Source: Desulfobulbus propionicus (GTDB taxonomy: Bacteria; Desulfobacterota; Desulfobulbia; Desulfobulbales; Desulfobulbaceae). From it: a stretch of 64,000 bases of DNA. The stretch lies in contig PDTD01000003.1 of NCBI GenBank assembly GCA_002748755.1, positions 1 to 64,000 on the forward strand, written 5' to 3'. The first letter of the stretch is position 1; each line of letters begins with the position of its first letter. Positions 1-64,000 of the stretch are shown in pieces. The notes under the pieces were generated by a model, which saw only the letters and a list, made by a program, of their open reading frames with translations, made no database searches and had not been told where the DNA came from. The position numbers and the translations under genes are program-made.

Positions 1-2
1 AA

Positions 3-104
3 AAAAGAAAAGCTTTACGGATGATTGAAGAGCCTGACGACCTGCAAGCTCAAATTATAAAGGCTTTTGGCGGGAAAGTAGCTGATGGGGTCTTACAGAC
101 GTGA
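3..104 (+). CDS. C-terminal end of an unidentified gene cut by the window edge
   Basis: An open frame runs from the window edge to a TGA and ends in the residues FGGKVADGVLQT. Only about 33 residues are visible, too few to assign a family. The charged, alanine-rich composition looks like genuine coding sequence rather than noise, but no motif is diagnostic. About 150 bases of apparently non-coding DNA follow before the first dispersed repeat. Confidence 0.35.
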   Translation, partial: KRKALRMIEEPDDLQAQIIKAFGGKVADGVLQT

Positions 105-253
105 CGGCAGTATTGCGTCGAAAAGACAGGGTGTTACAAAAACAAAAAGTAGCTAATTCATAAACTCCTGTCAGAGAAAGCGCTTCAAATAGTATTCTTC
201 TTTTTCTCTCAGACATGATACATGATGGGTTTTCTCACTAAATGACCTCGCTC

Positions 254-475
254 TAGCCTGGATTTCTCATCAGCTCAGGTGATGCCTGGTTCGGGAATTT
301 TGGCACCTCATTTTTCTTGGGTCTATGTGTTGCCACAATACTGCCGAAGATGGTACCACTGGGGCAGGGCGTTGTTGAACAACTGGTCAAAGTTGAGACT
401 GTTCACGGACAGCACATCCATTTATTTGTATCTTTTTTTCAAATGAGACACAATGGTTATGAGAAATCCGGGTTA
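254..475 (+). repeat. MITE-like dispersed repeat, full-length copy 1
   Basis: This 222-base element starts TAGCCTGGATTTCTCAT and ends ATGAGAAATCCGGGTTA, so its ends are imperfect inverted repeats flanked by TA. Internal landmarks shared with the other copies are a CAGCTCAGGTG block after the left end, a TATGTGTTGCCA block in the middle, and TTTTTTTCAAATGAGACA near the right end. A short open frame inside it is part of the repeat, not a gene. The TA flanks suggest movement by a Tc1/mariner/IS630-type transposase in trans; that is inference. Confidence 0.8.
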
Positions 476-551
476 GATGCAAATCTCAGGGCACTCAACA
501 TCCGAATTAAAACTGAGGCAACTTAAGCACCCTCCAGTTTTATTTCGCATT

Positions 552-929
552 CTATAAAAGTTTTTCTCTACCTTTATAGACCGTTTCAACCTGTAATGCC
601 GCTGCGCCGTGACCTGGATGCTTTTCAGGATTCCACTTTTTCATATCGTCAAAAACAGGGCCTTTCGTATAGTAGGCAAGGGTGCCTTTGACCTGATAGG
701 AAATATTTTCCGAAGTTATAAACAAAATGCAGGCCTTTGAGCCAGATTCGATATTTTCCATGGTTTTGGAAAAATAGTTATTGGCAACCACAAGCGTCTG
801 CTCATCATATTTGCTTACACATGTCGCATAAATGGAGTTGGGCATTCCGTCTTTGTTTACTGTAGATAAGATCACAGGGCCGCTATGGATATCCCACGCT
901 TTACTAACTTCTTCAGGTAATTGAGGCAC
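552..929 (-). CDS. Pyridoxamine 5'-phosphate oxidase-like FMN-binding protein
   Basis: A 125-residue protein with the single-domain split-barrel pattern of the PNPOx-like flavin-binding superfamily: an N-terminal strand pair (GPVILSTVNKDGMPNSIYAT), a central strand with VANNYFSKTMENI, and a later YQVKGTLAYY strand. Members bind FMN or F420 and carry out redox or heme-related chemistry; the substrate cannot be told from sequence. The start is GTG at 929 with a GGAGA ribosome site about 8 bases upstream. It is a monocistronic minus-strand gene between repeat copies. Length matches the short PNPOx-like families rather than true PdxH (over 200 aa), so a role in vitamin B6 synthesis is unlikely. 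Confidence 0.75.
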   Translation of the reverse strand: MPQLPEEVSKAWDIHSGPVILSTVNKDGMPNSIYATCVSKYDEQTLVVANNYFSKTMENIESGSKACILFITSENISYQVKGTLAYYTKGPVFDDMKKWNPEKHPGHGAAALQVETVYKGREKLL

Positions 930-1069
930 AATTTATCTCCTGTATTTTATCTGACTCACTCTACTATTAAATGAAATTCCTGTTACGAAAGAGCGGTAAG
1001 GCCTGAAGAGCTTCTTTCTGGTATAATGCTGTTTTTGGTAAGGCATAAATATACCAGGAAATTCAGGCC

Positions 1070-1116
1070 ATGGCTCATAGTAACACGGTATTGGCACAAT
1101 TGCTCAAACTTATCCA
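1070..1116 (+). pseudogene. N-terminal stub of an IS4-type (DUF4372) transposase
   Basis: The frame from ATG 1070 reads MAHSNTVLAQLLKLI, the typical opening of IS4-family transposases carrying a DUF4372 N-terminal domain. The match ends exactly where a short dispersed-repeat copy begins at 1117, and no later part of the transposase is visible. The fragment is therefore a dead remnant. Assignment rests on 15 residues, so the exact IS group is uncertain. Confidence 0.5.
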
Positions 1117-1213
1117 TAGCCCAGGTTTCTCAGCAGCTCTGGTGGTGCCAGGCTCCGGGATGCTTGAGCCTTTTTTTTCAAATGAGACAAAATGGTTAAG
1201 AAAGATCAAGGAT
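1117..1213 (+). repeat. MITE-like dispersed repeat, internally deleted copy 2
   Basis: About 97 bases. The left end (TAGCCCAGGTTTCTCAGCAG) and a GGTGGTGCCAGG block are joined directly to the right-end block TTTTTTTTCAAATGAGACAA. It is the same family as 254-475 with the middle removed. It lies immediately after the IS4 transposase stub. Confidence 0.7.
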
Positions 1214-1424
1214 AGAGGCCTTGTCAGGGGCCGTGTTGAGGGACCGCAAAAAGGGGTCGAGCCTTTCCTGCTTTTCGTTACTCAGGATGATCGGAAGAGG
1301 GGGAGTGTAAAACAGTCTTTCCCGTAACTGAAAAAATCTTGACGGAAGACCTTGACGGAAACCAGATATAAGAGTATAAACCCGTGATTGATGAACTGTA
1401 GGCCGACCAATCAGAGGGAGGCCG

Positions 1425-1453
1425 TTGAACTTTCATAGTCAGTGCATTATTCG
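1425..1453 (+). promoter_or_regulatory. Possible sigma-70 promoter of the SRP RNA gene
   Basis: TTGAAC at 1425-1430 and TATTCG at 1448-1453 are separated by 17 bases, just upstream of the SRP RNA. The -10 match is moderate and the distance to the folded RNA start is slightly long, so this is a suggestion only. Confidence 0.3.
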
Positions 1454-1470
1454 TACAAGATCGTTGGTGT

Positions 1471-1572
1471 GATAGCCGGGTCCTGTGCAACAAAGACTCA
1501 CAAACCCCGTCAGGTCCGGGAGGAAGCAGCGGTAGTGAATCTCTTTGTGTGCCATAGGGGTGCCTGGCTATC
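1471..1572 (+). ncRNA. ffs: Signal recognition particle RNA, small bacterial type (4.5S)
   Basis: The RNA carries the conserved SRP helix-8 core: GTCAGGTCCGGGAGGAAGCA around 1509-1528, which holds the GGAA tetraloop and asymmetric loop bound by Ffh. Its two ends pair (GATAGCC with GGCTATC), giving the usual single long hairpin of about 100 nt, and CTTTTTTC follows as a terminator-like run. It binds Ffh to deliver nascent membrane and secreted proteins to the translocon. It lies 45 bases upstream of dnaX, a common arrangement in many bacteria. Confidence 0.93.
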
Positions 1573-1617
1573 CTTTTTTCAGGCACTTTTGATAACCCCA
1601 TCATCAGGAATGCCAAG

Positions 1618-3531
1618 TTGTCCTATCTTGTTCTTGCCAGAAAATCCCGCCCTCAGTTGTTCCAGGAAGTTGTCGGGCAGCAGCCGATAGTCAAAACTCT
1701 GCAGAATGCTTTGACGCATAATCGGGTTGCCCACGCCCTTCTTTTCAGCGGAGTTCGGGGAACGGGAAAGACCACCCTTGCCAGAATAATGGCCAAGGCT
1801 CTGAACTGTGCAAGCGGCCCAGATCGTGAGCCGTGCAATTGTTGTATTTCGTGCCGTCAGATTACCGACGGCAGTAGTGTGGACCTGCACGAAATAGATG
1901 GCGCTTCCAACCGTGGTATTCAGGAAATACGGGAGCTCAAGGAAAAAATACGTTTCATGCCGGCCAGCAGTCGCTACAAAATCATCATCATTGATGAAGT
2001 GCATATGCTGACCACGGAAGCCTTCAATGCTCTGCTTAAAACCCTGGAAGAACCGCCTGATCATGTTTATTTCATGTTTGCGACCACAGAACTTCACAAA
2101 GTGCCGGTTACCATCTTGTCCCGTTGTCAACGATATGAGCTCAAACGTGTAGAGCGCCAGGAGCTGAAGCAGCATTTTAAAAAACTGGCGGCCAGCGAGC
2201 AGATTGCAATTGAGGAGGAGGCTCTTGATATCATAGCCAGGGAAGCCGGGGGGAGTGTTAGGGACGGCCTCAGCCTACTGGATCAGCTCTTTGCCTATGG
2301 CGGGGATTCAGTTAGGGCCTCCGATGTGGTTGAGGTACTCGGGGTATCGCATCATGCATTTATTGCTGACCTGGCTGATGCCCTTCTCAGGCAGGATCTC
2401 CAGGCCGTGTATGCAAGGGTGGCCGAAATTTATGATCACGGGCTCGATCTGAAGCGACTGAGTAATGATTTGTTGATGTGGTTCCGAAATCTTATCCTCT
2501 GTGCTTTGCATCTGGAGGATCATGATTTTCTAAATCTCCCCTCCGATGATCTCAAGAGGCTTCAGCAGACAGCGGCACAGCACAATGTTTCCTCCCTGAC
2601 TTCGGTATTTAATCTGTTATTGACAGGGTTTGAAAAAATACAGTTCTCTTCCTATCCTAAGCTTGTCTTGGAACTGACCTTTTTTAGAGTCGTTCAGGCT
2701 GGTCAAGTGGTGGAGGTGGCCGATCTCATAGGTCGTTTCAATACCCTGATCGCCGATGAAGAGATTGCACTGCCTGCTCTGGCGGATGTGGTGCCGAAAA
2801 TCGGGACAGCATCAGCCTCTGCTCAGCCGATATTTCCGCCAGGGACTGGAGAGCATGCCGACGAACCGGAGGGGAAACAGTCAGCGCAGAGAGATGGCTC
2901 AGCGCCATTGCCAGCGACCTTGCCCCCTGAGGCCTCACCTGCTCCCGATGATTCGCGGTTACAGGGTACCATTACCAGGGAATCCCAGGGTGAACAACAG
3001 AAGGGGTTGGAGCCGTTGAAGAGCATGGGTCCTGCCCCCCTGAATGCAGCTGATCCTCCAGAGGCGGTCGCCTCTGCACAAGGGAGGGATGTCCGTCGAA
3101 ACTGGTTAGATTTCATTGCCTATGTGCAGGAACGAGTACCGTGGATGGGGGCCGCTTTACAGCACTCTTCGTCCGCGAGCCAGGTGGACGATGCCTTGGT
3201 CATCCAGTTTGAAGAAGCGGCGTACTGCACTGTCTTGAAGAATAAGGAACATATCCGCGTCCTGCATGAATATGTCAAGGACTATTTTCAATGCGAATTG
3301 ACCGTTCAATTTCAAATCTCTGACGGCCAAGGATGTGCCGATACAGGGGAGAATGGCGCCTTGATCAAAGAGAAGCGTAAGGCCCTGGCCAATGACCCCC
3401 TGGTGCTGGCCGCTGTGGACGTGTTCAGCGGTCAGGTGGGTGATATTCGTATAGGTTCCCGTTATCGCGGGAGGGGACAGATGCCTGCGGATGACAATGA
3501 GCAAGGGAGCAATACGGAAAACAATGAGTAG
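1618..3531 (+). CDS. dnaX: DNA polymerase III subunits gamma and tau
   Basis: A 637-residue clamp-loader ATPase. Visible are Walker A GVRGTGKT at residues 45-52, the zinc-binding cysteines near 64, 73, 76 and 79, DEVH at 126-129 and the SRC motif (ILSRCQRYEL). A proline/alanine-rich linker near residues 390-490 precedes a C-terminal tau-like domain. The start is taken as TTG 1618 because the frame opens MSYLVLARK, the family-typical N-terminus, with CAGGA about 8 bases upstream; the nearby ATG at 1610 is out of frame. It begins the dnaX-ebfC-recR group just after the SRP RNA. No programmed frameshift site was identified. Confidence 0.97.
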   Translation: MSYLVLARKSRPQLFQEVVGQQPIVKTLQNALTHNRVAHALLFSGVRGTGKTTLARIMAKALNCASGPDREPCNCCISCRQITDGSSVDLHEIDGASNRGIQEIRELKEKIRFMPASSRYKIIIIDEVHMLTTEAFNALLKTLEEPPDHVYFMFATTELHKVPVTILSRCQRYELKRVERQELKQHFKKLAASEQIAIEEEALDIIAREAGGSVRDGLSLLDQLFAYGGDSVRASDVVEVLGVSHHAFIADLADALLRQDLQAVYARVAEIYDHGLDLKRLSNDLLMWFRNLILCALHLEDHDFLNLPSDDLKRLQQTAAQHNVSSLTSVFNLLLTGFEKIQFSSYPKLVLELTFFRVVQAGQVVEVADLIGRFNTLIADEEIALPALADVVPKIGTASASAQPIFPPGTGEHADEPEGKQSAQRDGSAPLPATLPPEASPAPDDSRLQGTITRESQGEQQKGLEPLKSMGPAPLNAADPPEAVASAQGRDVRRNWLDFIAYVQERVPWMGAALQHSSSASQVDDALVIQFEEAAYCTVLKNKEHIRVLHEYVKDYFQCELTVQFQISDGQGCADTGENGALIKEKRKALANDPLVLAAVDVFSGQVGDIRIGSRYRGRGQMPADDNEQGSNTENNE

Positions 3532-3564
3532 ACTGTATTTCGCAGCAATGAGGCTCATCCTTAT

Positions 3565-3613
3565 GTTTTTATAGATTTTTTGTCAAATGAGACGAAATCT
3601 CTCATGAGAGATC
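3565..3613 (+). repeat. MITE-like repeat, right-end remnant
   Basis: TTTTTTGTCAAATGAGACGA followed by a CTCATGAGAGATCC tail matches the right end of the dispersed repeat family. The left end and middle are absent. It lies just after dnaX. A still weaker trace (CTTGACATGAGACAGG) may occur near 4820-4850. Confidence 0.5.
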
Positions 3614-3802
3614 CAAGCTATAGCTACCAATAGCATGTATGCCAATCTGGGCTATCTCAAAGCAGGTATGGAATTTTATAAAGAGACAGAGAGCAGGTAC
3701 AGGGTCTGACAGTAGTTGTTGCGCTTGTATTTGGTATGCACACTGTTTCAGCCAATAAGCCGAGAAGTATGAGCAATGCGGAATTGAAGAGAGGTACGTA
3801 TA

Positions 3803-4114
3803 ATGAATATGAGTGAACTTATGAAACAGGCGCAGCAGTTTCAGGAAAATCTGAAACGAGTGCAAGATGATCTGGCCAGCACAACCATTGAAGGCTCAGC
3901 CGGCGGCGGTATGGTGAGTGTGGTTTTCAACGGCAATACCGAATTGGTCTCTTTATCCATTGAGCCGCAACTGTTGGAGAAGAAGGAACTTCAGATGATC
4001 CAGGACCTGCTTGCCGCAGCCATAAATGACGGCATACGGAAATCAAAAGAGATGGGCAAAGCGGAAATGGTGAAATTGACAGGCGGCATGAACCTTCCCG
4101 GTTTTTTTTCCTAG
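3803..4114 (+). CDS. ebfC: YbaB/EbfC family nucleoid-associated protein
   Basis: A 103-residue protein with the YbaB/EbfC pattern: an N-terminal helix rich in Q and K (MKQAQQFQENLKRVQDDLA), the signature GSAGGGMVSVVFNGN, and a C-terminal helix. The family forms dimers that bind DNA with little sequence specificity and compact the nucleoid. ATG codons at 3803 and 3809 are both usable; 3803 is chosen. It lies between dnaX and recR, its most conserved genomic position, with recR starting 12 bases after its stop, so co-transcription is likely. Confidence 0.93.
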   Translation: MNMSELMKQAQQFQENLKRVQDDLASTTIEGSAGGGMVSVVFNGNTELVSLSIEPQLLEKKELQMIQDLLAAAINDGIRKSKEMGKAEMVKLTGGMNLPGFFS

Positions 4115-4126
4115 GCAGTCCTCGGC

Positions 4127-4753
4127 ATGCACATTGTACCTCCGGCTTTGGAGACACTTATTGTTGAGTTATGTAAACTCCCCGGTATCGGGCGAAAAAC
4201 CGCCACCCGGCTTGCCCTGTACATCATGCGTCGGTCGGCAGCCGAGGCAGCGGGGCTGGCTGATGCCGTTGCCCAGCTCCATGGTTCCATCAGACTTTGT
4301 TCCGCCTGTTTTACCTTTTCTGAAACCGACCCCTGCGACATTTGCAGTGATTATTCCCGTATACAGAGTATGGTCTGTATTGTGGAAGAACCTGGTGACT
4401 TGTTGGCCATTGAAAAAACGGGTTTTTTTCGCGGACTATATCATATTCTCCATGGAGCGCTGGTCCCTATGGAAGGTATCGGACCTGATGAATTAAAGAT
4501 CAAGGAACTCTATGATAGGTTGCGGCAAAAGAAAATTGAGGAGGTTATCCTGGCAACCAGTTCGACTGTCCCAGGAGAAGCCACTGCGTCCTATCTGGCT
4601 GAAAAATTAGAGGCCTTTCCTGTCAAGGTGAGCCGACTTGCTTGTGGGATTCCCATGGGCATGGACATCAAGTATGCGGACAGACATACCTTGGGAAAGG
4701 CTATTGAATCGCGGCAATCGGTTCACGGGGAAAAGAAAGGCAATCTGTTGTGA
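4127..4753 (+). CDS. recR: Recombination mediator protein RecR
   Basis: A 208-residue RecR. An N-terminal helix-hairpin-helix (KLPGIGRKTATRLA) is followed by a C4 zinc finger with Cys58, 61, 70 and 73 and a Toprim domain from about residue 80 (MVCIVEEPGDLLAIE). RecR forms a ring clamp with RecF and RecO and loads RecA at gaps in damaged DNA. Length is close to the usual 200 residues. It ends the ffs-dnaX-ebfC-recR block. Confidence 0.96.
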   Translation: MHIVPPALETLIVELCKLPGIGRKTATRLALYIMRRSAAEAAGLADAVAQLHGSIRLCSACFTFSETDPCDICSDYSRIQSMVCIVEEPGDLLAIEKTGFFRGLYHILHGALVPMEGIGPDELKIKELYDRLRQKKIEEVILATSSTVPGEATASYLAEKLEAFPVKVSRLACGIPMGMDIKYADRHTLGKAIESRQSVHGEKKGNLL

Positions 4754-4905
4754 GGTACTTCAATCTAACCTACCGTGTACCAAGTGAGTATCCCTTTGGG
4801 AATGAAGATGGTGTTGATTCTTTTTCCTTGACATGAGACAGGTTCTCAAGTAATTAGTATGAGTTTTACTCATAGACGAACACCAGCGTGTTGCAAGAAA
4901 TGAGT

Positions 4906-4980
4906 AGGCGCGTAGCTCAGTGGGAGAGCGCTACCTTGACGTGGTAGAAGTCGGCGGTTCGATACCGCCCGCGCCTACCA
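4906..4980 (+). tRNA. tRNA-Val (GAC)
   Basis: A 75-nt cloverleaf with acceptor AGGCGCG/CGCGCCT, anticodon stem CTACC/GGTAG and loop TTGACGT (anticodon GAC, valine). The T arm is GGCGG-TTCGATA-CCGCC. Discriminator A and an encoded CCA complete the 3' end. Confidence 0.95.
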
Positions 4981-4988
4981 GGATAATA

Positions 4989-5036
4989 AAAGGCTAGGAT
5001 ACAGTGGAAAAATCCGTCCACTTGTCATTAGCCTTT
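4989..5036 (+). terminator. Hairpin after tRNA-Val, upstream of thrS
   Basis: AAGGCTA near 4989 pairs with TAGCCTT near 5030, with an inner GTGGA/TCCAC stem; ACTTTTT follows. It can act as a terminator for the tRNA. Because thrS starts only 18 bases later, a regulatory role for thrS is also possible. Confidence 0.6.
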
Positions 5037-5053
5037 ACTTTTTAAAGGAAAGC

Positions 5054-6976
5054 ATGGCCGAAATAGCAGTTTCCATAGCAGGCGGTGAGGCGAAACAGTT
5101 CCCAGCAGGGGTTACAGCATATAATGCCCTAAGGGAGCTGGTGTCCAGTAAGCAGCGAAAAAAAATTATTGCTGCCAGAGCAGGGGACACTCTTATTGAT
5201 CTCAGTGTACCGCTTACAACTGATATATCTTTGGATCCTGTTGAAGTAGGGTCCGAGGAAGGTCTTGAGATTCTGCGTCACTCAGCAGCCCATATCATGG
5301 CTTTGGCTGTCAAAGAGCTGTATGGTGATGCCGTCAAGGTCGCCATCGGTCCTGCCATAGAAGACGGATTTTATTATGATTTTGATCGTGACAAGGCGTT
5401 TACCCCTGATGATTTTGCGGCCATAGAGTCTAAGATGGCCGAGCTGGTCGCTTCCAGAGTGCCTTTTGTCCGAAAGATAGTGTCCCGGCAGGAGGCCATT
5501 GATTTCTTTAAAGAAAACGGTGAGCTGTACAAGCTTGAGTTGTTGGAAGAGATGGAGACAGATACCGTCTCTTTGTACGAACATTCTTCGTTCACTGATC
5601 TCTGTCGTGGTCCACATATCCCCGATTCCTCCTGGCTTAAGGTTTTTAAGCTGTTGCGCGTCGCCGGCTCGTATTGGCGAGGGGACGAAAAACGTCCCAT
5701 GCTGACCCGTATCTATGGGACAGCATTTTTTGATAAAAAAGAGTTGAAAAATTACCTCAACCAGCTTGAAGAAGCAAAAAAACGAGATCATAGAAAGCTT
5801 GGTAAAGAGCTTGGCCTGTTCACCATACAGGATCAGGTCGGGCCTGGGCTTATTCTGTGGCAGCCTCGTGGTAGCCTGCTGCGTAAACTGATTGAGGATT
5901 ATTGGAAAGAAGAGCATTATCGGCACGGTTATGACCTGCTCTATACCCCGCACATTGCCCGGCAGGATCTCTGGAAGACTTCTGGCCATCTTGACTTCTA
6001 TGGTGAGAATATGTATTCAGCCATGGAGATTGACGAGGTCAAGTACCAGTTAAAGCCGATGAACTGTCCGTTTCACATCGGAGTGTTCAATGCCGACAAG
6101 CACAGTTATCGGGAGTTTCCCATTCGCTGGTGTGAGCTTGGCACAGTGTATCGGTATGAGCGTACAGGGGCCTTGCATGGACTTATGCGTGTGCGCGGCT
6201 TTACCCAGGATGACGCGCATATTTTCTGCAGGCCCGACCAGCTGGAAGACGAGATCTTTGATATCATAGACTTGAACCTGCATATTCTGGAGGCTTTTGG
6301 GTTTGACCAATATGATATCTACCTTTCAACGAGGCCAAAAAAATATGTCGGGTCTGAGGAGCATTGGGAGTTGTCCACCTCGGCCTTGAAACAGGCGTTG
6401 GATAAAAAAGGGCTTGAGTATGCCATTGATCCAGGTGAAGGTGTTTTTTACGGCCCCAAAATAGATATAAAAATTAAAGATCAACTTGGACGCTCCTGGC
6501 AATGTTCGACAATACAAGTGGATTTTAATTTGCCTGAACGATTCAAGATGTCGTATACAGGTGAAGACAGTGCTGACCACCAGCCCATTATGATCCACAG
6601 GGCACTTATGGGGTCACTGGAACGGTTTATTGGTATACTTATTGAGCATTATGCAGGAGCATTTCCACTCTGGATGGCGCCGGAACAGGTGAGAATAATC
6701 AATATAACTGATGACCAGGTCGAATATTGTGAGCATGTTTTTTCCCAATTGCGCTCTGCCGGTATCCGAATAGAAAAAGACTTACGCAATGAGAAACTGA
6801 ATTACAAGATTCGCGCGGCGCAGCTGATGAAGATACCTTATATGCTTATCATTGGCGAGCGTGAAAAAGAGGAACGAACTGTCACCGTGCGGCTGCGAGA
6901 CGGTAAAAACCTCCCTGCCATGCGGTCTGAGGAGTTTGTTGAGTATATTCGGCAGGCTTGTACTCCGAGTAGGTAA
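5054..6976 (+). CDS. thrS: Threonyl-tRNA synthetase
   Basis: A 640-residue class II synthetase of the standard bacterial length. It shows an N-terminal TGS domain (residues 1-62), the editing-domain metal-binding HSAAH (76-80), and TDLCRGPH near 182-189. The catalytic zinc cysteine is in MNCPFH (Cys338). Motif 2 is near VYRYERTGALHGLMRVRGF, motif 3 near HRALMGSLERF, and an anticodon-binding domain occupies the last 110 residues. It charges tRNA-Thr in the cytoplasm. It opens the conserved operon thrS-infC-rpmI-rplT-pheS-pheT-ihfA. Confidence 0.98.
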   Translation: MAEIAVSIAGGEAKQFPAGVTAYNALRELVSSKQRKKIIAARAGDTLIDLSVPLTTDISLDPVEVGSEEGLEILRHSAAHIMALAVKELYGDAVKVAIGPAIEDGFYYDFDRDKAFTPDDFAAIESKMAELVASRVPFVRKIVSRQEAIDFFKENGELYKLELLEEMETDTVSLYEHSSFTDLCRGPHIPDSSWLKVFKLLRVAGSYWRGDEKRPMLTRIYGTAFFDKKELKNYLNQLEEAKKRDHRKLGKELGLFTIQDQVGPGLILWQPRGSLLRKLIEDYWKEEHYRHGYDLLYTPHIARQDLWKTSGHLDFYGENMYSAMEIDEVKYQLKPMNCPFHIGVFNADKHSYREFPIRWCELGTVYRYERTGALHGLMRVRGFTQDDAHIFCRPDQLEDEIFDIIDLNLHILEAFGFDQYDIYLSTRPKKYVGSEEHWELSTSALKQALDKKGLEYAIDPGEGVFYGPKIDIKIKDQLGRSWQCSTIQVDFNLPERFKMSYTGEDSADHQPIMIHRALMGSLERFIGILIEHYAGAFPLWMAPEQVRIINITDDQVEYCEHVFSQLRSAGIRIEKDLRNEKLNYKIRAAQLMKIPYMLIIGEREKEERTVTVRLRDGKNLPAMRSEEFVEYIRQACTPSR

Positions 6977-7017
6977 AGGACGAACTCATTTGTACCATTC
7001 AACTGGAGGAACGGACA

Positions 7018-7563
7018 ATTAAGAAGCGAGGTAAAAGACTTCCGCAACAGCAGGAAATAAAAGCAAAAGTTAACGAGGAAATTAAATACCCGAAAATTCG
7101 GCTTATCGGGGCCGACGGGAATCAACTTGGCATAATCAGCTCCAAGGATGCTCTTGCTTCCGCCTATGATCAAGGGCTTGATCTGGTCGAGGTGGCCGAG
7201 AAAGCAGATCCGCCGGTCTGTCGTATCATGAACTACGATAAATATAGATACGAGCTGAAGAAAAAACAACAGGAAGCCAAGAAAAAGCAAACTGTCATCG
7301 AAACCAAAGAGATCAAATTTCGTCCTAAAACCGAGGAGCATGATCTCAATTTCAAAACCAAGAAAATACGGCAGTTTCTTAACGCAAAAAACAAGGTTAA
7401 GGTCACCATGCGTTTTCGCGGCCGGGAGATTGTATATGCCCAGTCCATTGGTCTTGATGCTCTCAATAAAATAGCCGACTCGTTACGAGAGGATTGCGTC
7501 ATTCTGCAGGAACCCAAAATGGAAGGCAGACAGCTCGTCATGTTTATTGGCCCAAAACCCTGA
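7018..7563 (+). CDS. infC: Translation initiation factor IF-3, AUU start
   Basis: A 181-residue IF-3. The frame is open upstream of the first in-frame ATG (7228) and the first GTG (7192), and the conserved N-terminal domain (NEEIKYPKIRLIGADGNQLG) lies there. The only sensible start is ATT at 7018, preceded by GGAGGA at 7005-7010 with 7-base spacing. AUU initiation is the known hallmark of infC: IF-3 itself discriminates against AUU, giving autoregulation. The C-terminal domain (KEIKFRPKTEEHDL) is complete. It lies 41 bases after thrS and before rpmI, as in many bacteria. Confidence 0.96.
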   Translation: MKKRGKRLPQQQEIKAKVNEEIKYPKIRLIGADGNQLGIISSKDALASAYDQGLDLVEVAEKADPPVCRIMNYDKYRYELKKKQQEAKKKQTVIETKEIKFRPKTEEHDLNFKTKKIRQFLNAKNKVKVTMRFRGREIVYAQSIGLDALNKIADSLREDCVILQEPKMEGRQLVMFIGPKP

Positions 7564-7616
7564 AAAATAAAAACCGTATGTTCATTTTTCTGTACAGAGA
7601 AGAGTAGGAGAGTATC

Positions 7617-7814
7617 ATGCCTAAGATGAAAACAAACAGAGGTGCTGCCAAGCGATTTAAAGCTACCGGCTCGGGGAAGATTCGACGAGCCAAAGCCTTT
7701 ACCTCACATATACTGACTAAGAAATCAACCAAGCGTAAACGCAAGCTGCGCCAGAACGGGTTGCTTTCAGAGTCGGATCAGAAAGCCGTTAAACGGATGT
7801 TGCCGTACCTGTAG
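7617..7814 (+). CDS. rpmI: 50S ribosomal protein L35
   Basis: A 65-residue, highly basic protein starting [20 protein letters not shown], the family signature, and ending in the typical KRMLPY motif. It belongs to the large ribosomal subunit. It sits between infC and rplT with short gaps and a GTAGGAGAG ribosome site. Confidence 0.97.
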
Positions 7815-7910
7815 CCGTTTGCGCCTTTCGGATTGGCATAACGAAGAAGAACCATCAGAAATACATACCTGAGTGTATTTTCAAGATTTATTATTGTCGG
7901 AGAGTGATAC

Positions 7911-8267
7911 ATGCCTCGTGTTACCCGTGGCTTTAAAGCCCGTCGCAGAAGAAACAGAGTTTTAGCCCAAGCAAAAGGATATAGAGGGGGACGGCACCGT
8001 TTATGGCGTACAGCCACGGAAGCGGTTGATCGCGCATTATGCTTTGCTTATCGAGACCGCAGGACCAAAAAACGTGACTTTCGCCGCCTGTGGATCAGCC
8101 GCATTAACGCGGCCGCCAGGTTAAACGGAACAAACTACTCCCGGTTGGCTGGGGGGTTACGAGCCAACAGTATAGAGCTTGACCGTAAGGTTTTGTCCAA
8201 TCTGGCAATTGTCGATCCTCATGCCTTTTCAGAGGTGGTAAAAAAAGCTAGTCAGGCCAACGCGTAA
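7911..8267 (+). CDS. rplT: 50S ribosomal protein L20
   Basis: A 118-residue basic protein beginning MPRVTRGFKARRRRNRVLAQ, with the conserved RLWISRINAAAR segment. L20 is an early assembly protein of the 50S subunit, and in several bacteria it represses its own operon. No clear L20 leader was identified here. The upstream gap to rpmI is 96 bases. Confidence 0.97.
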   Translation: MPRVTRGFKARRRRNRVLAQAKGYRGGRHRLWRTATEAVDRALCFAYRDRRTKKRDFRRLWISRINAAARLNGTNYSRLAGGLRANSIELDRKVLSNLAIVDPHAFSEVVKKASQANA

Positions 8268-8276
8268 CGGGGCAAT

Positions 8277-9290
8277 ATGGAAAGCGAGCTGCAACAGCTA
8301 AAGCAAGAGGCTGAAAACGCACTGCAGGAGGTGACCACTACTGAAGCGTTGGAAGCCTTTCGAATTCGGTACCTTGGGCGGAAAGGAGGACTTGTTTCCG
8401 GCATTATGAATCGAATTCGGACCATTGACAAGGCAGATCGACCACGCTTCGGGGCGCTGGCCAATACACTTAAAAACGAGATTGAGTATTCGTTTGAGCA
8501 GAAGAAAAGTCAACTTTGCACCATAAAAGAGCAACAAACCTCTGGTGCTGTGGATACGAGTCTCCCCGGCCGTTTCCATCCTTTTGGAACACTGCATCCC
8601 GTCACTCAGGTTATGGAGGAAATCTGTTCCATTTTTGAATCACTGGGCTTTGCTGTTGCAGAAGGACCGGATGTCGAGACCGACTATTATAATTTCGAGG
8701 CCCTCAATATACCTCCCCATCATCCTGCCAGGGATATGCATGATACCTTTTACGTAACCGATTCCATTTTATTGCGGACGCATACTTCGCCCATGCAGGC
8801 GAGAATAATGGAAAATCTGGAACCTCCATTGCGTTACATCGCTCCAGGTAAAGTGTATCGCTGTGATTCGGATATAACCCACACGCCTATGTTTCATCAG
8901 GTCGAAGGATTTTTGGTTGATAGAAAAATATCTTTTGCCGACTTAAAAGGTGTTTTGACCAGCTTCACCCATCATATGTTCGAAAAAAAACTTGCTTTGC
9001 GGTTTCGTCCCAGCTTTTTCCCTTTTACCGAACCAAGTGCCGAAGTTGATATAGCCTGTGTTATGTGCGAAGGCAATGGATGCAGAATCTGCAAGAAAAC
9101 TGGCTGGCTTGAAATTTTGGGATCAGGACTCATTGATCCTGAAGTTATGAAAATGGTCGGCTATGATCCAGATATCTATTCTGGTTTTGCCTTTGGCCTA
9201 GGGGTCGAGCGTATTGCCATGCTGAAATACGGCATTGACGACATTCGCCTGTATTACGAGAACGATCTCCGTTTCTTATCACAATTTTAA
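8277..9290 (+). CDS. pheS: Phenylalanyl-tRNA synthetase alpha subunit
   Basis: A 337-residue subunit. An N-terminal coiled coil (residues 1-90) binds tRNA; the catalytic core carries motif 2 ([20 protein letters not shown]) and motif 3 ([10 protein letters not shown]). The short cysteine cluster [15 protein letters not shown] near 260 is typical of PheS. It forms the alpha2-beta2 enzyme with PheT. It follows rplT by 9 bases. Confidence 0.97.
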
Positions 9291-9437
9291 TTCGAGAGAT
9301 ACTTGCCGTATCCAGTATTTGTCCGACCAAAATAGAAAACAGCCTTGGGGCATCTTCTTCTCTTTCGTGTTCCTTGATCGGACAGGGTATAAAAAGCGGT
9401 ACATTTAGAACCATTTCTCTCTTTTCAGGATGCTGTC

Positions 9438-11894
9438 ATGAAATTCACCTTGAGCTGGCTAGGAAAATTTCTTTCCCTGGATGCCGTAGATACGCAACTT
9501 CTAACCGATAAACTGACGATGCTTGGTTTAGAGGTCGATGCCGTAGAACCCCTGTTTGAAGAGCTTGATCAGGTAATCACTGCGCGAGTAGAAAGTGTGA
9601 GTAGGCATCCTAACGCCGACAAACTCACCCTTTGTCAGCTTAATACAGGGGATAGTGAACCGATTCAAGTAGTGTGCGGAGCGCCGAATGTTAGAGAAGG
9701 CATGGTGTCAGCACTTGCTCTTCCCGGTACTGTGCTGCCTGGTAACCAGAAAATAAAGAAGTCCAAGGTGCGTGGCGAAATTTCCCAGGGCATGCTCTGT
9801 TCACTTCGTGAACTTGGGTTGAGCGAGGACCATGCAGGTATCATGGACCTTGATACCGAGCTGGAAATTGGAAAACCATTGGCCACCGCACTGGATCTTA
9901 TTGACACCATGATAGAAGTCGATTTGACACCCAATCGGCCTGATTGTGCCAGTGTTCTGGGAATAGCACGTGAGGTGGGCAGTTTTACAGGGCAACAAGT
10001 TACCATGCCGGTGACCGAGGTACCCACTTTCTCTGGAGACCAGGTGGATTTCAATGTCATTGTTGAAGAACCTGCGCTTTGCCCTCGATATGCTGCCAGG
10101 AAAATCAGTGGCATAGTTGTTGGACCTTCTCCGGATTGGATGCAGCGTCAGCTTTTGGCTGTGGGGATGCGTCCCATAAACAATGTCGTAGATATTACCA
10201 ACTATGTCATGCTTGAGCTTGGCCAACCGCTTCATGCCTTTGACCTGAAAAAGATCAAAGGACAGACCATTGTCGTTCGACGACCTCAACACAATGAAAC
10301 CGTTTTTACCACCTTGGATAATACAGAAAGGGTGATTGAACCTGATATGTTGATGATTTGTGATCTCGAAGAGCCTGTGGCCATTGCCGGAGTTATGGGT
10401 GGGCTTGAGTCAGAGGTCACGGAAGCAACAACAGAAGTTTTATTAGAAGCTGCCTGTTTTGACCCTGTTTCCATACGGAAAACTGCTCGCAGACTTACTC
10501 TGGCATCAGAGGCGAGTTATCGCTTTGAAAGAGGCGTTGATCCTGAGATTACCCTGGTCGCACTGGAACGCGCAGTTCAACTCATGGAGAAATATGCAGG
10601 AGGAACAGGCCAGGCCGACGGTATTGATCTGTATCCAGGAAAACAAGAGCGGCGTACTCTTCTTCTGCGCCCTGAAAAGGTCAATGATCTATTGGGCACA
10701 GATCTTGACAGCGCAACCATTATGCGTCTGCTGAAGAGTATTGAGTTTTTGGTGGTTGCTAACGAACAGGGCGGTCTGCAGGTGACGGTGCCTTCCTTTC
10801 GGGTAGATATTGAGCGTGAGGTTGATTTGGTGGAAGAAGTCGCCCGGCTGGTCGGATTCAATGAGATCCAGCCCACTCTGCCACAGATCGGCATGGATGC
10901 CCCGTCCAGGGACCCGATGAGGACCTTGCGGAAAGAGATTGCGGACATAATGGTTTCCCAGGGTTTTTTTGAAGCAATTAACTACAGTTTTATTTCAGAA
11001 AAATACCTGGACTACCTGCGATTACATAAGCATGATATTCGCAGAAAGACAACAAACCTGCTCAATCCGCTATCAGAAGAACAGAGCATTATGCGGCCCA
11101 TTATGCTGCCTGGCCTGCTGGAAAATGTGCGCCATAACCTCAACAGGCAGCAGACAGGCATACGTCTTTTTGAACTGGGAAAAATCTTTGTGCAGTATGA
11201 TCAGCAACAAATGCCTGAAGAGCGGTATCATCTGGCAGCGGTTCTATGTGGCGAGAGACACCCTCAGGCTGCCCCTCTTTATTATGCTGATACACCAAGT
11301 GATCTGTTCGATGTGAAGGGTAGTGTCGAACAACTGCTGACAACGCTACGTTTTCAGGATGAAACCACACCCATGAACGTGGATGTGCTGCCAGTGGACT
11401 CCACAGATGCGCCATATTGTGACCTGGACTTGGCAATGCGTTTATCTCTTCAGAGCGTTGATATAGGACTCGCTGCCGCTGTACGTCAAGACATTTTGGC
11501 AGATTTCGGCATTAAACAACCGGTGTACTTTTTTGACATCGATCTGCATGCCTTGCTGGACCTGAAGCGTTTGGTCAAACAGTTCAAACCGCTACCCAGA
11601 CATCCTGCAGTCAAACGTGACATTGCCCTCCTTGTTCCAGGGGATGTTCCATCCGGCGAATTAACTGCAGCTGTGAAGGCATCCAGCCAAAAATTAGTGG
11701 AATCAGTGGCGCTTTTTGATGTTTATAGAGGGAAAAATATTGAGCAAGGGTTTAAAAGTGTAGCCATTTCTGTTACATACCGAGCTGAAAACAAAACGCT
11801 CAACGACAAGGCTGTTGATACAATCCATAAAAAAATAGTTGATGCACTCATGTCTCAATTTAATGCACGATATAGAGAAGGATCTGTTGCATGA
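9438..11894 (+). CDS. pheT: Phenylalanyl-tRNA synthetase beta subunit
   Basis: An 818-residue subunit of normal length. In order it shows an N-terminal tRNA-binding OB domain (residues 40-150, HPNADKLTLC), the B3/B4 editing domain, B5, a catalytic-like core, and a C-terminal ferredoxin-fold anticodon-binding domain (PLPRHPAVKRDIALLV and after). It pairs with PheS. The 147-base gap after pheS has no visible gene. Its stop overlaps the ihfA start by 4 bases (ATGA), indicating translational coupling. Confidence 0.97.
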   Translation: MKFTLSWLGKFLSLDAVDTQLLTDKLTMLGLEVDAVEPLFEELDQVITARVESVSRHPNADKLTLCQLNTGDSEPIQVVCGAPNVREGMVSALALPGTVLPGNQKIKKSKVRGEISQGMLCSLRELGLSEDHAGIMDLDTELEIGKPLATALDLIDTMIEVDLTPNRPDCASVLGIAREVGSFTGQQVTMPVTEVPTFSGDQVDFNVIVEEPALCPRYAARKISGIVVGPSPDWMQRQLLAVGMRPINNVVDITNYVMLELGQPLHAFDLKKIKGQTIVVRRPQHNETVFTTLDNTERVIEPDMLMICDLEEPVAIAGVMGGLESEVTEATTEVLLEAACFDPVSIRKTARRLTLASEASYRFERGVDPEITLVALERAVQLMEKYAGGTGQADGIDLYPGKQERRTLLLRPEKVNDLLGTDLDSATIMRLLKSIEFLVVANEQGGLQVTVPSFRVDIEREVDLVEEVARLVGFNEIQPTLPQIGMDAPSRDPMRTLRKEIADIMVSQGFFEAINYSFISEKYLDYLRLHKHDIRRKTTNLLNPLSEEQSIMRPIMLPGLLENVRHNLNRQQTGIRLFELGKIFVQYDQQQMPEERYHLAAVLCGERHPQAAPLYYADTPSDLFDVKGSVEQLLTTLRFQDETTPMNVDVLPVDSTDAPYCDLDLAMRLSLQSVDIGLAAAVRQDILADFGIKQPVYFFDIDLHALLDLKRLVKQFKPLPRHPAVKRDIALLVPGDVPSGELTAAVKASSQKLVESVALFDVYRGKNIEQGFKSVAISVTYRAENKTLNDKAVDTIHKKIVDALMSQFNARYREGSVA

Positions 11895-12181
11895 AAAAAA
11901 AGAATGTTACGCGCAAAGAGCTTGCCATTTCAGTGAACGAAAAACTTGGCGTATCACAACGCAACGCTGCAGAGATTGTTGATACCATATTTTCAACCAT
12001 GAAAGAGACCATGGTTGCAGGAGAATCTATCAAGCTTGTCCAGTTTGGAACGTTATCTGTCCGTGATAAGGCGCCGAGGCGTGGACGCAACCCAAGGACC
12101 GGTGAATCCATGACCATTACCAAGAGACAAATGGTTTCTTTTCGTCCCAGTAAGAGTTTAAGAGAGAGGTTGAACAAATAA
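11891..12181 (+). CDS. ihfA: Integration host factor alpha subunit (HU/IHF family)
   Basis: A 96-residue DNABII protein with the arm sequence RRGRNPRTGE and a conserved Pro that intercalates DNA. IHF alpha pairs with IHF beta to bend DNA sharply. The assignment as alpha rather than HU rests on position directly after pheT (4-base overlap), as in E. coli, and on the length. It closes the translation operon. Confidence 0.9.
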   Translation: MKKKNVTRKELAISVNEKLGVSQRNAAEIVDTIFSTMKETMVAGESIKLVQFGTLSVRDKAPRRGRNPRTGESMTITKRQMVSFRPSKSLRERLNK

Positions 12182-12258
12182 GATCTGCCGTCTTGATTGC
12201 CCACTCGGTGTACCTGGTTGTACTTTGCCCAATATAGACAGATATGGTTTTTCCCTCT

Positions 12259-12488
12259 CACCCGGACTCGAATATCTCATGAACATGGGGTCTCATTTGA
12301 AAAAAATGCATACAAACAAAAGTATGTTATGACCGAGAGTGGTCTCACATTTCGATAAAATGTCCATCAAGGGGCAGCCCAGGCGGGGCAAAGTTGGGCA
12401 GTATTTCGGCAACACATAAATCCAAGTATAATGAGGAGCCAAAAATTCTCGAACTTGGCACCTCCTGAGCTGATGAGAAATCTGGATA
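12259..12488 (-). repeat. MITE-like dispersed repeat, copy in reverse orientation
   Basis: Read on the minus strand this copy starts from GATTTCTCATCAGCTCAGG-type sequence near 12488 and runs to a right end near 12259 (CCCGGACTCGAATATCTCAT on the plus strand, carrying a small insertion). The central TTTATGTGTTGCC block and the TTTTTTTCAAATGAGAC block are present. It fills the gap between ihfA and tRNA-Pro; no gene is seen here. Confidence 0.75.
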
Positions 12489-12617
12489 AGCGACTACTTG
12501 CTGGTCACAAGAGTATAAATACCAAATCAGGATCGCATGATTAAAAAGAGTAAGAATAAGTTGACACAGATACCTTTTCAATGCTAAGAACGCAAGACAA
12601 GGTTGAGTAACTGCGGT

Positions 12618-12694
12618 CGGAACGTAGCGCAGCCTGGTAGCGCACCTGAATGGGGTTCAGGGGGCCGGAGGTTCAAATCCTCTCGTTCCGACCA
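12618..12694 (+). tRNA. tRNA-Pro (GGG)
   Basis: A 77-nt cloverleaf with acceptor CGGAACG/CGTTCCG and anticodon stem CCTGA/TCAGG with loop ATGGGGT (anticodon GGG, proline). The T arm is GGAGG-TTCAAAT-CCTCT (final pair G-T). Discriminator A and encoded CCA complete it. Confidence 0.94.
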
Positions 12695-12728
12695 TTTAAT
12701 TCTTTGTAACATCAAAGAATGACTTATC

Positions 12729-12776
12729 AAGCCTGATTGTAAAACCGTGGCACAGCGGTGGTGCAGTCAGGCTTTT
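12729..12776 (+). terminator. Rho-independent terminator after tRNA-Pro
   Basis: AAGCCTGA near 12729 pairs with TCAGGCTT near 12767 and is followed by TTCTTATTTTT. It ends the tRNA-Pro transcript. Confidence 0.75.
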
Positions 12777-12911
12777 CTTATTTTTCCCTGATGTTCCTGT
12801 TTTTCAACATTATTTCCGATTAGGGCCCATGTCCGGTAGGGTTAACGAGCGCATGTTATACTGTAGCTGATAGGCTTCAGCATAACGATCTTCCCCTTAA
12901 CGGAGGTACCC

Positions 12912-13298
12912 ATGATCCAAACATACGCCCACCAAAAAGAAGTAGATGAAAACCGGTTGAGCCTCAAGACTATTGAGTCATTGTTCACAAATCTTATTAG
13001 AGAAGGAACAAACTGTTCCCACTTTGAATCCGAGATTATTGTTGAAAAAGCCAAAGAGGTATTCGCTATTGGCGATCGCACAGAAAGGAACATATTACAA
13101 TCAGGCCAGATGATCTGGACAGCTCTGGATATCGACGAACCACCAGGGAAACCTCTGGAAGATTGTAAACTGAAGAGAATAATACTTACCCATATCAATC
13201 CCAAAGAAGACGCAGAAGTAAGAACAAGGTACAATCGCTCAGCAAAACGTCAGCAACAGATCAACCGCATGGCTGTTGAAGCCCTGGTTAGCTTTTGA
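12912..13298 (+). pseudogene. DUF1670-like protein, C-terminally truncated
   Basis: 128 residues resembling the N-terminal part of DUF1670 proteins: CS-FESEIIVEKAKEVF, a LQSGQMIW segment, DEPPGKPLEDC and KEDAEVR in the expected order. Full-length members are roughly twice as long and continue into a helix-turn-helix region, absent here. The frame ends three codons after a GTTAGCT at 13287, which may be the left boundary of a gene cassette. The cellular role of DUF1670 is not established; a DNA-binding or mobile-element role is often assumed. The family call comes from recognised pattern only. Confidence 0.5.
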
Positions 13299-13309
13299 AG
13301 GACAAAAGT

Positions 13310-13777
13310 ATGACTAAACGAAAATACTTCCTAAGATTATTACTTATATGTACATTAATCGGAATGTTTACATATATTGGAAGTATATCAGGTTGTTCGC
13401 AAGATCAAACAGTTATCACACTTTTAAAAGAATCTCTAATACTCTGTGATAAACCAACAGTGTTAAAACTCGAACAGCCTCTCCAGCGCACAAAGAGATC
13501 TCTTAGCATTCGCATGCAACTGAATGAGGCATGGATACCAGAACCACCATGGAAAGATATTAAACTGCAAGATGGTAAGTTAGTGAGAATTACAGCTACT
13601 CTGATTTCTGATAAAGGAACACATTATTACCCAATGATAATTGGTGCTGGAGGTGAGCTAGACATTCGTTTCTACGATTCGGTTCCCAAGGATACAAGAA
13701 TAGTAAAAATTATCCTTAGTTCCACGCATCCGTTAACAGCTCAAAACGTAATGTGGGTTGACTGGAATCCCAAATAG
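13310..13777 (+). CDS. Predicted lipoprotein of unknown function
   Basis: 155 residues with a lipoprotein signal: positively charged MTKRKYFLRLL, a hydrophobic stretch, and a lipobox-like SISGC, so the mature protein would begin at that cysteine and be anchored to a membrane. The rest is about 120 residues of mixed beta character without a recognised domain. ATG 13310 is chosen because GAAGGA lies 7 bases upstream; the TTG at 13295 would include the ribosome site. It sits alone between a GTTAGCT and an attC-like hairpin, so it may be the cargo of an integron-type cassette. Confidence 0.65.
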   Translation: MTKRKYFLRLLLICTLIGMFTYIGSISGCSQDQTVITLLKESLILCDKPTVLKLEQPLQRTKRSLSIRMQLNEAWIPEPPWKDIKLQDGKLVRITATLISDKGTHYYPMIIGAGGELDIRFYDSVPKDTRIVKIILSSTHPLTAQNVMWVDWNPK

Positions 13778-13780
13778 TTC

Positions 13781-13839
13781 AGCTAACGAATAAGGCTAGA
13801 TTGTGTGAGCGCAGCGAGCCACAATCTGAACCGTTTATT
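13781..13839 (+). other. attC-like hairpin at a possible gene-cassette boundary
   Basis: The sequence begins AGCTAAC, the exact reverse complement of GTTAGCT at 13287-13293 on the other side of the lipoprotein gene. It contains the stem AGATTGTG/CACAATCT around the loop TGAGCGCAGCGAGC and ends GTTTATT. Matching RYYYAAC-like and GTT-like core sites flanking a promoterless single gene are features of integron cassettes. The right core site deviates from GTTRRRY and no integrase is in the window, so it could instead be a terminator-like hairpin. Confidence 0.4.
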
Positions 13840-14223
13840 GAACAAACCCGGTTATTATTATAGAAAAGAGCTTTTTGAAAGAGGGGTTAACCGCAGTCAT
13901 TACGATGTACGCAATGTTCATCCCCGTCACAGATTAAAATGGGAATAACTGGTTTAAAACCAGGTCTTCTTGGTGACAAGCACAATCAGGAATACTTGCA
14001 CCGAGGTATTGAGGAAGCTGCCATGGAGTAGTTTCCTCCGTCATTTTGGTATCCAAATCATATGATACTTGCATTCCCATCATAAGTGACTTACAATTTT
14101 CTTGTTTTTCATCGCAGACTCCTTGGTGTGAGGTTGAGCGATTCTCTGTAAACCGAGCCTCTTCTTTTTTCTTGAATCGCCTATTATTTAGGGTTTTTCC
14201 GTAAAGACGGGAGGTAGGAGAGC
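13835..14223. other. Stretch without a confident gene; two small open frames
   Basis: On the plus strand an open frame of 37 codons (13835-13948, ending HPRHRLKWE) continues from the hairpin and could be the tail of a gene interrupted upstream. On the minus strand a 49-codon frame (14083 to 13934) contains DCACHQED. It begins at ATG that overlaps the stop of a 10-codon frame preceded by AAGGAG. Neither resembles a known family. The remainder shows nothing recognisable. Confidence 0.25.
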
Positions 14224-14441
14224 TAACCCGGATATCTCATGAACATTTTGATTTTTTGATAAAAATAGAGAATAACAGATATATATGTGTTCATGAGCAA
14301 GCTCACATTTGAAAAGAGCGCACCCAGGGTCAGCCCATAGGGAATCTTCTTGGGAAGTATTTTACAAACACATATACCCTCGTATTATGCGTTACCAAAT
14401 CTTACCAACCTGGCAACCTGAGCTGATGAGAAACCCTGGCT
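14224..14441 (-). repeat. MITE-like dispersed repeat, full-length reverse copy
   Basis: On the plus strand it runs from TAACCCGGATATCTCATGAA to CTGAGCTGATGAGAAACCCT plus GGCT, so the repeat is inverted here. The ends are imperfect inverted repeats. It is 218 bases long, very close to the copy at 254-475 although the interior has diverged. Confidence 0.75.
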
Positions 14442-14574
14442 GCAAGAAAAGAGTATGGAAGAGGCGTTTGAGTACGTTTGAGTACGTTAGTCTCTCGCTC
14501 TATGCGTAGAGCCTTCATCAAGGCCATCCAGCGATTGATACGGGAAAACTATTGAACTTTTTAAGGAGAAGATA

Positions 14575-16302
14575 GTGGGAAAAAAAATTGTCATTGTCGG
14601 CGCAGTGGCTGCCGGTCCTAAAGCAGCCTGTCGGTTGAAACGGCTTGATCCTGACTGCGCAATAACCATGGTGGATCAGGATTCGCTTATTTCATACGGA
14701 GGCTGCGGAATTCCCTATTACGTCAGCGGGGATGTTTCTGACGCCGGGGAATTACGGTCAACCAGCTTTCATGTGGTTCGAGATGAACTTTTTTTTGAGC
14801 ACGCCAAAGGAGTCAGGGTTATGACCAAAACCAGGGCTCTGGCCATTGACAGGGAGCAGAAGACCCTCACGGTAGAACATCTAGAGGGGGGTAAGCAGGA
14901 AGAACTGCCCTACGATTACCTGATGCTGGCTACCGGTGCTCGCCCATTCGTCCCTCCCATACCGGGCACAGACTTCGCCGGGGTATTCACCATCGCCAAC
15001 CTGCATAAAGCCATTGCAATTCGTGAAAGAATAGCCAAGGGCCAGGTGTCCCGGGCTGTCGTTATTGGCGGCGGCGCCATAGGAATTGAGATGGCTGAGG
15101 CGTTGAAGGATCTCTGGGGCGTGGAGACAGCTCTTGTCGAGCTGCAGGAGCAGCTTCTTCCAAAAATTGTTGACCGCCATTTTGCCGACATGCTCAAAAA
15201 ACATCTCCAGGAAAACGGGGTGGACGTCTACACCGGCGACACGGTGACGGCTATTCTCGGCAATGACCAAGGGCAGGTGAGCGGGGTGCAAATCGGGGCA
15301 GGTATTCTGGAGGCTGACCTGGTTATTATTGCCGTAGGGGTCAGGCCACGGAGTGAGCTGGCCAGAGAGGCAGGACTTGCCCTAACGCCTTCGGGGGCAA
15401 TACGGGTGAATCAAAGACTGCAGACCTCGGACCCTGCGATTTATGCTGCCGGCGACTGCATTGGGACCACCAATATCGTAACCGGCAAAGACGCCCATAC
15501 TCCCCTCGGCTCTTTAGCCAATCGTGAGGGTAGGGTAGTGGGTGACAATATCGCCGGGATACCCACCACCTTCAAAGGCGTTTGTGGTTCGTTTATTATG
15601 AAAGCCTTTGAACGCTGTATTTCGTGTACTGGTATCAGTTATGAGACCGCGATTGCAGAAGGATACGATGCAGATTATGCTTTGACTTCGCCCTCAGACA
15701 GAGCCCATTTCTATCCCAATCAGGCTGTGGTTATTTTTCAGCTGGTGTTCGATAGAAGGACCGGAAAAATCTTGGGAGCGCAAGGGTTTGGGATGATGAA
15801 TGACAGCATCTCGGCCCGAATCGATACCGCTGCCGCCCTTATCGGTCATGGTGGCATGATAGAGGATTTCCGGGATGTGGAGATGGCATACGCACCACCA
15901 TTTTCTGCAGCTATCGATACCATCAATGCGGCTGGTTTTGTGGCAGAGAATCTCCGGGAAAATCGGCTCCGTCAGATTAAGGTGGATCGTTTTCTTGCCT
16001 GGATGGACAACATGGAGAGCGAACCCGACTGGGTTGCCTTGGATGTTCGGCATCCATTGGAAGCACAGCCCTATGTGGAAAAATACGGTGCAGAAAAATG
16101 GATCGCTCTACAGTATGAAGAGATGCGTCGGCATTATAGCGCAATACCTGAAGGAAAGACATGCATCATTATATGTAACGCGGGGACGCGTTCCTATGAA
16201 GTGCAGATCTTTCTTGACCATATCGGGAAAACAGATAGCATGGTACTGAGCGGTGGTTTTAATGTTATCAGTAGGCTGGATGTCGACTGGTACTTGAAGT
16301 AA
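14575..16302 (+). CDS. CoA-disulfide reductase-like flavoprotein fused to a rhodanese domain
   Basis: 575 residues. The N-terminal two thirds are a pyridine-nucleotide-disulfide oxidoreductase: FAD motif near residues 5-17, the single redox cysteine in GGCGIPYYVSG (Cys44), an NAD(P) motif VVIGGGAIGIEMAE, and a second FAD motif IYAAGDC. A dimerisation domain follows. Residues from about 470 form a rhodanese domain with Cys534 in CNAGTRS. Fusions of this type reduce CoA-disulfides, CoA-persulfides or polysulfides with NAD(P)H; the exact substrate is not readable. The GTG start at 14575 follows AAGGAGAA. The response regulator starts 52 bases after its stop. Confidence 0.9.
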   Translation: MGKKIVIVGAVAAGPKAACRLKRLDPDCAITMVDQDSLISYGGCGIPYYVSGDVSDAGELRSTSFHVVRDELFFEHAKGVRVMTKTRALAIDREQKTLTVEHLEGGKQEELPYDYLMLATGARPFVPPIPGTDFAGVFTIANLHKAIAIRERIAKGQVSRAVVIGGGAIGIEMAEALKDLWGVETALVELQEQLLPKIVDRHFADMLKKHLQENGVDVYTGDTVTAILGNDQGQVSGVQIGAGILEADLVIIAVGVRPRSELAREAGLALTPSGAIRVNQRLQTSDPAIYAAGDCIGTTNIVTGKDAHTPLGSLANREGRVVGDNIAGIPTTFKGVCGSFIMKAFERCISCTGISYETAIAEGYDADYALTSPSDRAHFYPNQAVVIFQLVFDRRTGKILGAQGFGMMNDSISARIDTAAALIGHGGMIEDFRDVEMAYAPPFSAAIDTINAAGFVAENLRENRLRQIKVDRFLAWMDNMESEPDWVALDVRHPLEAQPYVEKYGAEKWIALQYEEMRRHYSAIPEGKTCIIICNAGTRSYEVQIFLDHIGKTDSMVLSGGFNVISRLDVDWYLK

Positions 16303-16354
16303 TGATCGTGATGATTTCCTATACAGGTTGACTGGGGAGACCCAAGGAGAGGGC

Positions 16355-17983
16355 ATGAGCGAACTGAATACGCAGCATATGATCGAGGAAATTCAGGCCA
16401 ACATAACCGCAGGTGATGCCTTGAAGGCACGCCTGGTCCTGGACCATCTTGGTGCTGTTGACAAGAAAAACCAAAATCGGTTGCTCTATGAGTTGTCTCG
16501 AGCAGATGTTACCTTCAGCGTCCCTTTGTTCAACCACCTTTTGACAACACAGCCTGACCTGGCTGAGCGTCTCCCTGTTATCAGGGAGACACTCATCTCC
16601 AGCCTGATCGCCTATCCGGAGATTTTAGTCAGAGGACTGACTGATCCTCATATAGAGGATAAAAGCCTGTTTGTGGAAATAGCAGGCGAGCTGAAACTGG
16701 AAGACGCAACCTCTCCTCTTGTTGAACTTCTTGGAAAAACTGAAGACGTCTTTGCCATACGATCCATCATTGAAACCCTTGGGCTTATCGGGGATCCGGA
16801 ATGCGTCAACACCCTTACGGATTTTCTTTATTCAGCGGATCGCGAGCTGGTTATAGCGTCTATCCAGTCGCTTGGAATGATTGGCACCCAGACCGCCATG
16901 CACAGGCTCGCAGAAAGGATGGGGACGGATAATGAGCTGGATCTTATTATTCTCAGTATCTTTAGTGAGGTGCAGGATCAGGTTTCTCTGGAAAAACTCA
17001 ACGACACCCTCCGGTCCCATTATGCCCACATGCGTATTTATGCCAAAGACAGCCTGGTCGCCATTGGTGCCAAAGCTGTACCGGGCCTGATAGAAAATTT
17101 GAAGGAGAAAAACAACGATCTCCTTATTCATACCTTGAATATCCTGGGAGATATAGGGGATGACAGTGCCATCATGCCCATTCGAACCTTGCTGAACAGT
17201 GTACCCAAAAGTGCCAATGTCCGCTTTGCCGCTTATGAGGCACTGGCGCGTCTTCCTTTGCGCAAAGGGGCGTATACGTTGGCTGTCGGCCTGACAGACA
17301 AGGAAGATCATGTCTGCATCGCCGCGGCCCGCGCCATTGACAGAAATTATAACGAGGTACTGACTGCAGGCATAAAAAATATGATTCGGCAGAAAACTGA
17401 CGAAGCCCGGCATATCGTCAAAATCATAGTGAATGCCCAAGTAGACAATATTTTTCTCAGTCTTGCCGAAGAGGATTTTTTTCAGGAGCTGGCACTGGTC
17501 TATTTGCCCCATACCCATCCGGATATTTGTGCCCACTATGTGGCGCTGTTGAAACAAAAAGGGTTGGAGGAGTTTGCGGCAAGAATTAGCGGGGAGGCAA
17601 GCGAAGCAGGTGCTCGTTTGAAGATTTGTGCCGTGGATGACTCGAGAATGATACTTAATATATACAAGGCAACCTTGCACGAGTTGGGGTTTGAGCCTGT
17701 TGTCTTTGAATTCCCGGCAAGTGCCATGGAGTGGTTACGCCAGGAGAAGCCCGCCTTGGTACTGACAGATCTCAATATGCCTGAAATTTCAGGGATTGAC
17801 TTGATTCGTAGTGTGCGGGAGAAGTATACCGTAGAGCAATTGCCTGTTATCATGGTAACGACCCAAGGGGATGTCCAGGATCATGAGGCAGCTGCAGAGG
17901 TTGGCGTCAATGATATCCTGATCAAACCCTTTAGTGTCGAATCTCTTCGTAAGGCTATGCAGCAGTTTGTTCCCGTAGATTGA
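16355..17983 (+). CDS. HEAT-repeat protein with C-terminal response-regulator receiver domain
   Basis: 542 residues. Residues about 80-400 consist of helical HEAT/PBS-lyase-like repeats (for example GDDSAIMPIRTLLN and the IIETLGLIGDPECVNTL unit). Residues about 425-540 form a receiver domain with the acidic pair in AVDDSR, phosphoacceptor Asp472 in LVLTDLNMPE, and a conserved lysine in ILIKPF. The output would be a protein-protein scaffold rather than DNA binding. The start is ATG 16355 with AAGGAGAGG upstream, not the TTG 27 bases earlier. No histidine kinase is adjacent, so its partner is unknown. Confidence 0.88.
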   Translation: MSELNTQHMIEEIQANITAGDALKARLVLDHLGAVDKKNQNRLLYELSRADVTFSVPLFNHLLTTQPDLAERLPVIRETLISSLIAYPEILVRGLTDPHIEDKSLFVEIAGELKLEDATSPLVELLGKTEDVFAIRSIIETLGLIGDPECVNTLTDFLYSADRELVIASIQSLGMIGTQTAMHRLAERMGTDNELDLIILSIFSEVQDQVSLEKLNDTLRSHYAHMRIYAKDSLVAIGAKAVPGLIENLKEKNNDLLIHTLNILGDIGDDSAIMPIRTLLNSVPKSANVRFAAYEALARLPLRKGAYTLAVGLTDKEDHVCIAAARAIDRNYNEVLTAGIKNMIRQKTDEARHIVKIIVNAQVDNIFLSLAEEDFFQELALVYLPHTHPDICAHYVALLKQKGLEEFAARISGEASEAGARLKICAVDDSRMILNIYKATLHELGFEPVVFEFPASAMEWLRQEKPALVLTDLNMPEISGIDLIRSVREKYTVEQLPVIMVTTQGDVQDHEAAAEVGVNDILIKPFSVESLRKAMQQFVPVD

Positions 17984-17996
17984 AGGGTGCAGGTTT

Positions 17997-18220
17997 TAAC
18001 CCCTCTTTGTCATCAGCTCAGGTGGTGCCAGGTTCGGTAACCTTTGGCATCTCATTCTACCTGGGTATATGTGTTGCCAAGATACTGCCTGAGATGGTAC
18101 CGTCTGAACACCAACTCTGGTGCACACTTTGGCGGAATTTGAGATCGCTCAAGGACAGCAACTCCATCTGTTTTGTTTTTTTTAAAACAAGATAAAATGT
18201 TCCTGATCAGAAATACAGAA
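17997..18220 (+). repeat. MITE-like dispersed repeat, degenerate full-length copy
   Basis: It starts TAACCCCTCTTTGTCATCAG, contains CTCAGGTGGTGCCAGGTTCGG and TATATGTGTTGCCAAGATAC, and ends near CCTGATCAGAAATACAG. The right end is worn. It fills the convergent gap between the response regulator and the PHP phosphatase. Confidence 0.7.
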
Positions 18221-18262
18221 AAGCAGGAAACACATGTGTGAGGCTATAGGCAATGGCATATA

Positions 18263-19054
18263 TCATGGCGTGTTTAGCTCACAGTATCCTGGCAACAGAT
18301 CAAAAAAACGCCCTACCTGCTCAGGAGCATGGGCATCAGATCCAGCCTCTAAGCGGATTTGTTTGCGCAGTGCCTTTTCTATAATGCCTTTGTTCGGGTA
18401 AGGGTGACCGCGCAGGGTAAATCCAGAGGTATTAACTTCCAAGGCAATGTCCTTGTACGCCATATAATCAAGTATTTGCTCTATGAGCAGGTGGTGATGA
18501 GCGTTGAAGGAGAGGCCTGCAACATGCCTGAAGGCCGCGTCAAGATGGCAGACAACATCCACCTTTATGTCGTGCAGGGTTTGCAGAATGGATTCGAAAT
18601 AGTCATCGAGTACCTTGTCTTTGCCGTAGGCCAACAGTGCTGCCATGCCGCGTTTGTTCCCGCTGAGCAGGTTGTAGTGTTGATCCCCGATACGAAAAAA
18701 ATGGCGTGAAATTCCTGTACGGTCAACAGGCAGGGACTGGATAAGTGAGTACAATTCCTTTTTTTCTTCTGTATTTATACCAGCTTCTATCCCCAGTAGA
18801 ATGGTGATTTTGTCTTTGTACAAAGCACGCAGCCGAGCCCCTTCAGCAAAATAAAGGGTAAAATCTGCAGGAGTGAGCCAGCCTCGGGGTTGACCCAGAA
18901 TGCCGGTTTCAAGGTGTTCGAGAAAACATATGGTATGCAGTTTTTTTTCTATGGCGGCCAGAACATATTCTTCCATCTGACCAGTGGCATGTTGACAGAG
19001 GAAGGTGTGTAGGTGGCCGTCGAACCTCTTGTTCACAGGTGTTGTCTGTTGCAT
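18263..19054 (-). CDS. PHP-family histidinol-phosphatase-like hydrolase
   Basis: 263 residues with all PHP-domain metal-binding motifs: DGHLHT (residues 12-17), an EHLE segment, GIEAGI, a conserved HFF histidine, CHLDA, and C-terminal GSDAH. This pattern fits the HisK-type histidinol-phosphate phosphatases, which release phosphate in the penultimate step of histidine synthesis. No his genes lie nearby, so another phosphoester substrate is possible. Start ATG at 19054. A small unidentified frame lies upstream on the same strand. Confidence 0.8.
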   Translation of the reverse strand: MQQTTPVNKRFDGHLHTFLCQHATGQMEEYVLAAIEKKLHTICFLEHLETGILGQPRGWLTPADFTLYFAEGARLRALYKDKITILLGIEAGINTEEKKELYSLIQSLPVDRTGISRHFFRIGDQHYNLLSGNKRGMAALLAYGKDKVLDDYFESILQTLHDIKVDVVCHLDAAFRHVAGLSFNAHHHLLIEQILDYMAYKDIALEVNTSGFTLRGHPYPNKGIIEKALRKQIRLEAGSDAHAPEQVGRFFDLLPGYCELNTP

Positions 19055-19108
19055 CTGTCAGAGCAGGAAAAATATAATCCAGAGCTATGGGGGGACCTGC
19101 TACAGGTT

Positions 19109-19306
19109 TCAGGCGTTGCCTTTGGGAAAGAAATGCAGAACCCCATCAATATCTGAGGTGTCACAGAAGTCACCCAGTTCGATGTTCACATCTATGAGGT
19201 CGTCTAGATTGCCCACTTCCAATGAAAAGGTCGGGCCATCAGGCAGGTGATAAACTAAAACATCAATTTTTGAAAAATCAATTGGTTGGAGAAATATTTT
19301 TTTCAT
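19109..19306 (-). CDS. Small acidic hypothetical protein
   Basis: 65 residues, acidic, opening MKKIFLQPIDFSKIDVLVYH. It lies 54 bases upstream of the PHP gene on the same strand. Two features favour coding: a plausible amphipathic composition and an ATG preceded by a GGTGATAG stretch, a weak ribosome site. No family is recognised. It could be a chance frame. Confidence 0.4.
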   Translation of the reverse strand: MKKIFLQPIDFSKIDVLVYHLPDGPTFSLEVGNLDDLIDVNIELGDFCDTSDIDGVLHFFPKGNA

Positions 19307-19540
19307 CTATCACCATAGAAAAGTGCCGCTGCAGCCAAGCGTGCTTCCTGCAAAGCTTGAATAACTGTTCGAGTCTGGCCATTAAACCAAACGACCCAAT
19401 ACTGAGTGCAGATGTTTTGTATCAGCACCTCTTTTTTCTTTTTTAACAGGTTCCAGCGCAATTGCATACAAAATTGCTCGACGACAGGTTTTTTTTTGGA
19501 AGTACAGGGCCTCTCCCACCCTGGACGCAGGTGTTTGAGG
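19307..19540. other. Stretch without a confident gene
   Basis: A 76-codon minus-strand frame here runs into the adjacent repeat and shows no family resemblance. I see no RNA, terminator or operator that can be supported. Confidence 0.3.
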
Positions 19541-19662
19541 CAAACTTCCTCGCCCCAATGCCTGATGAACAGTTTGTCGCAACGTGAGCCGACTCACGGA
19601 CAGCCCATCCATCTGTTTTTGTTTTTTTTTACATGAGAAAAAATGGTCATGAGACGTCTAGA
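19541..19662 (+). repeat. MITE-like repeat, right-half remnant
   Basis: It contains TCACGGACAGCCCATCCATC, the same block as in the copy at 254-475, then a T-rich run, ACATGAGA and AATGGTCATGAGA. The left half is missing. An AT-rich stretch follows up to the YkgJ gene. Confidence 0.65.
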
Positions 19663-19922
19663 ATAGGAAGTAAATGAATAGCTATTCACCTTTTAACCTA
19701 TTGAAATTTTATAATAAAATAAGAATTATATAGAATACTATTTGACAGGGTAATGGAAGGTGATAATATTAGAGGCCAATTACGGGATTGGCATGAACAA
19801 ATGCCGGTCGTTGTCCAGCTTCAGCGATGCATGCTATGGGGTTGAAAGGAACCAACCGCAGCAGTGGTTGGCTGAGCAGGACGCATGAAGCGGAATCGGT
19901 TCACCAGAAGAAGGGTTTGAGT

Positions 19923-20864
19923 ATGTCTGAAACATTACACAGCGATACAATGCATAAAAGTATCGTGCAAAGTACTGATAAGAATCCATCCAACATTATG
20001 CCCGAGAAGTTGACATTGGACTCGAGATTACAGTTTGAATGTCATCCCGGGGTCAGTTGTTTTACTGCCTGCTGTCATACGATTAAAATAGTTTTGACTC
20101 CCTACGATATTTTGGTTTTGAGAAAACGTCTGAAAATGTCGGCAGGTGATTTTATTACCCAATACACAGAACCTGCTTATCTGGAAAAAACAGATATGCC
20201 TGGGGTACAGATTAAACTGGTCGGTGAGAAAAAGGCCTGTCCTTTTGTAACCCCTGCGGGGTGTACTGTGTATGAAGATCGACCGACAGCCTGTCGGTAT
20301 TATCCTGTTGGCATGGCTGATTTTCATGAAGGTGGTACCGATGATGCCTCTGAAGAAAAGTTCTTCTTTCTGGTCAAGGAGCCGCACTGTAAAGGGCATG
20401 AAGAACCAAAGGTCTGGAATATTGGCGAGTGGCGTGCAGATCAGGGGGTGGATGAACGTGACGAGTTGAACAAGGAATGGCTCCGCCTGATTATGCGGAG
20501 AAAGTCCTTTGGGTATCAGGCATCCCTGAGTGAAGCTGCAAAGCGGATGTTTTTCATGGCCTCCACAGATTTGGAGACGTTTCGCAGGTTTATTTTTCAA
20601 AGTTCCTTTCTGGAGACCTATGAGGTAGATGCAGAGACCCTCTCGAAGATTAAAGAAGATGATGTCGAGCTGATGCTGTTTTCGTTTAAGTACCTGGCCA
20701 ACACCCTGTTTGGAGCAGCCGGGTTGGAAGTCAAGAAGGATAAGTTGCAGACGAAAATTGCTGAAATTAGAAAGCGGCAGGATGAATCCCTGAAAAAGGC
20801 TGAACAGGAATACCAGGAGTTAAAGGCCGAGCGCGACAAGATGCTCCAGGCAAGGGGCAGGTAA
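19923..20864 (+). CDS. YkgJ-family cysteine-cluster protein
   Basis: 313 residues. The N-terminal half has the metal-binding cysteine pattern of the YkgJ/UPF0153 (zinc- or iron-chelating) family: CHPGVSCFTACC, later CPFVTPAGCTVYEDRPTACR. The C-terminal 40 residues form a charged coiled coil (KIAEIRKRQDESLKKAEQEY). Function of the family is not firmly known; a metal or Fe-S binding role is inferred. ATG 19923 is taken because conserved sequence starts later and the upstream extension to 19827 looks non-coding. Confidence 0.8.
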   Translation: MSETLHSDTMHKSIVQSTDKNPSNIMPEKLTLDSRLQFECHPGVSCFTACCHTIKIVLTPYDILVLRKRLKMSAGDFITQYTEPAYLEKTDMPGVQIKLVGEKKACPFVTPAGCTVYEDRPTACRYYPVGMADFHEGGTDDASEEKFFFLVKEPHCKGHEEPKVWNIGEWRADQGVDERDELNKEWLRLIMRRKSFGYQASLSEAAKRMFFMASTDLETFRRFIFQSSFLETYEVDAETLSKIKEDDVELMLFSFKYLANTLFGAAGLEVKKDKLQTKIAEIRKRQDESLKKAEQEYQELKAERDKMLQARGR

Positions 20865-20916
20865 AAGGTCTGCAACAGACGGATACATATTGATAATCAC
20901 TGATCCATCAAGCCGA

Positions 20917-20947
20917 AAAAGCCGGGGGTAACCCCGGCTTTTTTTTA
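20917..20947 (+). terminator. Rho-independent terminator after the YkgJ gene
   Basis: AAAAGCCGGGG and CCCCGGCTTTT form a strong GC-rich hairpin followed by a run of eight or more T residues. It closes the YkgJ transcript about 50 bases after the stop. Confidence 0.92.
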
Positions 20948-21032
20948 TCCCCATTGCACTCTGCCCGGAGGGCAATGTTTTCAGGAGACCATGTCTATAC
21001 TTCCTTAAAACGAATTGGCTCCCTGTGTTTGC

Positions 21033-21497
21033 TCAATCTTTAAACAGATGGAAAAAGATATCTGAGAAGTAAACCACGCCAACAAGCTTCCCATTATCAA
21101 CCACTGGCACTCGGCGGATACGGTCCTTGATCATGCGGTCTACTATGGCCATGAGCGGTTCATTAGGGGGAACACTGAGGAAATTTTGGTTCATGATCTG
21201 ACGGACGGATTTATCTTTGACTGCAATAATAAACTGGTCCAGCTCTCCCTGCCAGGAAAGGGCATCACCATCAATACCGAAGTTTAAAAATGAGGGCCGT
21301 AAATGGTAAAGAATATAAAACATGCTGATGGTTCCCACCAGCCGATGCGCATCATCAATGACCATCAGGCTGACGGTTTTATGGCCTGTGGGACGAATTT
21401 TGGCATCCAGTATCCGGCGTATGGCATCCTTCGCAGGTGCATCAAGATGAATGGTGTCAAAGTGTTTCATCATTAAATCACGGGCAAATAGCTGCAT
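21033..21497 (-). CDS. CBS-domain pair protein
   Basis: 154 residues made of two CBS motifs, a Bateman module: one near residues 5-60 (DAIRRIL ... VSLMVIDDAHRLVGTIS) and one near 95-154 (VDRMIKDRIRRVPVVDN then GKLVGVVYFSD). Such modules bind adenine nucleotides and act as energy or ligand sensors, usually regulating a partner protein. ATG 21497 is chosen over the TTG at 21503 because AAGGAG lies 7 bases before it. It is a stand-alone gene downstream of por on the same strand, separated by a terminator. Confidence 0.88.
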   Translation of the reverse strand: MQLFARDLMMKHFDTIHLDAPAKDAIRRILDAKIRPTGHKTVSLMVIDDAHRLVGTISMFYILYHLRPSFLNFGIDGDALSWQGELDQFIIAVKDKSVRQIMNQNFLSVPPNEPLMAIVDRMIKDRIRRVPVVDNGKLVGVVYFSDIFFHLFKD

Positions 21498-21695
21498 ATC
21501 CAAACTCCTTGGTTAGGCTGAAAGAAGATGGGGTTTTATTACAACTCTTTTTCTGTTTCTGCAACAATGGTGGTGAAAAAGTGGCGGCGCCCCTTTGTTC
21601 GTTGGATAACAGCTCTGTTGTTGGCGTAGGTATGAAAGAGAACCGCTGTACCGGTTCAGGTGGAGTGCGAAGAGAGGGCCTGTAAGGAGGCGGAA

Positions 21696-21729
21696 AAAAG
21701 CCCTGCCGGATGACTTCCGGCAGGGCTTT
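21696..21729 (-). terminator. Rho-independent terminator of por
   Basis: On the minus strand AAAGCCCTGCCGGA pairs with TCCGGCAGGGCTTT and is followed by a T run. It lies 30 bases after the por stop codon. Confidence 0.92.
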
Positions 21730-21758
21730 CAGGAGATATGTTACTCAGGGATAACCGA

Positions 21759-24700
21759 TTATTCAGTGTCCAAGGCTTTTGCCCATGCCTTGAGCATTTT
21801 CCAGGATTTATCGGTGTCGTTCTGAGCGGCGGTCATCAGTTCATCAACCATTTCTGGATTGGAGAGTTTCAGCATTCGATAGCGGTTCTCGTTGAGGGCA
21901 TAGTCAGCAAAGGAAATTGTCGGTTCTTTGCTGTCAATGGTCAACGGGTTTTTCCCCTGTTCTTCGAGTAGCGGGTTGTACCTGTATAGGGACCAGTGTC
22001 CGCATTCTACCGCTTTCTTCTGTTGCTCAAGTCCTGTGGCCATGTTGATGCCATGATTGATGCAGTGGGCATAGGCAATAATCAGGGACGGTCCATCATA
22101 GGCCTCGGCCTCAGTAATGGCTTTGATCGCCTGCTGCGGGTTTGCTCCAATGGAAATACGGCAGACGTATACATTACCGAAAGTGGAGAAGATCATACCC
22201 ATATTTTTCTTGGGTGCTTTCTTACCGCCAGCGGCAAACTGGGCCACCGCAGCTCGGGGGGTGGATTTGGACATCTGGCCGCCGGTGTTGGAGTAGACCT
22301 CGGTATCTAGAACCAGCACGTTGATGTTTTGCCCGGAAGCCAGGACATGATCCAGACCGCCATATCCAATGTCGTATGCCCAGCCGTCGCCACCAAATAT
22401 CCATACGGATTTTTTGACCAGGTAATCGGCCAGGGAGAGGAGGTTTTTGGATATCCTATCAGACTTCCCTTCCAGAGCAGCTTTCAGGGCTGCCACTCGT
22501 TCGCGTTGGGCTTCAATTTCACCCTGATCGTTTTGGCTGGCATCAAGGAGTCCGTCAGCCAAGGCTTTGTCGATCAGGTTGGCTTCCACTGCGGCCTCCA
22601 CCAGCTCAACAGCCTGCATGCCGAGCTTGTCCGTCGCTTGACGCATGCCGAGTCCATACTCTGCGTTATCTTCAAATAGTGAATTGGACCAGGCAGGGCC
22701 GCGCCCGTCTGCACGTGTGCAGTAGGGGGTGGTTGGCAGGTTGCCACCGTAGATTGAGGAGCAGCCGGTTGCATTGGCTACATACATTCTGTCACCAAAC
22801 AACTGGGTAATCAGTTTGACGTATGGTGTCTCGCCGCAGCCTGCACATGCCCCGGAAAACTCGAACATCGGCCTGAGTAGCTGGCTGCCCTTGATGGTTG
22901 CAGGTTTGATGGTGGAGCGGTCGACTTCAGGCAGGTTCATGAAAACTTTCCAGTTTTTGCTCTCACGCTCCAGCACCTCTTCGGTGTTGGGGATCATGGT
23001 CAGGGCTGAGAGGTCGGTTTTCTTGCCATCGGGTCCTTTCTTGCGGGCCGGGCAGACGCTGACACACAGGGTGCAGCCATAACAATCGGCAGTGGACACC
23101 TGGATGGTGAACCTCATGCCCTTGTATTCCTTACCCATTGCCTTGGCGGTCTTAAAGTCGGGGCCGGCCCCTGCTGCTTCAAGAGCTTCCGGAGTAGCTA
23201 CTTTCATACGGAGACAGCCATGGGGACAAACCAGGGAACAGCGTCCGCATTGGATGCAGGTGTTTGGGTCCCAGGAGGAGACATTGACGGCCACGTTTCG
23301 TTTTTCCCACTGGGTGGTACCCGTTGGCCAGCGTCCGTTGTCCGGCATCTGAGAAACCTTGATTTCATCACCCTTACCCTGCATCATAAGGGCCGTTACG
23401 TCCTTGATAAATTCAGGAGCGTTTTCGGAAACCGTTGGCGGCATTGCGTGGCCGGTAATTTCGCTTGGCAGGGAAACCTCGACAATGTTCTCAATGGCAC
23501 CGTCAACAGCAGCGTAGTTCATGTTGACGACTTTTTCGCCTTTCTTGCCATAGGTCTTTTTGATCGCGGTCTTGATCGCCTCGACAGCCGCCTCTTGGGT
23601 GAGAATACCGGAGATCATGAAGAATGCGGTCTGCATGATCATGTTGATGCGGGCACCGAGTCCAATGGCCTGGCCGAGCTTGACCGCATCAATAATGTAG
23701 AATTGTACTTTTTTCTCAATCAGCTGCTTCTGCACAAGGGCGGGTAGATGGTTCCAGATTTCGTCTTTGGAAAAGACCGTAGTCAGCAGGAAGGTGCCGC
23801 CTTCCTCCAGATTGGCCAGCATGTCATAAGCATCCAAGAAGGCGAAGTTATGGCAGGCGATGAAGTTCGCTTTGTTGATCAGATAGGGCGCTACGATCTG
23901 GTTTTCACCAAAGCGTAAGTGCGATACGGTCATGGAGCCTGATTTTTTGGAGTCATAGACAAAATATCCCTGGGTGGAGTTTTCCGTCTCGCCGCCAATA
24001 ATTTTAATGGTGTTTTTATTCGCACCAACGGTGCCGTCGGAACCCAGACCATAGAACATGGCTCGGTACACATCTGAACTTTCGATATTGAATAATTTAT
24101 CGTAGTCCAGGCTGCTGAATGTGACATCATCATTGGGGCCGACACAGAATTTGTTTTTTGGCTTGGAAGAGGCCATGTTGTCATAGACAGCTTTGACCAT
24201 GGCAGGTGTGAATTCAGCGGAACCAAGACCATAGCGACCGCCCAGAATCAGAGGTACGTTCATGTCCGGGTTGGTTTCCGCTGCTTCGCCGATGGCCGTG
24301 CGTATGTTCAGGTACAGGGGCTCACCAAGAGCTCCCGGCTCTTTGGTACGGTCCAGAACCGTGATACGTTGTACTGTTGCAGGTAGAGTTTTAATCATGG
24401 CTTGCTGGTCAAAGGGCATGAAGAGGCGGACAACAACCATCCCCAGTTTTTGCCCCTGGCCGGCCAGGTAATCTATGGTGGAGGCGACAACCTCGGCGCC
24501 AGAGCCCATGATAATAATAATGTCTGTCGCATCAGGAGAGCCATAATAATCAAACAGGTGGTACTGGCGGCCTGTCAGGGCGGCAAACTTATCCATGGTT
24601 TCCTGCACAATACCGGGTATGGCGGTATAGTACTTGTTGACCGTTTCCCGACCAGTGAAGTACACATCAGGATTCTGGGCCGTTCCGCACATACTGGGGC

Positions 24701-25334
24701 GGTCAGGAGTCAGGGCACGTTCACGGTGGGCGATGACGAGATCTTCATCGATCATTGCACGCATGTCGTCCATGGTCAACTCTTCGATTTTTGCTACCTC
24801 GTGGGAGGTGCGGAAACCATCAAAGAAATGCAGGAAGGGAATGCGTGCCTGAAGTGTGGATGAGGTGGCGATGAGCGCCATGTCCTGTGCTTGTTGAACG
24901 TTCTCCGAAGCGAGCATGGCCCAGCCTGTCTGGCGGGCAGACATGACATCGCTGTGATCGCCGAAGATGGACAGACCCTGGTATGCCAGTGACCGGGCGG
25001 TGATATGGAAGACCGTCGGGGTCAATTCACCGGCGATTTTGTACATGTTGGGCAGCATCAGCAGAAGTCCCTGGGACGCTGTAAAGGTGGTACAGAGAGC
25101 CCCTGTGTTCAATGAACCATGCAATGCGCCGGCAACACCGCCCTCGGATTGCATCTGCGAAATAACAGGAATGGTTCCCCAGATGTTTTGCTGCTTGGCG
25201 TTCGCTTTGGCATCAGCTTCTGCAGCCATCGGAGATGATGGCGTGATCGGATAGATTGTGATGACTTCACTGGTGGCATACGCAACATGGGTACATGCCT
25301 GGTTGCCGTCAATGGTGACCATTTTTCGCGACAT
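21759..25334 (-). CDS. por: Pyruvate:ferredoxin (flavodoxin) oxidoreductase, single chain
   Basis: 1191 residues, the usual length for the fused homodimeric enzyme. It interconverts pyruvate plus CoA with acetyl-CoA plus CO2 and reduced ferredoxin, using thiamine diphosphate. Order: N-terminal pyruvate-binding domain (YPITPSSPMAAEADA), transketolase-like domain II, gamma domain, an 8Fe ferredoxin domain with CIQCGRCSLVCPHG near 690 and CYGCTLCVSVCP near 747, then CAGCGE near 826 and the TPP motif GGDGWAYDIGYGG near 975. ATG 25334 follows AAGGAGAATGA. The enzyme points to anaerobic carbon metabolism. The gene is also known as nifJ. Confidence 0.97.
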   Translation of the reverse strand: MSRKMVTIDGNQACTHVAYATSEVITIYPITPSSPMAAEADAKANAKQQNIWGTIPVISQMQSEGGVAGALHGSLNTGALCTTFTASQGLLLMLPNMYKIAGELTPTVFHITARSLAYQGLSIFGDHSDVMSARQTGWAMLASENVQQAQDMALIATSSTLQARIPFLHFFDGFRTSHEVAKIEELTMDDMRAMIDEDLVIAHRERALTPDRPSMCGTAQNPDVYFTGRETVNKYYTAIPGIVQETMDKFAALTGRQYHLFDYYGSPDATDIIIIMGSGAEVVASTIDYLAGQGQKLGMVVVRLFMPFDQQAMIKTLPATVQRITVLDRTKEPGALGEPLYLNIRTAIGEAAETNPDMNVPLILGGRYGLGSAEFTPAMVKAVYDNMASSKPKNKFCVGPNDDVTFSSLDYDKLFNIESSDVYRAMFYGLGSDGTVGANKNTIKIIGGETENSTQGYFVYDSKKSGSMTVSHLRFGENQIVAPYLINKANFIACHNFAFLDAYDMLANLEEGGTFLLTTVFSKDEIWNHLPALVQKQLIEKKVQFYIIDAVKLGQAIGLGARINMIMQTAFFMISGILTQEAAVEAIKTAIKKTYGKKGEKVVNMNYAAVDGAIENIVEVSLPSEITGHAMPPTVSENAPEFIKDVTALMMQGKGDEIKVSQMPDNGRWPTGTTQWEKRNVAVNVSSWDPNTCIQCGRCSLVCPHGCLRMKVATPEALEAAGAGPDFKTAKAMGKEYKGMRFTIQVSTADCYGCTLCVSVCPARKKGPDGKKTDLSALTMIPNTEEVLERESKNWKVFMNLPEVDRSTIKPATIKGSQLLRPMFEFSGACAGCGETPYVKLITQLFGDRMYVANATGCSSIYGGNLPTTPYCTRADGRGPAWSNSLFEDNAEYGLGMRQATDKLGMQAVELVEAAVEANLIDKALADGLLDASQNDQGEIEAQRERVAALKAALEGKSDRISKNLLSLADYLVKKSVWIFGGDGWAYDIGYGGLDHVLASGQNINVLVLDTEVYSNTGGQMSKSTPRAAVAQFAAGGKKAPKKNMGMIFSTFGNVYVCRISIGANPQQAIKAITEAEAYDGPSLIIAYAHCINHGINMATGLEQQKKAVECGHWSLYRYNPLLEEQGKNPLTIDSKEPTISFADYALNENRYRMLKLSNPEMVDELMTAAQNDTDKSWKMLKAWAKALDTE

Positions 25335-25823
25335 AGTTCATTCTCCTTACACGATGGTTACTTTCTGCCGACAGTCTTCCCGTCGGCAATTACTTTGAGA
25401 AAATCGGTTCTTTCGAGCAAAGGTAAAAAACCAAAATTTTCAAGACACCGGAAGGTCGAGATAGGGGATGGAGTATCCCTGGAAAAATGATTGACGCTTC
25501 ATTCAATTCCGAGAAACTGTTCATCCGAAAAGAAACCCTACTTCCCCCCAGTATAGTTGGGTCTTTTGGAATAACACCTCTTGTAAAAATACTATCGTTC
25601 TATCAAGGATAGAAGGGACACCTTAACAGGACCTGGTCTCATTTACCCTCATTAGAACATAACAACAAAATGCAAGATAAACCAAAAAAAGGTATTATGC
25701 AACGGGAAAGAGCGCCAAGGGGGTGGGCAAGTTGATCAATGCACCAAGGCCATACGACTCTTTGCTTGCAGAGACTAGGCTGTTTTTTTAAGAGCCACCT
25801 TGTACGCCTGAATGGGTACACGG
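25335..25823. other. Upstream region of por without a gene
   Basis: About 490 bases upstream of por carry only short frames without family resemblance. The one structured element seen is the palindrome at 25598-25614. Near 25640-25660 a CTGGTCTCATTTACC could be a trace of the dispersed repeat, too weak to call. Confidence 0.4.
25598..25614. promoter_or_regulatory. Palindrome upstream of por, possible operator
   Basis: TTCTATC-AAG-GATAGAA is a perfect 7-base inverted repeat with a 3-base spacer. A nearby CGATAG repeats part of the half site. It lies about 265 bases upstream of the por start, far for a core promoter, so a regulator site is only suggested. Confidence 0.25.
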
Positions 25824-25915
25824 CTCATCCGGCTTTCTCATCAGCTTTGGCGGTGCCAGGTTCGTGATTTTTTGGTACCGCATTCTCCTTGGGCCTATGG
25901 GGTGCCTAACGAGTG
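25824..25915 (+). repeat. MITE-like repeat, left-half remnant
   Basis: CTCATCCGGCTTTCTCATCA followed by GGCGGTGCCAGGTTCG and CTCCTTGGGCCTATGGGGTGC matches the left half of the repeat family. It breaks off at about 25915, just before the IS110 remnant. Confidence 0.65.
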
Positions 25916-25944
25916 TCAAAGTATCATGAAAAACCCAATGGTCA

Positions 25945-26330
25945 AGAGGGGTGCAGGACTGGATATCCACACAGGAGAGTGGCTGCCACCCTTCAATTCC
26001 TGCCGGAGGATGGTAATGTCGCTGAGGAAACCAGAAGTTTTGGAACTTTTCGCAAACTTCTGGGAATCGTCTCGGGAAAGTAGTCAGCGACATCAAGGGA
26101 GTATCTGCCCAGGCCATGATTGCCGGGCTGATAGAAGGCAAGGCACCGGAAGAACGTGTCTGGTTTGCCCGAGGGCCTCTCAAATCGAAGGTTCAAGAAT
26201 TATTGAATTCTCTTGATGAACCTCTGGGAGAACGTCATCGTTTATTGCTGTCTACGATTCACCATCACATGGGTTTCTTAACTGAAGAACTGCCTCATAT
26301 TGATGATGGAGCGTTTTGGCAGTCGGGAGA
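25945..26330 (+). pseudogene. IS110-family transposase remnant, frameshifted and internally deleted
   Basis: Two frames together reproduce parts of an IS110 transposase. The N-terminal AGLDIHTGE (acidic motif of the DEDD domain) is followed, after a frameshift, by EDGNVAEETRSFGTFRKLLG. This joins directly to VVSDIKGVSAQAMIAGLIEG and the helical segment GERHRLLLSTIHHHMGFLTE, which normally lie far downstream. The intervening catalytic region and the C-terminal domain are missing, so it is inactive. Confidence 0.75.
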
Positions 26331-26583
26331 ATTCTCTGTGAGGCTGCCAATGCAGCCAGGAAGACAAATTGCGCTCTCAGTCACAAAGTTTTTTCACGGT
26401 AAAAAATGTTTGGCCTGGGAAGAGATTCTGGTATAGTGCCGATCTTTACATCAACCTCCTGCATTTTTGCATGTCGGAAAACAGAGTCGGGGCTAGACGG
26501 TCACCTGCTCGATTCAACTGGCGCTGCTGATGAACAATTCGGGCTGAACCGTCCCGGGGGGCAGGACGGTATTACTTGTAGCT

Positions 26584-27792
26584 TTGTGTGGCATCGTGTC
26601 TTTAGGGAAAATTCAGATCAGTACAATACGGGAGCAGCTTGAGCAGCAAGAGTCACGAACTCTGAGCGCTTTGGCTTGTTACAGCAGGGAATCTGTGCGG
26701 CGCCAGTCGGAAAAACGATCCGGCTACCGGCAAGATTTTGCGCTGGACGCGGATCGTATTCTCCATTCGAAATCCTATTCCAGGTATATTGATAAAACGC
26801 AGGTTTTCTCACTGATAGAGAATGATCATATCAGTCACCGGGTTTTACATGTGCAGCTGGTGGCCAGGATTTCCCGCACCATAGGCCGATTTTTGGGATT
26901 GAACGAGGACCTCATTGAAGCCATTGCCTTGGGCCATGATATAGGGCATCCCCCCTTTGGTCATGAGGGTGAGCGTATCCTCTCCCGAATCTGTCAAAAA
27001 CATGGCCTGCCCTCTTTTCAGCACAATATCCAGTCCGTTCAATTTCTCGATCGTTTTGAGCGCAAGGGAACCGGCTGGAACCTGAGCCTGCAGGTCCTGG
27101 ACGGAATATTGTGTCATGATGGCGAGGTTAATGTCACCAGGCTACGTCCTAACCGAAGGAAAACCTTTGCAATTTTTGATCAGGAGGTTCTGGAAAAGAG
27201 CCGTGATCCCCAGCTGCCTCTGTATCCTATGACTTTGGAAGGCTGTGTCGTCAGGCTGGCCGATACCATCGCCTATATCGGGCGGGATCTTGAAGATGCC
27301 ATTGAATTGGGATTGCTTTCCAGAGAAGATATTCCGACGTCTTGTGCAAAAATACTGGGAACGACCAACGGGACCATCGTATACACTCTGGTGACGGATC
27401 TAATCGATACCAGCACTCATGTGCGGATGGCTGCGGTTAGAGAAGAAAAAGACGACTTCGTCGGTTTCAGTGCGCCTGTGGCGGACCAGCTTCACAGGTT
27501 GAAAGAGTTCAACTATGAGGCCATCTATACAAATGCGAGGTTCAAACCAGATTATGACAAGATCCATCGCTGCTATGAGCAGCTCTTTGACTTTTTCCTG
27601 CAGCAGCTAACCCATTCCGACCAGAATAGGGAGGAAGGCTTTCTTCGTTCCATGTCGCAACAGTATCGGCAGACGCAGTGTGACGTTGCAGTGGTTCGCG
27701 ATTACCTCTCTGGAATGACAGATAAATTTTTCCTACGCAAGGCCCGAGAGATCGGCTGCGATGTTCCGGAGAGGGTATGCGTACCAAAATAA
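26584..27792 (+). CDS. dgt: dGTP triphosphohydrolase-like HD protein
   Basis: 402 residues. The HD motif is complete: H85 in ISHRVLHV, H118-D119 in GHDIGHPPFGHEGE, and a downstream Asp in VRLADTIAYIGRDLEDA. The family hydrolyses dNTPs, typically dGTP to deoxyguanosine plus triphosphate, keeping nucleotide pools balanced. The start is uncertain: TTG 26584 opens the frame, GTG 26596 is an alternative, and neither has a strong ribosome site. Conserved sequence begins near REQLEQQESRTLSA. The end overlaps the ClC gene by 16 bases, so the two are probably co-expressed. Confidence 0.88.
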   Translation: MCGIVSLGKIQISTIREQLEQQESRTLSALACYSRESVRRQSEKRSGYRQDFALDADRILHSKSYSRYIDKTQVFSLIENDHISHRVLHVQLVARISRTIGRFLGLNEDLIEAIALGHDIGHPPFGHEGERILSRICQKHGLPSFQHNIQSVQFLDRFERKGTGWNLSLQVLDGILCHDGEVNVTRLRPNRRKTFAIFDQEVLEKSRDPQLPLYPMTLEGCVVRLADTIAYIGRDLEDAIELGLLSREDIPTSCAKILGTTNGTIVYTLVTDLIDTSTHVRMAAVREEKDDFVGFSAPVADQLHRLKEFNYEAIYTNARFKPDYDKIHRCYEQLFDFFLQQLTHSDQNREEGFLRSMSQQYRQTQCDVAVVRDYLSGMTDKFFLRKAREIGCDVPERVCVPK

Positions 27793-29558
27793 AACTCTTT
27801 CTTCCCGGCGAGCAGACCAGAATGATTTGCATTGCTGCTTTTATCGGCGTGATGTCGGGTTTTGCAATCATCGTTTTTCGGGAATCCGTTGAGTTGGTTC
27901 ATACGGTTGTGTTTATCGGGGGGCAGAAATTGCTGAGGATTGATCAGGGCGGTTGGCGGAGTCTGCTGCTCCCCCTTTTACCCATGACAGGAGCGACGGC
28001 GCTTATACCGCTCTCTCTGGCCTTTCCCGGTGAGGTTAATGGATACGGGCTCACCGCCTTTCTCAGGAGAGTCAATCTGGAGAATGGCGTTATCCGGGCA
28101 CGCACCGTCTTCCTGAAGATAGTTGCCACCGCCCTGACCATAGGTTCGGGAAATTCCGCCGGCGTGGAGGGGCCCATTGCCCAGATTGGCGGCGCGCTCG
28201 GATCACAGGTGGGGCAGCGTTTTCGCGTGTCAGGCAAGCGTATGAAAGTGTACATCGCAGCCGGCTCAGCCGGCGGGATTGCCGGTATTTTCAACGCGCC
28301 CCTGGCCGGTATTTTTTTTGCAGCGGAGATCGTTCTGCTGGGCACCTATGAGGTGTCCTCCTTTTCCGCCCTGGTTATTTCTTCTGCCCTGTCCACGGTG
28401 GTATCCCGCGCCTATTATGGGGAGATACCAGCCTTCCCCATTCCTGATTATCAGATAGTCAACTATTTCGTAGAGTTGCCGCTGTACGCTCTTATGGCTT
28501 TTCTGGTCGGTATCCTGGCGGTCATTCATATTCGTTTTTTTTATTATGTGCGGGATAAATTCCAGGCCATGCCTCTGCATCCGCAAGTCAAACCCCTGAT
28601 CGGAGCCTTTTTCATCGGTTGTATTGGCTTGTTTTTCCCCCAGATCATGGGAGATGGCTATGACTACATTGAGCAGACGCTGGCAGGCCAGGGGGTGGTC
28701 TGGGTGATGTTTATCCTAATTTTTCTCAAGTCCACCGGCACAGCGATTACCCTAGGCTCAGGGGGCGCGGGCGGGGTGTTTGCTCCTGCCCTGTTTATAG
28801 GCGCTGTTATTGGCGGCGCTTATGGCGGCGTGCTGCACCAGTGGTTTCCCGGGGTCACCGCTGATTCGGGCGCCTATGCCACTGTGGGGATCGGCGCCTT
28901 TCTGGCGGCTTCCACCCATGCACCACTGACGGCTATTTTCCTGCTGTTTGAGATGACCGGCAACTACATGATTATCATTCCGGTCATGATGACTGCTGTC
29001 CTGGGTACTATGACCGCCACCAGGTTCTATCCGGATTCCATTGATACCGTTGATTTCACCCGTCAGGGCATAGATATTCATCAAGGCCGGGAAGTGGCGA
29101 TCATGAAATCCATCCGGGTAGGGAAAGCTATCACTGAGGATGTAGATTTTATAAGTGAAAATGCCAATATAAATCACCTGCTAGAATTGTTTCGCATTGC
29201 CAGGGACAGCTTTTATTTTCCAGTGGTCAACCACAGAGGCCTGATGGTGGGGGTGGTCTCTATGCAGGATGTCAAAACCATTCTCCATGATGAGGAACAG
29301 AGGGTTTGCTACCTGGTAGGAGCGATCTGTACCAGGGATGTGATTATGTTGACCCCTGATGATAACTGTTATGAAGCCATGCAGTTGTTTGATATAAAGG
29401 GGATCGATGAAATACCGGTGGTGGAAAGCCATGAGGAACCCTGGGTGCTCGGGATGCTCAGGCGGCAGGATGTGATTGCTGCCTATAATCATGAGATGCT
29501 GAACCGGGGGATCAGCGAAAAGGCGGCTTCGATTCGGATGTTATGTTCTGTGGAGTGA
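27777..29558 (+). CDS. ClC-type chloride channel/transporter with CBS domains
   Basis: 593 residues. Residues 15-420 form the polytopic ClC core with signature GSGNSAGVEGP (gating Glu131), FNAPLAGIFFAAE (Glu184) and GSGGAGGVFAPALFIGA. Residues about 440-590 hold a CBS pair, probably a nucleotide-sensing regulatory unit. The position equivalent to the internal proton glutamate of E. coli ClC (Glu203) is Ile185, and the usual GSGIPE loop reads NGYGLT. Proton coupling may therefore differ. It works in the inner membrane. ATG 27777 lies inside the end of dgt. Confidence 0.92.
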   Translation: MRTKIKLFLPGEQTRMICIAAFIGVMSGFAIIVFRESVELVHTVVFIGGQKLLRIDQGGWRSLLLPLLPMTGATALIPLSLAFPGEVNGYGLTAFLRRVNLENGVIRARTVFLKIVATALTIGSGNSAGVEGPIAQIGGALGSQVGQRFRVSGKRMKVYIAAGSAGGIAGIFNAPLAGIFFAAEIVLLGTYEVSSFSALVISSALSTVVSRAYYGEIPAFPIPDYQIVNYFVELPLYALMAFLVGILAVIHIRFFYYVRDKFQAMPLHPQVKPLIGAFFIGCIGLFFPQIMGDGYDYIEQTLAGQGVVWVMFILIFLKSTGTAITLGSGGAGGVFAPALFIGAVIGGAYGGVLHQWFPGVTADSGAYATVGIGAFLAASTHAPLTAIFLLFEMTGNYMIIIPVMMTAVLGTMTATRFYPDSIDTVDFTRQGIDIHQGREVAIMKSIRVGKAITEDVDFISENANINHLLELFRIARDSFYFPVVNHRGLMVGVVSMQDVKTILHDEEQRVCYLVGAICTRDVIMLTPDDNCYEAMQLFDIKGIDEIPVVESHEEPWVLGMLRRQDVIAAYNHEMLNRGISEKAASIRMLCSVE

Positions 29559-29752
29559 TACCCGATGTGTGGGATCACGGTTTTTTCTCTTTTATCTTTA
29601 TCAAGAGCATGTCAAAACGGCTGCCCCTCAAAGGGGAACACTGCAAGCAAGTCGGTGTTCAAAAGAGCGTACCTGTCTGTGCCGCGCTTCTTTTTTGCCC
29701 GTTCCCCAGGGGACTGGTAATAGTGCTGGTGCTTCTTTTTCTCTGATGTATA

Positions 29753-30163
29753 ATGAGGACATACAGACCAAGAGTTGCACACGCGAGGCATTCTTTGCAG
29801 ATTACACTCTTTTCATTTGGTTTTAAACATGGCTGTCCGCAGGCGGATATGCTCCTTGATGTCCGTTTTTTGCCCAACCCCTATTGGGTGCCTGAATTGA
29901 CGGCCCACAGCGGTCGTGACCCCAGGGTAGCACTCTATGTACTGGGCAATGCCAGCGGACGCCAATTTCTTGAACACCTGGAACCTTTTCTCGTTTTTTT
30001 CTGCCAAGAGCATGCTGCACGGGAAAGGGAGCGGGTGACGCTCGCCATTGGGTGTACAGGTGGAAAACATCGGAGTGTGGCTGTTGTTGAGCATCTGTGG
30101 CGGCTTTTACAGGAAAAATCATTTCCCGTGGAGTCCTTTCATCGTGACCTGGATAAAGAGTAG
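29753..30163 (+). CDS. Stand-alone RapZ C-terminal domain protein
   Basis: 136 residues matching only the C-terminal domain of RapZ (YvcJ): ITLFSFGFKHGCPQADMLLD, RFLPNPYWVPEL, and GCTGGKHRSV at residues 100-109. In full-length RapZ this domain binds the small RNA GlmZ and glucosamine-6-phosphate, while the missing N-terminal half is a P-loop NTPase. No Walker motif is present here and the upstream DNA does not encode one, so it appears to be a genuine single-domain version. The ligand is unknown. ATG 29753 leaves about 14 residues before the domain. Confidence 0.82.
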   Translation: MRTYRPRVAHARHSLQITLFSFGFKHGCPQADMLLDVRFLPNPYWVPELTAHSGRDPRVALYVLGNASGRQFLEHLEPFLVFFCQEHAARERERVTLAIGCTGGKHRSVAVVEHLWRLLQEKSFPVESFHRDLDKE

Positions 30164-30499
30164 GCCCACACTTGTTCCCTGCTGTCCTTGTTTGGGGGAT
30201 GGTAAACCGATGTGAGGGACGCACAGCCATGCTGCATATCCTTTCCTTTTGCCAAACCATGGCAACAAAGGCATCCTGGCGGGGTTTCCCCCCCAAAGGG
30301 CCCGAGAATTTGTCTTGTTTTTTGCACACCTTGGCCTTGAACGGAAAAAAATAGGCTGCACGCTACGCCTTGAGGGCAAACACCAGAGCGATCTTGTCCC
30401 CTTGTCAGACGTTGCTGCCTGCAGCCCCCCAGCCCCAATGTCTCCTGCTCCTTTCTTTGGCAGGTGAAATGTGGGCGGAATACCCATTGAGAGGGCACG
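30164..30499. other. Stretch without a confident gene
   Basis: Several overlapping short frames on both strands span this 336-base gap but none resembles a known family. They contradict each other. I see no RNA or terminator here. A GCAGGTGAAA stretch precedes the phasin-like gene. Confidence 0.3.
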
Positions 30500-30814
30500 A
30501 TGAAAGAATTTTTGAAAAATGTTGTCTATGCCGGTGCAGGAGCTGCCTTCCTTACCAAGGAAAAAATAGAGGAAGTCAAAACCGAGTTGATTGGCAAGGG
30601 GAAGATGACCCGGGAAGAGGGGAAACAGTTTGTCGACGATCTGGTGAAAAAGTCCGAGCAGGCCAGGGAACAGTTTGAGGTCTGGCTGCATGCAAGGGTG
30701 GAGGAGAAAGTAAAACAGCTCAACTTGGCCACGGCAGACGAGGTCAGTGCATTGCGCAGACAGGTTGCTGAGCTTAAGAGCGCCTTGACTGCCCGTGATA
30801 ATGAACGGTCTTGA
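30500..30814 (+). CDS. Phasin-superfamily small coiled-coil protein
   Basis: 104 residues, almost entirely helical: an N-terminal AGAGAAFLTKEKIEEV segment, a central GKMTREEGKQFVDDLVKKSE, and a C-terminal heptad region (EVSALRRQVAELKSAL). This is the pattern of the phasin-like proteins often found just before UbiB-family kinases. Classical phasins coat polyhydroxyalkanoate granules, but these short proteins may have another role. It lies 9 bases upstream of the UbiB gene, so the two are very probably an operon. Confidence 0.75.
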   Translation: MKEFLKNVVYAGAGAAFLTKEKIEEVKTELIGKGKMTREEGKQFVDDLVKKSEQAREQFEVWLHARVEEKVKQLNLATADEVSALRRQVAELKSALTARDNERS

Positions 30815-30823
30815 TAGCCCCTG

Positions 30824-32521
30824 ATGTTCAGTATCCGAAAATTTGGGGCCATAGGCCGCACATACCGGCATGTGCATCGCTATCATCGGATACTGCGTGT
30901 CCTCTTTAAATATGGGTTTGAGGATCTGGTTGAGCGTCTCCACCTGGACCAGTACTTTGCCTCCGGTCTGCAGGTGATCAACCGCAAACCCCGTGAGCAG
31001 ATCACTCGCTTTACGCGTCCAGAACGATTACGACTTGTTTTTGAGGAACTTGGGCCGACCTTTATAAAACTCGGTCAGCTCCTCTCCACCAGACCGGATC
31101 TTATCCCGCCCGCCTACCTGGATGAGTTGACCAAACTCCAGGACAGTATTCCTGCTTTTGCCACCGAGGAGGTGGAAGCCATTTTTCTAGACGAACTCGG
31201 GGTCACACCTGAGGATTTTTTTCACTCTTTTACCTCAGAGCCTTTGGCTGCCGCATCCATAGGGCAGGTACATCGTGCCCGGCTGGAGAGTGGTGAAGAG
31301 GTGGTGGTCAAGGTACGGCGACCGGGTATAGAGCAGATCATTACCGTGGACCTGGAGATTCTCTCCCACTTGGCCGGGCTCATGGAGCAGTACCTTGAAG
31401 AGGGGCAGGGGCACCGTCCCACTGGAATTGTCAAGGAGTTTTCCCGTGGACTGAGCAGGGAAATTGATTTCAATAACGAACTGGCTCATATGCAGCGTTT
31501 CAGCAGGCAATTTGCCGGTAACCGTCACATTCATGTTCCCAAGGTATATCCCCTTCTGAGCACCGAGCGTATTCTGGTTATGGAGTATGTAGACGGGGTG
31601 AAATGTTCACATATTGAGCAGTTGAAAGAGATGCACTGCGATCTGCCCCTGGTAGCGAAGCGGGGTGCCAACCTGGTGATGGAGCAGATTTTTGTTCACG
31701 GCTTTTTTCATGCTGATCCGCATCCGGGGAATATTTTCATCCTGCCGGGGAACGTGATCAGTTTTATTGATTTCGGTCAGATTGGCCGCCTGTCCCTGCG
31801 GGACCGGGAACTGTTCTCGCAGCTGGTACTCAGCCTTGTCTCTGGGAATGAACAGGCGATTATTGCTGGTATTCTCAAGGTAACCCTGCAGCAGGGCGAG
31901 GTGGACACGGAGCTGCTGAGCCGGGACATTGCAGGATTTATGGACCTCTATCTCTATCGCCCTCTTGGAGAAATCAAGGCGGCCAAACTCCTGCAGGAAT
32001 TGCTGCATCTTTTGACCCGGCACAAACTCAGTTTCAAACCAAGCATGTATATGATGATGAAAGCACTCAGTACCGTGGAAGGGGTAGGGCTGATGCTGGA
32101 TCCAGACCTGCAACTTATCCTGCTGGCCAAACCGTTCATGCGTAAAATTCAGCTTGATCGCATGCATCCGAGGCGGCTTGCCGATGACCTGGCTGATACG
32201 GGCGGAGCCTATGCCCGTCTGGTACGCGGGATGCCTGATGAACTGCTCAGTATTCTCAAACGTTTGCGATCCGGTGCCATGCAGTTTGAATGCAAGCATC
32301 AGGGCTTGCAGTCGCTGGGAACCGCCTTGGACCGCGCCTCCAACCGGATTGCCTGCTCCATAGTGCTGGCAGCGCTCATCATTGGTAGCTCCCTGATTGT
32401 TCTCTCAAATATTCCGCCTCGCTGGCATGGCATCCCCCTGATTGGCATCGTAGGGTTTCTGGCGGCTGGTATCATGGGTTTCTGGCTGTTGGTGTCTATC
32501 ATCCGTCAGGGTCGGATGTAG
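30824..32521 (+). CDS. AarF/UbiB (ABC1) family atypical kinase
   Basis: 565 residues. It contains the family marks: KLGQ in the N-terminal extension (FIKLGQLLSTRPDL), the alanine-rich loop AAASIGQVHRA, the lysine in VVVKVRRPG, HADPHPGN (residues 296-303) and FIDFGQIG. Two C-terminal membrane helices follow (residues about 505-560). ABC1 proteins act at membranes in quinone or other prenyl-lipid synthesis, probably as ATPases. A strict anaerobe might use it for menaquinone biology; that is inference. It follows a phasin-like gene. Confidence 0.92.
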   Translation: MFSIRKFGAIGRTYRHVHRYHRILRVLFKYGFEDLVERLHLDQYFASGLQVINRKPREQITRFTRPERLRLVFEELGPTFIKLGQLLSTRPDLIPPAYLDELTKLQDSIPAFATEEVEAIFLDELGVTPEDFFHSFTSEPLAAASIGQVHRARLESGEEVVVKVRRPGIEQIITVDLEILSHLAGLMEQYLEEGQGHRPTGIVKEFSRGLSREIDFNNELAHMQRFSRQFAGNRHIHVPKVYPLLSTERILVMEYVDGVKCSHIEQLKEMHCDLPLVAKRGANLVMEQIFVHGFFHADPHPGNIFILPGNVISFIDFGQIGRLSLRDRELFSQLVLSLVSGNEQAIIAGILKVTLQQGEVDTELLSRDIAGFMDLYLYRPLGEIKAAKLLQELLHLLTRHKLSFKPSMYMMMKALSTVEGVGLMLDPDLQLILLAKPFMRKIQLDRMHPRRLADDLADTGGAYARLVRGMPDELLSILKRLRSGAMQFECKHQGLQSLGTALDRASNRIACSIVLAALIIGSSLIVLSNIPPRWHGIPLIGIVGFLAAGIMGFWLLVSIIRQGRM

Positions 32522-32544
32522 GCCGATTTTTTCGTGAACAAAGC

Positions 32545-32572
32545 TCTGATGAGAAATCCGGATCCGGGCTAA
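32545..32572 (+). repeat. MITE-like repeat end fragment
   Basis: CTGATGAGAAATCCGGATCC continuing GGGCTAA matches a terminal piece of the dispersed repeat family. Only one end is present. It lies in the convergent gap between ubiB and ydbL. Confidence 0.45.
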
Positions 32573-32657
32573 CCGACCTGGGCTGTCGGCAGGTTCGTAG
32601 CCTATCTTGTTTGGGGCGTGGTTTTTTTCCTCCCCTAAAATGCGGCTCCCCTAACCA

Positions 32658-32981
32658 CTATTTGATCACCCATTTGCCGTTGACCTTGATGAATTGGCCT
32701 GCTGGGGTTTTTGCTATGGCTTTTTTTCCCGCTAACTGTTCCACAGCCAAAAGAGAGATGTTTCTTCGCTTCGCTATTTTCAGGTATTGTTTTTTCCGGG
32801 TCGCATTGACATTGAGAACCAGTCTGTCTGCGGCAACATTTCCTGCCTGCACAGTTTGCAGATAGCCGCTGGGGGTTTCTCCGACCAGTCTCAGCTGCTT
32901 GGCCGTCTGGAGATCCATGGCCAGGGGGACACTTGTGAGCATAAAAAAGGCTGCAACCAGGAACATACATATTTTTTTCAT
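32658..32981 (-). CDS. ydbL: YdbL family (DUF1318) periplasmic protein
   Basis: 107 residues. A signal peptide (MKKICMFLVAAFFMLTSVPLA) is followed by the DUF1318 pattern LQTAKQLRLVGETPSGYLQ, VNATRKKQYLKIAKRRNISL and KTPAGQFI. In E. coli YdbL is the periplasmic partner of YdbH and YnbE, helping their assembly across the envelope. ATG 32981 follows AAGGAG 6-7 bases upstream, better than the upstream alternative at 33014. It starts 10 bases after ynbE and is the last gene of the operon. Confidence 0.88.
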   Translation of the reverse strand: MKKICMFLVAAFFMLTSVPLAMDLQTAKQLRLVGETPSGYLQTVQAGNVAADRLVLNVNATRKKQYLKIAKRRNISLLAVEQLAGKKAIAKTPAGQFIKVNGKWVIK

Positions 32982-32991
32982 AACGGGCTCC

Positions 32992-33189
32992 TTAAAATAA
33001 TCCATTCTCCTCACTCAAGACTTTTTCCAGATCCTGTTCCACCTTGACCTGTATCTCGTGTTTGATATGCACATTGAGGTTGATGGTGATGGGTTCTTCG
33101 GGAGGTGCAATCTCAACTTCTGGGGTGCATCCACCGAGGATCAAGAAAAAGAGGAGCAGTATGGACAGGCCATGGAAACATTTCAGCAT
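32992..33189 (-). CDS. ynbE: YnbE-like outer-membrane lipoprotein
   Basis: 65 residues. The signal ends in a lipobox LGGC, followed by TPEVEIAPPEEPITINLNVH, the YnbE pattern. In E. coli YnbE polymerises through beta strands and continues the hydrophobic groove of YdbH to the outer membrane. ATG 33189 has AAGGA upstream. It lies between ydbH and ydbL, which supports the call despite its small size. Confidence 0.87.
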   Translation of the reverse strand: MLKCFHGLSILLLFFLILGGCTPEVEIAPPEEPITINLNVHIKHEIQVKVEQDLEKVLSEENGLF

Positions 33190-33313
33190 AGGGTATCCTT
33201 GGAATAGCAGCACCTAGAGAGGACATCAATGCGGCAGACTGTCCGGCAGCGCGGTGTGCTTTTTCCGCCTGCGGGTACTGCTGCCACAAAGAAAGGGTCG
33301 TGCAAGAAGACTG

Positions 33314-35785
33314 TTATTTCTTATCCAGATGGAACGTCTTGCCCGTATTGTACCGGACACTTTGCAGAAGGGAAAGAACATTTTGCTCGCTATGGATATT
33401 CAGGTGCACCGGCCTGGTCTCTGACAGGTGGGGGCTTGTTCCTTGCAGGTGAACATCAACCAGCAGGCTGCCGTCTGGATGATAGACCACTTCTGCCTGC
33501 AGTAGGGAGTAAGAGAATTCGCGCAGTGCACGGAGGGCCATGGCCGTGTACTTGTTTTTTGGGGCAGCAACGATTGGTTGATAGCGAATGTGACCACCCT
33601 GCTCATCGGTATGTAACAGCCCGTTTTCTATGCTGATACCCTGTTCTCCTTTCTCTAGAGGAAGCGTCCCTGAAATGCGGCCTGCCACCTCCAGGTCATC
33701 TCTTTTCAAAGGGGCGAGCAGCTCGGCCAGATCGATGTTGTTCAGGGAGAGTGTGGTTTTCGCTCCAGGAGTGTTCACTGAGACGGCAAAGGGGGCGGCT
33801 GAAATGGTACCGCCTGCGGCGCTGGCAGAGATATCAGTGAACGAGATCGTTGCCTGTTGTCCTTTCTTTTTGAAAGGCATGTGAGTACGCAGGCGTATCT
33901 CTTGGAAGGGAAGAAAGGTGTTGAGCTGTCCCAGAGTCCATTGACCGGGGACGACGGATTTTGGGCTGGGCCAGAGTTGGATGCTTTCTCTGCCCTCAAG
34001 GTCGATGAAATCAATCCCGTGTATTGAACCTGCACCTTTTTCCAAGGCTGCTGTCACCACCATCTCTGGCGGGCTGCCGTGGCTCCAGGAGCCTGTCAAT
34101 GTGCCCTTTACCTGGCCGCTGGTCAGCTCGAGGGGGAGGTGTTTGCTCTGGACAAACGTGCGTAGGGGAGTGAAATCACGCAACCTGATAGGGGCTGTAG
34201 TCAGGCCTTGGATATGTCCTGTTTTGGTTTCGGGATTATGATCGAACGTGAGGCGCACCCTGCCGCCGCCAGCATCGGGACTCAGGGTGACAAGACCGTG
34301 TATCCGATGGCCGGTGTGGGTACTGTGTGCCTCTATCGAGTGCAGAGGCACGGTGTGCTTGCCAAAGCGAACCTCTGCCGCTTCAGTTTCAGCCTGCAGT
34401 ACCCAGAGAAGCTCATTGGCTGAGCGCTCAAGGCGGTTGAGGTCCAGGGTCGTTTTCTGGAAAGTGGCCCTCCAGGTTGGCGCATGGACTTCAAATGGCG
34501 AAACAGTTGCCCGCAGGGGGAGAACTGTCCAATTGTCAGGGGTTACGGTGAACTGCCAGGGTATGACGGGAGAAAGAATGACCTCAGGAAAAGAGATGGC
34601 CTGGAGATCCAGTTGTTGGGCGGCAATGGTGTCTGCAAGCGCAGTCAGTGTCGGGTGTCGTTTTTGCACAGATAACGAGAGAGCACGCGGCTGGATATGC
34701 AGTCGGCCTATGGTCTTGCTGTGCACCTTGAGGGCGCGGAACTGCCAGTCTGTTTTCCCGCCAGGGGTCAGGGTGAAGCCATTGCGGTTCAGAGCGATCC
34801 TGCCTTGCAGGTCCAGTCGCAGCTGGTCCAGCGATCCATAACTGAAGACCATATCTTCAGCCAAAAGTTGTGTGTGTGGCAAGAGGTCGATTTCGCCCCA
34901 GTGGTCCAGCCTGCCTGCGGCTTTCAGGTGCAGTGAGCGGAGTGTGTTGTGCTTGAATGCAAGATGCTGTGCAGTAACCTCACCTGAAAAGAGAGGGATA
35001 CCCGTCCATTGGGACTCTGCGGACACCCGGATATCTCCTTGTATCTGCCAAGGCATCTTGATACCCAGCGAGTTTGTCAGCTCAGAAACAGAGAAGCAGG
35101 CATGGAGCTGAAGGGCAGCCGGGGTGATAGTGAGGGCTGCTTCCTGTGGCCGCATCTGCGGCGCAGTCAGGGCAGCGCGAAGGTTGAGGCGCGGTCGGCC
35201 CTGCGTCCGTTGCCGAGCGGTGAGCGTAAGCACCCTACGGTTCACAAGAACTGTACGCAGTTCCAGAGTTCTGTACTCCTCTGTGCTCCAGAGCTGCAGG
35301 GTGCTCATCTTCTTGGCGAAAACAGCTGGGGTAATACCCTCGATCATCAGTTGCTTCACCGTGAGTCGGGCAGCAGGGAGATCAGCCAGGTCCACCTGTG
35401 CAAAAAAACGCTGAACACGATCCGGAAAAGGAGCTGGGTGTTTTTGGGCAGAAGATGCCCAATCCGGCAGCCTGAGATGCAGAGATTCTACACGAATTTC
35501 CTCGATCCTCCCATGATGCAGGGCCTCAAGGGTATAGAGGCAGGTAACGCCCTGGGCAACAATCTGGAAGGGACCGCTGTCTGTCTGCACCTCTGCTTCC
35601 AGTTGCCGGATACGAAGGGTATCCAGGGTCAGACTGTCGAGCTGCAGAGACAGCCTGTGCGGTGTCTGCTGGTTAATGTACCAGGTCAGAGTAGATTCCA
35701 GTACCTGTACTCTCCCCACCACTAGGCTGCAGGCCATAGCGAAGAAGAAAAGACCAATACAGAGAAAAAAAGTTCGCAGGGACAT
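33314..35785 (-). CDS. ydbH: YdbH-type AsmA-like envelope protein
   Basis: 823 residues. An N-terminal membrane anchor (FFLCIGLFFFAMACSLVVGR) precedes a long periplasmic beta-rich region, and the C-terminal portion fits the YdbH domain (for example GRISGTLPLEKGEQGISIENG). E. coli YdbH, TamB and YhdP are partially redundant bridge-like proteins needed for phospholipid movement between inner and outer membranes. Gene order ydbH-ynbE-ydbL is conserved here. The gap to ynbE is 124 bases. The ATG at 35785 has a weak ribosome site. Confidence 0.88.
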   Translation of the reverse strand: MSLRTFFLCIGLFFFAMACSLVVGRVQVLESTLTWYINQQTPHRLSLQLDSLTLDTLRIRQLEAEVQTDSGPFQIVAQGVTCLYTLEALHHGRIEEIRVESLHLRLPDWASSAQKHPAPFPDRVQRFFAQVDLADLPAARLTVKQLMIEGITPAVFAKKMSTLQLWSTEEYRTLELRTVLVNRRVLTLTARQRTQGRPRLNLRAALTAPQMRPQEAALTITPAALQLHACFSVSELTNSLGIKMPWQIQGDIRVSAESQWTGIPLFSGEVTAQHLAFKHNTLRSLHLKAAGRLDHWGEIDLLPHTQLLAEDMVFSYGSLDQLRLDLQGRIALNRNGFTLTPGGKTDWQFRALKVHSKTIGRLHIQPRALSLSVQKRHPTLTALADTIAAQQLDLQAISFPEVILSPVIPWQFTVTPDNWTVLPLRATVSPFEVHAPTWRATFQKTTLDLNRLERSANELLWVLQAETEAAEVRFGKHTVPLHSIEAHSTHTGHRIHGLVTLSPDAGGGRVRLTFDHNPETKTGHIQGLTTAPIRLRDFTPLRTFVQSKHLPLELTSGQVKGTLTGSWSHGSPPEMVVTAALEKGAGSIHGIDFIDLEGRESIQLWPSPKSVVPGQWTLGQLNTFLPFQEIRLRTHMPFKKKGQQATISFTDISASAAGGTISAAPFAVSVNTPGAKTTLSLNNIDLAELLAPLKRDDLEVAGRISGTLPLEKGEQGISIENGLLHTDEQGGHIRYQPIVAAPKNKYTAMALRALREFSYSLLQAEVVYHPDGSLLVDVHLQGTSPHLSETRPVHLNIHSEQNVLSLLQSVRYNTGKTFHLDKK

Positions 35786-36373
35786 CTTGGATCAAGAAAG
35801 CATCCGGTGCAGGGTACCAGCAGGAGAGATCCCCTGGGGTTCCAGGCAAGCTATGGGGACCCTGTCCTGCTTTAGGTCCGGAACCTCTGTAAAAAAATAC
35901 GCTTCATATTGAAAAATTATTTTGCCCAGCCTCTTTTTTGGGGGCATTTTGTGTAGGCACATGCTTTTGCCCATTCCCGGATTCATAGTGACAGGTTTCA
36001 TCCATAGTGACATAAACAAAACCACCTGTAAATGTTTACCTATGAGAAAGGGTTGCTATCTTCCATGTAACACCCTGCGTAAGGTCACAACTCACGAGGG
36101 AGGAGTATGCCATTGGTTGGAAAAACATCCGCGAATCATGGGCAGGGTAGGGAGAAAATCTCGGCGACTCCCCCAGGTGAGGAAGACGTATGCTGCCTGT
36201 AAAAAGGCCCCTGCTTCAAATTTTTTTTGACTTTTATCTTTCGATCTAATATTTTTTAATTTCGTATGCGCTAATGAATTTCAGGCATGCCTAAGCTGAA
36301 CCTTTTGCGCGGGAAGATAGTGCTGAAGAAAGAAACGGGTTTGGTCAAGGCAGATGTCTGTTTTTCCGGCGTC
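35786..36373. other. Long intergenic region between ydbH and the giant surface-protein gene
   Basis: About 590 bases between divergent genes. A 102-codon plus-strand frame (35922-36230) shows no family resemblance. Two copies of CATAGTGACA (near 35984 and 36004) form a short direct repeat. An AT-rich stretch near 36220-36265 may hold the promoter of the giant gene, with TTGACT near 36227, but no well-spaced -10 box can be defined. Confidence 0.3.
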
Positions 36374-36420
36374 TTTGGTGTTTTTCCTGCTCCGCAAACG
36401 GGGCCAGGAAAAAAGCCAAA
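36374..36420 (+). promoter_or_regulatory. Leader hairpin upstream of the giant surface-protein gene
   Basis: TTTGG-TG-TTTTTCCTG pairs with CAGGAAAAA-AG-CCAAA around a GC-rich loop, a long imperfect hairpin 78 bases before the start codon. It has no T run, so it is not an ordinary terminator. It could control leader stability or bind a regulator. Only the structure is seen. Confidence 0.35.
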
Positions 36421-36497
36421 AACTGAGATGACGGGGTTTATAACAAGAATTTGCGTACTCCTCTGTCTTTTTGTTGGTTTCAATCGAGGACAACCCT

Positions 36498-39400
36498 ATG
36501 AAAAAAAGCACTTCTCATCAACTCATATTAGAATCTCTTGAAGAACGTGTCTTCTTTGACGCAAATCCTGTTATTATTCTGGAACCGGCTGATGGCGGCC
36601 TGGAACCTGCGAGCCCTGATGGCGCCGCCTTGCAGGCAGAAAGTGATGCCGCCGCCGGTGCAGAGGAGCCAGCAGCCGGTGCAGAGGAGTCGGCGGCCGG
36701 CGCTGAGGCGGGGCAGGCTGATGGTGAAGAAAAGACAGAGGGTGGGGCCGCTGGTTCAGGCGAAGTCTCGGCCTCTGACGATGCCCTGGCAGAGGTCGAG
36801 GGCGGGCAACAGAAGGTGCCGGACACTCCTGTTGAGGAGCCGTCCTCGGATGAAGGAAATACCGTGGCCGCAGAACAAAGCTCTGATGACACGCTTGGTA
36901 CCGAGTCGCCAGCAGCAGAAGAGGGGGCAACAGTCCCAGTGGACCCCTTTGTGGGGGAAGATTTTACTTTTACGGTCTCTTTTGACAACACCACTGGAAA
37001 CCCTACTGTCTATGGGCCTTATATTGACCTGGTCCTTGACGGTGGCCTTGACGGAACGGAAGCCAGTAACGATGGCATTTCTTTTGTGGGGGCCACATAT
37101 TTAGGTGCTGAGGTGCAACATGGGACTCCCCAGACAGTGGACGCCACTGGATCAATAATCCATCCCTATGCAAAGGACGCAGCTGGTGACCCCTTGGTCG
37201 TCACCGGCTTAACAGAGGGAGATGTGTTTGTCAGCTTGTTGATGCCTTTTGGCTCCTTTGCCGGTGGTCAGCCTCCGGCCGAGGTCGAGGTGACCGCCCA
37301 CATGAGCGAAAATGCGGATGTGGGGACACCTCTGGACGTCGATGTGATCACCGGCGCCATGTACGGAACCGATCCGCTTGATAATCCCACCGTTGATAAT
37401 CCCTTACGTGGGCCGGGTGATGGCCTTCAGGCCTCGACTCAGTCGTTCCTGCCCGAGGTCATTGCCTTTAACACCGATATCAATGTTGCCTCTGTGGACT
37501 CCGATTGCCAGGAACAACACGGTCCTTATTCTGACAGCCGGAATGTGGAAAACAACCATCAGGAGATTCCCACCGGTCCCAATTTCCCGGCTCAGTATAT
37601 AACAACCATAGATATAGCGGACACTCAAGAGGTGGGGGGACAGGAAGACGATGGACGGACCGGGATGGTGTATACCCAGCATGTGTCGACCTCTGTGTTT
37701 TATCTGGGGAACGTCTCCGTTGTTGACAGTAGCGGTAATGCTCTGGCGTATACCATTCTCAATCAGCCTGTAGGTTCGGCAGGCGGCGATCTGGTGCTGC
37801 AGTTGCACGACGCGGTGACTGGAACCGGGGCAAATGATGACGTTGTTATCACCTATGATTTTTATGTTCCTGAAAACACAGGGGATGCTGTTCCGACACC
37901 TATTTTAGACCCGGTGAATGCCGACGATGAACATATTATCAATGACGGTGAGATCACCTACCTTTGGGACCCAACAGATTCCAATGATGATCAGGTGATT
38001 GCAACAGTTGATGCCGAGGTGGACAAGGATGGAGTTTTTTCCAATGCGCCAGATATTGATGACATTTCTCATGCCGAGGCTATAACCATTCAAAAAGACC
38101 ACGAACTCGTTACTGATATAGGAAGCAGCGGTTATACACCGGGTGATACGGTTGAATTTACACTTGATTTTCAGATATCTGACTACTTTGCCTTTGGCGA
38201 TGATCCCGGTGTTGCTGGGGATGATTTTGGCATTGTAGACAGCGTCTACAACGGTCTGAAACTCGAAGATGACGCTGGGAACACCTATCAGCCGGAAATT
38301 ACGATTTGGGAAGACGGTCAAGTAATTGGCAGTATGTCCCTCACTGCAGCAGCAGCGGGCAGCATGTTATGGACCACCCCAGGCAATAATGGTGACCTGC
38401 TTTATCATTATAACCTCCATGCAATACTCGCAGCAATGGGTGTTCAGGACGGTATCCTCTCAGGTGGTGGCAGCAATGGCCCTACCCATGGGCAAATTAC
38501 CTACAGCACTACCATTCAGAACACCTACGCACTCGGATATAATTATACTGGAACTGGAGAACTTAATGTTGATCAGGGTGATTACCTCAGCGCAGGTGGG
38601 ACGACAGATGTAGAGATCTTTGGTGATGTCTATGAAGAAGACGGTCAACCGCCTGGGTTCACTGGTGAGTCTGAGTCGGATGAATCCTGCGATGGTCTTG
38701 GAATCGTGACAGGATCGGTTGGCAAGGATATTTATGCGATCAACGGGGTAACAGACAATACTCTGTGGGAACGGGACGATTCCGGACGGGTGCATATTTC
38801 AGCCGGTGATGTCGTGTCATACCGTATCACCTATGCTCTGCCTACCTCCAGTACAGAAGATTTTGAGCTGGTCGATTATCTGCCCTCGCCTGTGTTTGAT
38901 GCCACTGATCCTGATTTAGATGGCCCACTTTCGGGTTGGCAGTATAGTGCAGTTGATAATTTGGATGCTGGCTATTGGTTTCTTTTAGGAGGTGCTGGAA
39001 ATCATACCTACGTCCCAAACCATCAAGCTGCAGTAGCGGATTCTGCTAATAATTCTGTAACATTTCACTGGGATGATTATCATGATATCGCCAACAACGC
39101 TCAGCAAGTTAGCCTGATTCTCAGCGTGAAAGTAGACGATGCTGCATTTACCGATGGCCTGTTCCTCACCAATCAGGTGACCGGAAGAGAGCTGAGTACA
39201 GAGCAGGAGTGGACCGAAACCAACGCAATCATTCAAATAGTTCTTGATGAGCCAGAGCTTGAGATTACGAAAGGGGTGGTCGAAACAAATAACTCTGCAG
39301 GTATTCTTGATGGCCCGTCGTCCCTTGAGCCTGGTTTTGTCTATGATGCAAATCTGAGCGGCATTGATGCCGGTGATCTTGTGACCTATTGCATCACCGT

Positions 39401-42400
39401 AGAAAATGTGGGACAAGCTGCCGCGTATGATGTCTTTGTAGAGGACTCCCTCCCCAATAACTTTGCCTACTACGGGGGGCTCAGCGTCACTGACGGAGAT
39501 GGAAACCCGGTGAACTACACGGTGGGAGGGGATGGTTCGGATACGGCTTTTTTTACCGATGGTATGAGTATCTTGGACCCCATACCAGCAGAATCTTCAG
39601 CAAACCATGAGGATATGTTGTATATCTGGTATAACCTTGTCGCTCTAGACTCCGTTGGCCCAGGTGTAGAGTATACCAATACCGCAGAAGTCACCAACTA
39701 TGCAGTCGTTTCCGGGGGGGACAATTTTGTTGCGAATACCGATTTGACTGATGATGCCGATGTTACCATTGCTGCCCCCTTAGTAGAAAAAACTGTGACC
39801 GGCACCAATCAGAGCCATACACAAGATTTGAATGTGGCCATAGGTGAAATTGTTACCTACAAGGTAGAGATCACGGTGCCGGAAGGAGAAACGCAAAATG
39901 TGTTTTTTTATGATACCCTGGACGATGGCTTGGCTCTTGTTGCTGTCGATTCAATCAGTGCCTCACCATATCTTGCGACAACTCAAACGTCGTGGAATGA
40001 TATCCTAACCAACCATCTCATTGTGGACAATGATGGAACAACTCTTTCGCTTGATTTTGGTACGATAACCAACAGTAATCGAAATAACGGTGCTGCAGAG
40101 AAGATAACGCTCACCTATACCGCAGTGGTCACCAATGTGGCGGGAAATCAGCGTGGAACAGATCTGGAGAATGATGCAGAGTGGCATGGAAATGGCAAAG
40201 AGTTGGCCACTGATGCTGCCTCTGTCAATGTGGTGGAACCTCAATTGGAGGTGGAAAAAACAGTTTCAGACCCCAACCCCGATGAGGGGGATCTCGTTAC
40301 CTTCGAGATTGTTGTTACCAATGAGACCAATGCCAACGGGGCGGATGCGTTTGAGGTTGTCTTAACAGATGTACTGCCGACTGGATACAACTATGTTCCT
40401 GGTTCTTGGAACGTGAGCCAAGGTCTTCCTCCAGATTCCATCAATGACACTAATCCCCAGAACTTGGAAGTGACCTGGAACACCTTTGCACAAGGCGAGA
40501 GTGCGACCATAACCTTTGCCGGCCAAATTGGCGCAGGTGTTGTTGCCGGGACTGATTTGACCAATACTGCCAGTGTCAACTGGTCCAGTTTACCTGGAGA
40601 TCAAACCACGGCTCAATCAACCCACAATACTGTCTCCACAGAGAGAACCGGTGATCCAACTGACCCCGGAGGGAATGCCAACGACTATAGCGTTGAGGAC
40701 GATGCCCAGGTGATGGTTGCAGGCGCGATCGACAAAGTGCTTTCCAGCCCCGGCACCGAGTATACCATCGGTGATATGGTGACCTACACTATTACAGTCA
40801 CTCTGCCAGAATCACAGGTCAATGATTTTCATGTTATTGATGCGCTTCCAACAGGTCTGGTGTATCAGAGCCATACAGTTGATTCCAATGGATTCAGCGG
40901 CACTTTGCCCTCAGAAACTCTTTCTCAAAATTCAAACCAGCTCGATTTTAATTTTGGCTCTTTTCAGCTCCCAGCTAATAACGATCCAACCGATGACAGT
41001 TTTACTATTGAGGTTGTTGCCCAGGTTGGCAATTCCCCTTCAAACTTAGATGGTCAGACGTTAACCAACCATGCTTCCATGAGCTATGAGGGGCCTAGTG
41101 GTAGTGATGTCATTGTAGACGATCCCACAGATCCCCAGATACAGATTGTGGAGCCCTGGATAGAAACGGAAAAGACCGTCACCCCTTCAGGGGGGAATAT
41201 AGCAGAGGTAGGAGTCGGGGATACATTGACCTACACAGTCACCCTCACCAATGGCGGTAACGCCACGGCTTATGAGGTGAACTTTTCTGATACCCTGGCC
41301 CCCCACACAACCTTTGGGGGAGTAGTTTCGGCGACCATTGACGGTCTTGGGGTGAGCCTGGGAACCACAGGTGACCCCAATAATGATGGCAGTCTTATCA
41401 CCTTTGAGGACGAAAGCTGGGACCTTGATCCCGGTTCCGTGCTGAAGCTTATCTATACTGCGACAGTGAACGATGATGCTGTTGTTGATGGGCACTACAC
41501 CAACACCGTGGATGCTGACTGGTCAAGCCAAGACGGAACGGTTGGTACAGAACGGGTGTATGATGAGGATGACGGCATTGATTCGATTGTTGATTCCGGC
41601 CACTATGCTGATCGTGATGTGGATACGGCAACCTTCAGCATACCTGGGGTGACTATCAGCAAGATAGATAATACGGCCTCTGCTCTCATTGGTGAGGAGA
41701 TTAGCTATGTTCTCACCATCAGTTCTCCGCAGGGGACAGTCAGTCAACTCAGCATTGCAGATGTACTGGGGGCTGGACTGGTCTATAACAACAACGCCCA
41801 GATCAGCTACGATAATGGTATGAGCTGGGCAACCAACATGCCTGTTGTAGGAGGAACCAATGACGGCACTGCAGAAGTGACCCTTACCTGGGATTTGGGG
41901 GATACGTTGATCACTTCAGCTAATCATATTCTTATTCGCTATACTGCCCAGGTGGCTAATGTCACTGGAAACACGAGTGGCAGTACGCTGGCAAACACCG
42001 TCACTCTGGAGTATGAAGACCTCGCAGGCGACACCCAGAGTTCGACTGCTACAGAGAGTTTTGTGATAAGAGATCCTCTGGAATTGAACCTGAGCATTGG
42101 TGATCGTGTCTGGTACGATCTGGATGCCGACGGGGTGCAGGACGCTTCCGAGGTTGGGCTGAGCAACATTACGGTTACCCTCTTTAGTAGCAATGGCTAC
42201 GAGATTGCCCAGGTGGACACGGACAGTAGCGGCAACTACCTGTTTTCCGGGTTGAGCCCAAACGATTATTATGTTGTGGTTGATGCGGCGGATCTCCCTT
42301 CGGGTATGGTGCAGACCTGGGATTATGATGATACGGACCCTGCCGGGACATTCACAACCCCGCATGCCAGCGGTATTATAACGCTTCAAAGCGGCCAATC

Positions 42401-44165
42401 CGTTTTTGATATTGATTTTGGGTATACCGGCACCGGTACCATTGGTGAGAAGATCTGGGAAGATAGTAACGGCAATACAGTGGATGACCCAGGAGAAGTC
42501 GGCATTGCTGGGGTTACGGTCACTGTTACCGGAGATTTTAATAATGATGGGGATTTAGATGACCCTGGGGATGTGATGACCACCATAACGGATGAAAACG
42601 GTTATTACAGTTTTACCAATTTGCCCTATGGAACCTATACGGTGGAGGTGGATACCGCAACCCTTCCTGTAGGCATGGAACCCACCACGGACGGCGATGG
42701 CCTGGGCACCCCCAACAGTGTGACGGGGCTGCTGAACGAGCCGGTGAATAACAATTTCAATTTTGGCTATCAACAGAACCGTGCCATTGGGGACTATGTC
42801 TGGAACGATCTCGATGGAGATGGAATCCAGGATGCCAATGAATCCCCGTTGGCCAATGTCCAGGTGACACTGAGTGGGGATTTTGATGGTGACGGTGATA
42901 GAGAGAGCCTGACAACCACCACAGACGAGACAGGGCACTATCTTTTTGATGTCAATAATAGTTTTGGCAACCTGTTCCCCGGCGAGTACGTTATCACTAT
43001 TGATCCCTCCTCCCTACCTGAGGGGATGGTGCCGACCTATGATAATGATGGCCTGGCCAGCCCGCATAGTTCCACCCTGATTTTGGGTATCTCTGACGTG
43101 AACCTGGAACAGGATTTTGGCTATCGGGAAACTGGCTCCGTTGATGAAACTGGCTCCATTGGTGATACGGTCTGGTATGATCTTGATGGCGACGGGGTCA
43201 TTGATGCAGGCGAGGAAGGAATAGCCGGGGTTACAGTAACCCTGACCGGGGATACAGACGGTGACGGTATTGATGATGTGTATTTGCAAACAGTAACCGG
43301 TCAAAACGGCAACTATTTTTTTGAGCAACTGGTTTCCGGAGAGTACACTGTCTCCGTGGATACCTCCACTGCAGATCTGGGGGACTATACCGCGCTCTCA
43401 CCAACCTATGATCCTGATGGTGAGCTTGATATGCAGACCACAGTGAACCTTGGCCCTGGCGAGATAAATACCCTGATCGATTTTGGGTACCTTCCCTCCA
43501 CAGATGTTGATCCGGTCCCGCCACCTCCAGAAGAACCATTTCAGCCAGTAGTACCGCCGACCCAGGTACCAGTGACTGGAATTGTTCCGACTGGAGTGGT
43601 CCAGCCTGTTGAACCTTTTGTTTTTTCGTATGACCCGGTTTTTCATTCCCTTGTGGAAGGAGATAATCTGCGGGATGTGGATTCTTTCCTCTCAATGAGA
43701 GATGAGGAACTACCGTATTCTGATTCTTTGTTACCTGTCTGCCCCATGTACAGCGGCCATGCGGAGCCCGGGACAACGTTGGTGATTAGACTTTCTAATG
43801 CCCAGGGGGAACTGGTTGGGTCTGAGCTCGTTATGGCGGATGCAGGGGGCAACTGGCTGGCGACATTCAGTGGTACCCTGCTCTATTGCATGCCGCATCA
43901 TATTGAAATTTCTCAATATATGTCATCGTATAATATCAGCTCTGAAGGGGGATTTAATATGCGGACTTATTTTATGCCTGCCTTTGGCGCCTCGCCCTTT
44001 ACCACACCGGAGCTGACTCCGACCAACATTTTTGGGACCCGCGCCTCTGTGATGCTCCAGGCCTTAGAGCACCAATATGACCGCTCGGTAAGTCTGAGCT
44101 GGAATGATTATTACGACTATGAGATCATGTCGATCTCCATTAACCCATCGCAGGCAACGTTGTGA
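36498..44165 (+). CDS. Giant LEPR-XLL-like surface protein with DUF11 and SdrD-B modules
   Basis: About 2555 residues, intact. The N-terminus has ILESLEERVFFDANP (residues 10-24), a variant of the LEPR-XLL motif found at the start of very long exported proteins. An Ala/Glu-rich acidic region follows (about 40-150). Then come about nine Ig-like DUF11/isopeptide-type modules (e.g. VTNETNANGADAFEVVLTDV), next four SdrD-B calcium-binding modules starting near 1866, 1981, 2096 and 2220 (GDRVWYDLDADGVQD pattern). A Pro-rich linker and a C-terminal Ig-like domain end it. No Sec signal, RTX repeats, LPXTG or PEP-CTERM are seen. ATG 36498 has GAGGA 7 bases upstream. The export genes follow directly. 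Confidence 0.88.
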   Translation: MKKSTSHQLILESLEERVFFDANPVIILEPADGGLEPASPDGAALQAESDAAAGAEEPAAGAEESAAGAEAGQADGEEKTEGGAAGSGEVSASDDALAEVEGGQQKVPDTPVEEPSSDEGNTVAAEQSSDDTLGTESPAAEEGATVPVDPFVGEDFTFTVSFDNTTGNPTVYGPYIDLVLDGGLDGTEASNDGISFVGATYLGAEVQHGTPQTVDATGSIIHPYAKDAAGDPLVVTGLTEGDVFVSLLMPFGSFAGGQPPAEVEVTAHMSENADVGTPLDVDVITGAMYGTDPLDNPTVDNPLRGPGDGLQASTQSFLPEVIAFNTDINVASVDSDCQEQHGPYSDSRNVENNHQEIPTGPNFPAQYITTIDIADTQEVGGQEDDGRTGMVYTQHVSTSVFYLGNVSVVDSSGNALAYTILNQPVGSAGGDLVLQLHDAVTGTGANDDVVITYDFYVPENTGDAVPTPILDPVNADDEHIINDGEITYLWDPTDSNDDQVIATVDAEVDKDGVFSNAPDIDDISHAEAITIQKDHELVTDIGSSGYTPGDTVEFTLDFQISDYFAFGDDPGVAGDDFGIVDSVYNGLKLEDDAGNTYQPEITIWEDGQVIGSMSLTAAAAGSMLWTTPGNNGDLLYHYNLHAILAAMGVQDGILSGGGSNGPTHGQITYSTTIQNTYALGYNYTGTGELNVDQGDYLSAGGTTDVEIFGDVYEEDGQPPGFTGESESDESCDGLGIVTGSVGKDIYAINGVTDNTLWERDDSGRVHISAGDVVSYRITYALPTSSTEDFELVDYLPSPVFDATDPDLDGPLSGWQYSAVDNLDAGYWFLLGGAGNHTYVPNHQAAVADSANNSVTFHWDDYHDIANNAQQVSLILSVKVDDAAFTDGLFLTNQVTGRELSTEQEWTETNAIIQIVLDEPELEITKGVVETNNSAGILDGPSSLEPGFVYDANLSGIDAGDLVTYCITVENVGQAAAYDVFVEDSLPNNFAYYGGLSVTDGDGNPVNYTVGGDGSDTAFFTDGMSILDPIPAESSANHEDMLYIWYNLVALDSVGPGVEYTNTAEVTNYAVVSGGDNFVANTDLTDDADVTIAAPLVEKTVTGTNQSHTQDLNVAIGEIVTYKVEITVPEGETQNVFFYDTLDDGLALVAVDSISASPYLATTQTSWNDILTNHLIVDNDGTTLSLDFGTITNSNRNNGAAEKITLTYTAVVTNVAGNQRGTDLENDAEWHGNGKELATDAASVNVVEPQLEVEKTVSDPNPDEGDLVTFEIVVTNETNANGADAFEVVLTDVLPTGYNYVPGSWNVSQGLPPDSINDTNPQNLEVTWNTFAQGESATITFAGQIGAGVVAGTDLTNTASVNWSSLPGDQTTAQSTHNTVSTERTGDPTDPGGNANDYSVEDDAQVMVAGAIDKVLSSPGTEYTIGDMVTYTITVTLPESQVNDFHVIDALPTGLVYQSHTVDSNGFSGTLPSETLSQNSNQLDFNFGSFQLPANNDPTDDSFTIEVVAQVGNSPSNLDGQTLTNHASMSYEGPSGSDVIVDDPTDPQIQIVEPWIETEKTVTPSGGNIAEVGVGDTLTYTVTLTNGGNATAYEVNFSDTLAPHTTFGGVVSATIDGLGVSLGTTGDPNNDGSLITFEDESWDLDPGSVLKLIYTATVNDDAVVDGHYTNTVDADWSSQDGTVGTERVYDEDDGIDSIVDSGHYADRDVDTATFSIPGVTISKIDNTASALIGEEISYVLTISSPQGTVSQLSIADVLGAGLVYNNNAQISYDNGMSWATNMPVVGGTNDGTAEVTLTWDLGDTLITSANHILIRYTAQVANVTGNTSGSTLANTVTLEYEDLAGDTQSSTATESFVIRDPLELNLSIGDRVWYDLDADGVQDASEVGLSNITVTLFSSNGYEIAQVDTDSSGNYLFSGLSPNDYYVVVDAADLPSGMVQTWDYDDTDPAGTFTTPHASGIITLQSGQSVFDIDFGYTGTGTIGEKIWEDSNGNTVDDPGEVGIAGVTVTVTGDFNNDGDLDDPGDVMTTITDENGYYSFTNLPYGTYTVEVDTATLPVGMEPTTDGDGLGTPNSVTGLLNEPVNNNFNFGYQQNRAIGDYVWNDLDGDGIQDANESPLANVQVTLSGDFDGDGDRESLTTTTDETGHYLFDVNNSFGNLFPGEYVITIDPSSLPEGMVPTYDNDGLASPHSSTLILGISDVNLEQDFGYRETGSVDETGSIGDTVWYDLDGDGVIDAGEEGIAGVTVTLTGDTDGDGIDDVYLQTVTGQNGNYFFEQLVSGEYTVSVDTSTADLGDYTALSPTYDPDGELDMQTTVNLGPGEINTLIDFGYLPSTDVDPVPPPPEEPFQPVVPPTQVPVTGIVPTGVVQPVEPFVFSYDPVFHSLVEGDNLRDVDSFLSMRDEELPYSDSLLPVCPMYSGHAEPGTTLVIRLSNAQGELVGSELVMADAGGNWLATFSGTLLYCMPHHIEISQYMSSYNISSEGGFNMRTYFMPAFGASPFTTPELTPTNIFGTRASVMLQALEHQYDRSVSLSWNDYYDYEIMSISINPSQATL

Positions 44166-44183
44166 TTAACAAGGAGTAAGAGA

Positions 44184-46076
44184 ATGAAAAAACTGTCTAT
44201 AGTGCCTGTTCTTGGAGCTGCTTTTTGCTTCTCTCTGGCAGCTGTTGCGGCTGAGGCCGTTGAACTGGATCATGATACATCTTTTACAGAGCTTAAGACC
44301 ACTTTGCTCAAGCGGTATGAACCGCTGGTCAAGGATTTTTCCAGCTCAGAGCAGGGAGCGATGCAGACCATTACCCTGCCAGAAGAAGAGAGCACGCTGG
44401 AATCCTGGTGGCGTGAGTCGGTGAAAACACCTCTGACTGGTATGCAGGACTATACTGCACTGAACATGAGTAATTTATATGCAACCACGTTGGATAATTC
44501 CAGCCAGATCAAGGTGTTCAGTGCACTACCCCTGATACGGAAGACAACCATTCAGGAAGCGGACGGAGTGTTCGATACCTCTCTGTATCTGACGGGGAAA
44601 TATAATTCAATAAATGAACCCGTGGGTGATGAATTAAAAACCGGCGGGCCAGATCGATACGAGGAAAAATCAGGTTCTCTTAGTCTGGGATTGGAACGGA
44701 AATTTTTAACAGGTACGAAAGTTGCCTTGGAGCATACATTTGAATCCTATGATTCCAATTCAGAATACCTGGATCCTGAGGATCAGGGTATCTCGAAGAC
44801 GAGTGCCACTTTGACCCAGCCACTGTTACAAGGGATTGGACCGGACTACAACGGGGCTGTAGAGGAGCTTGCAAAGATTGACTACGCCAGCTCGGAAAAT
44901 GAGCTGAGGCGTCAGATCGATAGTCACCTGCTGGAGGTAACCCGTTCGTACTGGGGATTGTATATGGAGCGTTCCATTTACCTGCAGAAACAGCAGCTGG
45001 CCAATAAAGCTGCAGAGATTGTGGCCCAGATGGAAGAACGCAAAGATATTGATATTGAACCCAGCCTTCTGATACGTGCTAAATCTCAGATGTTTGCCCA
45101 TCAGCTTGAGGCAGACGAAGCCAAGTTTGCCATACTCAACGCCCAGTCGAGAATCTGGGCGCTGACTAATTCGCCTGCCTTTGTGAACGGATCCGGGTTG
45201 GAATATGTCACCGTTGAAGAACCCCGACATGGGTTGCCGCAGGAGAGCATGGAGGCAATCTTTATGACTGCGCTGCGCAAACGTCCAGAGGTCGAGCAAT
45301 CTGTACGACAACTGCAGTCAGCGCTCTGGCGGCATTATCGGGCCAGGAATGAGTTATTGCCCCAGTTGGATTTATTCCTGCAAACCTATGTGAAAGGCCT
45401 GGAAGGGGATTATGATCATGACGGGGCCTATCAGGATTCCTGGGATGAGGGGAACCCCAGTTACAGTGTGGGGCTACGGTTTGGATTTCCTCTGATGAAC
45501 AATGCGGCCAAAGCACGCGAAATGCGAAAGAAACTGGAGATAAGACAGCTACAAAGTCAGCTTGACACCACAGTGGCGAACATATTGCTGGAAGCCCAGA
45601 TTTCCTATCGTGAGATGGTAAAATACAATATGGCCATGAAGAGGCGCTATACTGTGGTTGAAACGACCAAGAAAGAGGTTGAAAATCTGACCAGTCGTAT
45701 TGACTACCTTATTTTGCAAAAACAAGAGTATGGTGGCATTCTCTATCGTCTCCTCGATGCTCTGGAACGTTTAAATCAGGCAGAGAAAGAGTTTTCAGCC
45801 AGTGAACTGACCTATAATCTGGCATTGGCTCAACTGCAGAGCGCCAAGGGCACCTTGGTTGAAGACTCTGGGGTTGTGATAGAGGAAACGGAAGAGAACG
45901 GGTATCCAGTCATAAAAATTCACCTGCGTGATGGCCAGGCCCCGGTCGATAAGCAAACAGCTTCGCTCACAGGTAAGCTGCAGGCTGGCGCTCAAGCCCA
46001 GGGCGCTGGTATAAAGATGCAGGTATCCGAAAAGGATGCGGCTTTGTATTCGGCCCTTGCCGTTGATGTGCAGTGA
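44184..46076 (+). CDS. TolC-like outer-membrane efflux protein
   Basis: 630 residues with a signal peptide (MKKLSIVPVLGAAFCFSLAA). The body has the TolC two-fold repeat of long helices and strands (for example NELRRQIDSHLLEVTRSYWG and VRQLQSALWRHYRARNELLP). These trimerise into an outer-membrane beta barrel with a periplasmic tunnel. It is somewhat longer than E. coli TolC, with an extra N-terminal segment of about 80 residues. It starts 18 bases after the giant gene with AAGGAG, and its stop overlaps the next start by 4 bases (GTGA), so they are co-translated. Confidence 0.9.
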   Translation: MKKLSIVPVLGAAFCFSLAAVAAEAVELDHDTSFTELKTTLLKRYEPLVKDFSSSEQGAMQTITLPEEESTLESWWRESVKTPLTGMQDYTALNMSNLYATTLDNSSQIKVFSALPLIRKTTIQEADGVFDTSLYLTGKYNSINEPVGDELKTGGPDRYEEKSGSLSLGLERKFLTGTKVALEHTFESYDSNSEYLDPEDQGISKTSATLTQPLLQGIGPDYNGAVEELAKIDYASSENELRRQIDSHLLEVTRSYWGLYMERSIYLQKQQLANKAAEIVAQMEERKDIDIEPSLLIRAKSQMFAHQLEADEAKFAILNAQSRIWALTNSPAFVNGSGLEYVTVEEPRHGLPQESMEAIFMTALRKRPEVEQSVRQLQSALWRHYRARNELLPQLDLFLQTYVKGLEGDYDHDGAYQDSWDEGNPSYSVGLRFGFPLMNNAAKAREMRKKLEIRQLQSQLDTTVANILLEAQISYREMVKYNMAMKRRYTVVETTKKEVENLTSRIDYLILQKQEYGGILYRLLDALERLNQAEKEFSASELTYNLALAQLQSAKGTLVEDSGVVIEETEENGYPVIKIHLRDGQAPVDKQTASLTGKLQAGAQAQGAGIKMQVSEKDAALYSALAVDVQ

Positions 46077-46936
46077 TAAATGGTACGCTCTTGATGCCCC
46101 AAAGGCTTCTGCAGCATATCTGTTCTTTTGTTGGCCTTTTGCTCTATGGTGTTCTGGCTTCTTATGGTGAGCATACAGCCGGAGCAGTAACCTTAGAGAG
46201 CTTTCTGGAGCCTGACAAGCAGGTGGATATTGTCCCGGTGAACAGGGACATTGTCACGAAACTGCATGTTGTAGAAGGGGACTCTGTCAAAAAAGGCCAG
46301 CTTCTGGTTACCCTTGATCTCGGGGTGCTGAATGAAAGGAAGAATATCGCTCAAATCCTGGCCACAAACCATGGACGATTAGACTCTGCCCAGGCGCTGG
46401 TCAATATACGACAAGCGCATCTTGAAAATCTCAAACGTCTTGAATCCACTGGTCACGTGCGCCAAAAAGAGCTTGAAGTAAGCAGAGCAGATCTCGCTGT
46501 TGCTCAGGCAGACCTGTTGACCGCCCAGGAAGAACGAACCATTCGCCAGGCAGAACTGCGCCATATAGAGGCGCAGATAGAGGTAAAAAAGATTCGCTCT
46601 CCCATAGATGGACTGGTGTCAAGAGTGTACAAAACCGAAGGAGAACTCGTAGGACTCAACGATGAAGACGCCTTGATCAGCGTTGTCAGCCCCCACCCTT
46701 TGCATGTTATTTTTTATCTCCCCCATGCGTACGCAGAACAGATCGCAGTAGGTCAGCAGGTAGCCCTGCAGGTAGGGGTACCTGCTGAGACTGTTCTGGG
46801 TAAGGTGCTCTTTGTGGCCCCTCTCGTTCATCCTGAGAGCGGCACCATACGGGTCAAGATTGGTTTTGCTCAAGGGTTTGTTGCCCAAAGCGGTATCCGT
46901 TGCAGTTTGGATACGGATCAGCTGACTGCCCCATAG
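46073..46936 (+). CDS. Periplasmic adaptor (HlyD/RND membrane-fusion family)
   Basis: 287 residues. An N-terminal hydrophobic segment (ICSFVGLLLYGVLASYG) is followed by a biotinyl-lipoyl-like half (VVEGDSVKKGQLLVTLD), a helical hairpin of about 90 residues, the second lipoyl half (KKIRSPIDGLVSRVYKTEG) and a beta barrel. Adaptors of this type bridge an inner-membrane pump to TolC. Here no pump is encoded next to it. The GTG start at 46073 overlaps the TolC stop; ATG 46094 is an alternative. It is shorter than most RND adaptors and ends without a membrane-proximal domain. Confidence 0.85.
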   Translation: MINGTLLMPQRLLQHICSFVGLLLYGVLASYGEHTAGAVTLESFLEPDKQVDIVPVNRDIVTKLHVVEGDSVKKGQLLVTLDLGVLNERKNIAQILATNHGRLDSAQALVNIRQAHLENLKRLESTGHVRQKELEVSRADLAVAQADLLTAQEERTIRQAELRHIEAQIEVKKIRSPIDGLVSRVYKTEGELVGLNDEDALISVVSPHPLHVIFYLPHAYAEQIAVGQQVALQVGVPAETVLGKVLFVAPLVHPESGTIRVKIGFAQGFVAQSGIRCSLDTDQLTAP

Positions 46937-47064
46937 ATGAGCGGTCTTCATGTCTTAGACCGCCTCTCCTGCTTTTTGTTTGCCTGTTTATGCCTGATCC
47001 CTGAGTATGGATACCCAGGCAAAGGCAACAGCATGTACGCTCCCACAATCATATAAGCCAGCCT

Positions 47065-48906
47065 ATGACGGTAACATCTCCCCTCTTAATTTCTCCTCCT
47101 GTTGACTTGAAGGCCGCAGGTTCCACCATGCGGGCACTGCAGCAGGCGCTGGAGGAGCTTTCTCTCGTTCGGGACAACAGCGAACAATTGTACCAGTGTG
47201 TGGTCGATTTTCTGGTCGCTCACACAGGGGCAGGTGTAGTTTCCATAGGACCTTGCGGGACATCAGGGCAGGACGAGAATGTCTTTCGGGTGACAGATTT
47301 AGGCTACAGTTGGGCGCCTGACATCCTCAAAACCCTCCACCAGGGTGGGGCAAGAGCTATATCCCGGAACCAGGCGGCCGTTGCCCAGCTGGGGGGGCAG
47401 GATAGGTTTCTTCTTATTGCTGTTCCTTTGACCGGGCCGCAGCAGGGCCAGGCGCTCTGTGTGGCCATAGATACGGTAGAGCAGGCATTTGAACCTTTTA
47501 TGGTCATACTGGAATTGGTTCGGCAATGTCTGGCTCTGGCCATCCGGGATGTCTCCCCGGCCGGTGCGGCCGATTTTTCAGCAGAGCTGCGGGACGCTGT
47601 GGCCGCTCCTTTGGAGAGCGGCGATCGGAAAAAGGCCGGGCCCTTTTTTGTGCAAAAAATCAAAGAATATTTCCAGGCAGATGTCGTTATGCTGGCCCCA
47701 CGGCCTAAAGGGGTGGGCGGACAGTTTATATTGCATAGCTCCGTCTCCGGCTTGAATGAAAGTGCCCCTCAGATGAAACTTGTCAAGCAGGTTATTGATG
47801 AGTGCCAGCAAGAGGAAAAGATGCTCACCTGCAATAGTCCCCTGATTCCGACAGGCAGCATGCATTCCTTCCTGCTGCGGGACATGTCAGCAGCTTTTTT
47901 TGTTGACTCCTCTGTTTGTTTTCCCCTTATCTCCCATGACGGGACTGTGCAGGGCGGGATGATTGTCTGCTGGAAAAAGGCTGGAGAGAGCGTATCCAAA
48001 AGAATGGAGGCCTTTACCCAGGCAGCCCCCCTGATCGGGTCATTTGTCTCCTGGCTTACTCAGCCCGCCTATGGGGGGCAGCTCAGGAAATCCTTACTCA
48101 ATGCCAGGCAGCGCACCGGTATCTTAGCGGGTCTGGTCTGCGGGACCATTCTGTTGGGCATGCTGCCTGTACCCTTTTCCGTGACAGGAACCTGTGTTCT
48201 GGAACCTCGGCAGACACGTTTTGTTGTGGCCCAGTTTGATGGCGTTTTGAAACGCGTCTATATTCAGCCGGGCACAAAGGTACAGAAAGGCGAATTGCTC
48301 GCAGAGTTTGATGAGCGAGTTATCGAGCTTGAGATCAATGCTCTTCAGGCGGATATGACCAAAACAAAAAAACTGCAGGATGTTCAGACCGCCGCCGGGA
48401 AAGCGGCCCTGGCTCAGATGGCTGGACTGGAACGGCAGGGGCTTGAGGAAAAACTGAAGCTTTATCAGCAGAGGCTGGCCCAACTCTCTGTCCACAGTCC
48501 GGTGGAAGGTATTGTTATCAGTGAAAATATGGAGCGGGCAGAGGGAAGCCCCATCAGCAGGGGACAGGGGCTTTTCGAGATTGCACCCCTTGATATAATG
48601 ATGGCTGAAGCCCATATAGCACAAGAGGATATCAGCTACGTGCAGACAAAGGCGCCCACAGAAATCAGGCTGGAATCGTTTCCCGGTAAAACCTTGAAAA
48701 GTTCAGTGTATAGTATCTTTCCACGTTCTGAACTGCGCGGCGGCAGGAATGTCTTTCTGGTTGAGTCACTGCTGGAAAACCCGGACGCTCTGTATAAACC
48801 TGGGATGCAGGGAGAGGTTTCAGTTATTGTGGGTAAAAAACCTCTTTTCTGGAAGCTGTTTCGTCGGCCCTGGATGGCTTTTCAGAAAACCTTTCTCAAT
48901 GATTAG
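47065..48906 (+). CDS. Hybrid protein: GAF-like N-terminal region plus HlyD-type adaptor
   Basis: 613 residues. Residues about 20-330 are soluble and GAF-like, possibly two modules (QCVVDFLVAHTGAGVVSIG and KIKEYFQADVVMLAPRPKG). One membrane helix follows near 352-372 (AGLVCGTILLGMLPVPFSV). The rest is a HlyD-type adaptor: first lipoyl half VYIQPGTKVQKGELLAEFD, a short helical hairpin, second half VHSPVEGIVISENMERAEG and a barrel. The arrangement puts a sensory-type domain in the cytoplasm and an adaptor in the periplasm. No kinase motif is seen. It lies 128 bases after the first adaptor and before the M50 gene. Confidence 0.82.
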   Translation: MTVTSPLLISPPVDLKAAGSTMRALQQALEELSLVRDNSEQLYQCVVDFLVAHTGAGVVSIGPCGTSGQDENVFRVTDLGYSWAPDILKTLHQGGARAISRNQAAVAQLGGQDRFLLIAVPLTGPQQGQALCVAIDTVEQAFEPFMVILELVRQCLALAIRDVSPAGAADFSAELRDAVAAPLESGDRKKAGPFFVQKIKEYFQADVVMLAPRPKGVGGQFILHSSVSGLNESAPQMKLVKQVIDECQQEEKMLTCNSPLIPTGSMHSFLLRDMSAAFFVDSSVCFPLISHDGTVQGGMIVCWKKAGESVSKRMEAFTQAAPLIGSFVSWLTQPAYGGQLRKSLLNARQRTGILAGLVCGTILLGMLPVPFSVTGTCVLEPRQTRFVVAQFDGVLKRVYIQPGTKVQKGELLAEFDERVIELEINALQADMTKTKKLQDVQTAAGKAALAQMAGLERQGLEEKLKLYQQRLAQLSVHSPVEGIVISENMERAEGSPISRGQGLFEIAPLDIMMAEAHIAQEDISYVQTKAPTEIRLESFPGKTLKSSVYSIFPRSELRGGRNVFLVESLLENPDALYKPGMQGEVSVIVGKKPLFWKLFRRPWMAFQKTFLND

Positions 48907-49016
48907 GATGGATGACGAACTTGCCCTGGCAAGGCAGGACAAGGCGGCATGAGGTCAAGCGGAATCCGGCACCATAGACGGACATTGCAACCTTGATAAG
49001 ACAGGAGAGGGACTGC

Positions 49017-51179
49017 ATGGAATCTGAGAGTACAGCTCTTGCCCCAACCTTGCGCTCTGATCTGCATTTTACCATTCAAAATGGAACTGCCAGATGCTAT
49101 GTCCTTGAGGACCCACTACGTCAGAAATTTTATCGTATTGGCAGAGCTGAGTATGTTCTGTTGACTACCTTGGATGGCAAGAGGTCGTTAAGCCAGGCTA
49201 TTGCCACAGCCAATGAGCTGTTACAAGAAGATATCTTTGATGAAAAGACGGCAGAGATAACGTTGCAGTGGCTCATCCATAATCAGCTTATACTGGACAG
49301 CAATAGAGAGTCGGTAGAGGGCCGCCTCCGGGTGGACAACAGGGTGCGTCAGCAGAAGCTGCTCTCTCAATTCAATCTTATAACCATCAAGATTCCCCTA
49401 TTCAATCCTGACCCCTTTGTGGAAAAAATGTACCCCTGGCTGGGGTGGCTGACGGGGCGCTATTTTGCCTGTATCTGGGCGGGTATTGTTTTCTACGGCG
49501 GCCTCCTGCTTTTTCAGCAGGCAGATGCCTTTTTACAGACAGCGGCCATCGCATTGGCCCCGGGAAACATTTTTTTTCTGTGGCTGTCCTGGTTTCTCTT
49601 AAAGCTTCTTCACGAAGCCTCCCATGCGTTGACCTGCTATCGCTACCATGGCAGGATTTATGAGGCAGGACTCCTCTTTATTGTCTTTTTCCCCCTCACC
49701 TACGTGAACGCCTCCTCAAGCTGGAATTTTCCCGGCAAATGGCAGCGTATGCATGCCGCCTTTGCCGGTATCTATGCAGAGCTGTTTGTTGCCGGGTTTG
49801 CAGCTCTCATTTGGGCGGAGAACCCGCATACCGTGGTTGGCAATCTTGCCCATAACCTGGTGCTGGTGGCCGGTTTTTCTTCTCTTTTGTTCAACATCAA
49901 CCCTCTTATGCGTTTTGACGGCTACTTTATCCTCTCTGATATGGTGGGTATCCCCAATCTGTATGGCCGAGGTCAGGAGTTTGTCACCAGCATTTGGAGG
50001 GCCATGTTTTTTGGTCAATGGTCATACATCCGGCGTTTGTCTTGGCGGCAGGAACTGTTTATTGCCTGCTACGGGATAGCGGCCTGGTGCTGGCGGTTTC
50101 TAGTGATGACCTTTCTGTTGCTCCTTGCGGCCTCCGCTTTCCAGGGTTACGGTATTTTTATAGCTCTTGTTTCTGCAATACTGTTGGTTGGACCACCTTT
50201 TCTCAGGCTGAAAAACACCTTGGTCAGCATGCGGGTCGAAAACCCGTCTGGCTTCAGGCGTTTTTTCCTGGTCTGTGCTCTGGGTGGTTTGGCAGGGGTA
50301 CTGTTGGTGCAGGTTGTGCAATGGGAGCAGGAGATCAAAGCTCCGGCTGTTGTACTCTATGAAGATGAAGTGCTGGTTAAATCCCAGGTTCCCGGTTTTC
50401 TGGAAACCATGTATGTCCATGCCGCTGAGGAGGTTGTTGCCGGACAGCCGTTATGTTTGCTGAGAAATGCGGAGTTGGTGGCAGAGGAGGAACAGTTGCA
50501 GGTACAGCTGGCAGAAGTTCTTATCAACAAACGTCATGCGCATATGCAGGAGGATATTACCTCCTATCAGATGTTTGAGGAGAACTCAGCGGTACTGCTC
50601 AAGAGAGTACGAGCGTTACAAAGTGATATAGAGGACCTCCAGATTGTGGCGGAATCAGCAGGGACAGTGCTTGCCCACCGGTTGGACGATTTGCAGGGGA
50701 CCTATATTCAAAAAGGCCGCGAAGTGATGTCCATTGTCTCAGAGGGGCGGAAAAAAATTCTTGCCTCTGTGGATCAGGAAGCTATTGCGGCTTTTCGCCA
50801 GCGAGCCGATGAACAGGTCGAAGTGATTATCCCTTCCATGAACCGGTCCTCCTTTTTTGCCCGGGTGGTTCGCATTGCCCCAAAAGCTGAAACCCTGGTG
50901 CCGGACAGGGGATTGAGTGCAGCCTACGGCGGGCCCCTCGCGGTGCGGCAGGTGGTGAATGAAAAAAGCCCAGGTGGTGGGGATGCGGTGGAGTTTGAGT
51001 TTTTTTCACCTCGTTTCTCGGTGGAACTGGCGGTTCCTCCCCAGAAAGCCGGTCAGCTTCTTGTTGGCCAACTGGTCACCATTCGTCTGCCGGGACAGCG
51101 TCTCAGTCTGTGGCAAGTCATAACAACCAGTCTGTACGACTATTTTGCTCTTCGACTGGACCCTACCGCTGCCAGGTAA
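49017..51179 (+). CDS. PqqD-like / M50 site-2 protease / HlyD hybrid membrane protein
   Basis: 720 residues. Residues about 20-110 resemble a PqqD/winged-helix peptide-binding unit (FYRIGRAEYVLLTTLDGKRS). About six membrane helices (roughly 140-435) hold the M50 metalloprotease motifs HEASH (199-203) and NPLMRFDGY (295-303, Asp301), so zinc binding looks intact. Residues from about 450 form a HlyD-type adaptor (VPGFLETMYVHAAEEVVAGQ, then IVAESAGTVLAHRLDDLQG). It could clip, hold or guide a substrate in the inner membrane; that is inference. ATG 49017 follows AGGAGAGG; TTG 48993 is less likely. It is the last gene of the cluster. Confidence 0.85.
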   Translation: MESESTALAPTLRSDLHFTIQNGTARCYVLEDPLRQKFYRIGRAEYVLLTTLDGKRSLSQAIATANELLQEDIFDEKTAEITLQWLIHNQLILDSNRESVEGRLRVDNRVRQQKLLSQFNLITIKIPLFNPDPFVEKMYPWLGWLTGRYFACIWAGIVFYGGLLLFQQADAFLQTAAIALAPGNIFFLWLSWFLLKLLHEASHALTCYRYHGRIYEAGLLFIVFFPLTYVNASSSWNFPGKWQRMHAAFAGIYAELFVAGFAALIWAENPHTVVGNLAHNLVLVAGFSSLLFNINPLMRFDGYFILSDMVGIPNLYGRGQEFVTSIWRAMFFGQWSYIRRLSWRQELFIACYGIAAWCWRFLVMTFLLLLAASAFQGYGIFIALVSAILLVGPPFLRLKNTLVSMRVENPSGFRRFFLVCALGGLAGVLLVQVVQWEQEIKAPAVVLYEDEVLVKSQVPGFLETMYVHAAEEVVAGQPLCLLRNAELVAEEEQLQVQLAEVLINKRHAHMQEDITSYQMFEENSAVLLKRVRALQSDIEDLQIVAESAGTVLAHRLDDLQGTYIQKGREVMSIVSEGRKKILASVDQEAIAAFRQRADEQVEVIIPSMNRSSFFARVVRIAPKAETLVPDRGLSAAYGGPLAVRQVVNEKSPGGGDAVEFEFFSPRFSVELAVPPQKAGQLLVGQLVTIRLPGQRLSLWQVITTSLYDYFALRLDPTAAR

Positions 51180-51185
51180 TCCGAG

Positions 51186-51335
51186 GGAACCCGGATTACG
51201 CAGGCGCATTGTGTCTCATTTGAGCCAAAAGTGATCAAAAGAGAAGTATCAGAACTCCGGTACTCAGTAGAATTTAAGATGATACCATCCCGTCAACCAT
51301 ACCTTACTCAGTGCCCGGAAAGATGGTACGAGACT
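51186..51335 (-). repeat. Degenerate MITE-like repeat
   Basis: ACCCGGATTACGCAGG at the left, then TGTGTCTCATTTGAG and, near 51325, CGGAAAGATGGTAC resemble a worn reverse copy of the repeat family. Much of the middle has diverged. It lies directly after the M50 gene. Confidence 0.4.
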
Positions 51336-51545
51336 CATTAAGTTCATAGTCAGGGATGCAATCTGCTTCTGTGGAATACAGACTGCGCAGTAACCTCCTG
51401 ATATCATCCTTGTGTTATACCCCTGGCCGCTGCGTTGTCTTAGTGAGTATTCCAGACGAATCCGGCCACCCTGATTTTGGAGATAGCGACGTAAAGAAAC
51501 AACTGGTAGAGAGGTCCTTTTTGAAAACCATTCAAGGAGGATCTC

Positions 51546-52954
51546 ATGCCCTAAAAAGGTTATCTAAGTGCAAAATAAAAGAGGTGTTCCGCCTCAAATT
51601 TGAACAGGGTCACAGCAAGCATACGATATCAAGAAGCTGCGGTATCGGCAGAAGCACGGTCAATGATTATCTGCAACGAGCAAAACAGGCAGGGATTGTA
51701 TGGGCTTTAAATCCAGGAAAAACACGTCACCCTGAACCCGCTGTGGCAGGAGTATAAAGAACGACAGCCAGAGGGGTACCAATATAGCTGGTTTTGTGAG
51801 CATTACCGGAACTGGACTGGCAAGCTGGATCTGGTTGTGCCTCACCAACACCGCCGCCAGAAAGAAGCTTTTCGTTGACTATGCCGGGCAGACGGTTGAT
51901 ATCAGAGATCACCATACCGGGAAGATCAACTCAGATTTCGCGGTTCTTGGTGCCAGTAACTACACCTATGCTGAAGCCACAGCCAGTCAGCAGCTGGAAG
52001 ACTGGATCGGTGCCCATGTACGAGCCTTTGCTTTCTTCAAGGGGGTTTCTGAATTGGTTATCCCTGACAACGCTGAAAAGCGTATCAGCAAAGCCTGCAG
52101 ATATGAGCCAGACATACATCCCACCTCTCACGACATGGCACTTTTTACCAGATCGTGGTGCTTCCCCCCTGGCTTCGTAAGCCAAGAGATAAGGCCAAGA
52201 CAGGAGCAGGGGTGTTACTCGTAAAGTGTTGGATTCGGGCCAGGCTCAGGAAACACACCTTTTTCAGCCTTGCTGAATTGAAGCGCGAGATCGGTAAGCT
52301 CCTTGAGCAACTCAAACCACAAACCCTTTAAAAAACTGCCTGGAAGCAGGAAGAGCTGCGTTGAAGGACTGGATAAACCTGCCTTACAACCAACTTCCCG
52401 ATGTACCGTACGAGCTTTCCTACTGGAAAAAGGCCACTGTCCACATCGCTTACCATGGGAAGGTCGAAGGCCATTATTATTCAGTCCTGCACAGCTTGGT
52501 GAAAAAGAAGATCGAGATCCGCTCTCCCCAAAGGGTGGTTGCATGCTTCTACCGTAGCAAAGGTGTTGCCAGTCATCGACGAAATGCAAAAGGCGGTTGC
52601 CATACCACGGTCCGGGAACATATGCCCATGGAGTTTGTCAGCAACCTGATAGCATTTGCCAATATCGGGCCTGAGACGCTTTGTCTGGCTAAAACGCTGC
52701 TTGTTCAACGAGACCATCCCCAACAGGCCTATTGCACTCTGCTGGGTATACTTCGCCTTGGGAAAGCCTATGGGGAGTCACGCCTGGAATCAGCCTGCCG
52801 CCGGGCGCTGTCCATCCATGCTTTATCGTATCGCTCTGTGGCGTCTATTCTAAAAACCTGGCTGGATCAGAAACCGCTTCCGGAAACAGAGAAAAAACCG
52901 CTCAGCCATCCCATATTCGTAGGGCGGCCTATTCTAGGCTCTCGTCAGGTATAA
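51546..52954 (+). pseudogene. istA: istA transposase pseudogene (IS21 family)
   Basis: ATG 51546 is followed by TAA at codon 3, then the frame continues with KIKEVFRLKFEQGHSKHTIS and GIGRSTVNDYLQRAKQAGI, the N-terminal helix-turn-helix of IstA. A later frame holds the DDE core start (LFVDYAGQTVDIRDHHTGK) and another the C-terminal region (YNQLPDVPYELSYWKKATVH). Several frameshifts and an early stop mean it cannot be active. It was a DDE transposase acting with IstB. Confidence 0.85.
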
Positions 52955-52984
52955 CCAACTGAAACGAAAAGGAGGACTGTACAA

Positions 52985-53159
52985 ATGCTCGTACCTCCAA
53001 GCATTGAAAAACTGCCCAGCCTTCGCTGTACCGGCATGGCCGCAGCACTCCTCTGGTCGTCAGCCTGGCGAACGCCATCCTCGACCGCCTGATCCACACC
53101 GCCTATAAAAGAGAAGGTGATGGAGAATCCATGAGAAAAAAGAAAGCGCACTTGACGTA
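52985..53159 (+). pseudogene. istB: istB remnant with internal deletion
   Basis: ATG 52985 opens MLVPPSIEKLPSLRCTGMAA, the IstB N-terminus. Within about 70 bases the sequence switches to LANAILDRLIHTAYKREGDG, the IstB C-terminus, in another frame. The AAA ATPase core between them is gone. It is a dead helper gene of the IS21 element. Confidence 0.8.
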
Positions 53160-53273
53160 AAAAACACCCTCAGAGTAAGAAAGAAAGAATGGCGCCGCTA
53201 CGCTTCGACAACCTGGCCGGAACCACTGGGATACGCATTGGCAGCCCGATGATCGGACACTTTATCAAAATCC

Positions 53274-53363
53274 TCACTTTTTTTTACGTAGAACTGGTTT
53301 GATTCGACGAGAGGTTTTGTTGGCCTTAGGTTGTCTATTGTTCAGTCTATTGAGTGAGGCCAT
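53274..53363 (-). CDS. Possible 29-residue basic peptide
   Basis: A minus-strand frame MASLNRLNNRQPKANKTSRR, then nine more residues ending LRKKK, precedes a TGA. It has a strong ribosome site (CAGGAG, 6-7 bases upstream of ATG). It has 11 Lys/Arg among 29 residues and no acidic residue. It could be a real small protein or the surviving start of a gene cut by the IS21 insertion, whose right end lies 15 bases downstream. No family is recognised. Confidence 0.35.
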   Translation of the reverse strand: MASLNRLNNRQPKANKTSRRIKPVLRKKK

Positions 53364-53615
53364 GGTTTTCTCCTGTAGCTTACTGTTCTTACAAAAAAAG
53401 ATGTGATCCGTCTCCTCGGGGTTGTCAAGTCAAAAACGACCTGTACGGCAATTAATTATTACATAAATTCAAGTGGATACTGAAAAAAAAAGTTTACGAA
53501 AGCTCCTCTTTCTATACTGCGGTATTTAAGGCTTTGCGGCCATAACGGGAACTGCTTAAAAAACGATTAGAATCTTAGGCTATTATAAATAATTAAAAAT
53601 ATAAGATTTATAAAA

Positions 53616-54686
53616 ATGAAAAAAAGTCTTAGCTGTACATTAATGATATCTAATCTTCTATGCACAATATTAGTTGTTGCTGCACATTATAATTCTAAAT
53701 GGCTTATTAATATAGATAGTTACAGTAAATTAAATTTTTATTTTCAGGAATTTATTTCTAATGGAATAGCTAGGTCAGCAGTGCCTTTATTTGCTTTAAT
53801 ATCTGGTTTTTTCTTTTTTAGAGAACAAAAATTACACAATATTACTTATTTAATATTTAAAAAAACTAAAACCATATTGATACCATATACTATATCAGGT
53901 TTTATGATTTTACTTTATTATGATATTCAAAAGTTTATTGTTAAAGGAAATTTTGTATATCTTAATGATATAAATTCATTTTTATATAATATATTTGTTC
54001 ATCCTATATCTTTGCAATTTTGGTATCTTAGAGATCTTATTTTTCTTGTTATTTTATCACCGATAATATTTCTGTTTAATAACAGAATGAAATTAATTGT
54101 TTTAACTTTTTCATTTGTTTTTTGGATTTGTAATATACAATTTTTTCCTATATTTTGTGGATGGTATTTTATCAATTCAGAAGTTTTTTTCTTTTTTTTG
54201 CTTGGAGGGATATTTTTATCATCAAATAAATTTGAAAAAATATTGAATATTAAGACTAAAGATGCATTTTGTATTTTTCTACTTTGGATTACTTTTATAT
54301 ATTTGAGAATATGGATTGATCCATATCTTGATGTTTGGTATATTAAAAAATATACTGTTAAATCGTTATTATTGTATAAAATATCGATACTATTAGGTGT
54401 TGTTTCTATAATAAAAATAGCAAGTTTTCTTATTGATTATAAATGGTTGGTAAAAATTTCGGGATTAACTTTTTTTGTATATCTTTTTCACTTGAATCCT
54501 CTTTCATCAATACTTTATGAAAACACAAATTTTGGAGAATATTCCTTTTATTTCCTCTTTCCAATGGCAACTGTAATTTCATTCTTAACAGGATATTTAA
54601 TGTATAAGTTTATACCTTCTTTGTACAACCTACTTACAGGTGCAAGGTCCCCCAAGAAGTCTATGTGCCGGACTTCTTCAGATTAA
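53616..54686 (+). CDS. Membrane acyltransferase (acyltransferase-3 family), AT-rich
   Basis: 356 residues with about ten hydrophobic helices. The early VVAAHYN and SAVPLFALISGFFFF match the acyltransferase-3 family (OafA/WecH type), which moves acetyl or other acyl groups onto cell-surface sugars. The catalytic histidine would be in AAHYN. The gene is strikingly AT-rich, with runs of TTT, ATA and AAA codons unlike any neighbour. Together with flanking IS21 and IS5 remnants this points to recent transfer. No ribosome site stronger than a weak AT-rich leader is visible. The exact substrate is unknown. Confidence 0.75.
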   Translation: MKKSLSCTLMISNLLCTILVVAAHYNSKWLINIDSYSKLNFYFQEFISNGIARSAVPLFALISGFFFFREQKLHNITYLIFKKTKTILIPYTISGFMILLYYDIQKFIVKGNFVYLNDINSFLYNIFVHPISLQFWYLRDLIFLVILSPIIFLFNNRMKLIVLTFSFVFWICNIQFFPIFCGWYFINSEVFFFFLLGGIFLSSNKFEKILNIKTKDAFCIFLLWITFIYLRIWIDPYLDVWYIKKYTVKSLLLYKISILLGVVSIIKIASFLIDYKWLVKISGLTFFVYLFHLNPLSSILYENTNFGEYSFYFLFPMATVISFLTGYLMYKFIPSLYNLLTGARSPKKSMCRTSSD

Positions 54687-54776
54687 TGCTGAATGCTGCA
54701 TTCCTGGTAGGTTCGTCGCCGTAAATCATGGTACTGATTAAGTTCAGTGTGGAAAAAAGTTTTTCTTAAGTTAAAA

Positions 54777-55335
54777 ATGAAAATTCAGTCAGGATTTTTC
54801 GATCTTGATAATTGGATCCATAAAATCGATAGCAACGGTAAACCGCTCGCCAAAATTAATCAAGCTGTTGATTGGGATATATTTCGTCCTGCACTTGAAA
54901 AGGCTTGGCAAAAGACCCGAAAGTTTGCAGCGAGATTGAAAGGATATGATGTCATATTGCTCTTTATATTTTTTGTTCTTCAGTCTTTGTATAACCTTTC
55001 CGATGATGCCATTGAATATCAAATCCTCGACCGCCACTCTTTTTGTCCTTTTCTTGGATTGCATACAGGAAGCAATATTCCTGACGCAACAACGATATGG
55101 CTTTTCCGTGAGGATCCGAAAAATGCCGGGATAATCGAAGAATTGTTTTTTCAGTTTGAATCGCACCTGCAGGAATGTGGTTATACAGCCATGAAAGGGC
55201 AAATTGTTGATGCTTTCATTGTGAAAACTCCGGTACAGCGCAATAGCCGTGAGGAAAATGAAAAGATAAAGTGCGAAGGCAAGGCCCCTGCTTGTGCTCA
55301 TCTCAAATTGACCAGCAAAGAGGTGTTGTGCTAAC
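54777..55335 (+). pseudogene. IS5-family transposase, C-terminally truncated
   Basis: The frame from ATG 54777 reads MKIQSGFFDLDNWIHKIDSN and continues to PDATTIWLFREDPKNAG and VKTPVQRNSREENEKIKCEG, the N-terminal half of IS5-group DDE transposases with the first catalytic Asp region. It then runs into an unrelated tail and stops. The remaining DDE residues are missing. The lost part suggests fusion to the IS66 fragment just downstream. Confidence 0.8.
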
Positions 55336-55439
55336 CGAAAATTGATCACCCGTTAGCGGAATTTCTGCCTGTGTTATGGTAGAGGCAACATACATTCAGG
55401 GAGGAGAGGAGTTGCTCTCAATGGATCAATACGAACAAA

Positions 55440-55573
55440 CTTCTGAGAGTGCTGAAGCTTCTGCTTTGCTCTTTAGCCTGATTGAAACAGCCAAGGCTAA
55501 CAAAATCGAACCATACGCCTATTTCCGACATATTTTTACCCAACGGCCTACAGCAAATACTTTGGCCGATTAG
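55440..55573 (+). pseudogene. C-terminal fragment of an IS66-type transposase
   Basis: ASALLFSLIETAKANKIEPY followed by AYFRHIFTQRPTANTL is the characteristic C-terminal tail of IS66 TnpC. The frame upstream of it is short and unrelated. It is a dead fragment directly behind the IS5 remnant. Confidence 0.8.
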
Positions 55574-55639
55574 ACCGGGCTGCTGCCGGGGAACGTGACC
55601 CTTGAGAATGACTTCTGCAAGGCGTAGGTCGTGTGGCGC

Positions 55640-55814
55640 TTACGTAGCTCATTCTACTTAGGTGCATGCATGACCAAAGTACTACCGAAAATGATGCGGG
55701 CTAGGCAGAGCTTTGGTGCGCATTGGGGCGAAATTTTCGCCTGATTACGGTTATGAGATACAATTGTTTTTGTTATTTTTTCTCAAATGAGACACAATGG
55801 TCATGAGAAAGCAG
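55640..55814 (+). repeat. MITE-like repeat, degenerate copy
   Basis: CTCATTCTACTTAGGTGCAT, ACTACCGAAAATGATGCGG and, at the right end, TTTTCTCAAATGAGACACAA followed by TGGTCATGAGAAA match the repeat family. The left end is lost. It occupies most of the gap before ynfA. Confidence 0.65.
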
Positions 55815-55854
55815 GCCCAGACCAATCTTGTAAACCAATGAGAGGTATTGAATT

Positions 55855-56187
55855 TTGTCTGAAATAAAAACTATAGGTCTTTTCTTACTTACCGCTTTAG
55901 CTGAAATTATTGGTTGTTATCTGCCATATCTATGGTTACGTGAAGGGAGATCGTTTTGGTTGTTGGTTCCTGCCGCTGTCAGCTTTACTGCATTTGCCTG
56001 GTTATTATCACTACATCCAACCGCAGCAGGTAGAGTATATGCCGCTTACGGCGGCGTCTATATTTGTATGGCTATTTTGTGGTTATGGGCAGTTGATGGT
56101 ATTCGTCCAACCGCATGGGATCTTATAGGATCTGGTGTAGCTCTTGTGGGTATGGGAATTATCATGTTTGCTCCACACAGCACCTAA
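55855..56187 (+). CDS. ynfA: YnfA (UPF0060) family small membrane protein
   Basis: 110 residues with four membrane helices; typical blocks are [37 protein letters not shown] and a [12 protein letters not shown] segment. YnfA proteins are related to small multidrug-resistance transporters and some export toxic cations, though the role varies. A TTG start at 55855 (MSEIK) follows GAGAGG. It stands alone among IS remnants, so transfer is possible. Confidence 0.9.
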
Positions 56188-56389
56188 TGTTAGGTTTGAA
56201 AAGAACTACTGAAGTCATATGGGGGTTAAAGGGCAGACAGGTTCGTGAGCACCAACAAAATTCAATCAGTTTAAAAAGGCGTCGTGGCGTTTGAGGTGTC
56301 CATATTGCTACCTATTGTGACGATCAGTAAGGCGTCCTCTGGCGTCGCCACTGGTTTTCGGCCAATACATACAGGATGTTGTGTGTAAG

Positions 56390-56533
56390 TGAGTATTCCA
56401 GACCATTCCGGCCAGTAATTCCAGACGAATCCGGCCACCTTGATTTTGGAGATAGCGACGCATAGAAACAACTGGTAGAGAGGCCCTTTTTGAAAACCAT
56501 TCAAGGAGGATCTCATGCCCAAAAAAAGGTGGC
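56390..56533 (+). mobile_element. Second IS21 left-end fragment
   Basis: TGAGTATTCCAGACCATTCC continuing through GACGAATCCGGCCACC, AACTGGTAGAGAGG and AACCATTCAAGGAGGATCTC nearly repeats the left end at 51444-51553. It carries one extra CCATTCCGGCCAGTAATTCC unit that the other copy has lost. It ends just after the istA start (ATGCCCAAAAAAAGG) and fuses to an ISL3 fragment. Confidence 0.8.
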
Positions 56534-56536
56534 TCC

Positions 56537-56731
56537 TCAGCAGAATCTGTGGGTGGATTGTGGTTCTGGCAAGTCTCCAACTGTATAATATAGAGCAATT
56601 TTTAACTGGTCATAAGACCGAAAACCATACGATCTTTTGGTGACCACTTTTGCCTTGTTATTAAATCCTTCAACACACCCAAGAGCAATGGTGTTTTTTG
56701 CCAGAAACCAATTGAGTGGAAGAGCTATTGA
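56537..56731 (-). pseudogene. C-terminal fragment of an ISL3-type transposase
   Basis: On the minus strand LPLNWFLAKNTIALGCVEGF, NNKAKVVTKRSYGFRSY and ALYYTVGDLPEPQSTHRFC form the well-known C-terminal end of ISL3 transposases, ending at a TGA at 56537. The rest of the element is absent. It abuts the 3' end of the roadblock gene. Confidence 0.75.
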
Positions 56732-56732
56732 G

Positions 56733-57368
56733 TTATTTTTTCAGAATTCTTGTGATCTGTTGATTAAACAGCTCGATATAGGCCCGTTCATCAATATCCT
56801 GAGAACAGATGATCAGCAGGTAAAAGTGTTCCTCGTCGATAAAAATTTTTTGTACCACAGCTTTGTCAACATAGTTGATATCAAGAGAGATGTTCCCCGA
56901 TTCGTACTGATTAAGAAAATGCGGTACCTTGTCAAGAACATCGCCCAGTACGGCGCTGAATGCCGCTAAAACGTCTATGGAGTCAGGCGTGTTGACTCCA
57001 CCAATGGGCAGCCCTTTTTTATCGGCAACCACGGCGCTCTGAAAGCCGCTTTGGCGACAGAGACTCTCAAGCAAATTTTCAAGTCTGTCGCTGGTGAAGG
57101 CGGTTTTGTCACTGTCTTCTTCTTCGATAAAAGTAAAGGGTTCTTGAACGACCTCTCCAGGTTTTGATGACTGCTCTAGGGGTGTTATTGCAAAAGATTG
57201 CCCTCCATTGAAGAGCTGGGTTTGGGCGTCGGGCACCTCATGTTGGACAGGCAGGTGAAAATTGTGAAAAACGTCGTACTGCAAGGACTCGGGGAGAGGG
57301 AGCAGAAGATCGTTGAGTAATGCTACGGCCGCTGCAAGCTCAGAAGAGTTTTTCAGAATGTCGGTCAT
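56733..57368 (-). CDS. Roadblock/LC7-like domain protein
   Basis: 211 residues. The C-terminal half (about 95-205) has the roadblock/LC7 layout: helix LENLLESLCRQSGFQSAVVA, strand with KKGLPIG, helix VLAAFSAVLG, then NYVDKAVVQKIFIDEEHFYL. The N-terminal 90 residues are Glu/Pro-rich and not recognised. Roadblock proteins regulate small GTPases such as MglA or form polarity complexes. ATG 57368 has AAAGGAGAAGG upstream; its start overlaps the end of the ParA gene by 29 bases, so the two are coupled. Confidence 0.7.
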   Translation of the reverse strand: MTDILKNSSELAAAVALLNDLLLPLPESLQYDVFHNFHLPVQHEVPDAQTQLFNGGQSFAITPLEQSSKPGEVVQEPFTFIEEEDSDKTAFTSDRLENLLESLCRQSGFQSAVVADKKGLPIGGVNTPDSIDVLAAFSAVLGDVLDKVPHFLNQYESGNISLDINYVDKAVVQKIFIDEEHFYLLIICSQDIDERAYIELFNQQITRILKK

Positions 57369-58158
57369 TGCCTTCTCCTTTGATTTTGTATTCAAGTCGC
57401 TGAAGTATTTCAAACGAGAGCCTGTCGTATGTTTCTTTTAATTCTTTGGCATCAGTAAGAAAGCTGACTGGAGATTCAGTGGTCTCTGCCTTTTCGATAA
57501 GCCTGGTCATAGGGATGAACGTTGAGAAGAAAGCCCTTTTGGGAAATACCTCTCTAAGGGTTGTCAGCACTTCGAATTCGTAAGGGTTGTTGACATCAAA
57601 CATGGTCAGCACCAGACCCAGGATGGATGAGTTGGCGTTCATTCTGTCTCGGATTCTAGCCAAGAGTTGCAGCAGGAGAGGAAGCGAGCGAACGGAGTTG
57701 TTTTTACAGGTTACCGGAATGATCACTGAATCGGAACAGCCTAAAAGCACGACATTGAGAGGACCGATATTGTTTGCAACGTCAATGAGGGTTATATCAA
57801 AGTCTCGGGTAAGGGAACGGGTGAGCCGGCTCAGTTTTTTTAATCGCCTTGTCTCGCTTCCATGAGACAGGTTAAAGACCTCCTGGGGAGAATGTATGCC
57901 GAGATGCACCATGGAAAGAGGTAAATGCCTTGCTTTAATAATGACGTCTTGCTGTCGTGCTTTTTTATGCAGCACCTGATACAGACCGGCTTCGCTCTTT
58001 TTTTTCATCCCGACAGATGTGGATAAGCAGCCTTGCGGATCCCCATCCAGTAAGAGCACTTTATAACCGGCTTGAGCGAGGCTGACGCCAAGGTTTAAGG
58101 TCGTTGTGGTTTTGCCGACACCACCCTTATGTGAGGTAATGGAAACTATAGCGTTCAA
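57340..58158 (-). CDS. ParA-family ATPase
   Basis: 272 residues. The deviant Walker A KGGVGKTTTT (residues 11-20), a switch/Walker A' DGDPQGCLS and Walker B LIDVANN are visible. No ParB gene or parS-like sites are adjacent. Such orphan ParA/MinD-like ATPases position protein complexes (chemosensory arrays, polarity or motility machines) on the nucleoid or membrane. It is followed by a roadblock gene with a 29-base overlap and is 120 bases downstream of a response regulator. No N-terminal DNA-binding domain is seen. Confidence 0.88.
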   Translation of the reverse strand: MNAIVSITSHKGGVGKTTTTLNLGVSLAQAGYKVLLLDGDPQGCLSTSVGMKKKSEAGLYQVLHKKARQQDVIIKARHLPLSMVHLGIHSPQEVFNLSHGSETRRLKKLSRLTRSLTRDFDITLIDVANNIGPLNVVLLGCSDSVIIPVTCKNNSVRSLPLLLQLLARIRDRMNANSSILGLVLTMFDVNNPYEFEVLTTLREVFPKRAFFSTFIPMTRLIEKAETTESPVSFLTDAKELKETYDRLSFEILQRLEYKIKGEGNDRHSEKLF

Positions 58159-58226
58159 GATCAGCTCCTGTTTGCACCTTCTATTTTTTATTGTGGTATA
58201 TCCTGGAAACGCTTTTGTTACATCCA

Positions 58227-58252
58227 GCCCGGATTTCTCATGAGCCTTTTTG
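58227..58252 (-). repeat. MITE-like repeat end fragment
   Basis: CCAGCCCGGATTTCTCATGA is the inverted right end of the dispersed repeat family (CCGGATTTCTCATGA). Only the end remains. It sits between the ParA gene and the response regulator. Confidence 0.5.
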
Positions 58253-58278
58253 TCAAAATTGGCAAAAAGGGGTTCTTT

Positions 58279-59193
58279 TTACGATGCATCAATTGAGATG
58301 CTTCCTTTTTGCAGCGCTTGGCGCACAAGATCAAGATTTGTTTTAAGTTCTCCTTGCATTGAGAGTATAAGGTCATGCAGAGAAAGTGGCATTTTTTCTT
58401 TAAGTTGTCTGATTTCAGGAAAATCGTCATCATCAGCCAGGAGATGCACTTGTGGATTATGGAGCGTAATCTTTTTGATATGGTTGTGTAATTCATCCAA
58501 AGATTTTCCCATACAAAGAAGGAGTGATTCTATGGTGCCAATATCTTCCCCCTTGTGGATGCCATAATGGATATTGAACGAACCTTTTTCAAGGAAAAAA
58601 AGGCGGAGCAATGCTTCCTTGCCGTGCCAGGTTCCTTGCTGTGCCGACAAGACCGTACCTGATGCAATTATTATCTCGCCGTCCATTTGGGGAAAGGTTA
58701 TCTTGCCACTTTTTTTGCTAAAAGAGAACATGTGCAGCAGGTCAGAGAGTCCGAGTTCCTGGAGTTTACCCTGAACATCGCTTACAATTTCTTGTTTGCA
58801 GGGAGCGTTTCTGCGGAGCACAGCCTTGATCCGTGCCACAAGCTCAGGTCCGGTAAAGGGCTTGACAATGAAATCCTCTGCGCCGCGTTCAAGGGCTTTC
58901 ACCTTGAGGTTTTCACGAGTTAAGCTGCTGAGAACGATGACCGGAATTTGTTGGCTCTTCTGGTCTTGCTTGAGATGGTCAAGAAGCTGAAATCCATTCA
59001 TTTTGGGCATGTTGATGTCGAGGATGATCAGATCAACCGAAAACTCTTTAAGGGTGGAGAGCGCTTCTTCGCCATTTATTGCGTGCAGACTGTTGTAGTT
59101 GCCACTGCTCACTAATTGTGACTCCAGAAGGACGTGCATACCTTTGTCGTCATCAATGCACAGAATGTTTTTTTTCTGGTGAAGTCTATCCAT
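58279..59193 (-). CDS. Response regulator with DUF4388 output domain
   Basis: 304 residues. Residues 8-128 are a receiver domain: acidic CIDDDKG, phosphoacceptor Asp59 in IILDINMPKMNG, and Lys in FIVKPF. Residues about 138-245 match DUF4388 (PatA-like): KLQELGLSDLLHMFSFSKKS, GEIIIASGTVLSAQQGTWHG. DUF4388 proteins are widespread in Myxococcota and Desulfobacterota and are thought to mediate protein contacts, for example in motility or GTPase signalling. Start ATG 59193. It leads into the ParA and roadblock genes on the same strand. Confidence 0.87.
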   Translation of the reverse strand: MDRLHQKKNILCIDDDKGMHVLLESQLVSSGNYNSLHAINGEEALSTLKEFSVDLIILDINMPKMNGFQLLDHLKQDQKSQQIPVIVLSSLTRENLKVKALERGAEDFIVKPFTGPELVARIKAVLRRNAPCKQEIVSDVQGKLQELGLSDLLHMFSFSKKSGKITFPQMDGEIIIASGTVLSAQQGTWHGKEALLRLFFLEKGSFNIHYGIHKGEDIGTIESLLLCMGKSLDELHNHIKKITLHNPQVHLLADDDDFPEIRQLKEKMPLSLHDLILSMQGELKTNLDLVRQALQKGSISIDAS

Positions 59194-59441
59194 AAGAAAT
59201 CAATCGATTTTCTGCGATTTTCGGTTGCAACATCCTAATATTACGCAAATCCTGACCAACGAGCATGGCTGGAACAGGTAAGTCAGCCACAACGAAACTT
59301 GAAAGCTTTCACTTCGGCATCGATAGTTTTCAAGTTGTCAGGGGACGTTCATATAAAATAGAGTAATCACTTTTCACGTGTTTTGTGGGGACAGGTTATC
59401 TGAGGCAAACTATCCACCCAGGAGTTCACTGGACATCTGTT
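59194..59441. other. Gap without a recognisable feature
   Basis: About 250 bases between the response regulator start and the di-iron protein stop. I see no gene, hairpin or repeat here. Confidence 0.3.
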
Positions 59442-60191
59442 TTATTCTGGCACAGGAAAGCTGTCTCCCATGAGATCCAGACCACATTCGAGACTATCTA
59501 TCCAGTTGATGAACCGATTGGTCATTTCCCGACCTTTAAACAGAGATCCATGCTGCGGAGCAATTGTCTCGATATCAAGCTGTTGGACGGTCTTGATCCA
59601 CATCTTAAATGCCTTTTTTGAAGGCATATACCGCCTGTGGAAATCCTCCATGTATTGGATGTGATGGTCGAAATCTTCCACCAAGACCGTTCCTGCATCT
59701 ATTGAAGCTCCGAGATCTCCAGAATAGAGGATCTTGGATACAGGATCGTAGATCTGATAGTTCCCTGGTGAATGAAGAAAGTGTGCGGGGATCACCTTCA
59801 GGGGACAGCCAGCAAGGTCAATGACCATGCCTTCATCCCTGATGGGGGTTATTCGGTCGATAACCATGGTGTCGACACCAAAGTGCGTTATAAACTTCAT
59901 CCACACCGAAGGGAGGAATCCTTGGACATCGGTTGCCATCAGCCAGCCATTCGCTGCGGCAATGATATCGGGGTCCTGATGGGAAAAAAAGATGTATTTC
60001 AAATGACGTAATGAGTCGATATTGGTCATTTGCTTGAAGAGTTTATTGAATACCTTGTGCCCACCGGGGTCAAGGCATATCATCTCATTTTCATGGGTTA
60101 TTATGTGTTGGTTTGTTTCAACCATATGCCCTTCGGATAGATCGTGCAAACAGATGTTTCTATGCGATCCATCGGCAAATATTTCAAACAT
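59442..60191 (-). CDS. Oxygen-binding di-iron (ODP) metallo-beta-lactamase-fold protein
   Basis: 249 residues with the flavodiiron/ODP variant of the MBL fold: SHQDPD (H71, D73, D75), HFLHSPGNYQ, YSGDLGAS and PQHGSLFKGR supply the di-iron ligands. No flavodoxin or rubredoxin domain is attached. Stand-alone ODPs bind oxygen stably and act as oxygen sensors in anaerobes, for instance with chemotaxis receptors. ATG 60191 has AAGGAGACG upstream. It is close to response-regulator and roadblock genes, consistent with a sensory role. Confidence 0.85.
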   Translation of the reverse strand: MFEIFADGSHRNICLHDLSEGHMVETNQHIITHENEMICLDPGGHKVFNKLFKQMTNIDSLRHLKYIFFSHQDPDIIAAANGWLMATDVQGFLPSVWMKFITHFGVDTMVIDRITPIRDEGMVIDLAGCPLKVIPAHFLHSPGNYQIYDPVSKILYSGDLGASIDAGTVLVEDFDHHIQYMEDFHRRYMPSKKAFKMWIKTVQQLDIETIAPQHGSLFKGREMTNRFINWIDSLECGLDLMGDSFPVPE

Positions 60192-60318
60192 GTTTCGTCT
60201 CCTTTGCCTGACGGGGAGTTAAATCATCCCGCGTTATGTATTGTGCTGTTACCCGAAGCCTGAATCCGTGAAAAAATGCTAATATTCGCCTGTCTGAAAA
60301 ACTCACTCAGCAGGTGAA

Positions 60319-60995
60319 ATTATCAAACGCTTCATTCTCGAAAAATCTGAAGAATATTTTTATACCCCTCACTCAGGCCTGGCCTTGGTGGGCCTCTGTA
60401 TAAACCGGTTCAGCAAATTGGCTGACATAATAGGGCGTACCATCAAAAAAAACAGTAAACACATTGCAGATGCTGATGGCCTTCGCAGTTACCTAGGGCT
60501 TCTGTGCCTGGGCAAAAGTGATTATAAAGCTATCACCCAAATGCATGATGACCAGTATTTTTACAATGCATTGGATATTGGTAACATTCCATCTACTGAG
60601 ACTTTGCGGCAACGGCTGGACAGTCAGGCTCTGGACTATCAGCGTATTGCCGAACACTGTTCCATTGCTGCTTACCTCGGGCTTGCAGAATGGTGCCTGG
60701 ATATAGAACTGCGACCAGGTAACCAGCATAGCCAGGAAGGTTTCATTCTTGGCTACCTGTACAACCCAGAAACATGATAGGAAAAACTATCATTTTACCA
60801 CAGTGATCCGTGTTATTGAACGGACAACAGACAAACATGGCCAAACCCTCCTGTTGCCGAAGGTGGGCATAGATGGATGGTGGACCAATCTGGAACTCCC
60901 TAAAGCAAAAATCATTTCACCCTATGAAAACCATGGGTTGAGTGAGCAGTTTCACAGCGAATTTAAGATGGATCGTAACTACTCACCCCCTACGA
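60319..60995 (+). pseudogene. IS1380-family transposase, 5' part, internally deleted
   Basis: The frame begins near IIKRFILEKSEEYFYTPHSG, continues through DADGLRSYLGLLCLGKSDYK and STETLRQRLDSQALDYQRIA to IELRPGNQHSQEG. It then jumps to another frame with FTTVIRVIERTTDKHGQTLL and ISPYENHGLSEQFHSEFKMD. This is the order of an IS1380 transposase lacking most of the central catalytic region. It is cut at about 60980 by an IS66 element, beyond which the C-terminus reappears at 62180. Confidence 0.82.
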
Positions 60996-62172
60996 TTACT
61001 CAAGGGATATATTTTGTTTTGTTAAAGCCATTTGAATTGTAACCAGTGGATTGACACCTTTGGCAGCCATGGTTTGCAAAAAGCAAAACCAAGGCTTCAT
61101 GCTTCTTCCGTCTCTCCCCAAGATTATGTGCGTCCGATTTTGCCAACCTGCCGCGCTTTCCCTTTGGCTTGGGTGGAATCGCAGGCAATTCCTTGCCTCC
61201 CCGGGTGAGAATATTGCGATAGCGTTGTTGTAACTTGGCGTATTCCTTATCGGTAAGGCATTTTTCTGCACAACTGGCCACAGTATGACCCCTCTGGGTC
61301 CACAGCTTTTTCATGTTGCGAGCCCACCGATATTGGTTTGAGTCAACAATAAAGGTAAGTTCACGTAACAGGTGGGATCCACAAAGACCGTGATCGCAAT
61401 GATCGTAGGACAAATATGATGCCCAGCAACCATGAATTATCTCACCACCATATCCTAAAATGATATTGAGCCCCTCAAGCCCCTCTTTTCCGCCTTTACG
61501 ATGAAGCAGTTTCAGGGTTGTTTTTTCGGAGGAATATACGTGAATCCAATGATTTTTACCCGCAACCCGAAATGATATTTCGTCAACAGAAGCTCTATTG
61601 GCCTTGCCTCCCATTCTTCTAAGGCCTGATAGAGACGAAAAACAATTTTCAGCAGGCTCGCTTCAGAAATGATCGAACCAATCATGGCTGCAATCTGTTT
61701 CTGAACCCTGTTCAAGGCGACCATCTGACTGATTATCAGGTGAATGGCAAACGCCTTGATTTTAAAAAAAAACAATATCGATTTTGCTACGCCTTTCGTG
61801 TCCCTTACCAGGAGTCTTGCTCAGGTCGACACCGCAGACATCACAGGGTACCACTTCTGCCCAGGCAACCGTTTCCCTTACTTGAGTATTGCTGCTCTCG
61901 CCTGAGACACCTCCTCCTTTCCCCTGACTTCCCTTGCCCGGAGTGGAGGTCTCGTCTTTATCGGTTTGAGAAGAAGGTAGGCTGGAGTTTTTGTTGTTCT
62001 AGCGCGCTTTCTTTTCCAGAAAAAGCGACAGAATCAGCTCTACTACAACCAGCAGACTCTTCATCACAGCTTTGATCTTAGACGATACCTTACCGTCAGA
62101 GTAAAGTTGCTCAAATTCCCGTTTCAGACGGTCTCCTTCCTCTCGGACACTTGTCTTATCTACTATAGCCAT
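60996..62172 (-). pseudogene. IS66-family transposase pseudogene, inserted in IS1380
   Basis: Read on the minus strand from ATG 62172 (MAIVDKTSVREEGDRLKREF), several frames reproduce IS66 TnpC: the N-terminal SSKIKAVMKSLLVVVELILS, the zinc-finger-like EVVPCDVCGVDLSKTPGKG, QMVALNRVQKQIAAMIGSII, the DDE core region (RVAGKNHWIHVYSSEK, CWASYLSYDHCDHGLCGSHL) and the C-terminal KGVNPLVTIQMALTKQ. Frameshifts and a missing catalytic segment near 61080 make it inactive. No accessory IS66 genes (tnpA, tnpB) are present. Confidence 0.85.
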
Positions 62173-62179
62173 AGCGATG

Positions 62180-62347
62180 GTCCGTCATCAGGCCAAAAGA
62201 AGGCGTTTGAAAACTGTGATTCAGGAGCTTATCTATCTGGCTGCGAGGCTTGTACGTAGTGGGAACCGATTGTTTTTACGTTTGGGTTGCCACTGCCCTG
62301 CGTTTGAAGCCTTTAAAGGAGTGTATGAGCAGCTGTCGTTTGCTTGA
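62180..62347 (+). pseudogene. IS1380-family transposase, C-terminal part
   Basis: An open frame of 55 codons reads VRHQAKRRRLKTVIQELIYL, then AARLVRSGNRLFLRLG and AFEAFKGVYEQL before a stop, the conserved C-terminus of IS1380 transposases. It is the continuation of the fragment ending at about 60980, with IS66 between. About 210 featureless bases follow up to the next gene. Confidence 0.8.
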
Positions 62348-62557
62348 CCGGTAGCAGATAGTCTTAAAATTTTTACCACTCAAGAGGAGAAGTGTGTCCT
62401 TATGGTGCAATTTATGTCAGATTTTCAAAGATCAACCTAGCTGAAATGCCCCACTGTAACACATGCCGGGCTTGCAGCTAAAAAAATTGGGTAAAAAATA
62501 GGCAATAGATGCTCATCAAACGACTACAGCAAGTAGCTTCACGGATTCAGGTGAAGG

Positions 62558-62926
62558 TTACGATAATATTTCCGCAAGATTCCTAGATGCCCTTGATATA
62601 TCAAGAAAAATAAGGCCCAGTTTGGCTTCTGGACGAGTAATTGCCACCAGCATTGCGTGGGGTCCGGCATTGGCCATGATGACATAGCCGTTTTTGCCTT
62701 TTACAAAGAGTTGCTCCAGATCACCTCTTTTTAGTTCTCGTGCAATTCGATTACCCATGGAAAGCATGATAGCGCTCATGGCGGCGACGTGATCTTCCTC
62801 CAGATTTTGCTGCAGACAGCTGGCAATAATGAGACCATCTTCAGAGACAACGGCACAGCCCTCGATATCTGCCGAAGTTGTCTGTAAGCTGTCCAGGGTT
62901 TCTTTAAGCATTTCATTTCGTAACAT
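62558..62926 (-). CDS. Roadblock/LC7 domain protein
   Basis: 122 residues forming one roadblock/LC7 domain: helix LKETLDSLQTTSADIEGCAV, strands SEDGLIIASCL, helix HVAAMSAIMLSMGNRIAREL, then QLFVKGKNGYVIMANAGPHA and a final helix. This is the MglB-like single-domain type that acts on Ras-like GTPases. No GTPase gene lies in the window. ATG 62926 is chosen because GAGGGG lies 6-7 bases upstream. It is on the same strand as the response regulator upstream of it. Confidence 0.88.
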   Translation of the reverse strand: MLRNEMLKETLDSLQTTSADIEGCAVVSEDGLIIASCLQQNLEEDHVAAMSAIMLSMGNRIARELKRGDLEQLFVKGKNGYVIMANAGPHAMLVAITRPEAKLGLIFLDISRASRNLAEILS

Positions 62927-63066
62927 TTTTTCCCCTCGGTGGTGTATGTATAACAACAGTTAGTTCTGTAGCTCAAGCCTGTCATTATTTCTGCATTTGT
63001 GCTGAGATAATCGAGATACATTGCATGCCAAGCAACTTTTTGACCTTTTTAGAGAAAAATAACAAG

Positions 63067-63939
63067 CTATATTTTTTTTTTGTTTCTTGTTTCATGAAAT
63101 AGCCTGCGAAGTGTATCGTAGGCATCGTTGATGTACTGGTTGACCCGGGTAAGGTTTTTGTCGTTTTTGTACATATTGCACATGACGTCGGCGCTTACCA
63201 ACAGCGTCGATATAGCGTCGTTGAATTCGGCGAAGTATGTTGTGGAAAAATTACCAGATGCAAGAGGCACAGGGTTGGTATCGGTGTCTGCATTTTTCCT
63301 TTTGCTTGCTGTTGCCATCCTATGGGTATCGCTGCTGGTGATATCTTCTTTGAGGATTTTTATATGATTTTCAAGTCGCTTTATTTTTTGCTGCAGTTCA
63401 TCACGCATTGTTATGTATTTGAGGTGTGAGGCTATCTTGGCGTTGAGGATATTGATATTACATGGTTTGGCGATGTAATCGACGGCCCCCATGGACAGAC
63501 CCCTATATTCGTCCCTTCCTTCGGTCTTGGCGGTGACAAAAATAATGGGGATATGACGGGTCCTTTTGTCGCTTTTCAATGTAGAGCAGACTTCGTAGCC
63601 GTCTATGTAAGGCATAGCAACATCAAGCAGAATGATATCTGGCTTGCTGGTAATGGCCTTTTTCAGTCCTTCGGCACCAGAACTGGCGACATGGACCGTG
63701 TATTCTTGCATTAGAGTAGTCTGAAGTAAGGTTAAATGGGCTGTATCGTCATCGATGATTAACAGTTTGTAATGAGAAGTATCGATGATTTTTTTTGTTC
63801 CGGTTTGGTTAATGAGGTGCTTGGCTGAAATGAGAAAATTGCAAACTTGGCAGGAAATCTCCTTGTGTTCTATATTCTGCAATATCTCATCTTCAACAGT
63901 GTTGCGGCTCCCGCATTCTTCACAAAATATAATGTTCAT
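63067..63939 (-). CDS. Response regulator with N-terminal zinc-ribbon-like cysteines
   Basis: 290 residues. Four cysteines, C6, C9, C30 and C33, form a zinc-ribbon-like pattern (CEEC ... CQVC). The receiver domain spans about 57-178 with acidic IIDDDTA, phosphoacceptor Asp106 in IILLDVAMPYIDG, and Lys in YIAKPC. A coiled coil (RDELQQKIKRLENHIKILKE) and a helical C-terminus of about 70 residues follow. No DNA-binding domain is recognised, so output is probably through protein contacts. It lies 140 bases upstream of a roadblock gene, matching the group at 56.7-59.2 kb. Confidence 0.85.
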   Translation of the reverse strand: MNIIFCEECGSRNTVEDEILQNIEHKEISCQVCNFLISAKHLINQTGTKKIIDTSHYKLLIIDDDTAHLTLLQTTLMQEYTVHVASSGAEGLKKAITSKPDIILLDVAMPYIDGYEVCSTLKSDKRTRHIPIIFVTAKTEGRDEYRGLSMGAVDYIAKPCNINILNAKIASHLKYITMRDELQQKIKRLENHIKILKEDITSSDTHRMATASKRKNADTDTNPVPLASGNFSTTYFAEFNDAISTLLVSADVMCNMYKNDKNLTRVNQYINDAYDTLRRLFHETRNKKKI

Positions 63940-64000
63940 GGACAGATCTTGTCGATATAGATGTTTGCGTTAGAGGTTGTTCTCAAGATTACCTAGACTA

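Follow-up and report, generated by a model that had tools for sequence, protein, structure and literature searches.

The closest described counterpart of the locus studied here is the one reported in silico by Kamneva, Poudel, and Ward in 2015 (PMC4452313), in which, in the accessible part of the text, a secondary SecA_DEAD protein without the wing-scaffold stands beside a Peptidase_M50-HlyD protein, a GAF-HlyD protein, and an HlyD protein, in some loci with an outer-membrane efflux protein (OEP) and with no ABC transporter. Locus META1p2399-2402 of Methylobacterium extorquens AM1 is among those named there. Those authors proposed that SecA_DEAD acts as the ATPase and M50 as the membrane pore; no cargo is named for the machine in the same part of the text, where adhesin, giant, and LEPR have no occurrences. 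Three other known systems invite comparison, i.e., type I secretion (HlyB-HlyD-TolC), the LEPR-XLL domain proteins (NF012209), for which no export route turned up in our literature search, and the biosynthetic protease of daptides (NF041824).

Here, we analysed a 64,000-nucleotide stretch of Desulfobulbus propionicus DNA (the window), which carries the following features.

36498..44165, plus strand: giant adhesin-like protein with domain matches, 2555 aa from ATG, probable cargo
36498..36620, plus strand: LEPR-XLL-like motif LESLEERVFFDANP at the N-terminus of the giant, a candidate leader under the NCBIfam LEPR-8K cut-off
43113..44162, plus strand: C-terminal 350 aa of the giant, common to the linked giants of genomes G105 (41% identity) and L098 (39%)
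44184..46076, plus strand: TolC-like OEP (P0002), Pfam OEP match, signal-like hydrophobic N-terminus
46073..46936, plus strand: HlyD/RND-type periplasmic adaptor (P0003), Pfam HlyD-type domain
47065..48906, plus strand: second adaptor, GAF-type/HlyD (P0004), ~340-residue N-terminal region and HlyD C-terminus
48993..51179, plus strand: M50-HlyD hybrid (P0005), metalloprotease motifs HExxH and NxxPxxxxDG, HlyD C-terminus

An intact giant gene of ~2555 codons with a same-strand cluster downstream had been claimed in a preliminary description of this DNA, and the genes and spacing are as given there: 18 bases separate the giant from the OEP gene, which the HlyD adaptor gene overlaps by 4 bases. 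An alternative TTG start would lengthen the giant frame to 2564 aa (36471-44165). Its domain matches comprise DUF11 and SdrD_B stretches, four of each, together with five of the isopeptide-forming RrgB D2 type. In line with its description as devoid of a Sec signal and RTX repeats, the first 120 residues lack any strongly hydrophobic segment (Kyte-Doolittle maximum over 19 residues, 0.86), and nothing in the protein matches a simple RTX pattern. Its C-terminal 350 aa also partially resemble the L110 giant (34% over 119 aa). Separately, a W-type motif occurs at the C-terminus of 14 of 44 linked giants, against 4.1 expected, which is a lead only because the pattern was picked after viewing the ends.

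Like the LEPR-XLL domain proteins, the window giant is a very long protein with an N-terminal LE.R stretch, and that much of the earlier LEPR-XLL-like assignment stands; it differs in scoring 11.4 bits against a cut-off of 17, and LEPR-8K does not list it at E<=1.

Downstream, Pfam finds HlyD-type domains in all three adaptors, while the curated type I secretion models fall below cut-off for the adaptor and channel proteins. The locus resembles type I secretion in that a giant repeat protein has HlyD adaptors and a TolC-like channel as neighbours, but it has an intramembrane protease in place of an ABC transporter, three adaptor modules, and a candidate signal that is N-terminal. Its likeness to the SecA_DEAD/M50/HlyD locus, as far as that is described in the accessible text of PMC4452313, is closer: M50-like/HlyD, HlyD adaptor, and OEP are shared, and the difference is that no secondary SecA was found at the window locus or in its genome. 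The second adaptor corresponds in its HlyD part, which one hydrophobic segment separates from the N-terminal region; the GAF half of the "GAF-HlyD hybrid" went undetected in P0004 itself (no Pfam match at E<=0.1) and is found in 11 of 24 members of its family (E<=0.01).

P0005 has both M50 motifs, and these are conserved throughout the family, with HExxH in 94 and NxxPxxxxD in all of 95 full-length M50-HlyD proteins (the last letter of NxxPxxxxDG is A instead of G in 17). The closest curated model is the daptide protease NF041824, which matches 29/29 alignment members at E<=0.001 and gives the window protein 150 bits (cut-off 300), over residues 34-391 of its 720-residue form, i.e., the PqqD-like and M50 parts. 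The protease site is intact, and by sequence the protein resembles a daptide leader protease, likewise an HExxH membrane protease; it differs in its fused HlyD arm and in a presumed cargo that is giant rather than a short peptide.

For the N-terminus, the evidence for a PqqD-like domain lies at family level. A PqqD profile matches 30 of 36 N-termini from the branch that pairs with SecA (E<=0.01), where the only member shown in full scores 20.5, under the Pfam gathering score of 23.4; a PDB search returned 3g2b (PqqD) first, and profile comparison of the window branch with the SecA branch gave 99.7%, marking the two as homologous. None of 18 window-branch N-termini searched by themselves matched PqqD, nor did the window-branch N-terminus alone retrieve a PqqD structure from PDB; the whole M50-HlyD profile retrieved mainly adaptors and biotin carriers, with M50 weakly (3b4r, E 0.036). 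Neither Pfam PqqD nor M50 (PF02163) matches P0005 at E<=0.1, although PF02163 matches 27/29 alignment members. The proposed PqqD-like/M50/HlyD hybrid holds for the M50 motifs of P0005 and for the family matches, but its PqqD and M50 parts lack Pfam support in P0005 itself; a PqqD-like reader of the giant's N-terminus is supported at the level of the family and suggested for the window protein by kinship with the other branch.

To place the cluster in context, we assembled 95 loci with a full-length M50-HlyD gene (1.94 Mb of locus DNA). A GAF-type HlyD gene accompanies it in at least 87 of them, a further HlyD gene in at least 73, an OEP gene in at least 26, and a SecA-like gene in at least 52, all lower bounds because contig or flank ends truncate many loci. 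Synteny across several phyla rules out a chance neighbourhood; the cluster is real and widespread. Genome G105 even keeps the window's gene order, with a DUF3467 gene between the adaptors (best DUF3467 match in the window, E 0.16).

Giants with a LEPR-XLL-type motif accompany this machine, which is new here. On the curated LEPR-8K model, which we trust over our own profile, over-cut-off matches occur in 8/14 genomes with a full-length M50-HlyD versus 3/283 without (Fisher p 3e-10), in agreement with the co-occurrence anticipated earlier, and of those three exceptions two have a secondary SecA, which in one case is partial. Our own profile (A2) gave 11/14 versus 3/283 or, once the five genomes that fed it were removed, 6/9 versus 3/283. 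All nine relatives' N-termini tested pass LEPR-8K, as does the G105 giant (19.2 bits). The letters LEPR appear in 6 of 17 aligned motif-bearing N-termini, and full LEPR-X-LL in only two. At E<=1e-3, the motif profile matches 33/42 and 11/19 named M50-HlyD genomes, some matches not being giant frames; the 17 of 61 genomes without a match include L098, the window's nearest named kin, whose giant is truncated by a contig end (motif profile 0.22). Seven giants truncated by a locus edge, chosen because their coordinates already indicated linkage, were extended; every one proved to be a single open frame, 4,588-15,071 aa long, that ends at the cluster and bears the motif at residue 21-72. Motif protein and cluster lie on different contigs in G210, G089, L099, and L125, and one Planctomycetota genome (G335) has 47 motif proteins at E<=0.5; with so many there, motif-cluster specificity is weaker in that phylum.

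We therefore read the window cluster, with a probability of about 0.6, as an export machine for its own giant, belonging to a SecA-less lineage of the M50/HlyD/GAF-HlyD system and relying on a LEPR-type leader and the housekeeping SecA. For recognition, cleavage, route, and energy, we infer the following. The LEPR-type stretch would serve as the leader, the PqqD-like domain of M50-HlyD may bind it at the inner membrane, and the M50 site would probably trim it, after which the chain might pass across the envelope through the three HlyD modules and the TolC-like channel. Translocation would be powered in many relatives by a dedicated SecA-like ATPase and in the window genome most likely by the housekeeping SecA, the sole SecA found there. 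The machine is not wholly new, having been published with a SecA-like ATPase (PMC4452313, in its accessible part). The suggestion of a non-canonical giant-export system is in part supported, by linkage, lack of an ABC gene, and LEPR co-occurrence, and tempered by that publication and by a window motif under the cut-off.

One alternative is classical type I secretion by an ABC transporter whose gene lies outside the cluster, for which the genome offers 34 ABC_tran matches over cut-off (one only with in-frame neighbours), all on other contigs. However, no ABC ATPase lies within any of the 95 clusters. Of the three fused exporters that we scanned, one is MsbA (over cut-off) and the others are SmdA/MsbA-related, and all type I models shown stayed far under their cut-offs; for these two reasons we reject ABC-driven type I secretion as the main reading and grant it hardly any probability. 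The absence of an ABC ATPase claimed for this cluster extends to the whole window contig (65,992 bp), to which none of the genome's 42 PF00005 matches (E<=0.001) belongs, and the check for a linked ABC transporter in homologous clusters left the reading unrefuted. Across the 1.94 Mb of locus DNA, a profile built from 30 segments found 13 ABC genes against 32 expected at the window genome's ABC density, which can serve only as an approximate guide where other phyla are concerned. It is unlikely, too, that the conduit of the window's lineage works without any SecA, export being driven by the proton gradient together with the membrane-embedded M50 part, or else by cargo folding outside. On the M50-HlyD tree, a single SecA is the rule in the window clade (3/3 rows), a nearby Beggiatoa-type clade (4/4), and a separate group (8/8 rows, seven genomes), and no other motor-like neighbour family recurs in the clusters, ABC and SecA being the NTPases sought. 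Against this, SecA is present in 39/39 genomes searched, and 52 of 95 loci pair with a SecA-like gene; of 53 copies, 51 have intact Walker A and DE[AV]D motifs, and SecA_PP_bind is present in 31 of 32 scanned proteins. An ATP-driven step is therefore expected. By the same count, "no NTPase", which holds at the window locus for the ABC and SecA kinds, characterises the lineage of the window, not the system as a whole.

No secondary SecA was found at the window locus or in the genome, which at 90.7% completeness may lack one by chance; its single SecA_DEAD match at E<=1 is of housekeeping type (open frame of 889 aa, read as 850 aa). We consider it very improbable that the cluster is decaying, its secondary SecA lost after an IS21-like element struck the 3' side and the system dead. 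Transposase pieces do lie immediately 3' (51356-52954), but each of the five genes has an open frame, and G105, with its similar gene order, likewise has no second SecA. The contig yields no convincing SecA fragment; tblastn gave two matches in other parts of the window, both at chance level (best E 0.022). Nor does it seem likely that M50-HlyD only matures the giant or another substrate, with the giant crossing the inner membrane otherwise and HlyD/TolC forming an ordinary efflux pump. Two observations would fit this reading: the nearest curated model is a biosynthetic protease, and for the HlyD parts of the two separate adaptors (P0003 and P0004) the RND-type adaptor model gives the highest score; yet the five genes include no RND, MFS, or ABC inner-membrane pump, the linkage of parts and giants is conserved, and neither the nine motif giants nor the window giant has a signal-like segment.

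Export of the window giant by its own cluster, the reading we prefer, may be one instance of a widespread pathway, and we suggest tentatively that leaders of proteins of up to 15,000 residues are read by a fusion of peptide-recognition domain, intramembrane protease, and adaptor arm, much as a peptide-antibiotic leader might be, with export by a private SecA or, in the window's lineage, with no dedicated ATPase. LEPR-XLL-type proteins, many thousands of residues long, would thereby gain a testable export partner, and the machine of 2015, for which the accessible text of PMC4452313 names no cargo, a testable one, while the SecA-less lineages pose directly the question of what powers the export step.

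The preliminary description read five genes on one strand here, a giant protein followed by its putative export proteins, and on reading the sequence again we find that the genes stand as described, with HlyD-type domains in each of the last three:
36498-44165, + strand: P0001, the giant protein
44184-46076, + strand: P0002, OEP/TolC-like protein with a hydrophobic N-terminus
46073-46936, + strand: P0003, HlyD protein
47065-48906, + strand: P0004, GAF-type/HlyD protein
48993-51179, + strand: P0005, M50-HlyD protein with both HExxH and NxxPxxxxDG

Domain profile searches of the giant returned four DUF11 matches, four SdrD_B matches and five isopeptide-forming stretches, the predicted make-up of a stalk-like adhesin, and its N-terminus contains LESLEERVFFDANP. 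The giant had been described as lacking a Sec signal and RTX repeats, and indeed residues 1-120 contain no stretch hydrophobic enough to serve as a typical Sec signal, and the search for RTX patterns in the protein gave no match. The observation that the cluster has no ABC ATPase was likewise right, as none was matched on the whole 66-kb contig. Immediately downstream of the M50-HlyD gene (51356-52954) lie transposase pieces matching HTH, rve and Mu-transpos_C_2 on three separate short frames, in an IS21-like order.

The window's system is a variant of the SecA_DEAD/M50/HlyD locus of Kamneva, Poudel, and Ward 2015 (PMC4452313), from which it differs in that the window's lineage, as far as seen, is without the secondary SecA. 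That paper proposes SecA_DEAD as the ATPase and M50 as a membrane pore, and states that the broader role of the locus is completely unknown; the machine was therefore already known in silico, with its cargo unnamed there. One other paper does no more than cite the 2015 description. In the open-access literature searched, outside which most subscription papers and preprints lie, we found neither a link to LEPR-type giants, nor a PqqD-like reader of the system, nor SecA-less lineages.

Relatives of P0005 occur in 20 of 297 genomes of the window's phylum (by family profile, 14 with full-length M50-HlyD and six distant), and a scan of 84,980 species genomes yielded at least 590, of which only the best 80 were kept, so that later results are biased to the window's nearer kin. 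Full-length M50-HlyD was present in 95 of 103 loci examined (L numbers, loci; G numbers, genomes), leaving out L120 (split) and G282, G089b, G118, G015, G001, G077, and G253 (distant or armless). By profile count, these 95 loci included a GAF-type HlyD in 87, an additional HlyD in 73, an OEP in 26, DUF3467 in 17 and SapC in nine (L142, L143, L149, L157, L163, L165, L170, L174, and L175), the last two looking like accessory parts. An ABC gene lay inside the cluster in none of the 95 and anywhere in the locus in ten, the closest case being L116, where it begins 12 bases past an OEP/HlyD pair downstream of M50-HlyD. Cluster loci were found in Planctomycetota, Verrucomicrobiota, Lentisphaerota, Pseudomonadota, Thermodesulfobacteriota, Myxococcota, and Bacteroidota. 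The window's genus mate G088 has two M50-HlyD genes (L006 and L023), both in SecA-type clusters and just 27-28% identical to the window's, which therefore comes from a different line and was perhaps acquired horizontally.

The most frequent unnamed neighbour (~630-850 aa as read, median 678), adjoining M50-HlyD or HlyD, proved SecA-like, with SecA_DEAD in 32/32 proteins scanned and SecA_PP_bind plus P-loop_SecA in 31/32. Walker A (GEGK[TS]) and DE[AV]D were retained in 51 of 53 such proteins, the exceptions being L158, truncated by the locus end, and L145 (11808-13982, + strand), which has lost both motifs even though the M50-HlyD, GAF-type HlyD, and HlyD genes next to it are intact. L109 carries SecA-like genes on either side of a single cluster (4710-6824 and 12467-14521). 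The earlier statement that the system has no NTPase is thus true of the window's lineage and of some others but not of the system overall, since 52 of the 95 loci have a SecA-like gene by profile count.

The preliminary description also tied the M50-HlyD hybrid to giants with a LEPR-XLL-like N-terminus. In the literature searched, LEPR-XLL is mentioned in two papers, in a single passage each, concerning a Vibrio protein of 8,000 aa and a transcript from Limnohabitans. The co-occurrence of hybrid and giant favours the proposed tie: LEPR-8K (NF012209), an NCBI curated model independent of the analysed loci, exceeded its 17-bit cut-off (E≤0.01) in 11 of 297 phylum genomes, comprising 8/14 with full-length M50-HlyD versus 3/283 others (Fisher p 3e-10). 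In two of the three exceptions the cluster may be divided between contigs, since G082 encodes a full secondary SecA and G135 part of one at the edge of a contig; the third, G090, is a marginal 115-aa frame. Our own motif profile, A2 (E≤1e-3), matched 33/42 and 11/19 named genomes with M50-HlyD, counts in which five of the 19 had fed A2 and from which L163 and 18 of the 80 are excluded; misses at 1e-3 include L142, L165, and L167, and some are cut-off effects, the motif having been read directly in L165 and L167.

Within the locus itself, a motif-bearing frame of at least 400 aa was found in 12 of 80 named loci. Seven edge-cut giants, selected because coordinates already hinted at linkage, were extended to single open frames (L145, 4,588 aa; L165, 9,829 aa; L154, 7,971 aa; L170, 8,581 aa; L167, 7,251 aa; G153, 15,071 aa; G252, 9,783 aa), and all had LE.R.LLS[AG] at residue 21-72 and a frame end meeting the cluster; for L142, L174, and L176 linkage is consistent from coordinates alone. 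Genome-wide listings of motif-bearing open frames, irrespective of linkage, include frames of 18,012 and 18,596 aa in G331 (L131) and G316 (L126). The window's giant is the weakest case, at 11.4 bits against the cut-off of 17. The N-termini of relatives pass in 9/9, two of them (genomes of L099 and L125) unlinked to their cluster, and the nearest kin, G105, carries a matching N-terminus (LELLEDRIFLDANP) that exceeds the cut-off, on a 3.4 kb contig separate from its cluster contig. The C-terminal 350 residues of these two giants are 41% identical, and this region (43113-44162) is also conserved in L098 and partly in L110. Close to the very end, 14 of 44 linked giants have a W with S, D, N or a similar residue after it, versus 4.1 expected, a pattern picked post hoc after the ends were inspected. 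The C-terminus may hold a second signal. SecA-type giants have 9-41 RTX-pattern matches versus 0 in the window's, so the absence of RTX repeats does not characterise the system.

Among curated models, that of the daptide intramembrane metalloprotease comes nearest to P0005 (150 bits, below the cut-off of 300) and matches 29/29 alignment members at E≤0.001; HExxH is present in 94 of 95 M50-HlyD proteins (missing in L121) and NxxPxxxxD in all 95. PqqD-type domains bind leader peptides during peptide maturation. In the SecA branch, the N-terminal 140 residues matched PqqD in 30 of 36 proteins (E≤0.01), and the PqqD structure 3g2b was the top PDB match of this branch (E 0.0068). No PqqD match was found with window-branch N-termini alone; profile comparison shows the two branches to be homologous (99.7%, E 1e-26). 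From this PqqD-like N-terminus and a cargo without a Sec-like signal, we infer as the best reading that M50-HlyD may recognise the giant's leader.

The sole SecA_DEAD match in the window's genome is the housekeeping protein, and its contig holds no convincing SecA remnant. We counted SecA_DEAD matches in 39 genomes, picked chiefly for absence of SecA at their M50-HlyD locus. Two or more were found in 16 of 19 genomes of Planctomycetota, Verrucomicrobiota, and Lentisphaerota, some matches (e.g., in G308) being fragments, and in those genomes the secondary SecA therefore seems to lie elsewhere. Single matches characterise one clade (window, G105, and L098) and a second near it (L099, L101, L113, and L125), the two not being firmly joined in a quick M50-HlyD tree with SH-aLRT support alone. 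They also mark a separate group (8/8 rows, seven genomes: G102 twice, G210, G089, G098, G281, G014, and G117) and five scattered rows (L110, L148, L153, L155, and L164). The simplest reading is that the private SecA was lost or replaced more than once, and where it is absent, the housekeeping SecA would be the likeliest motor.
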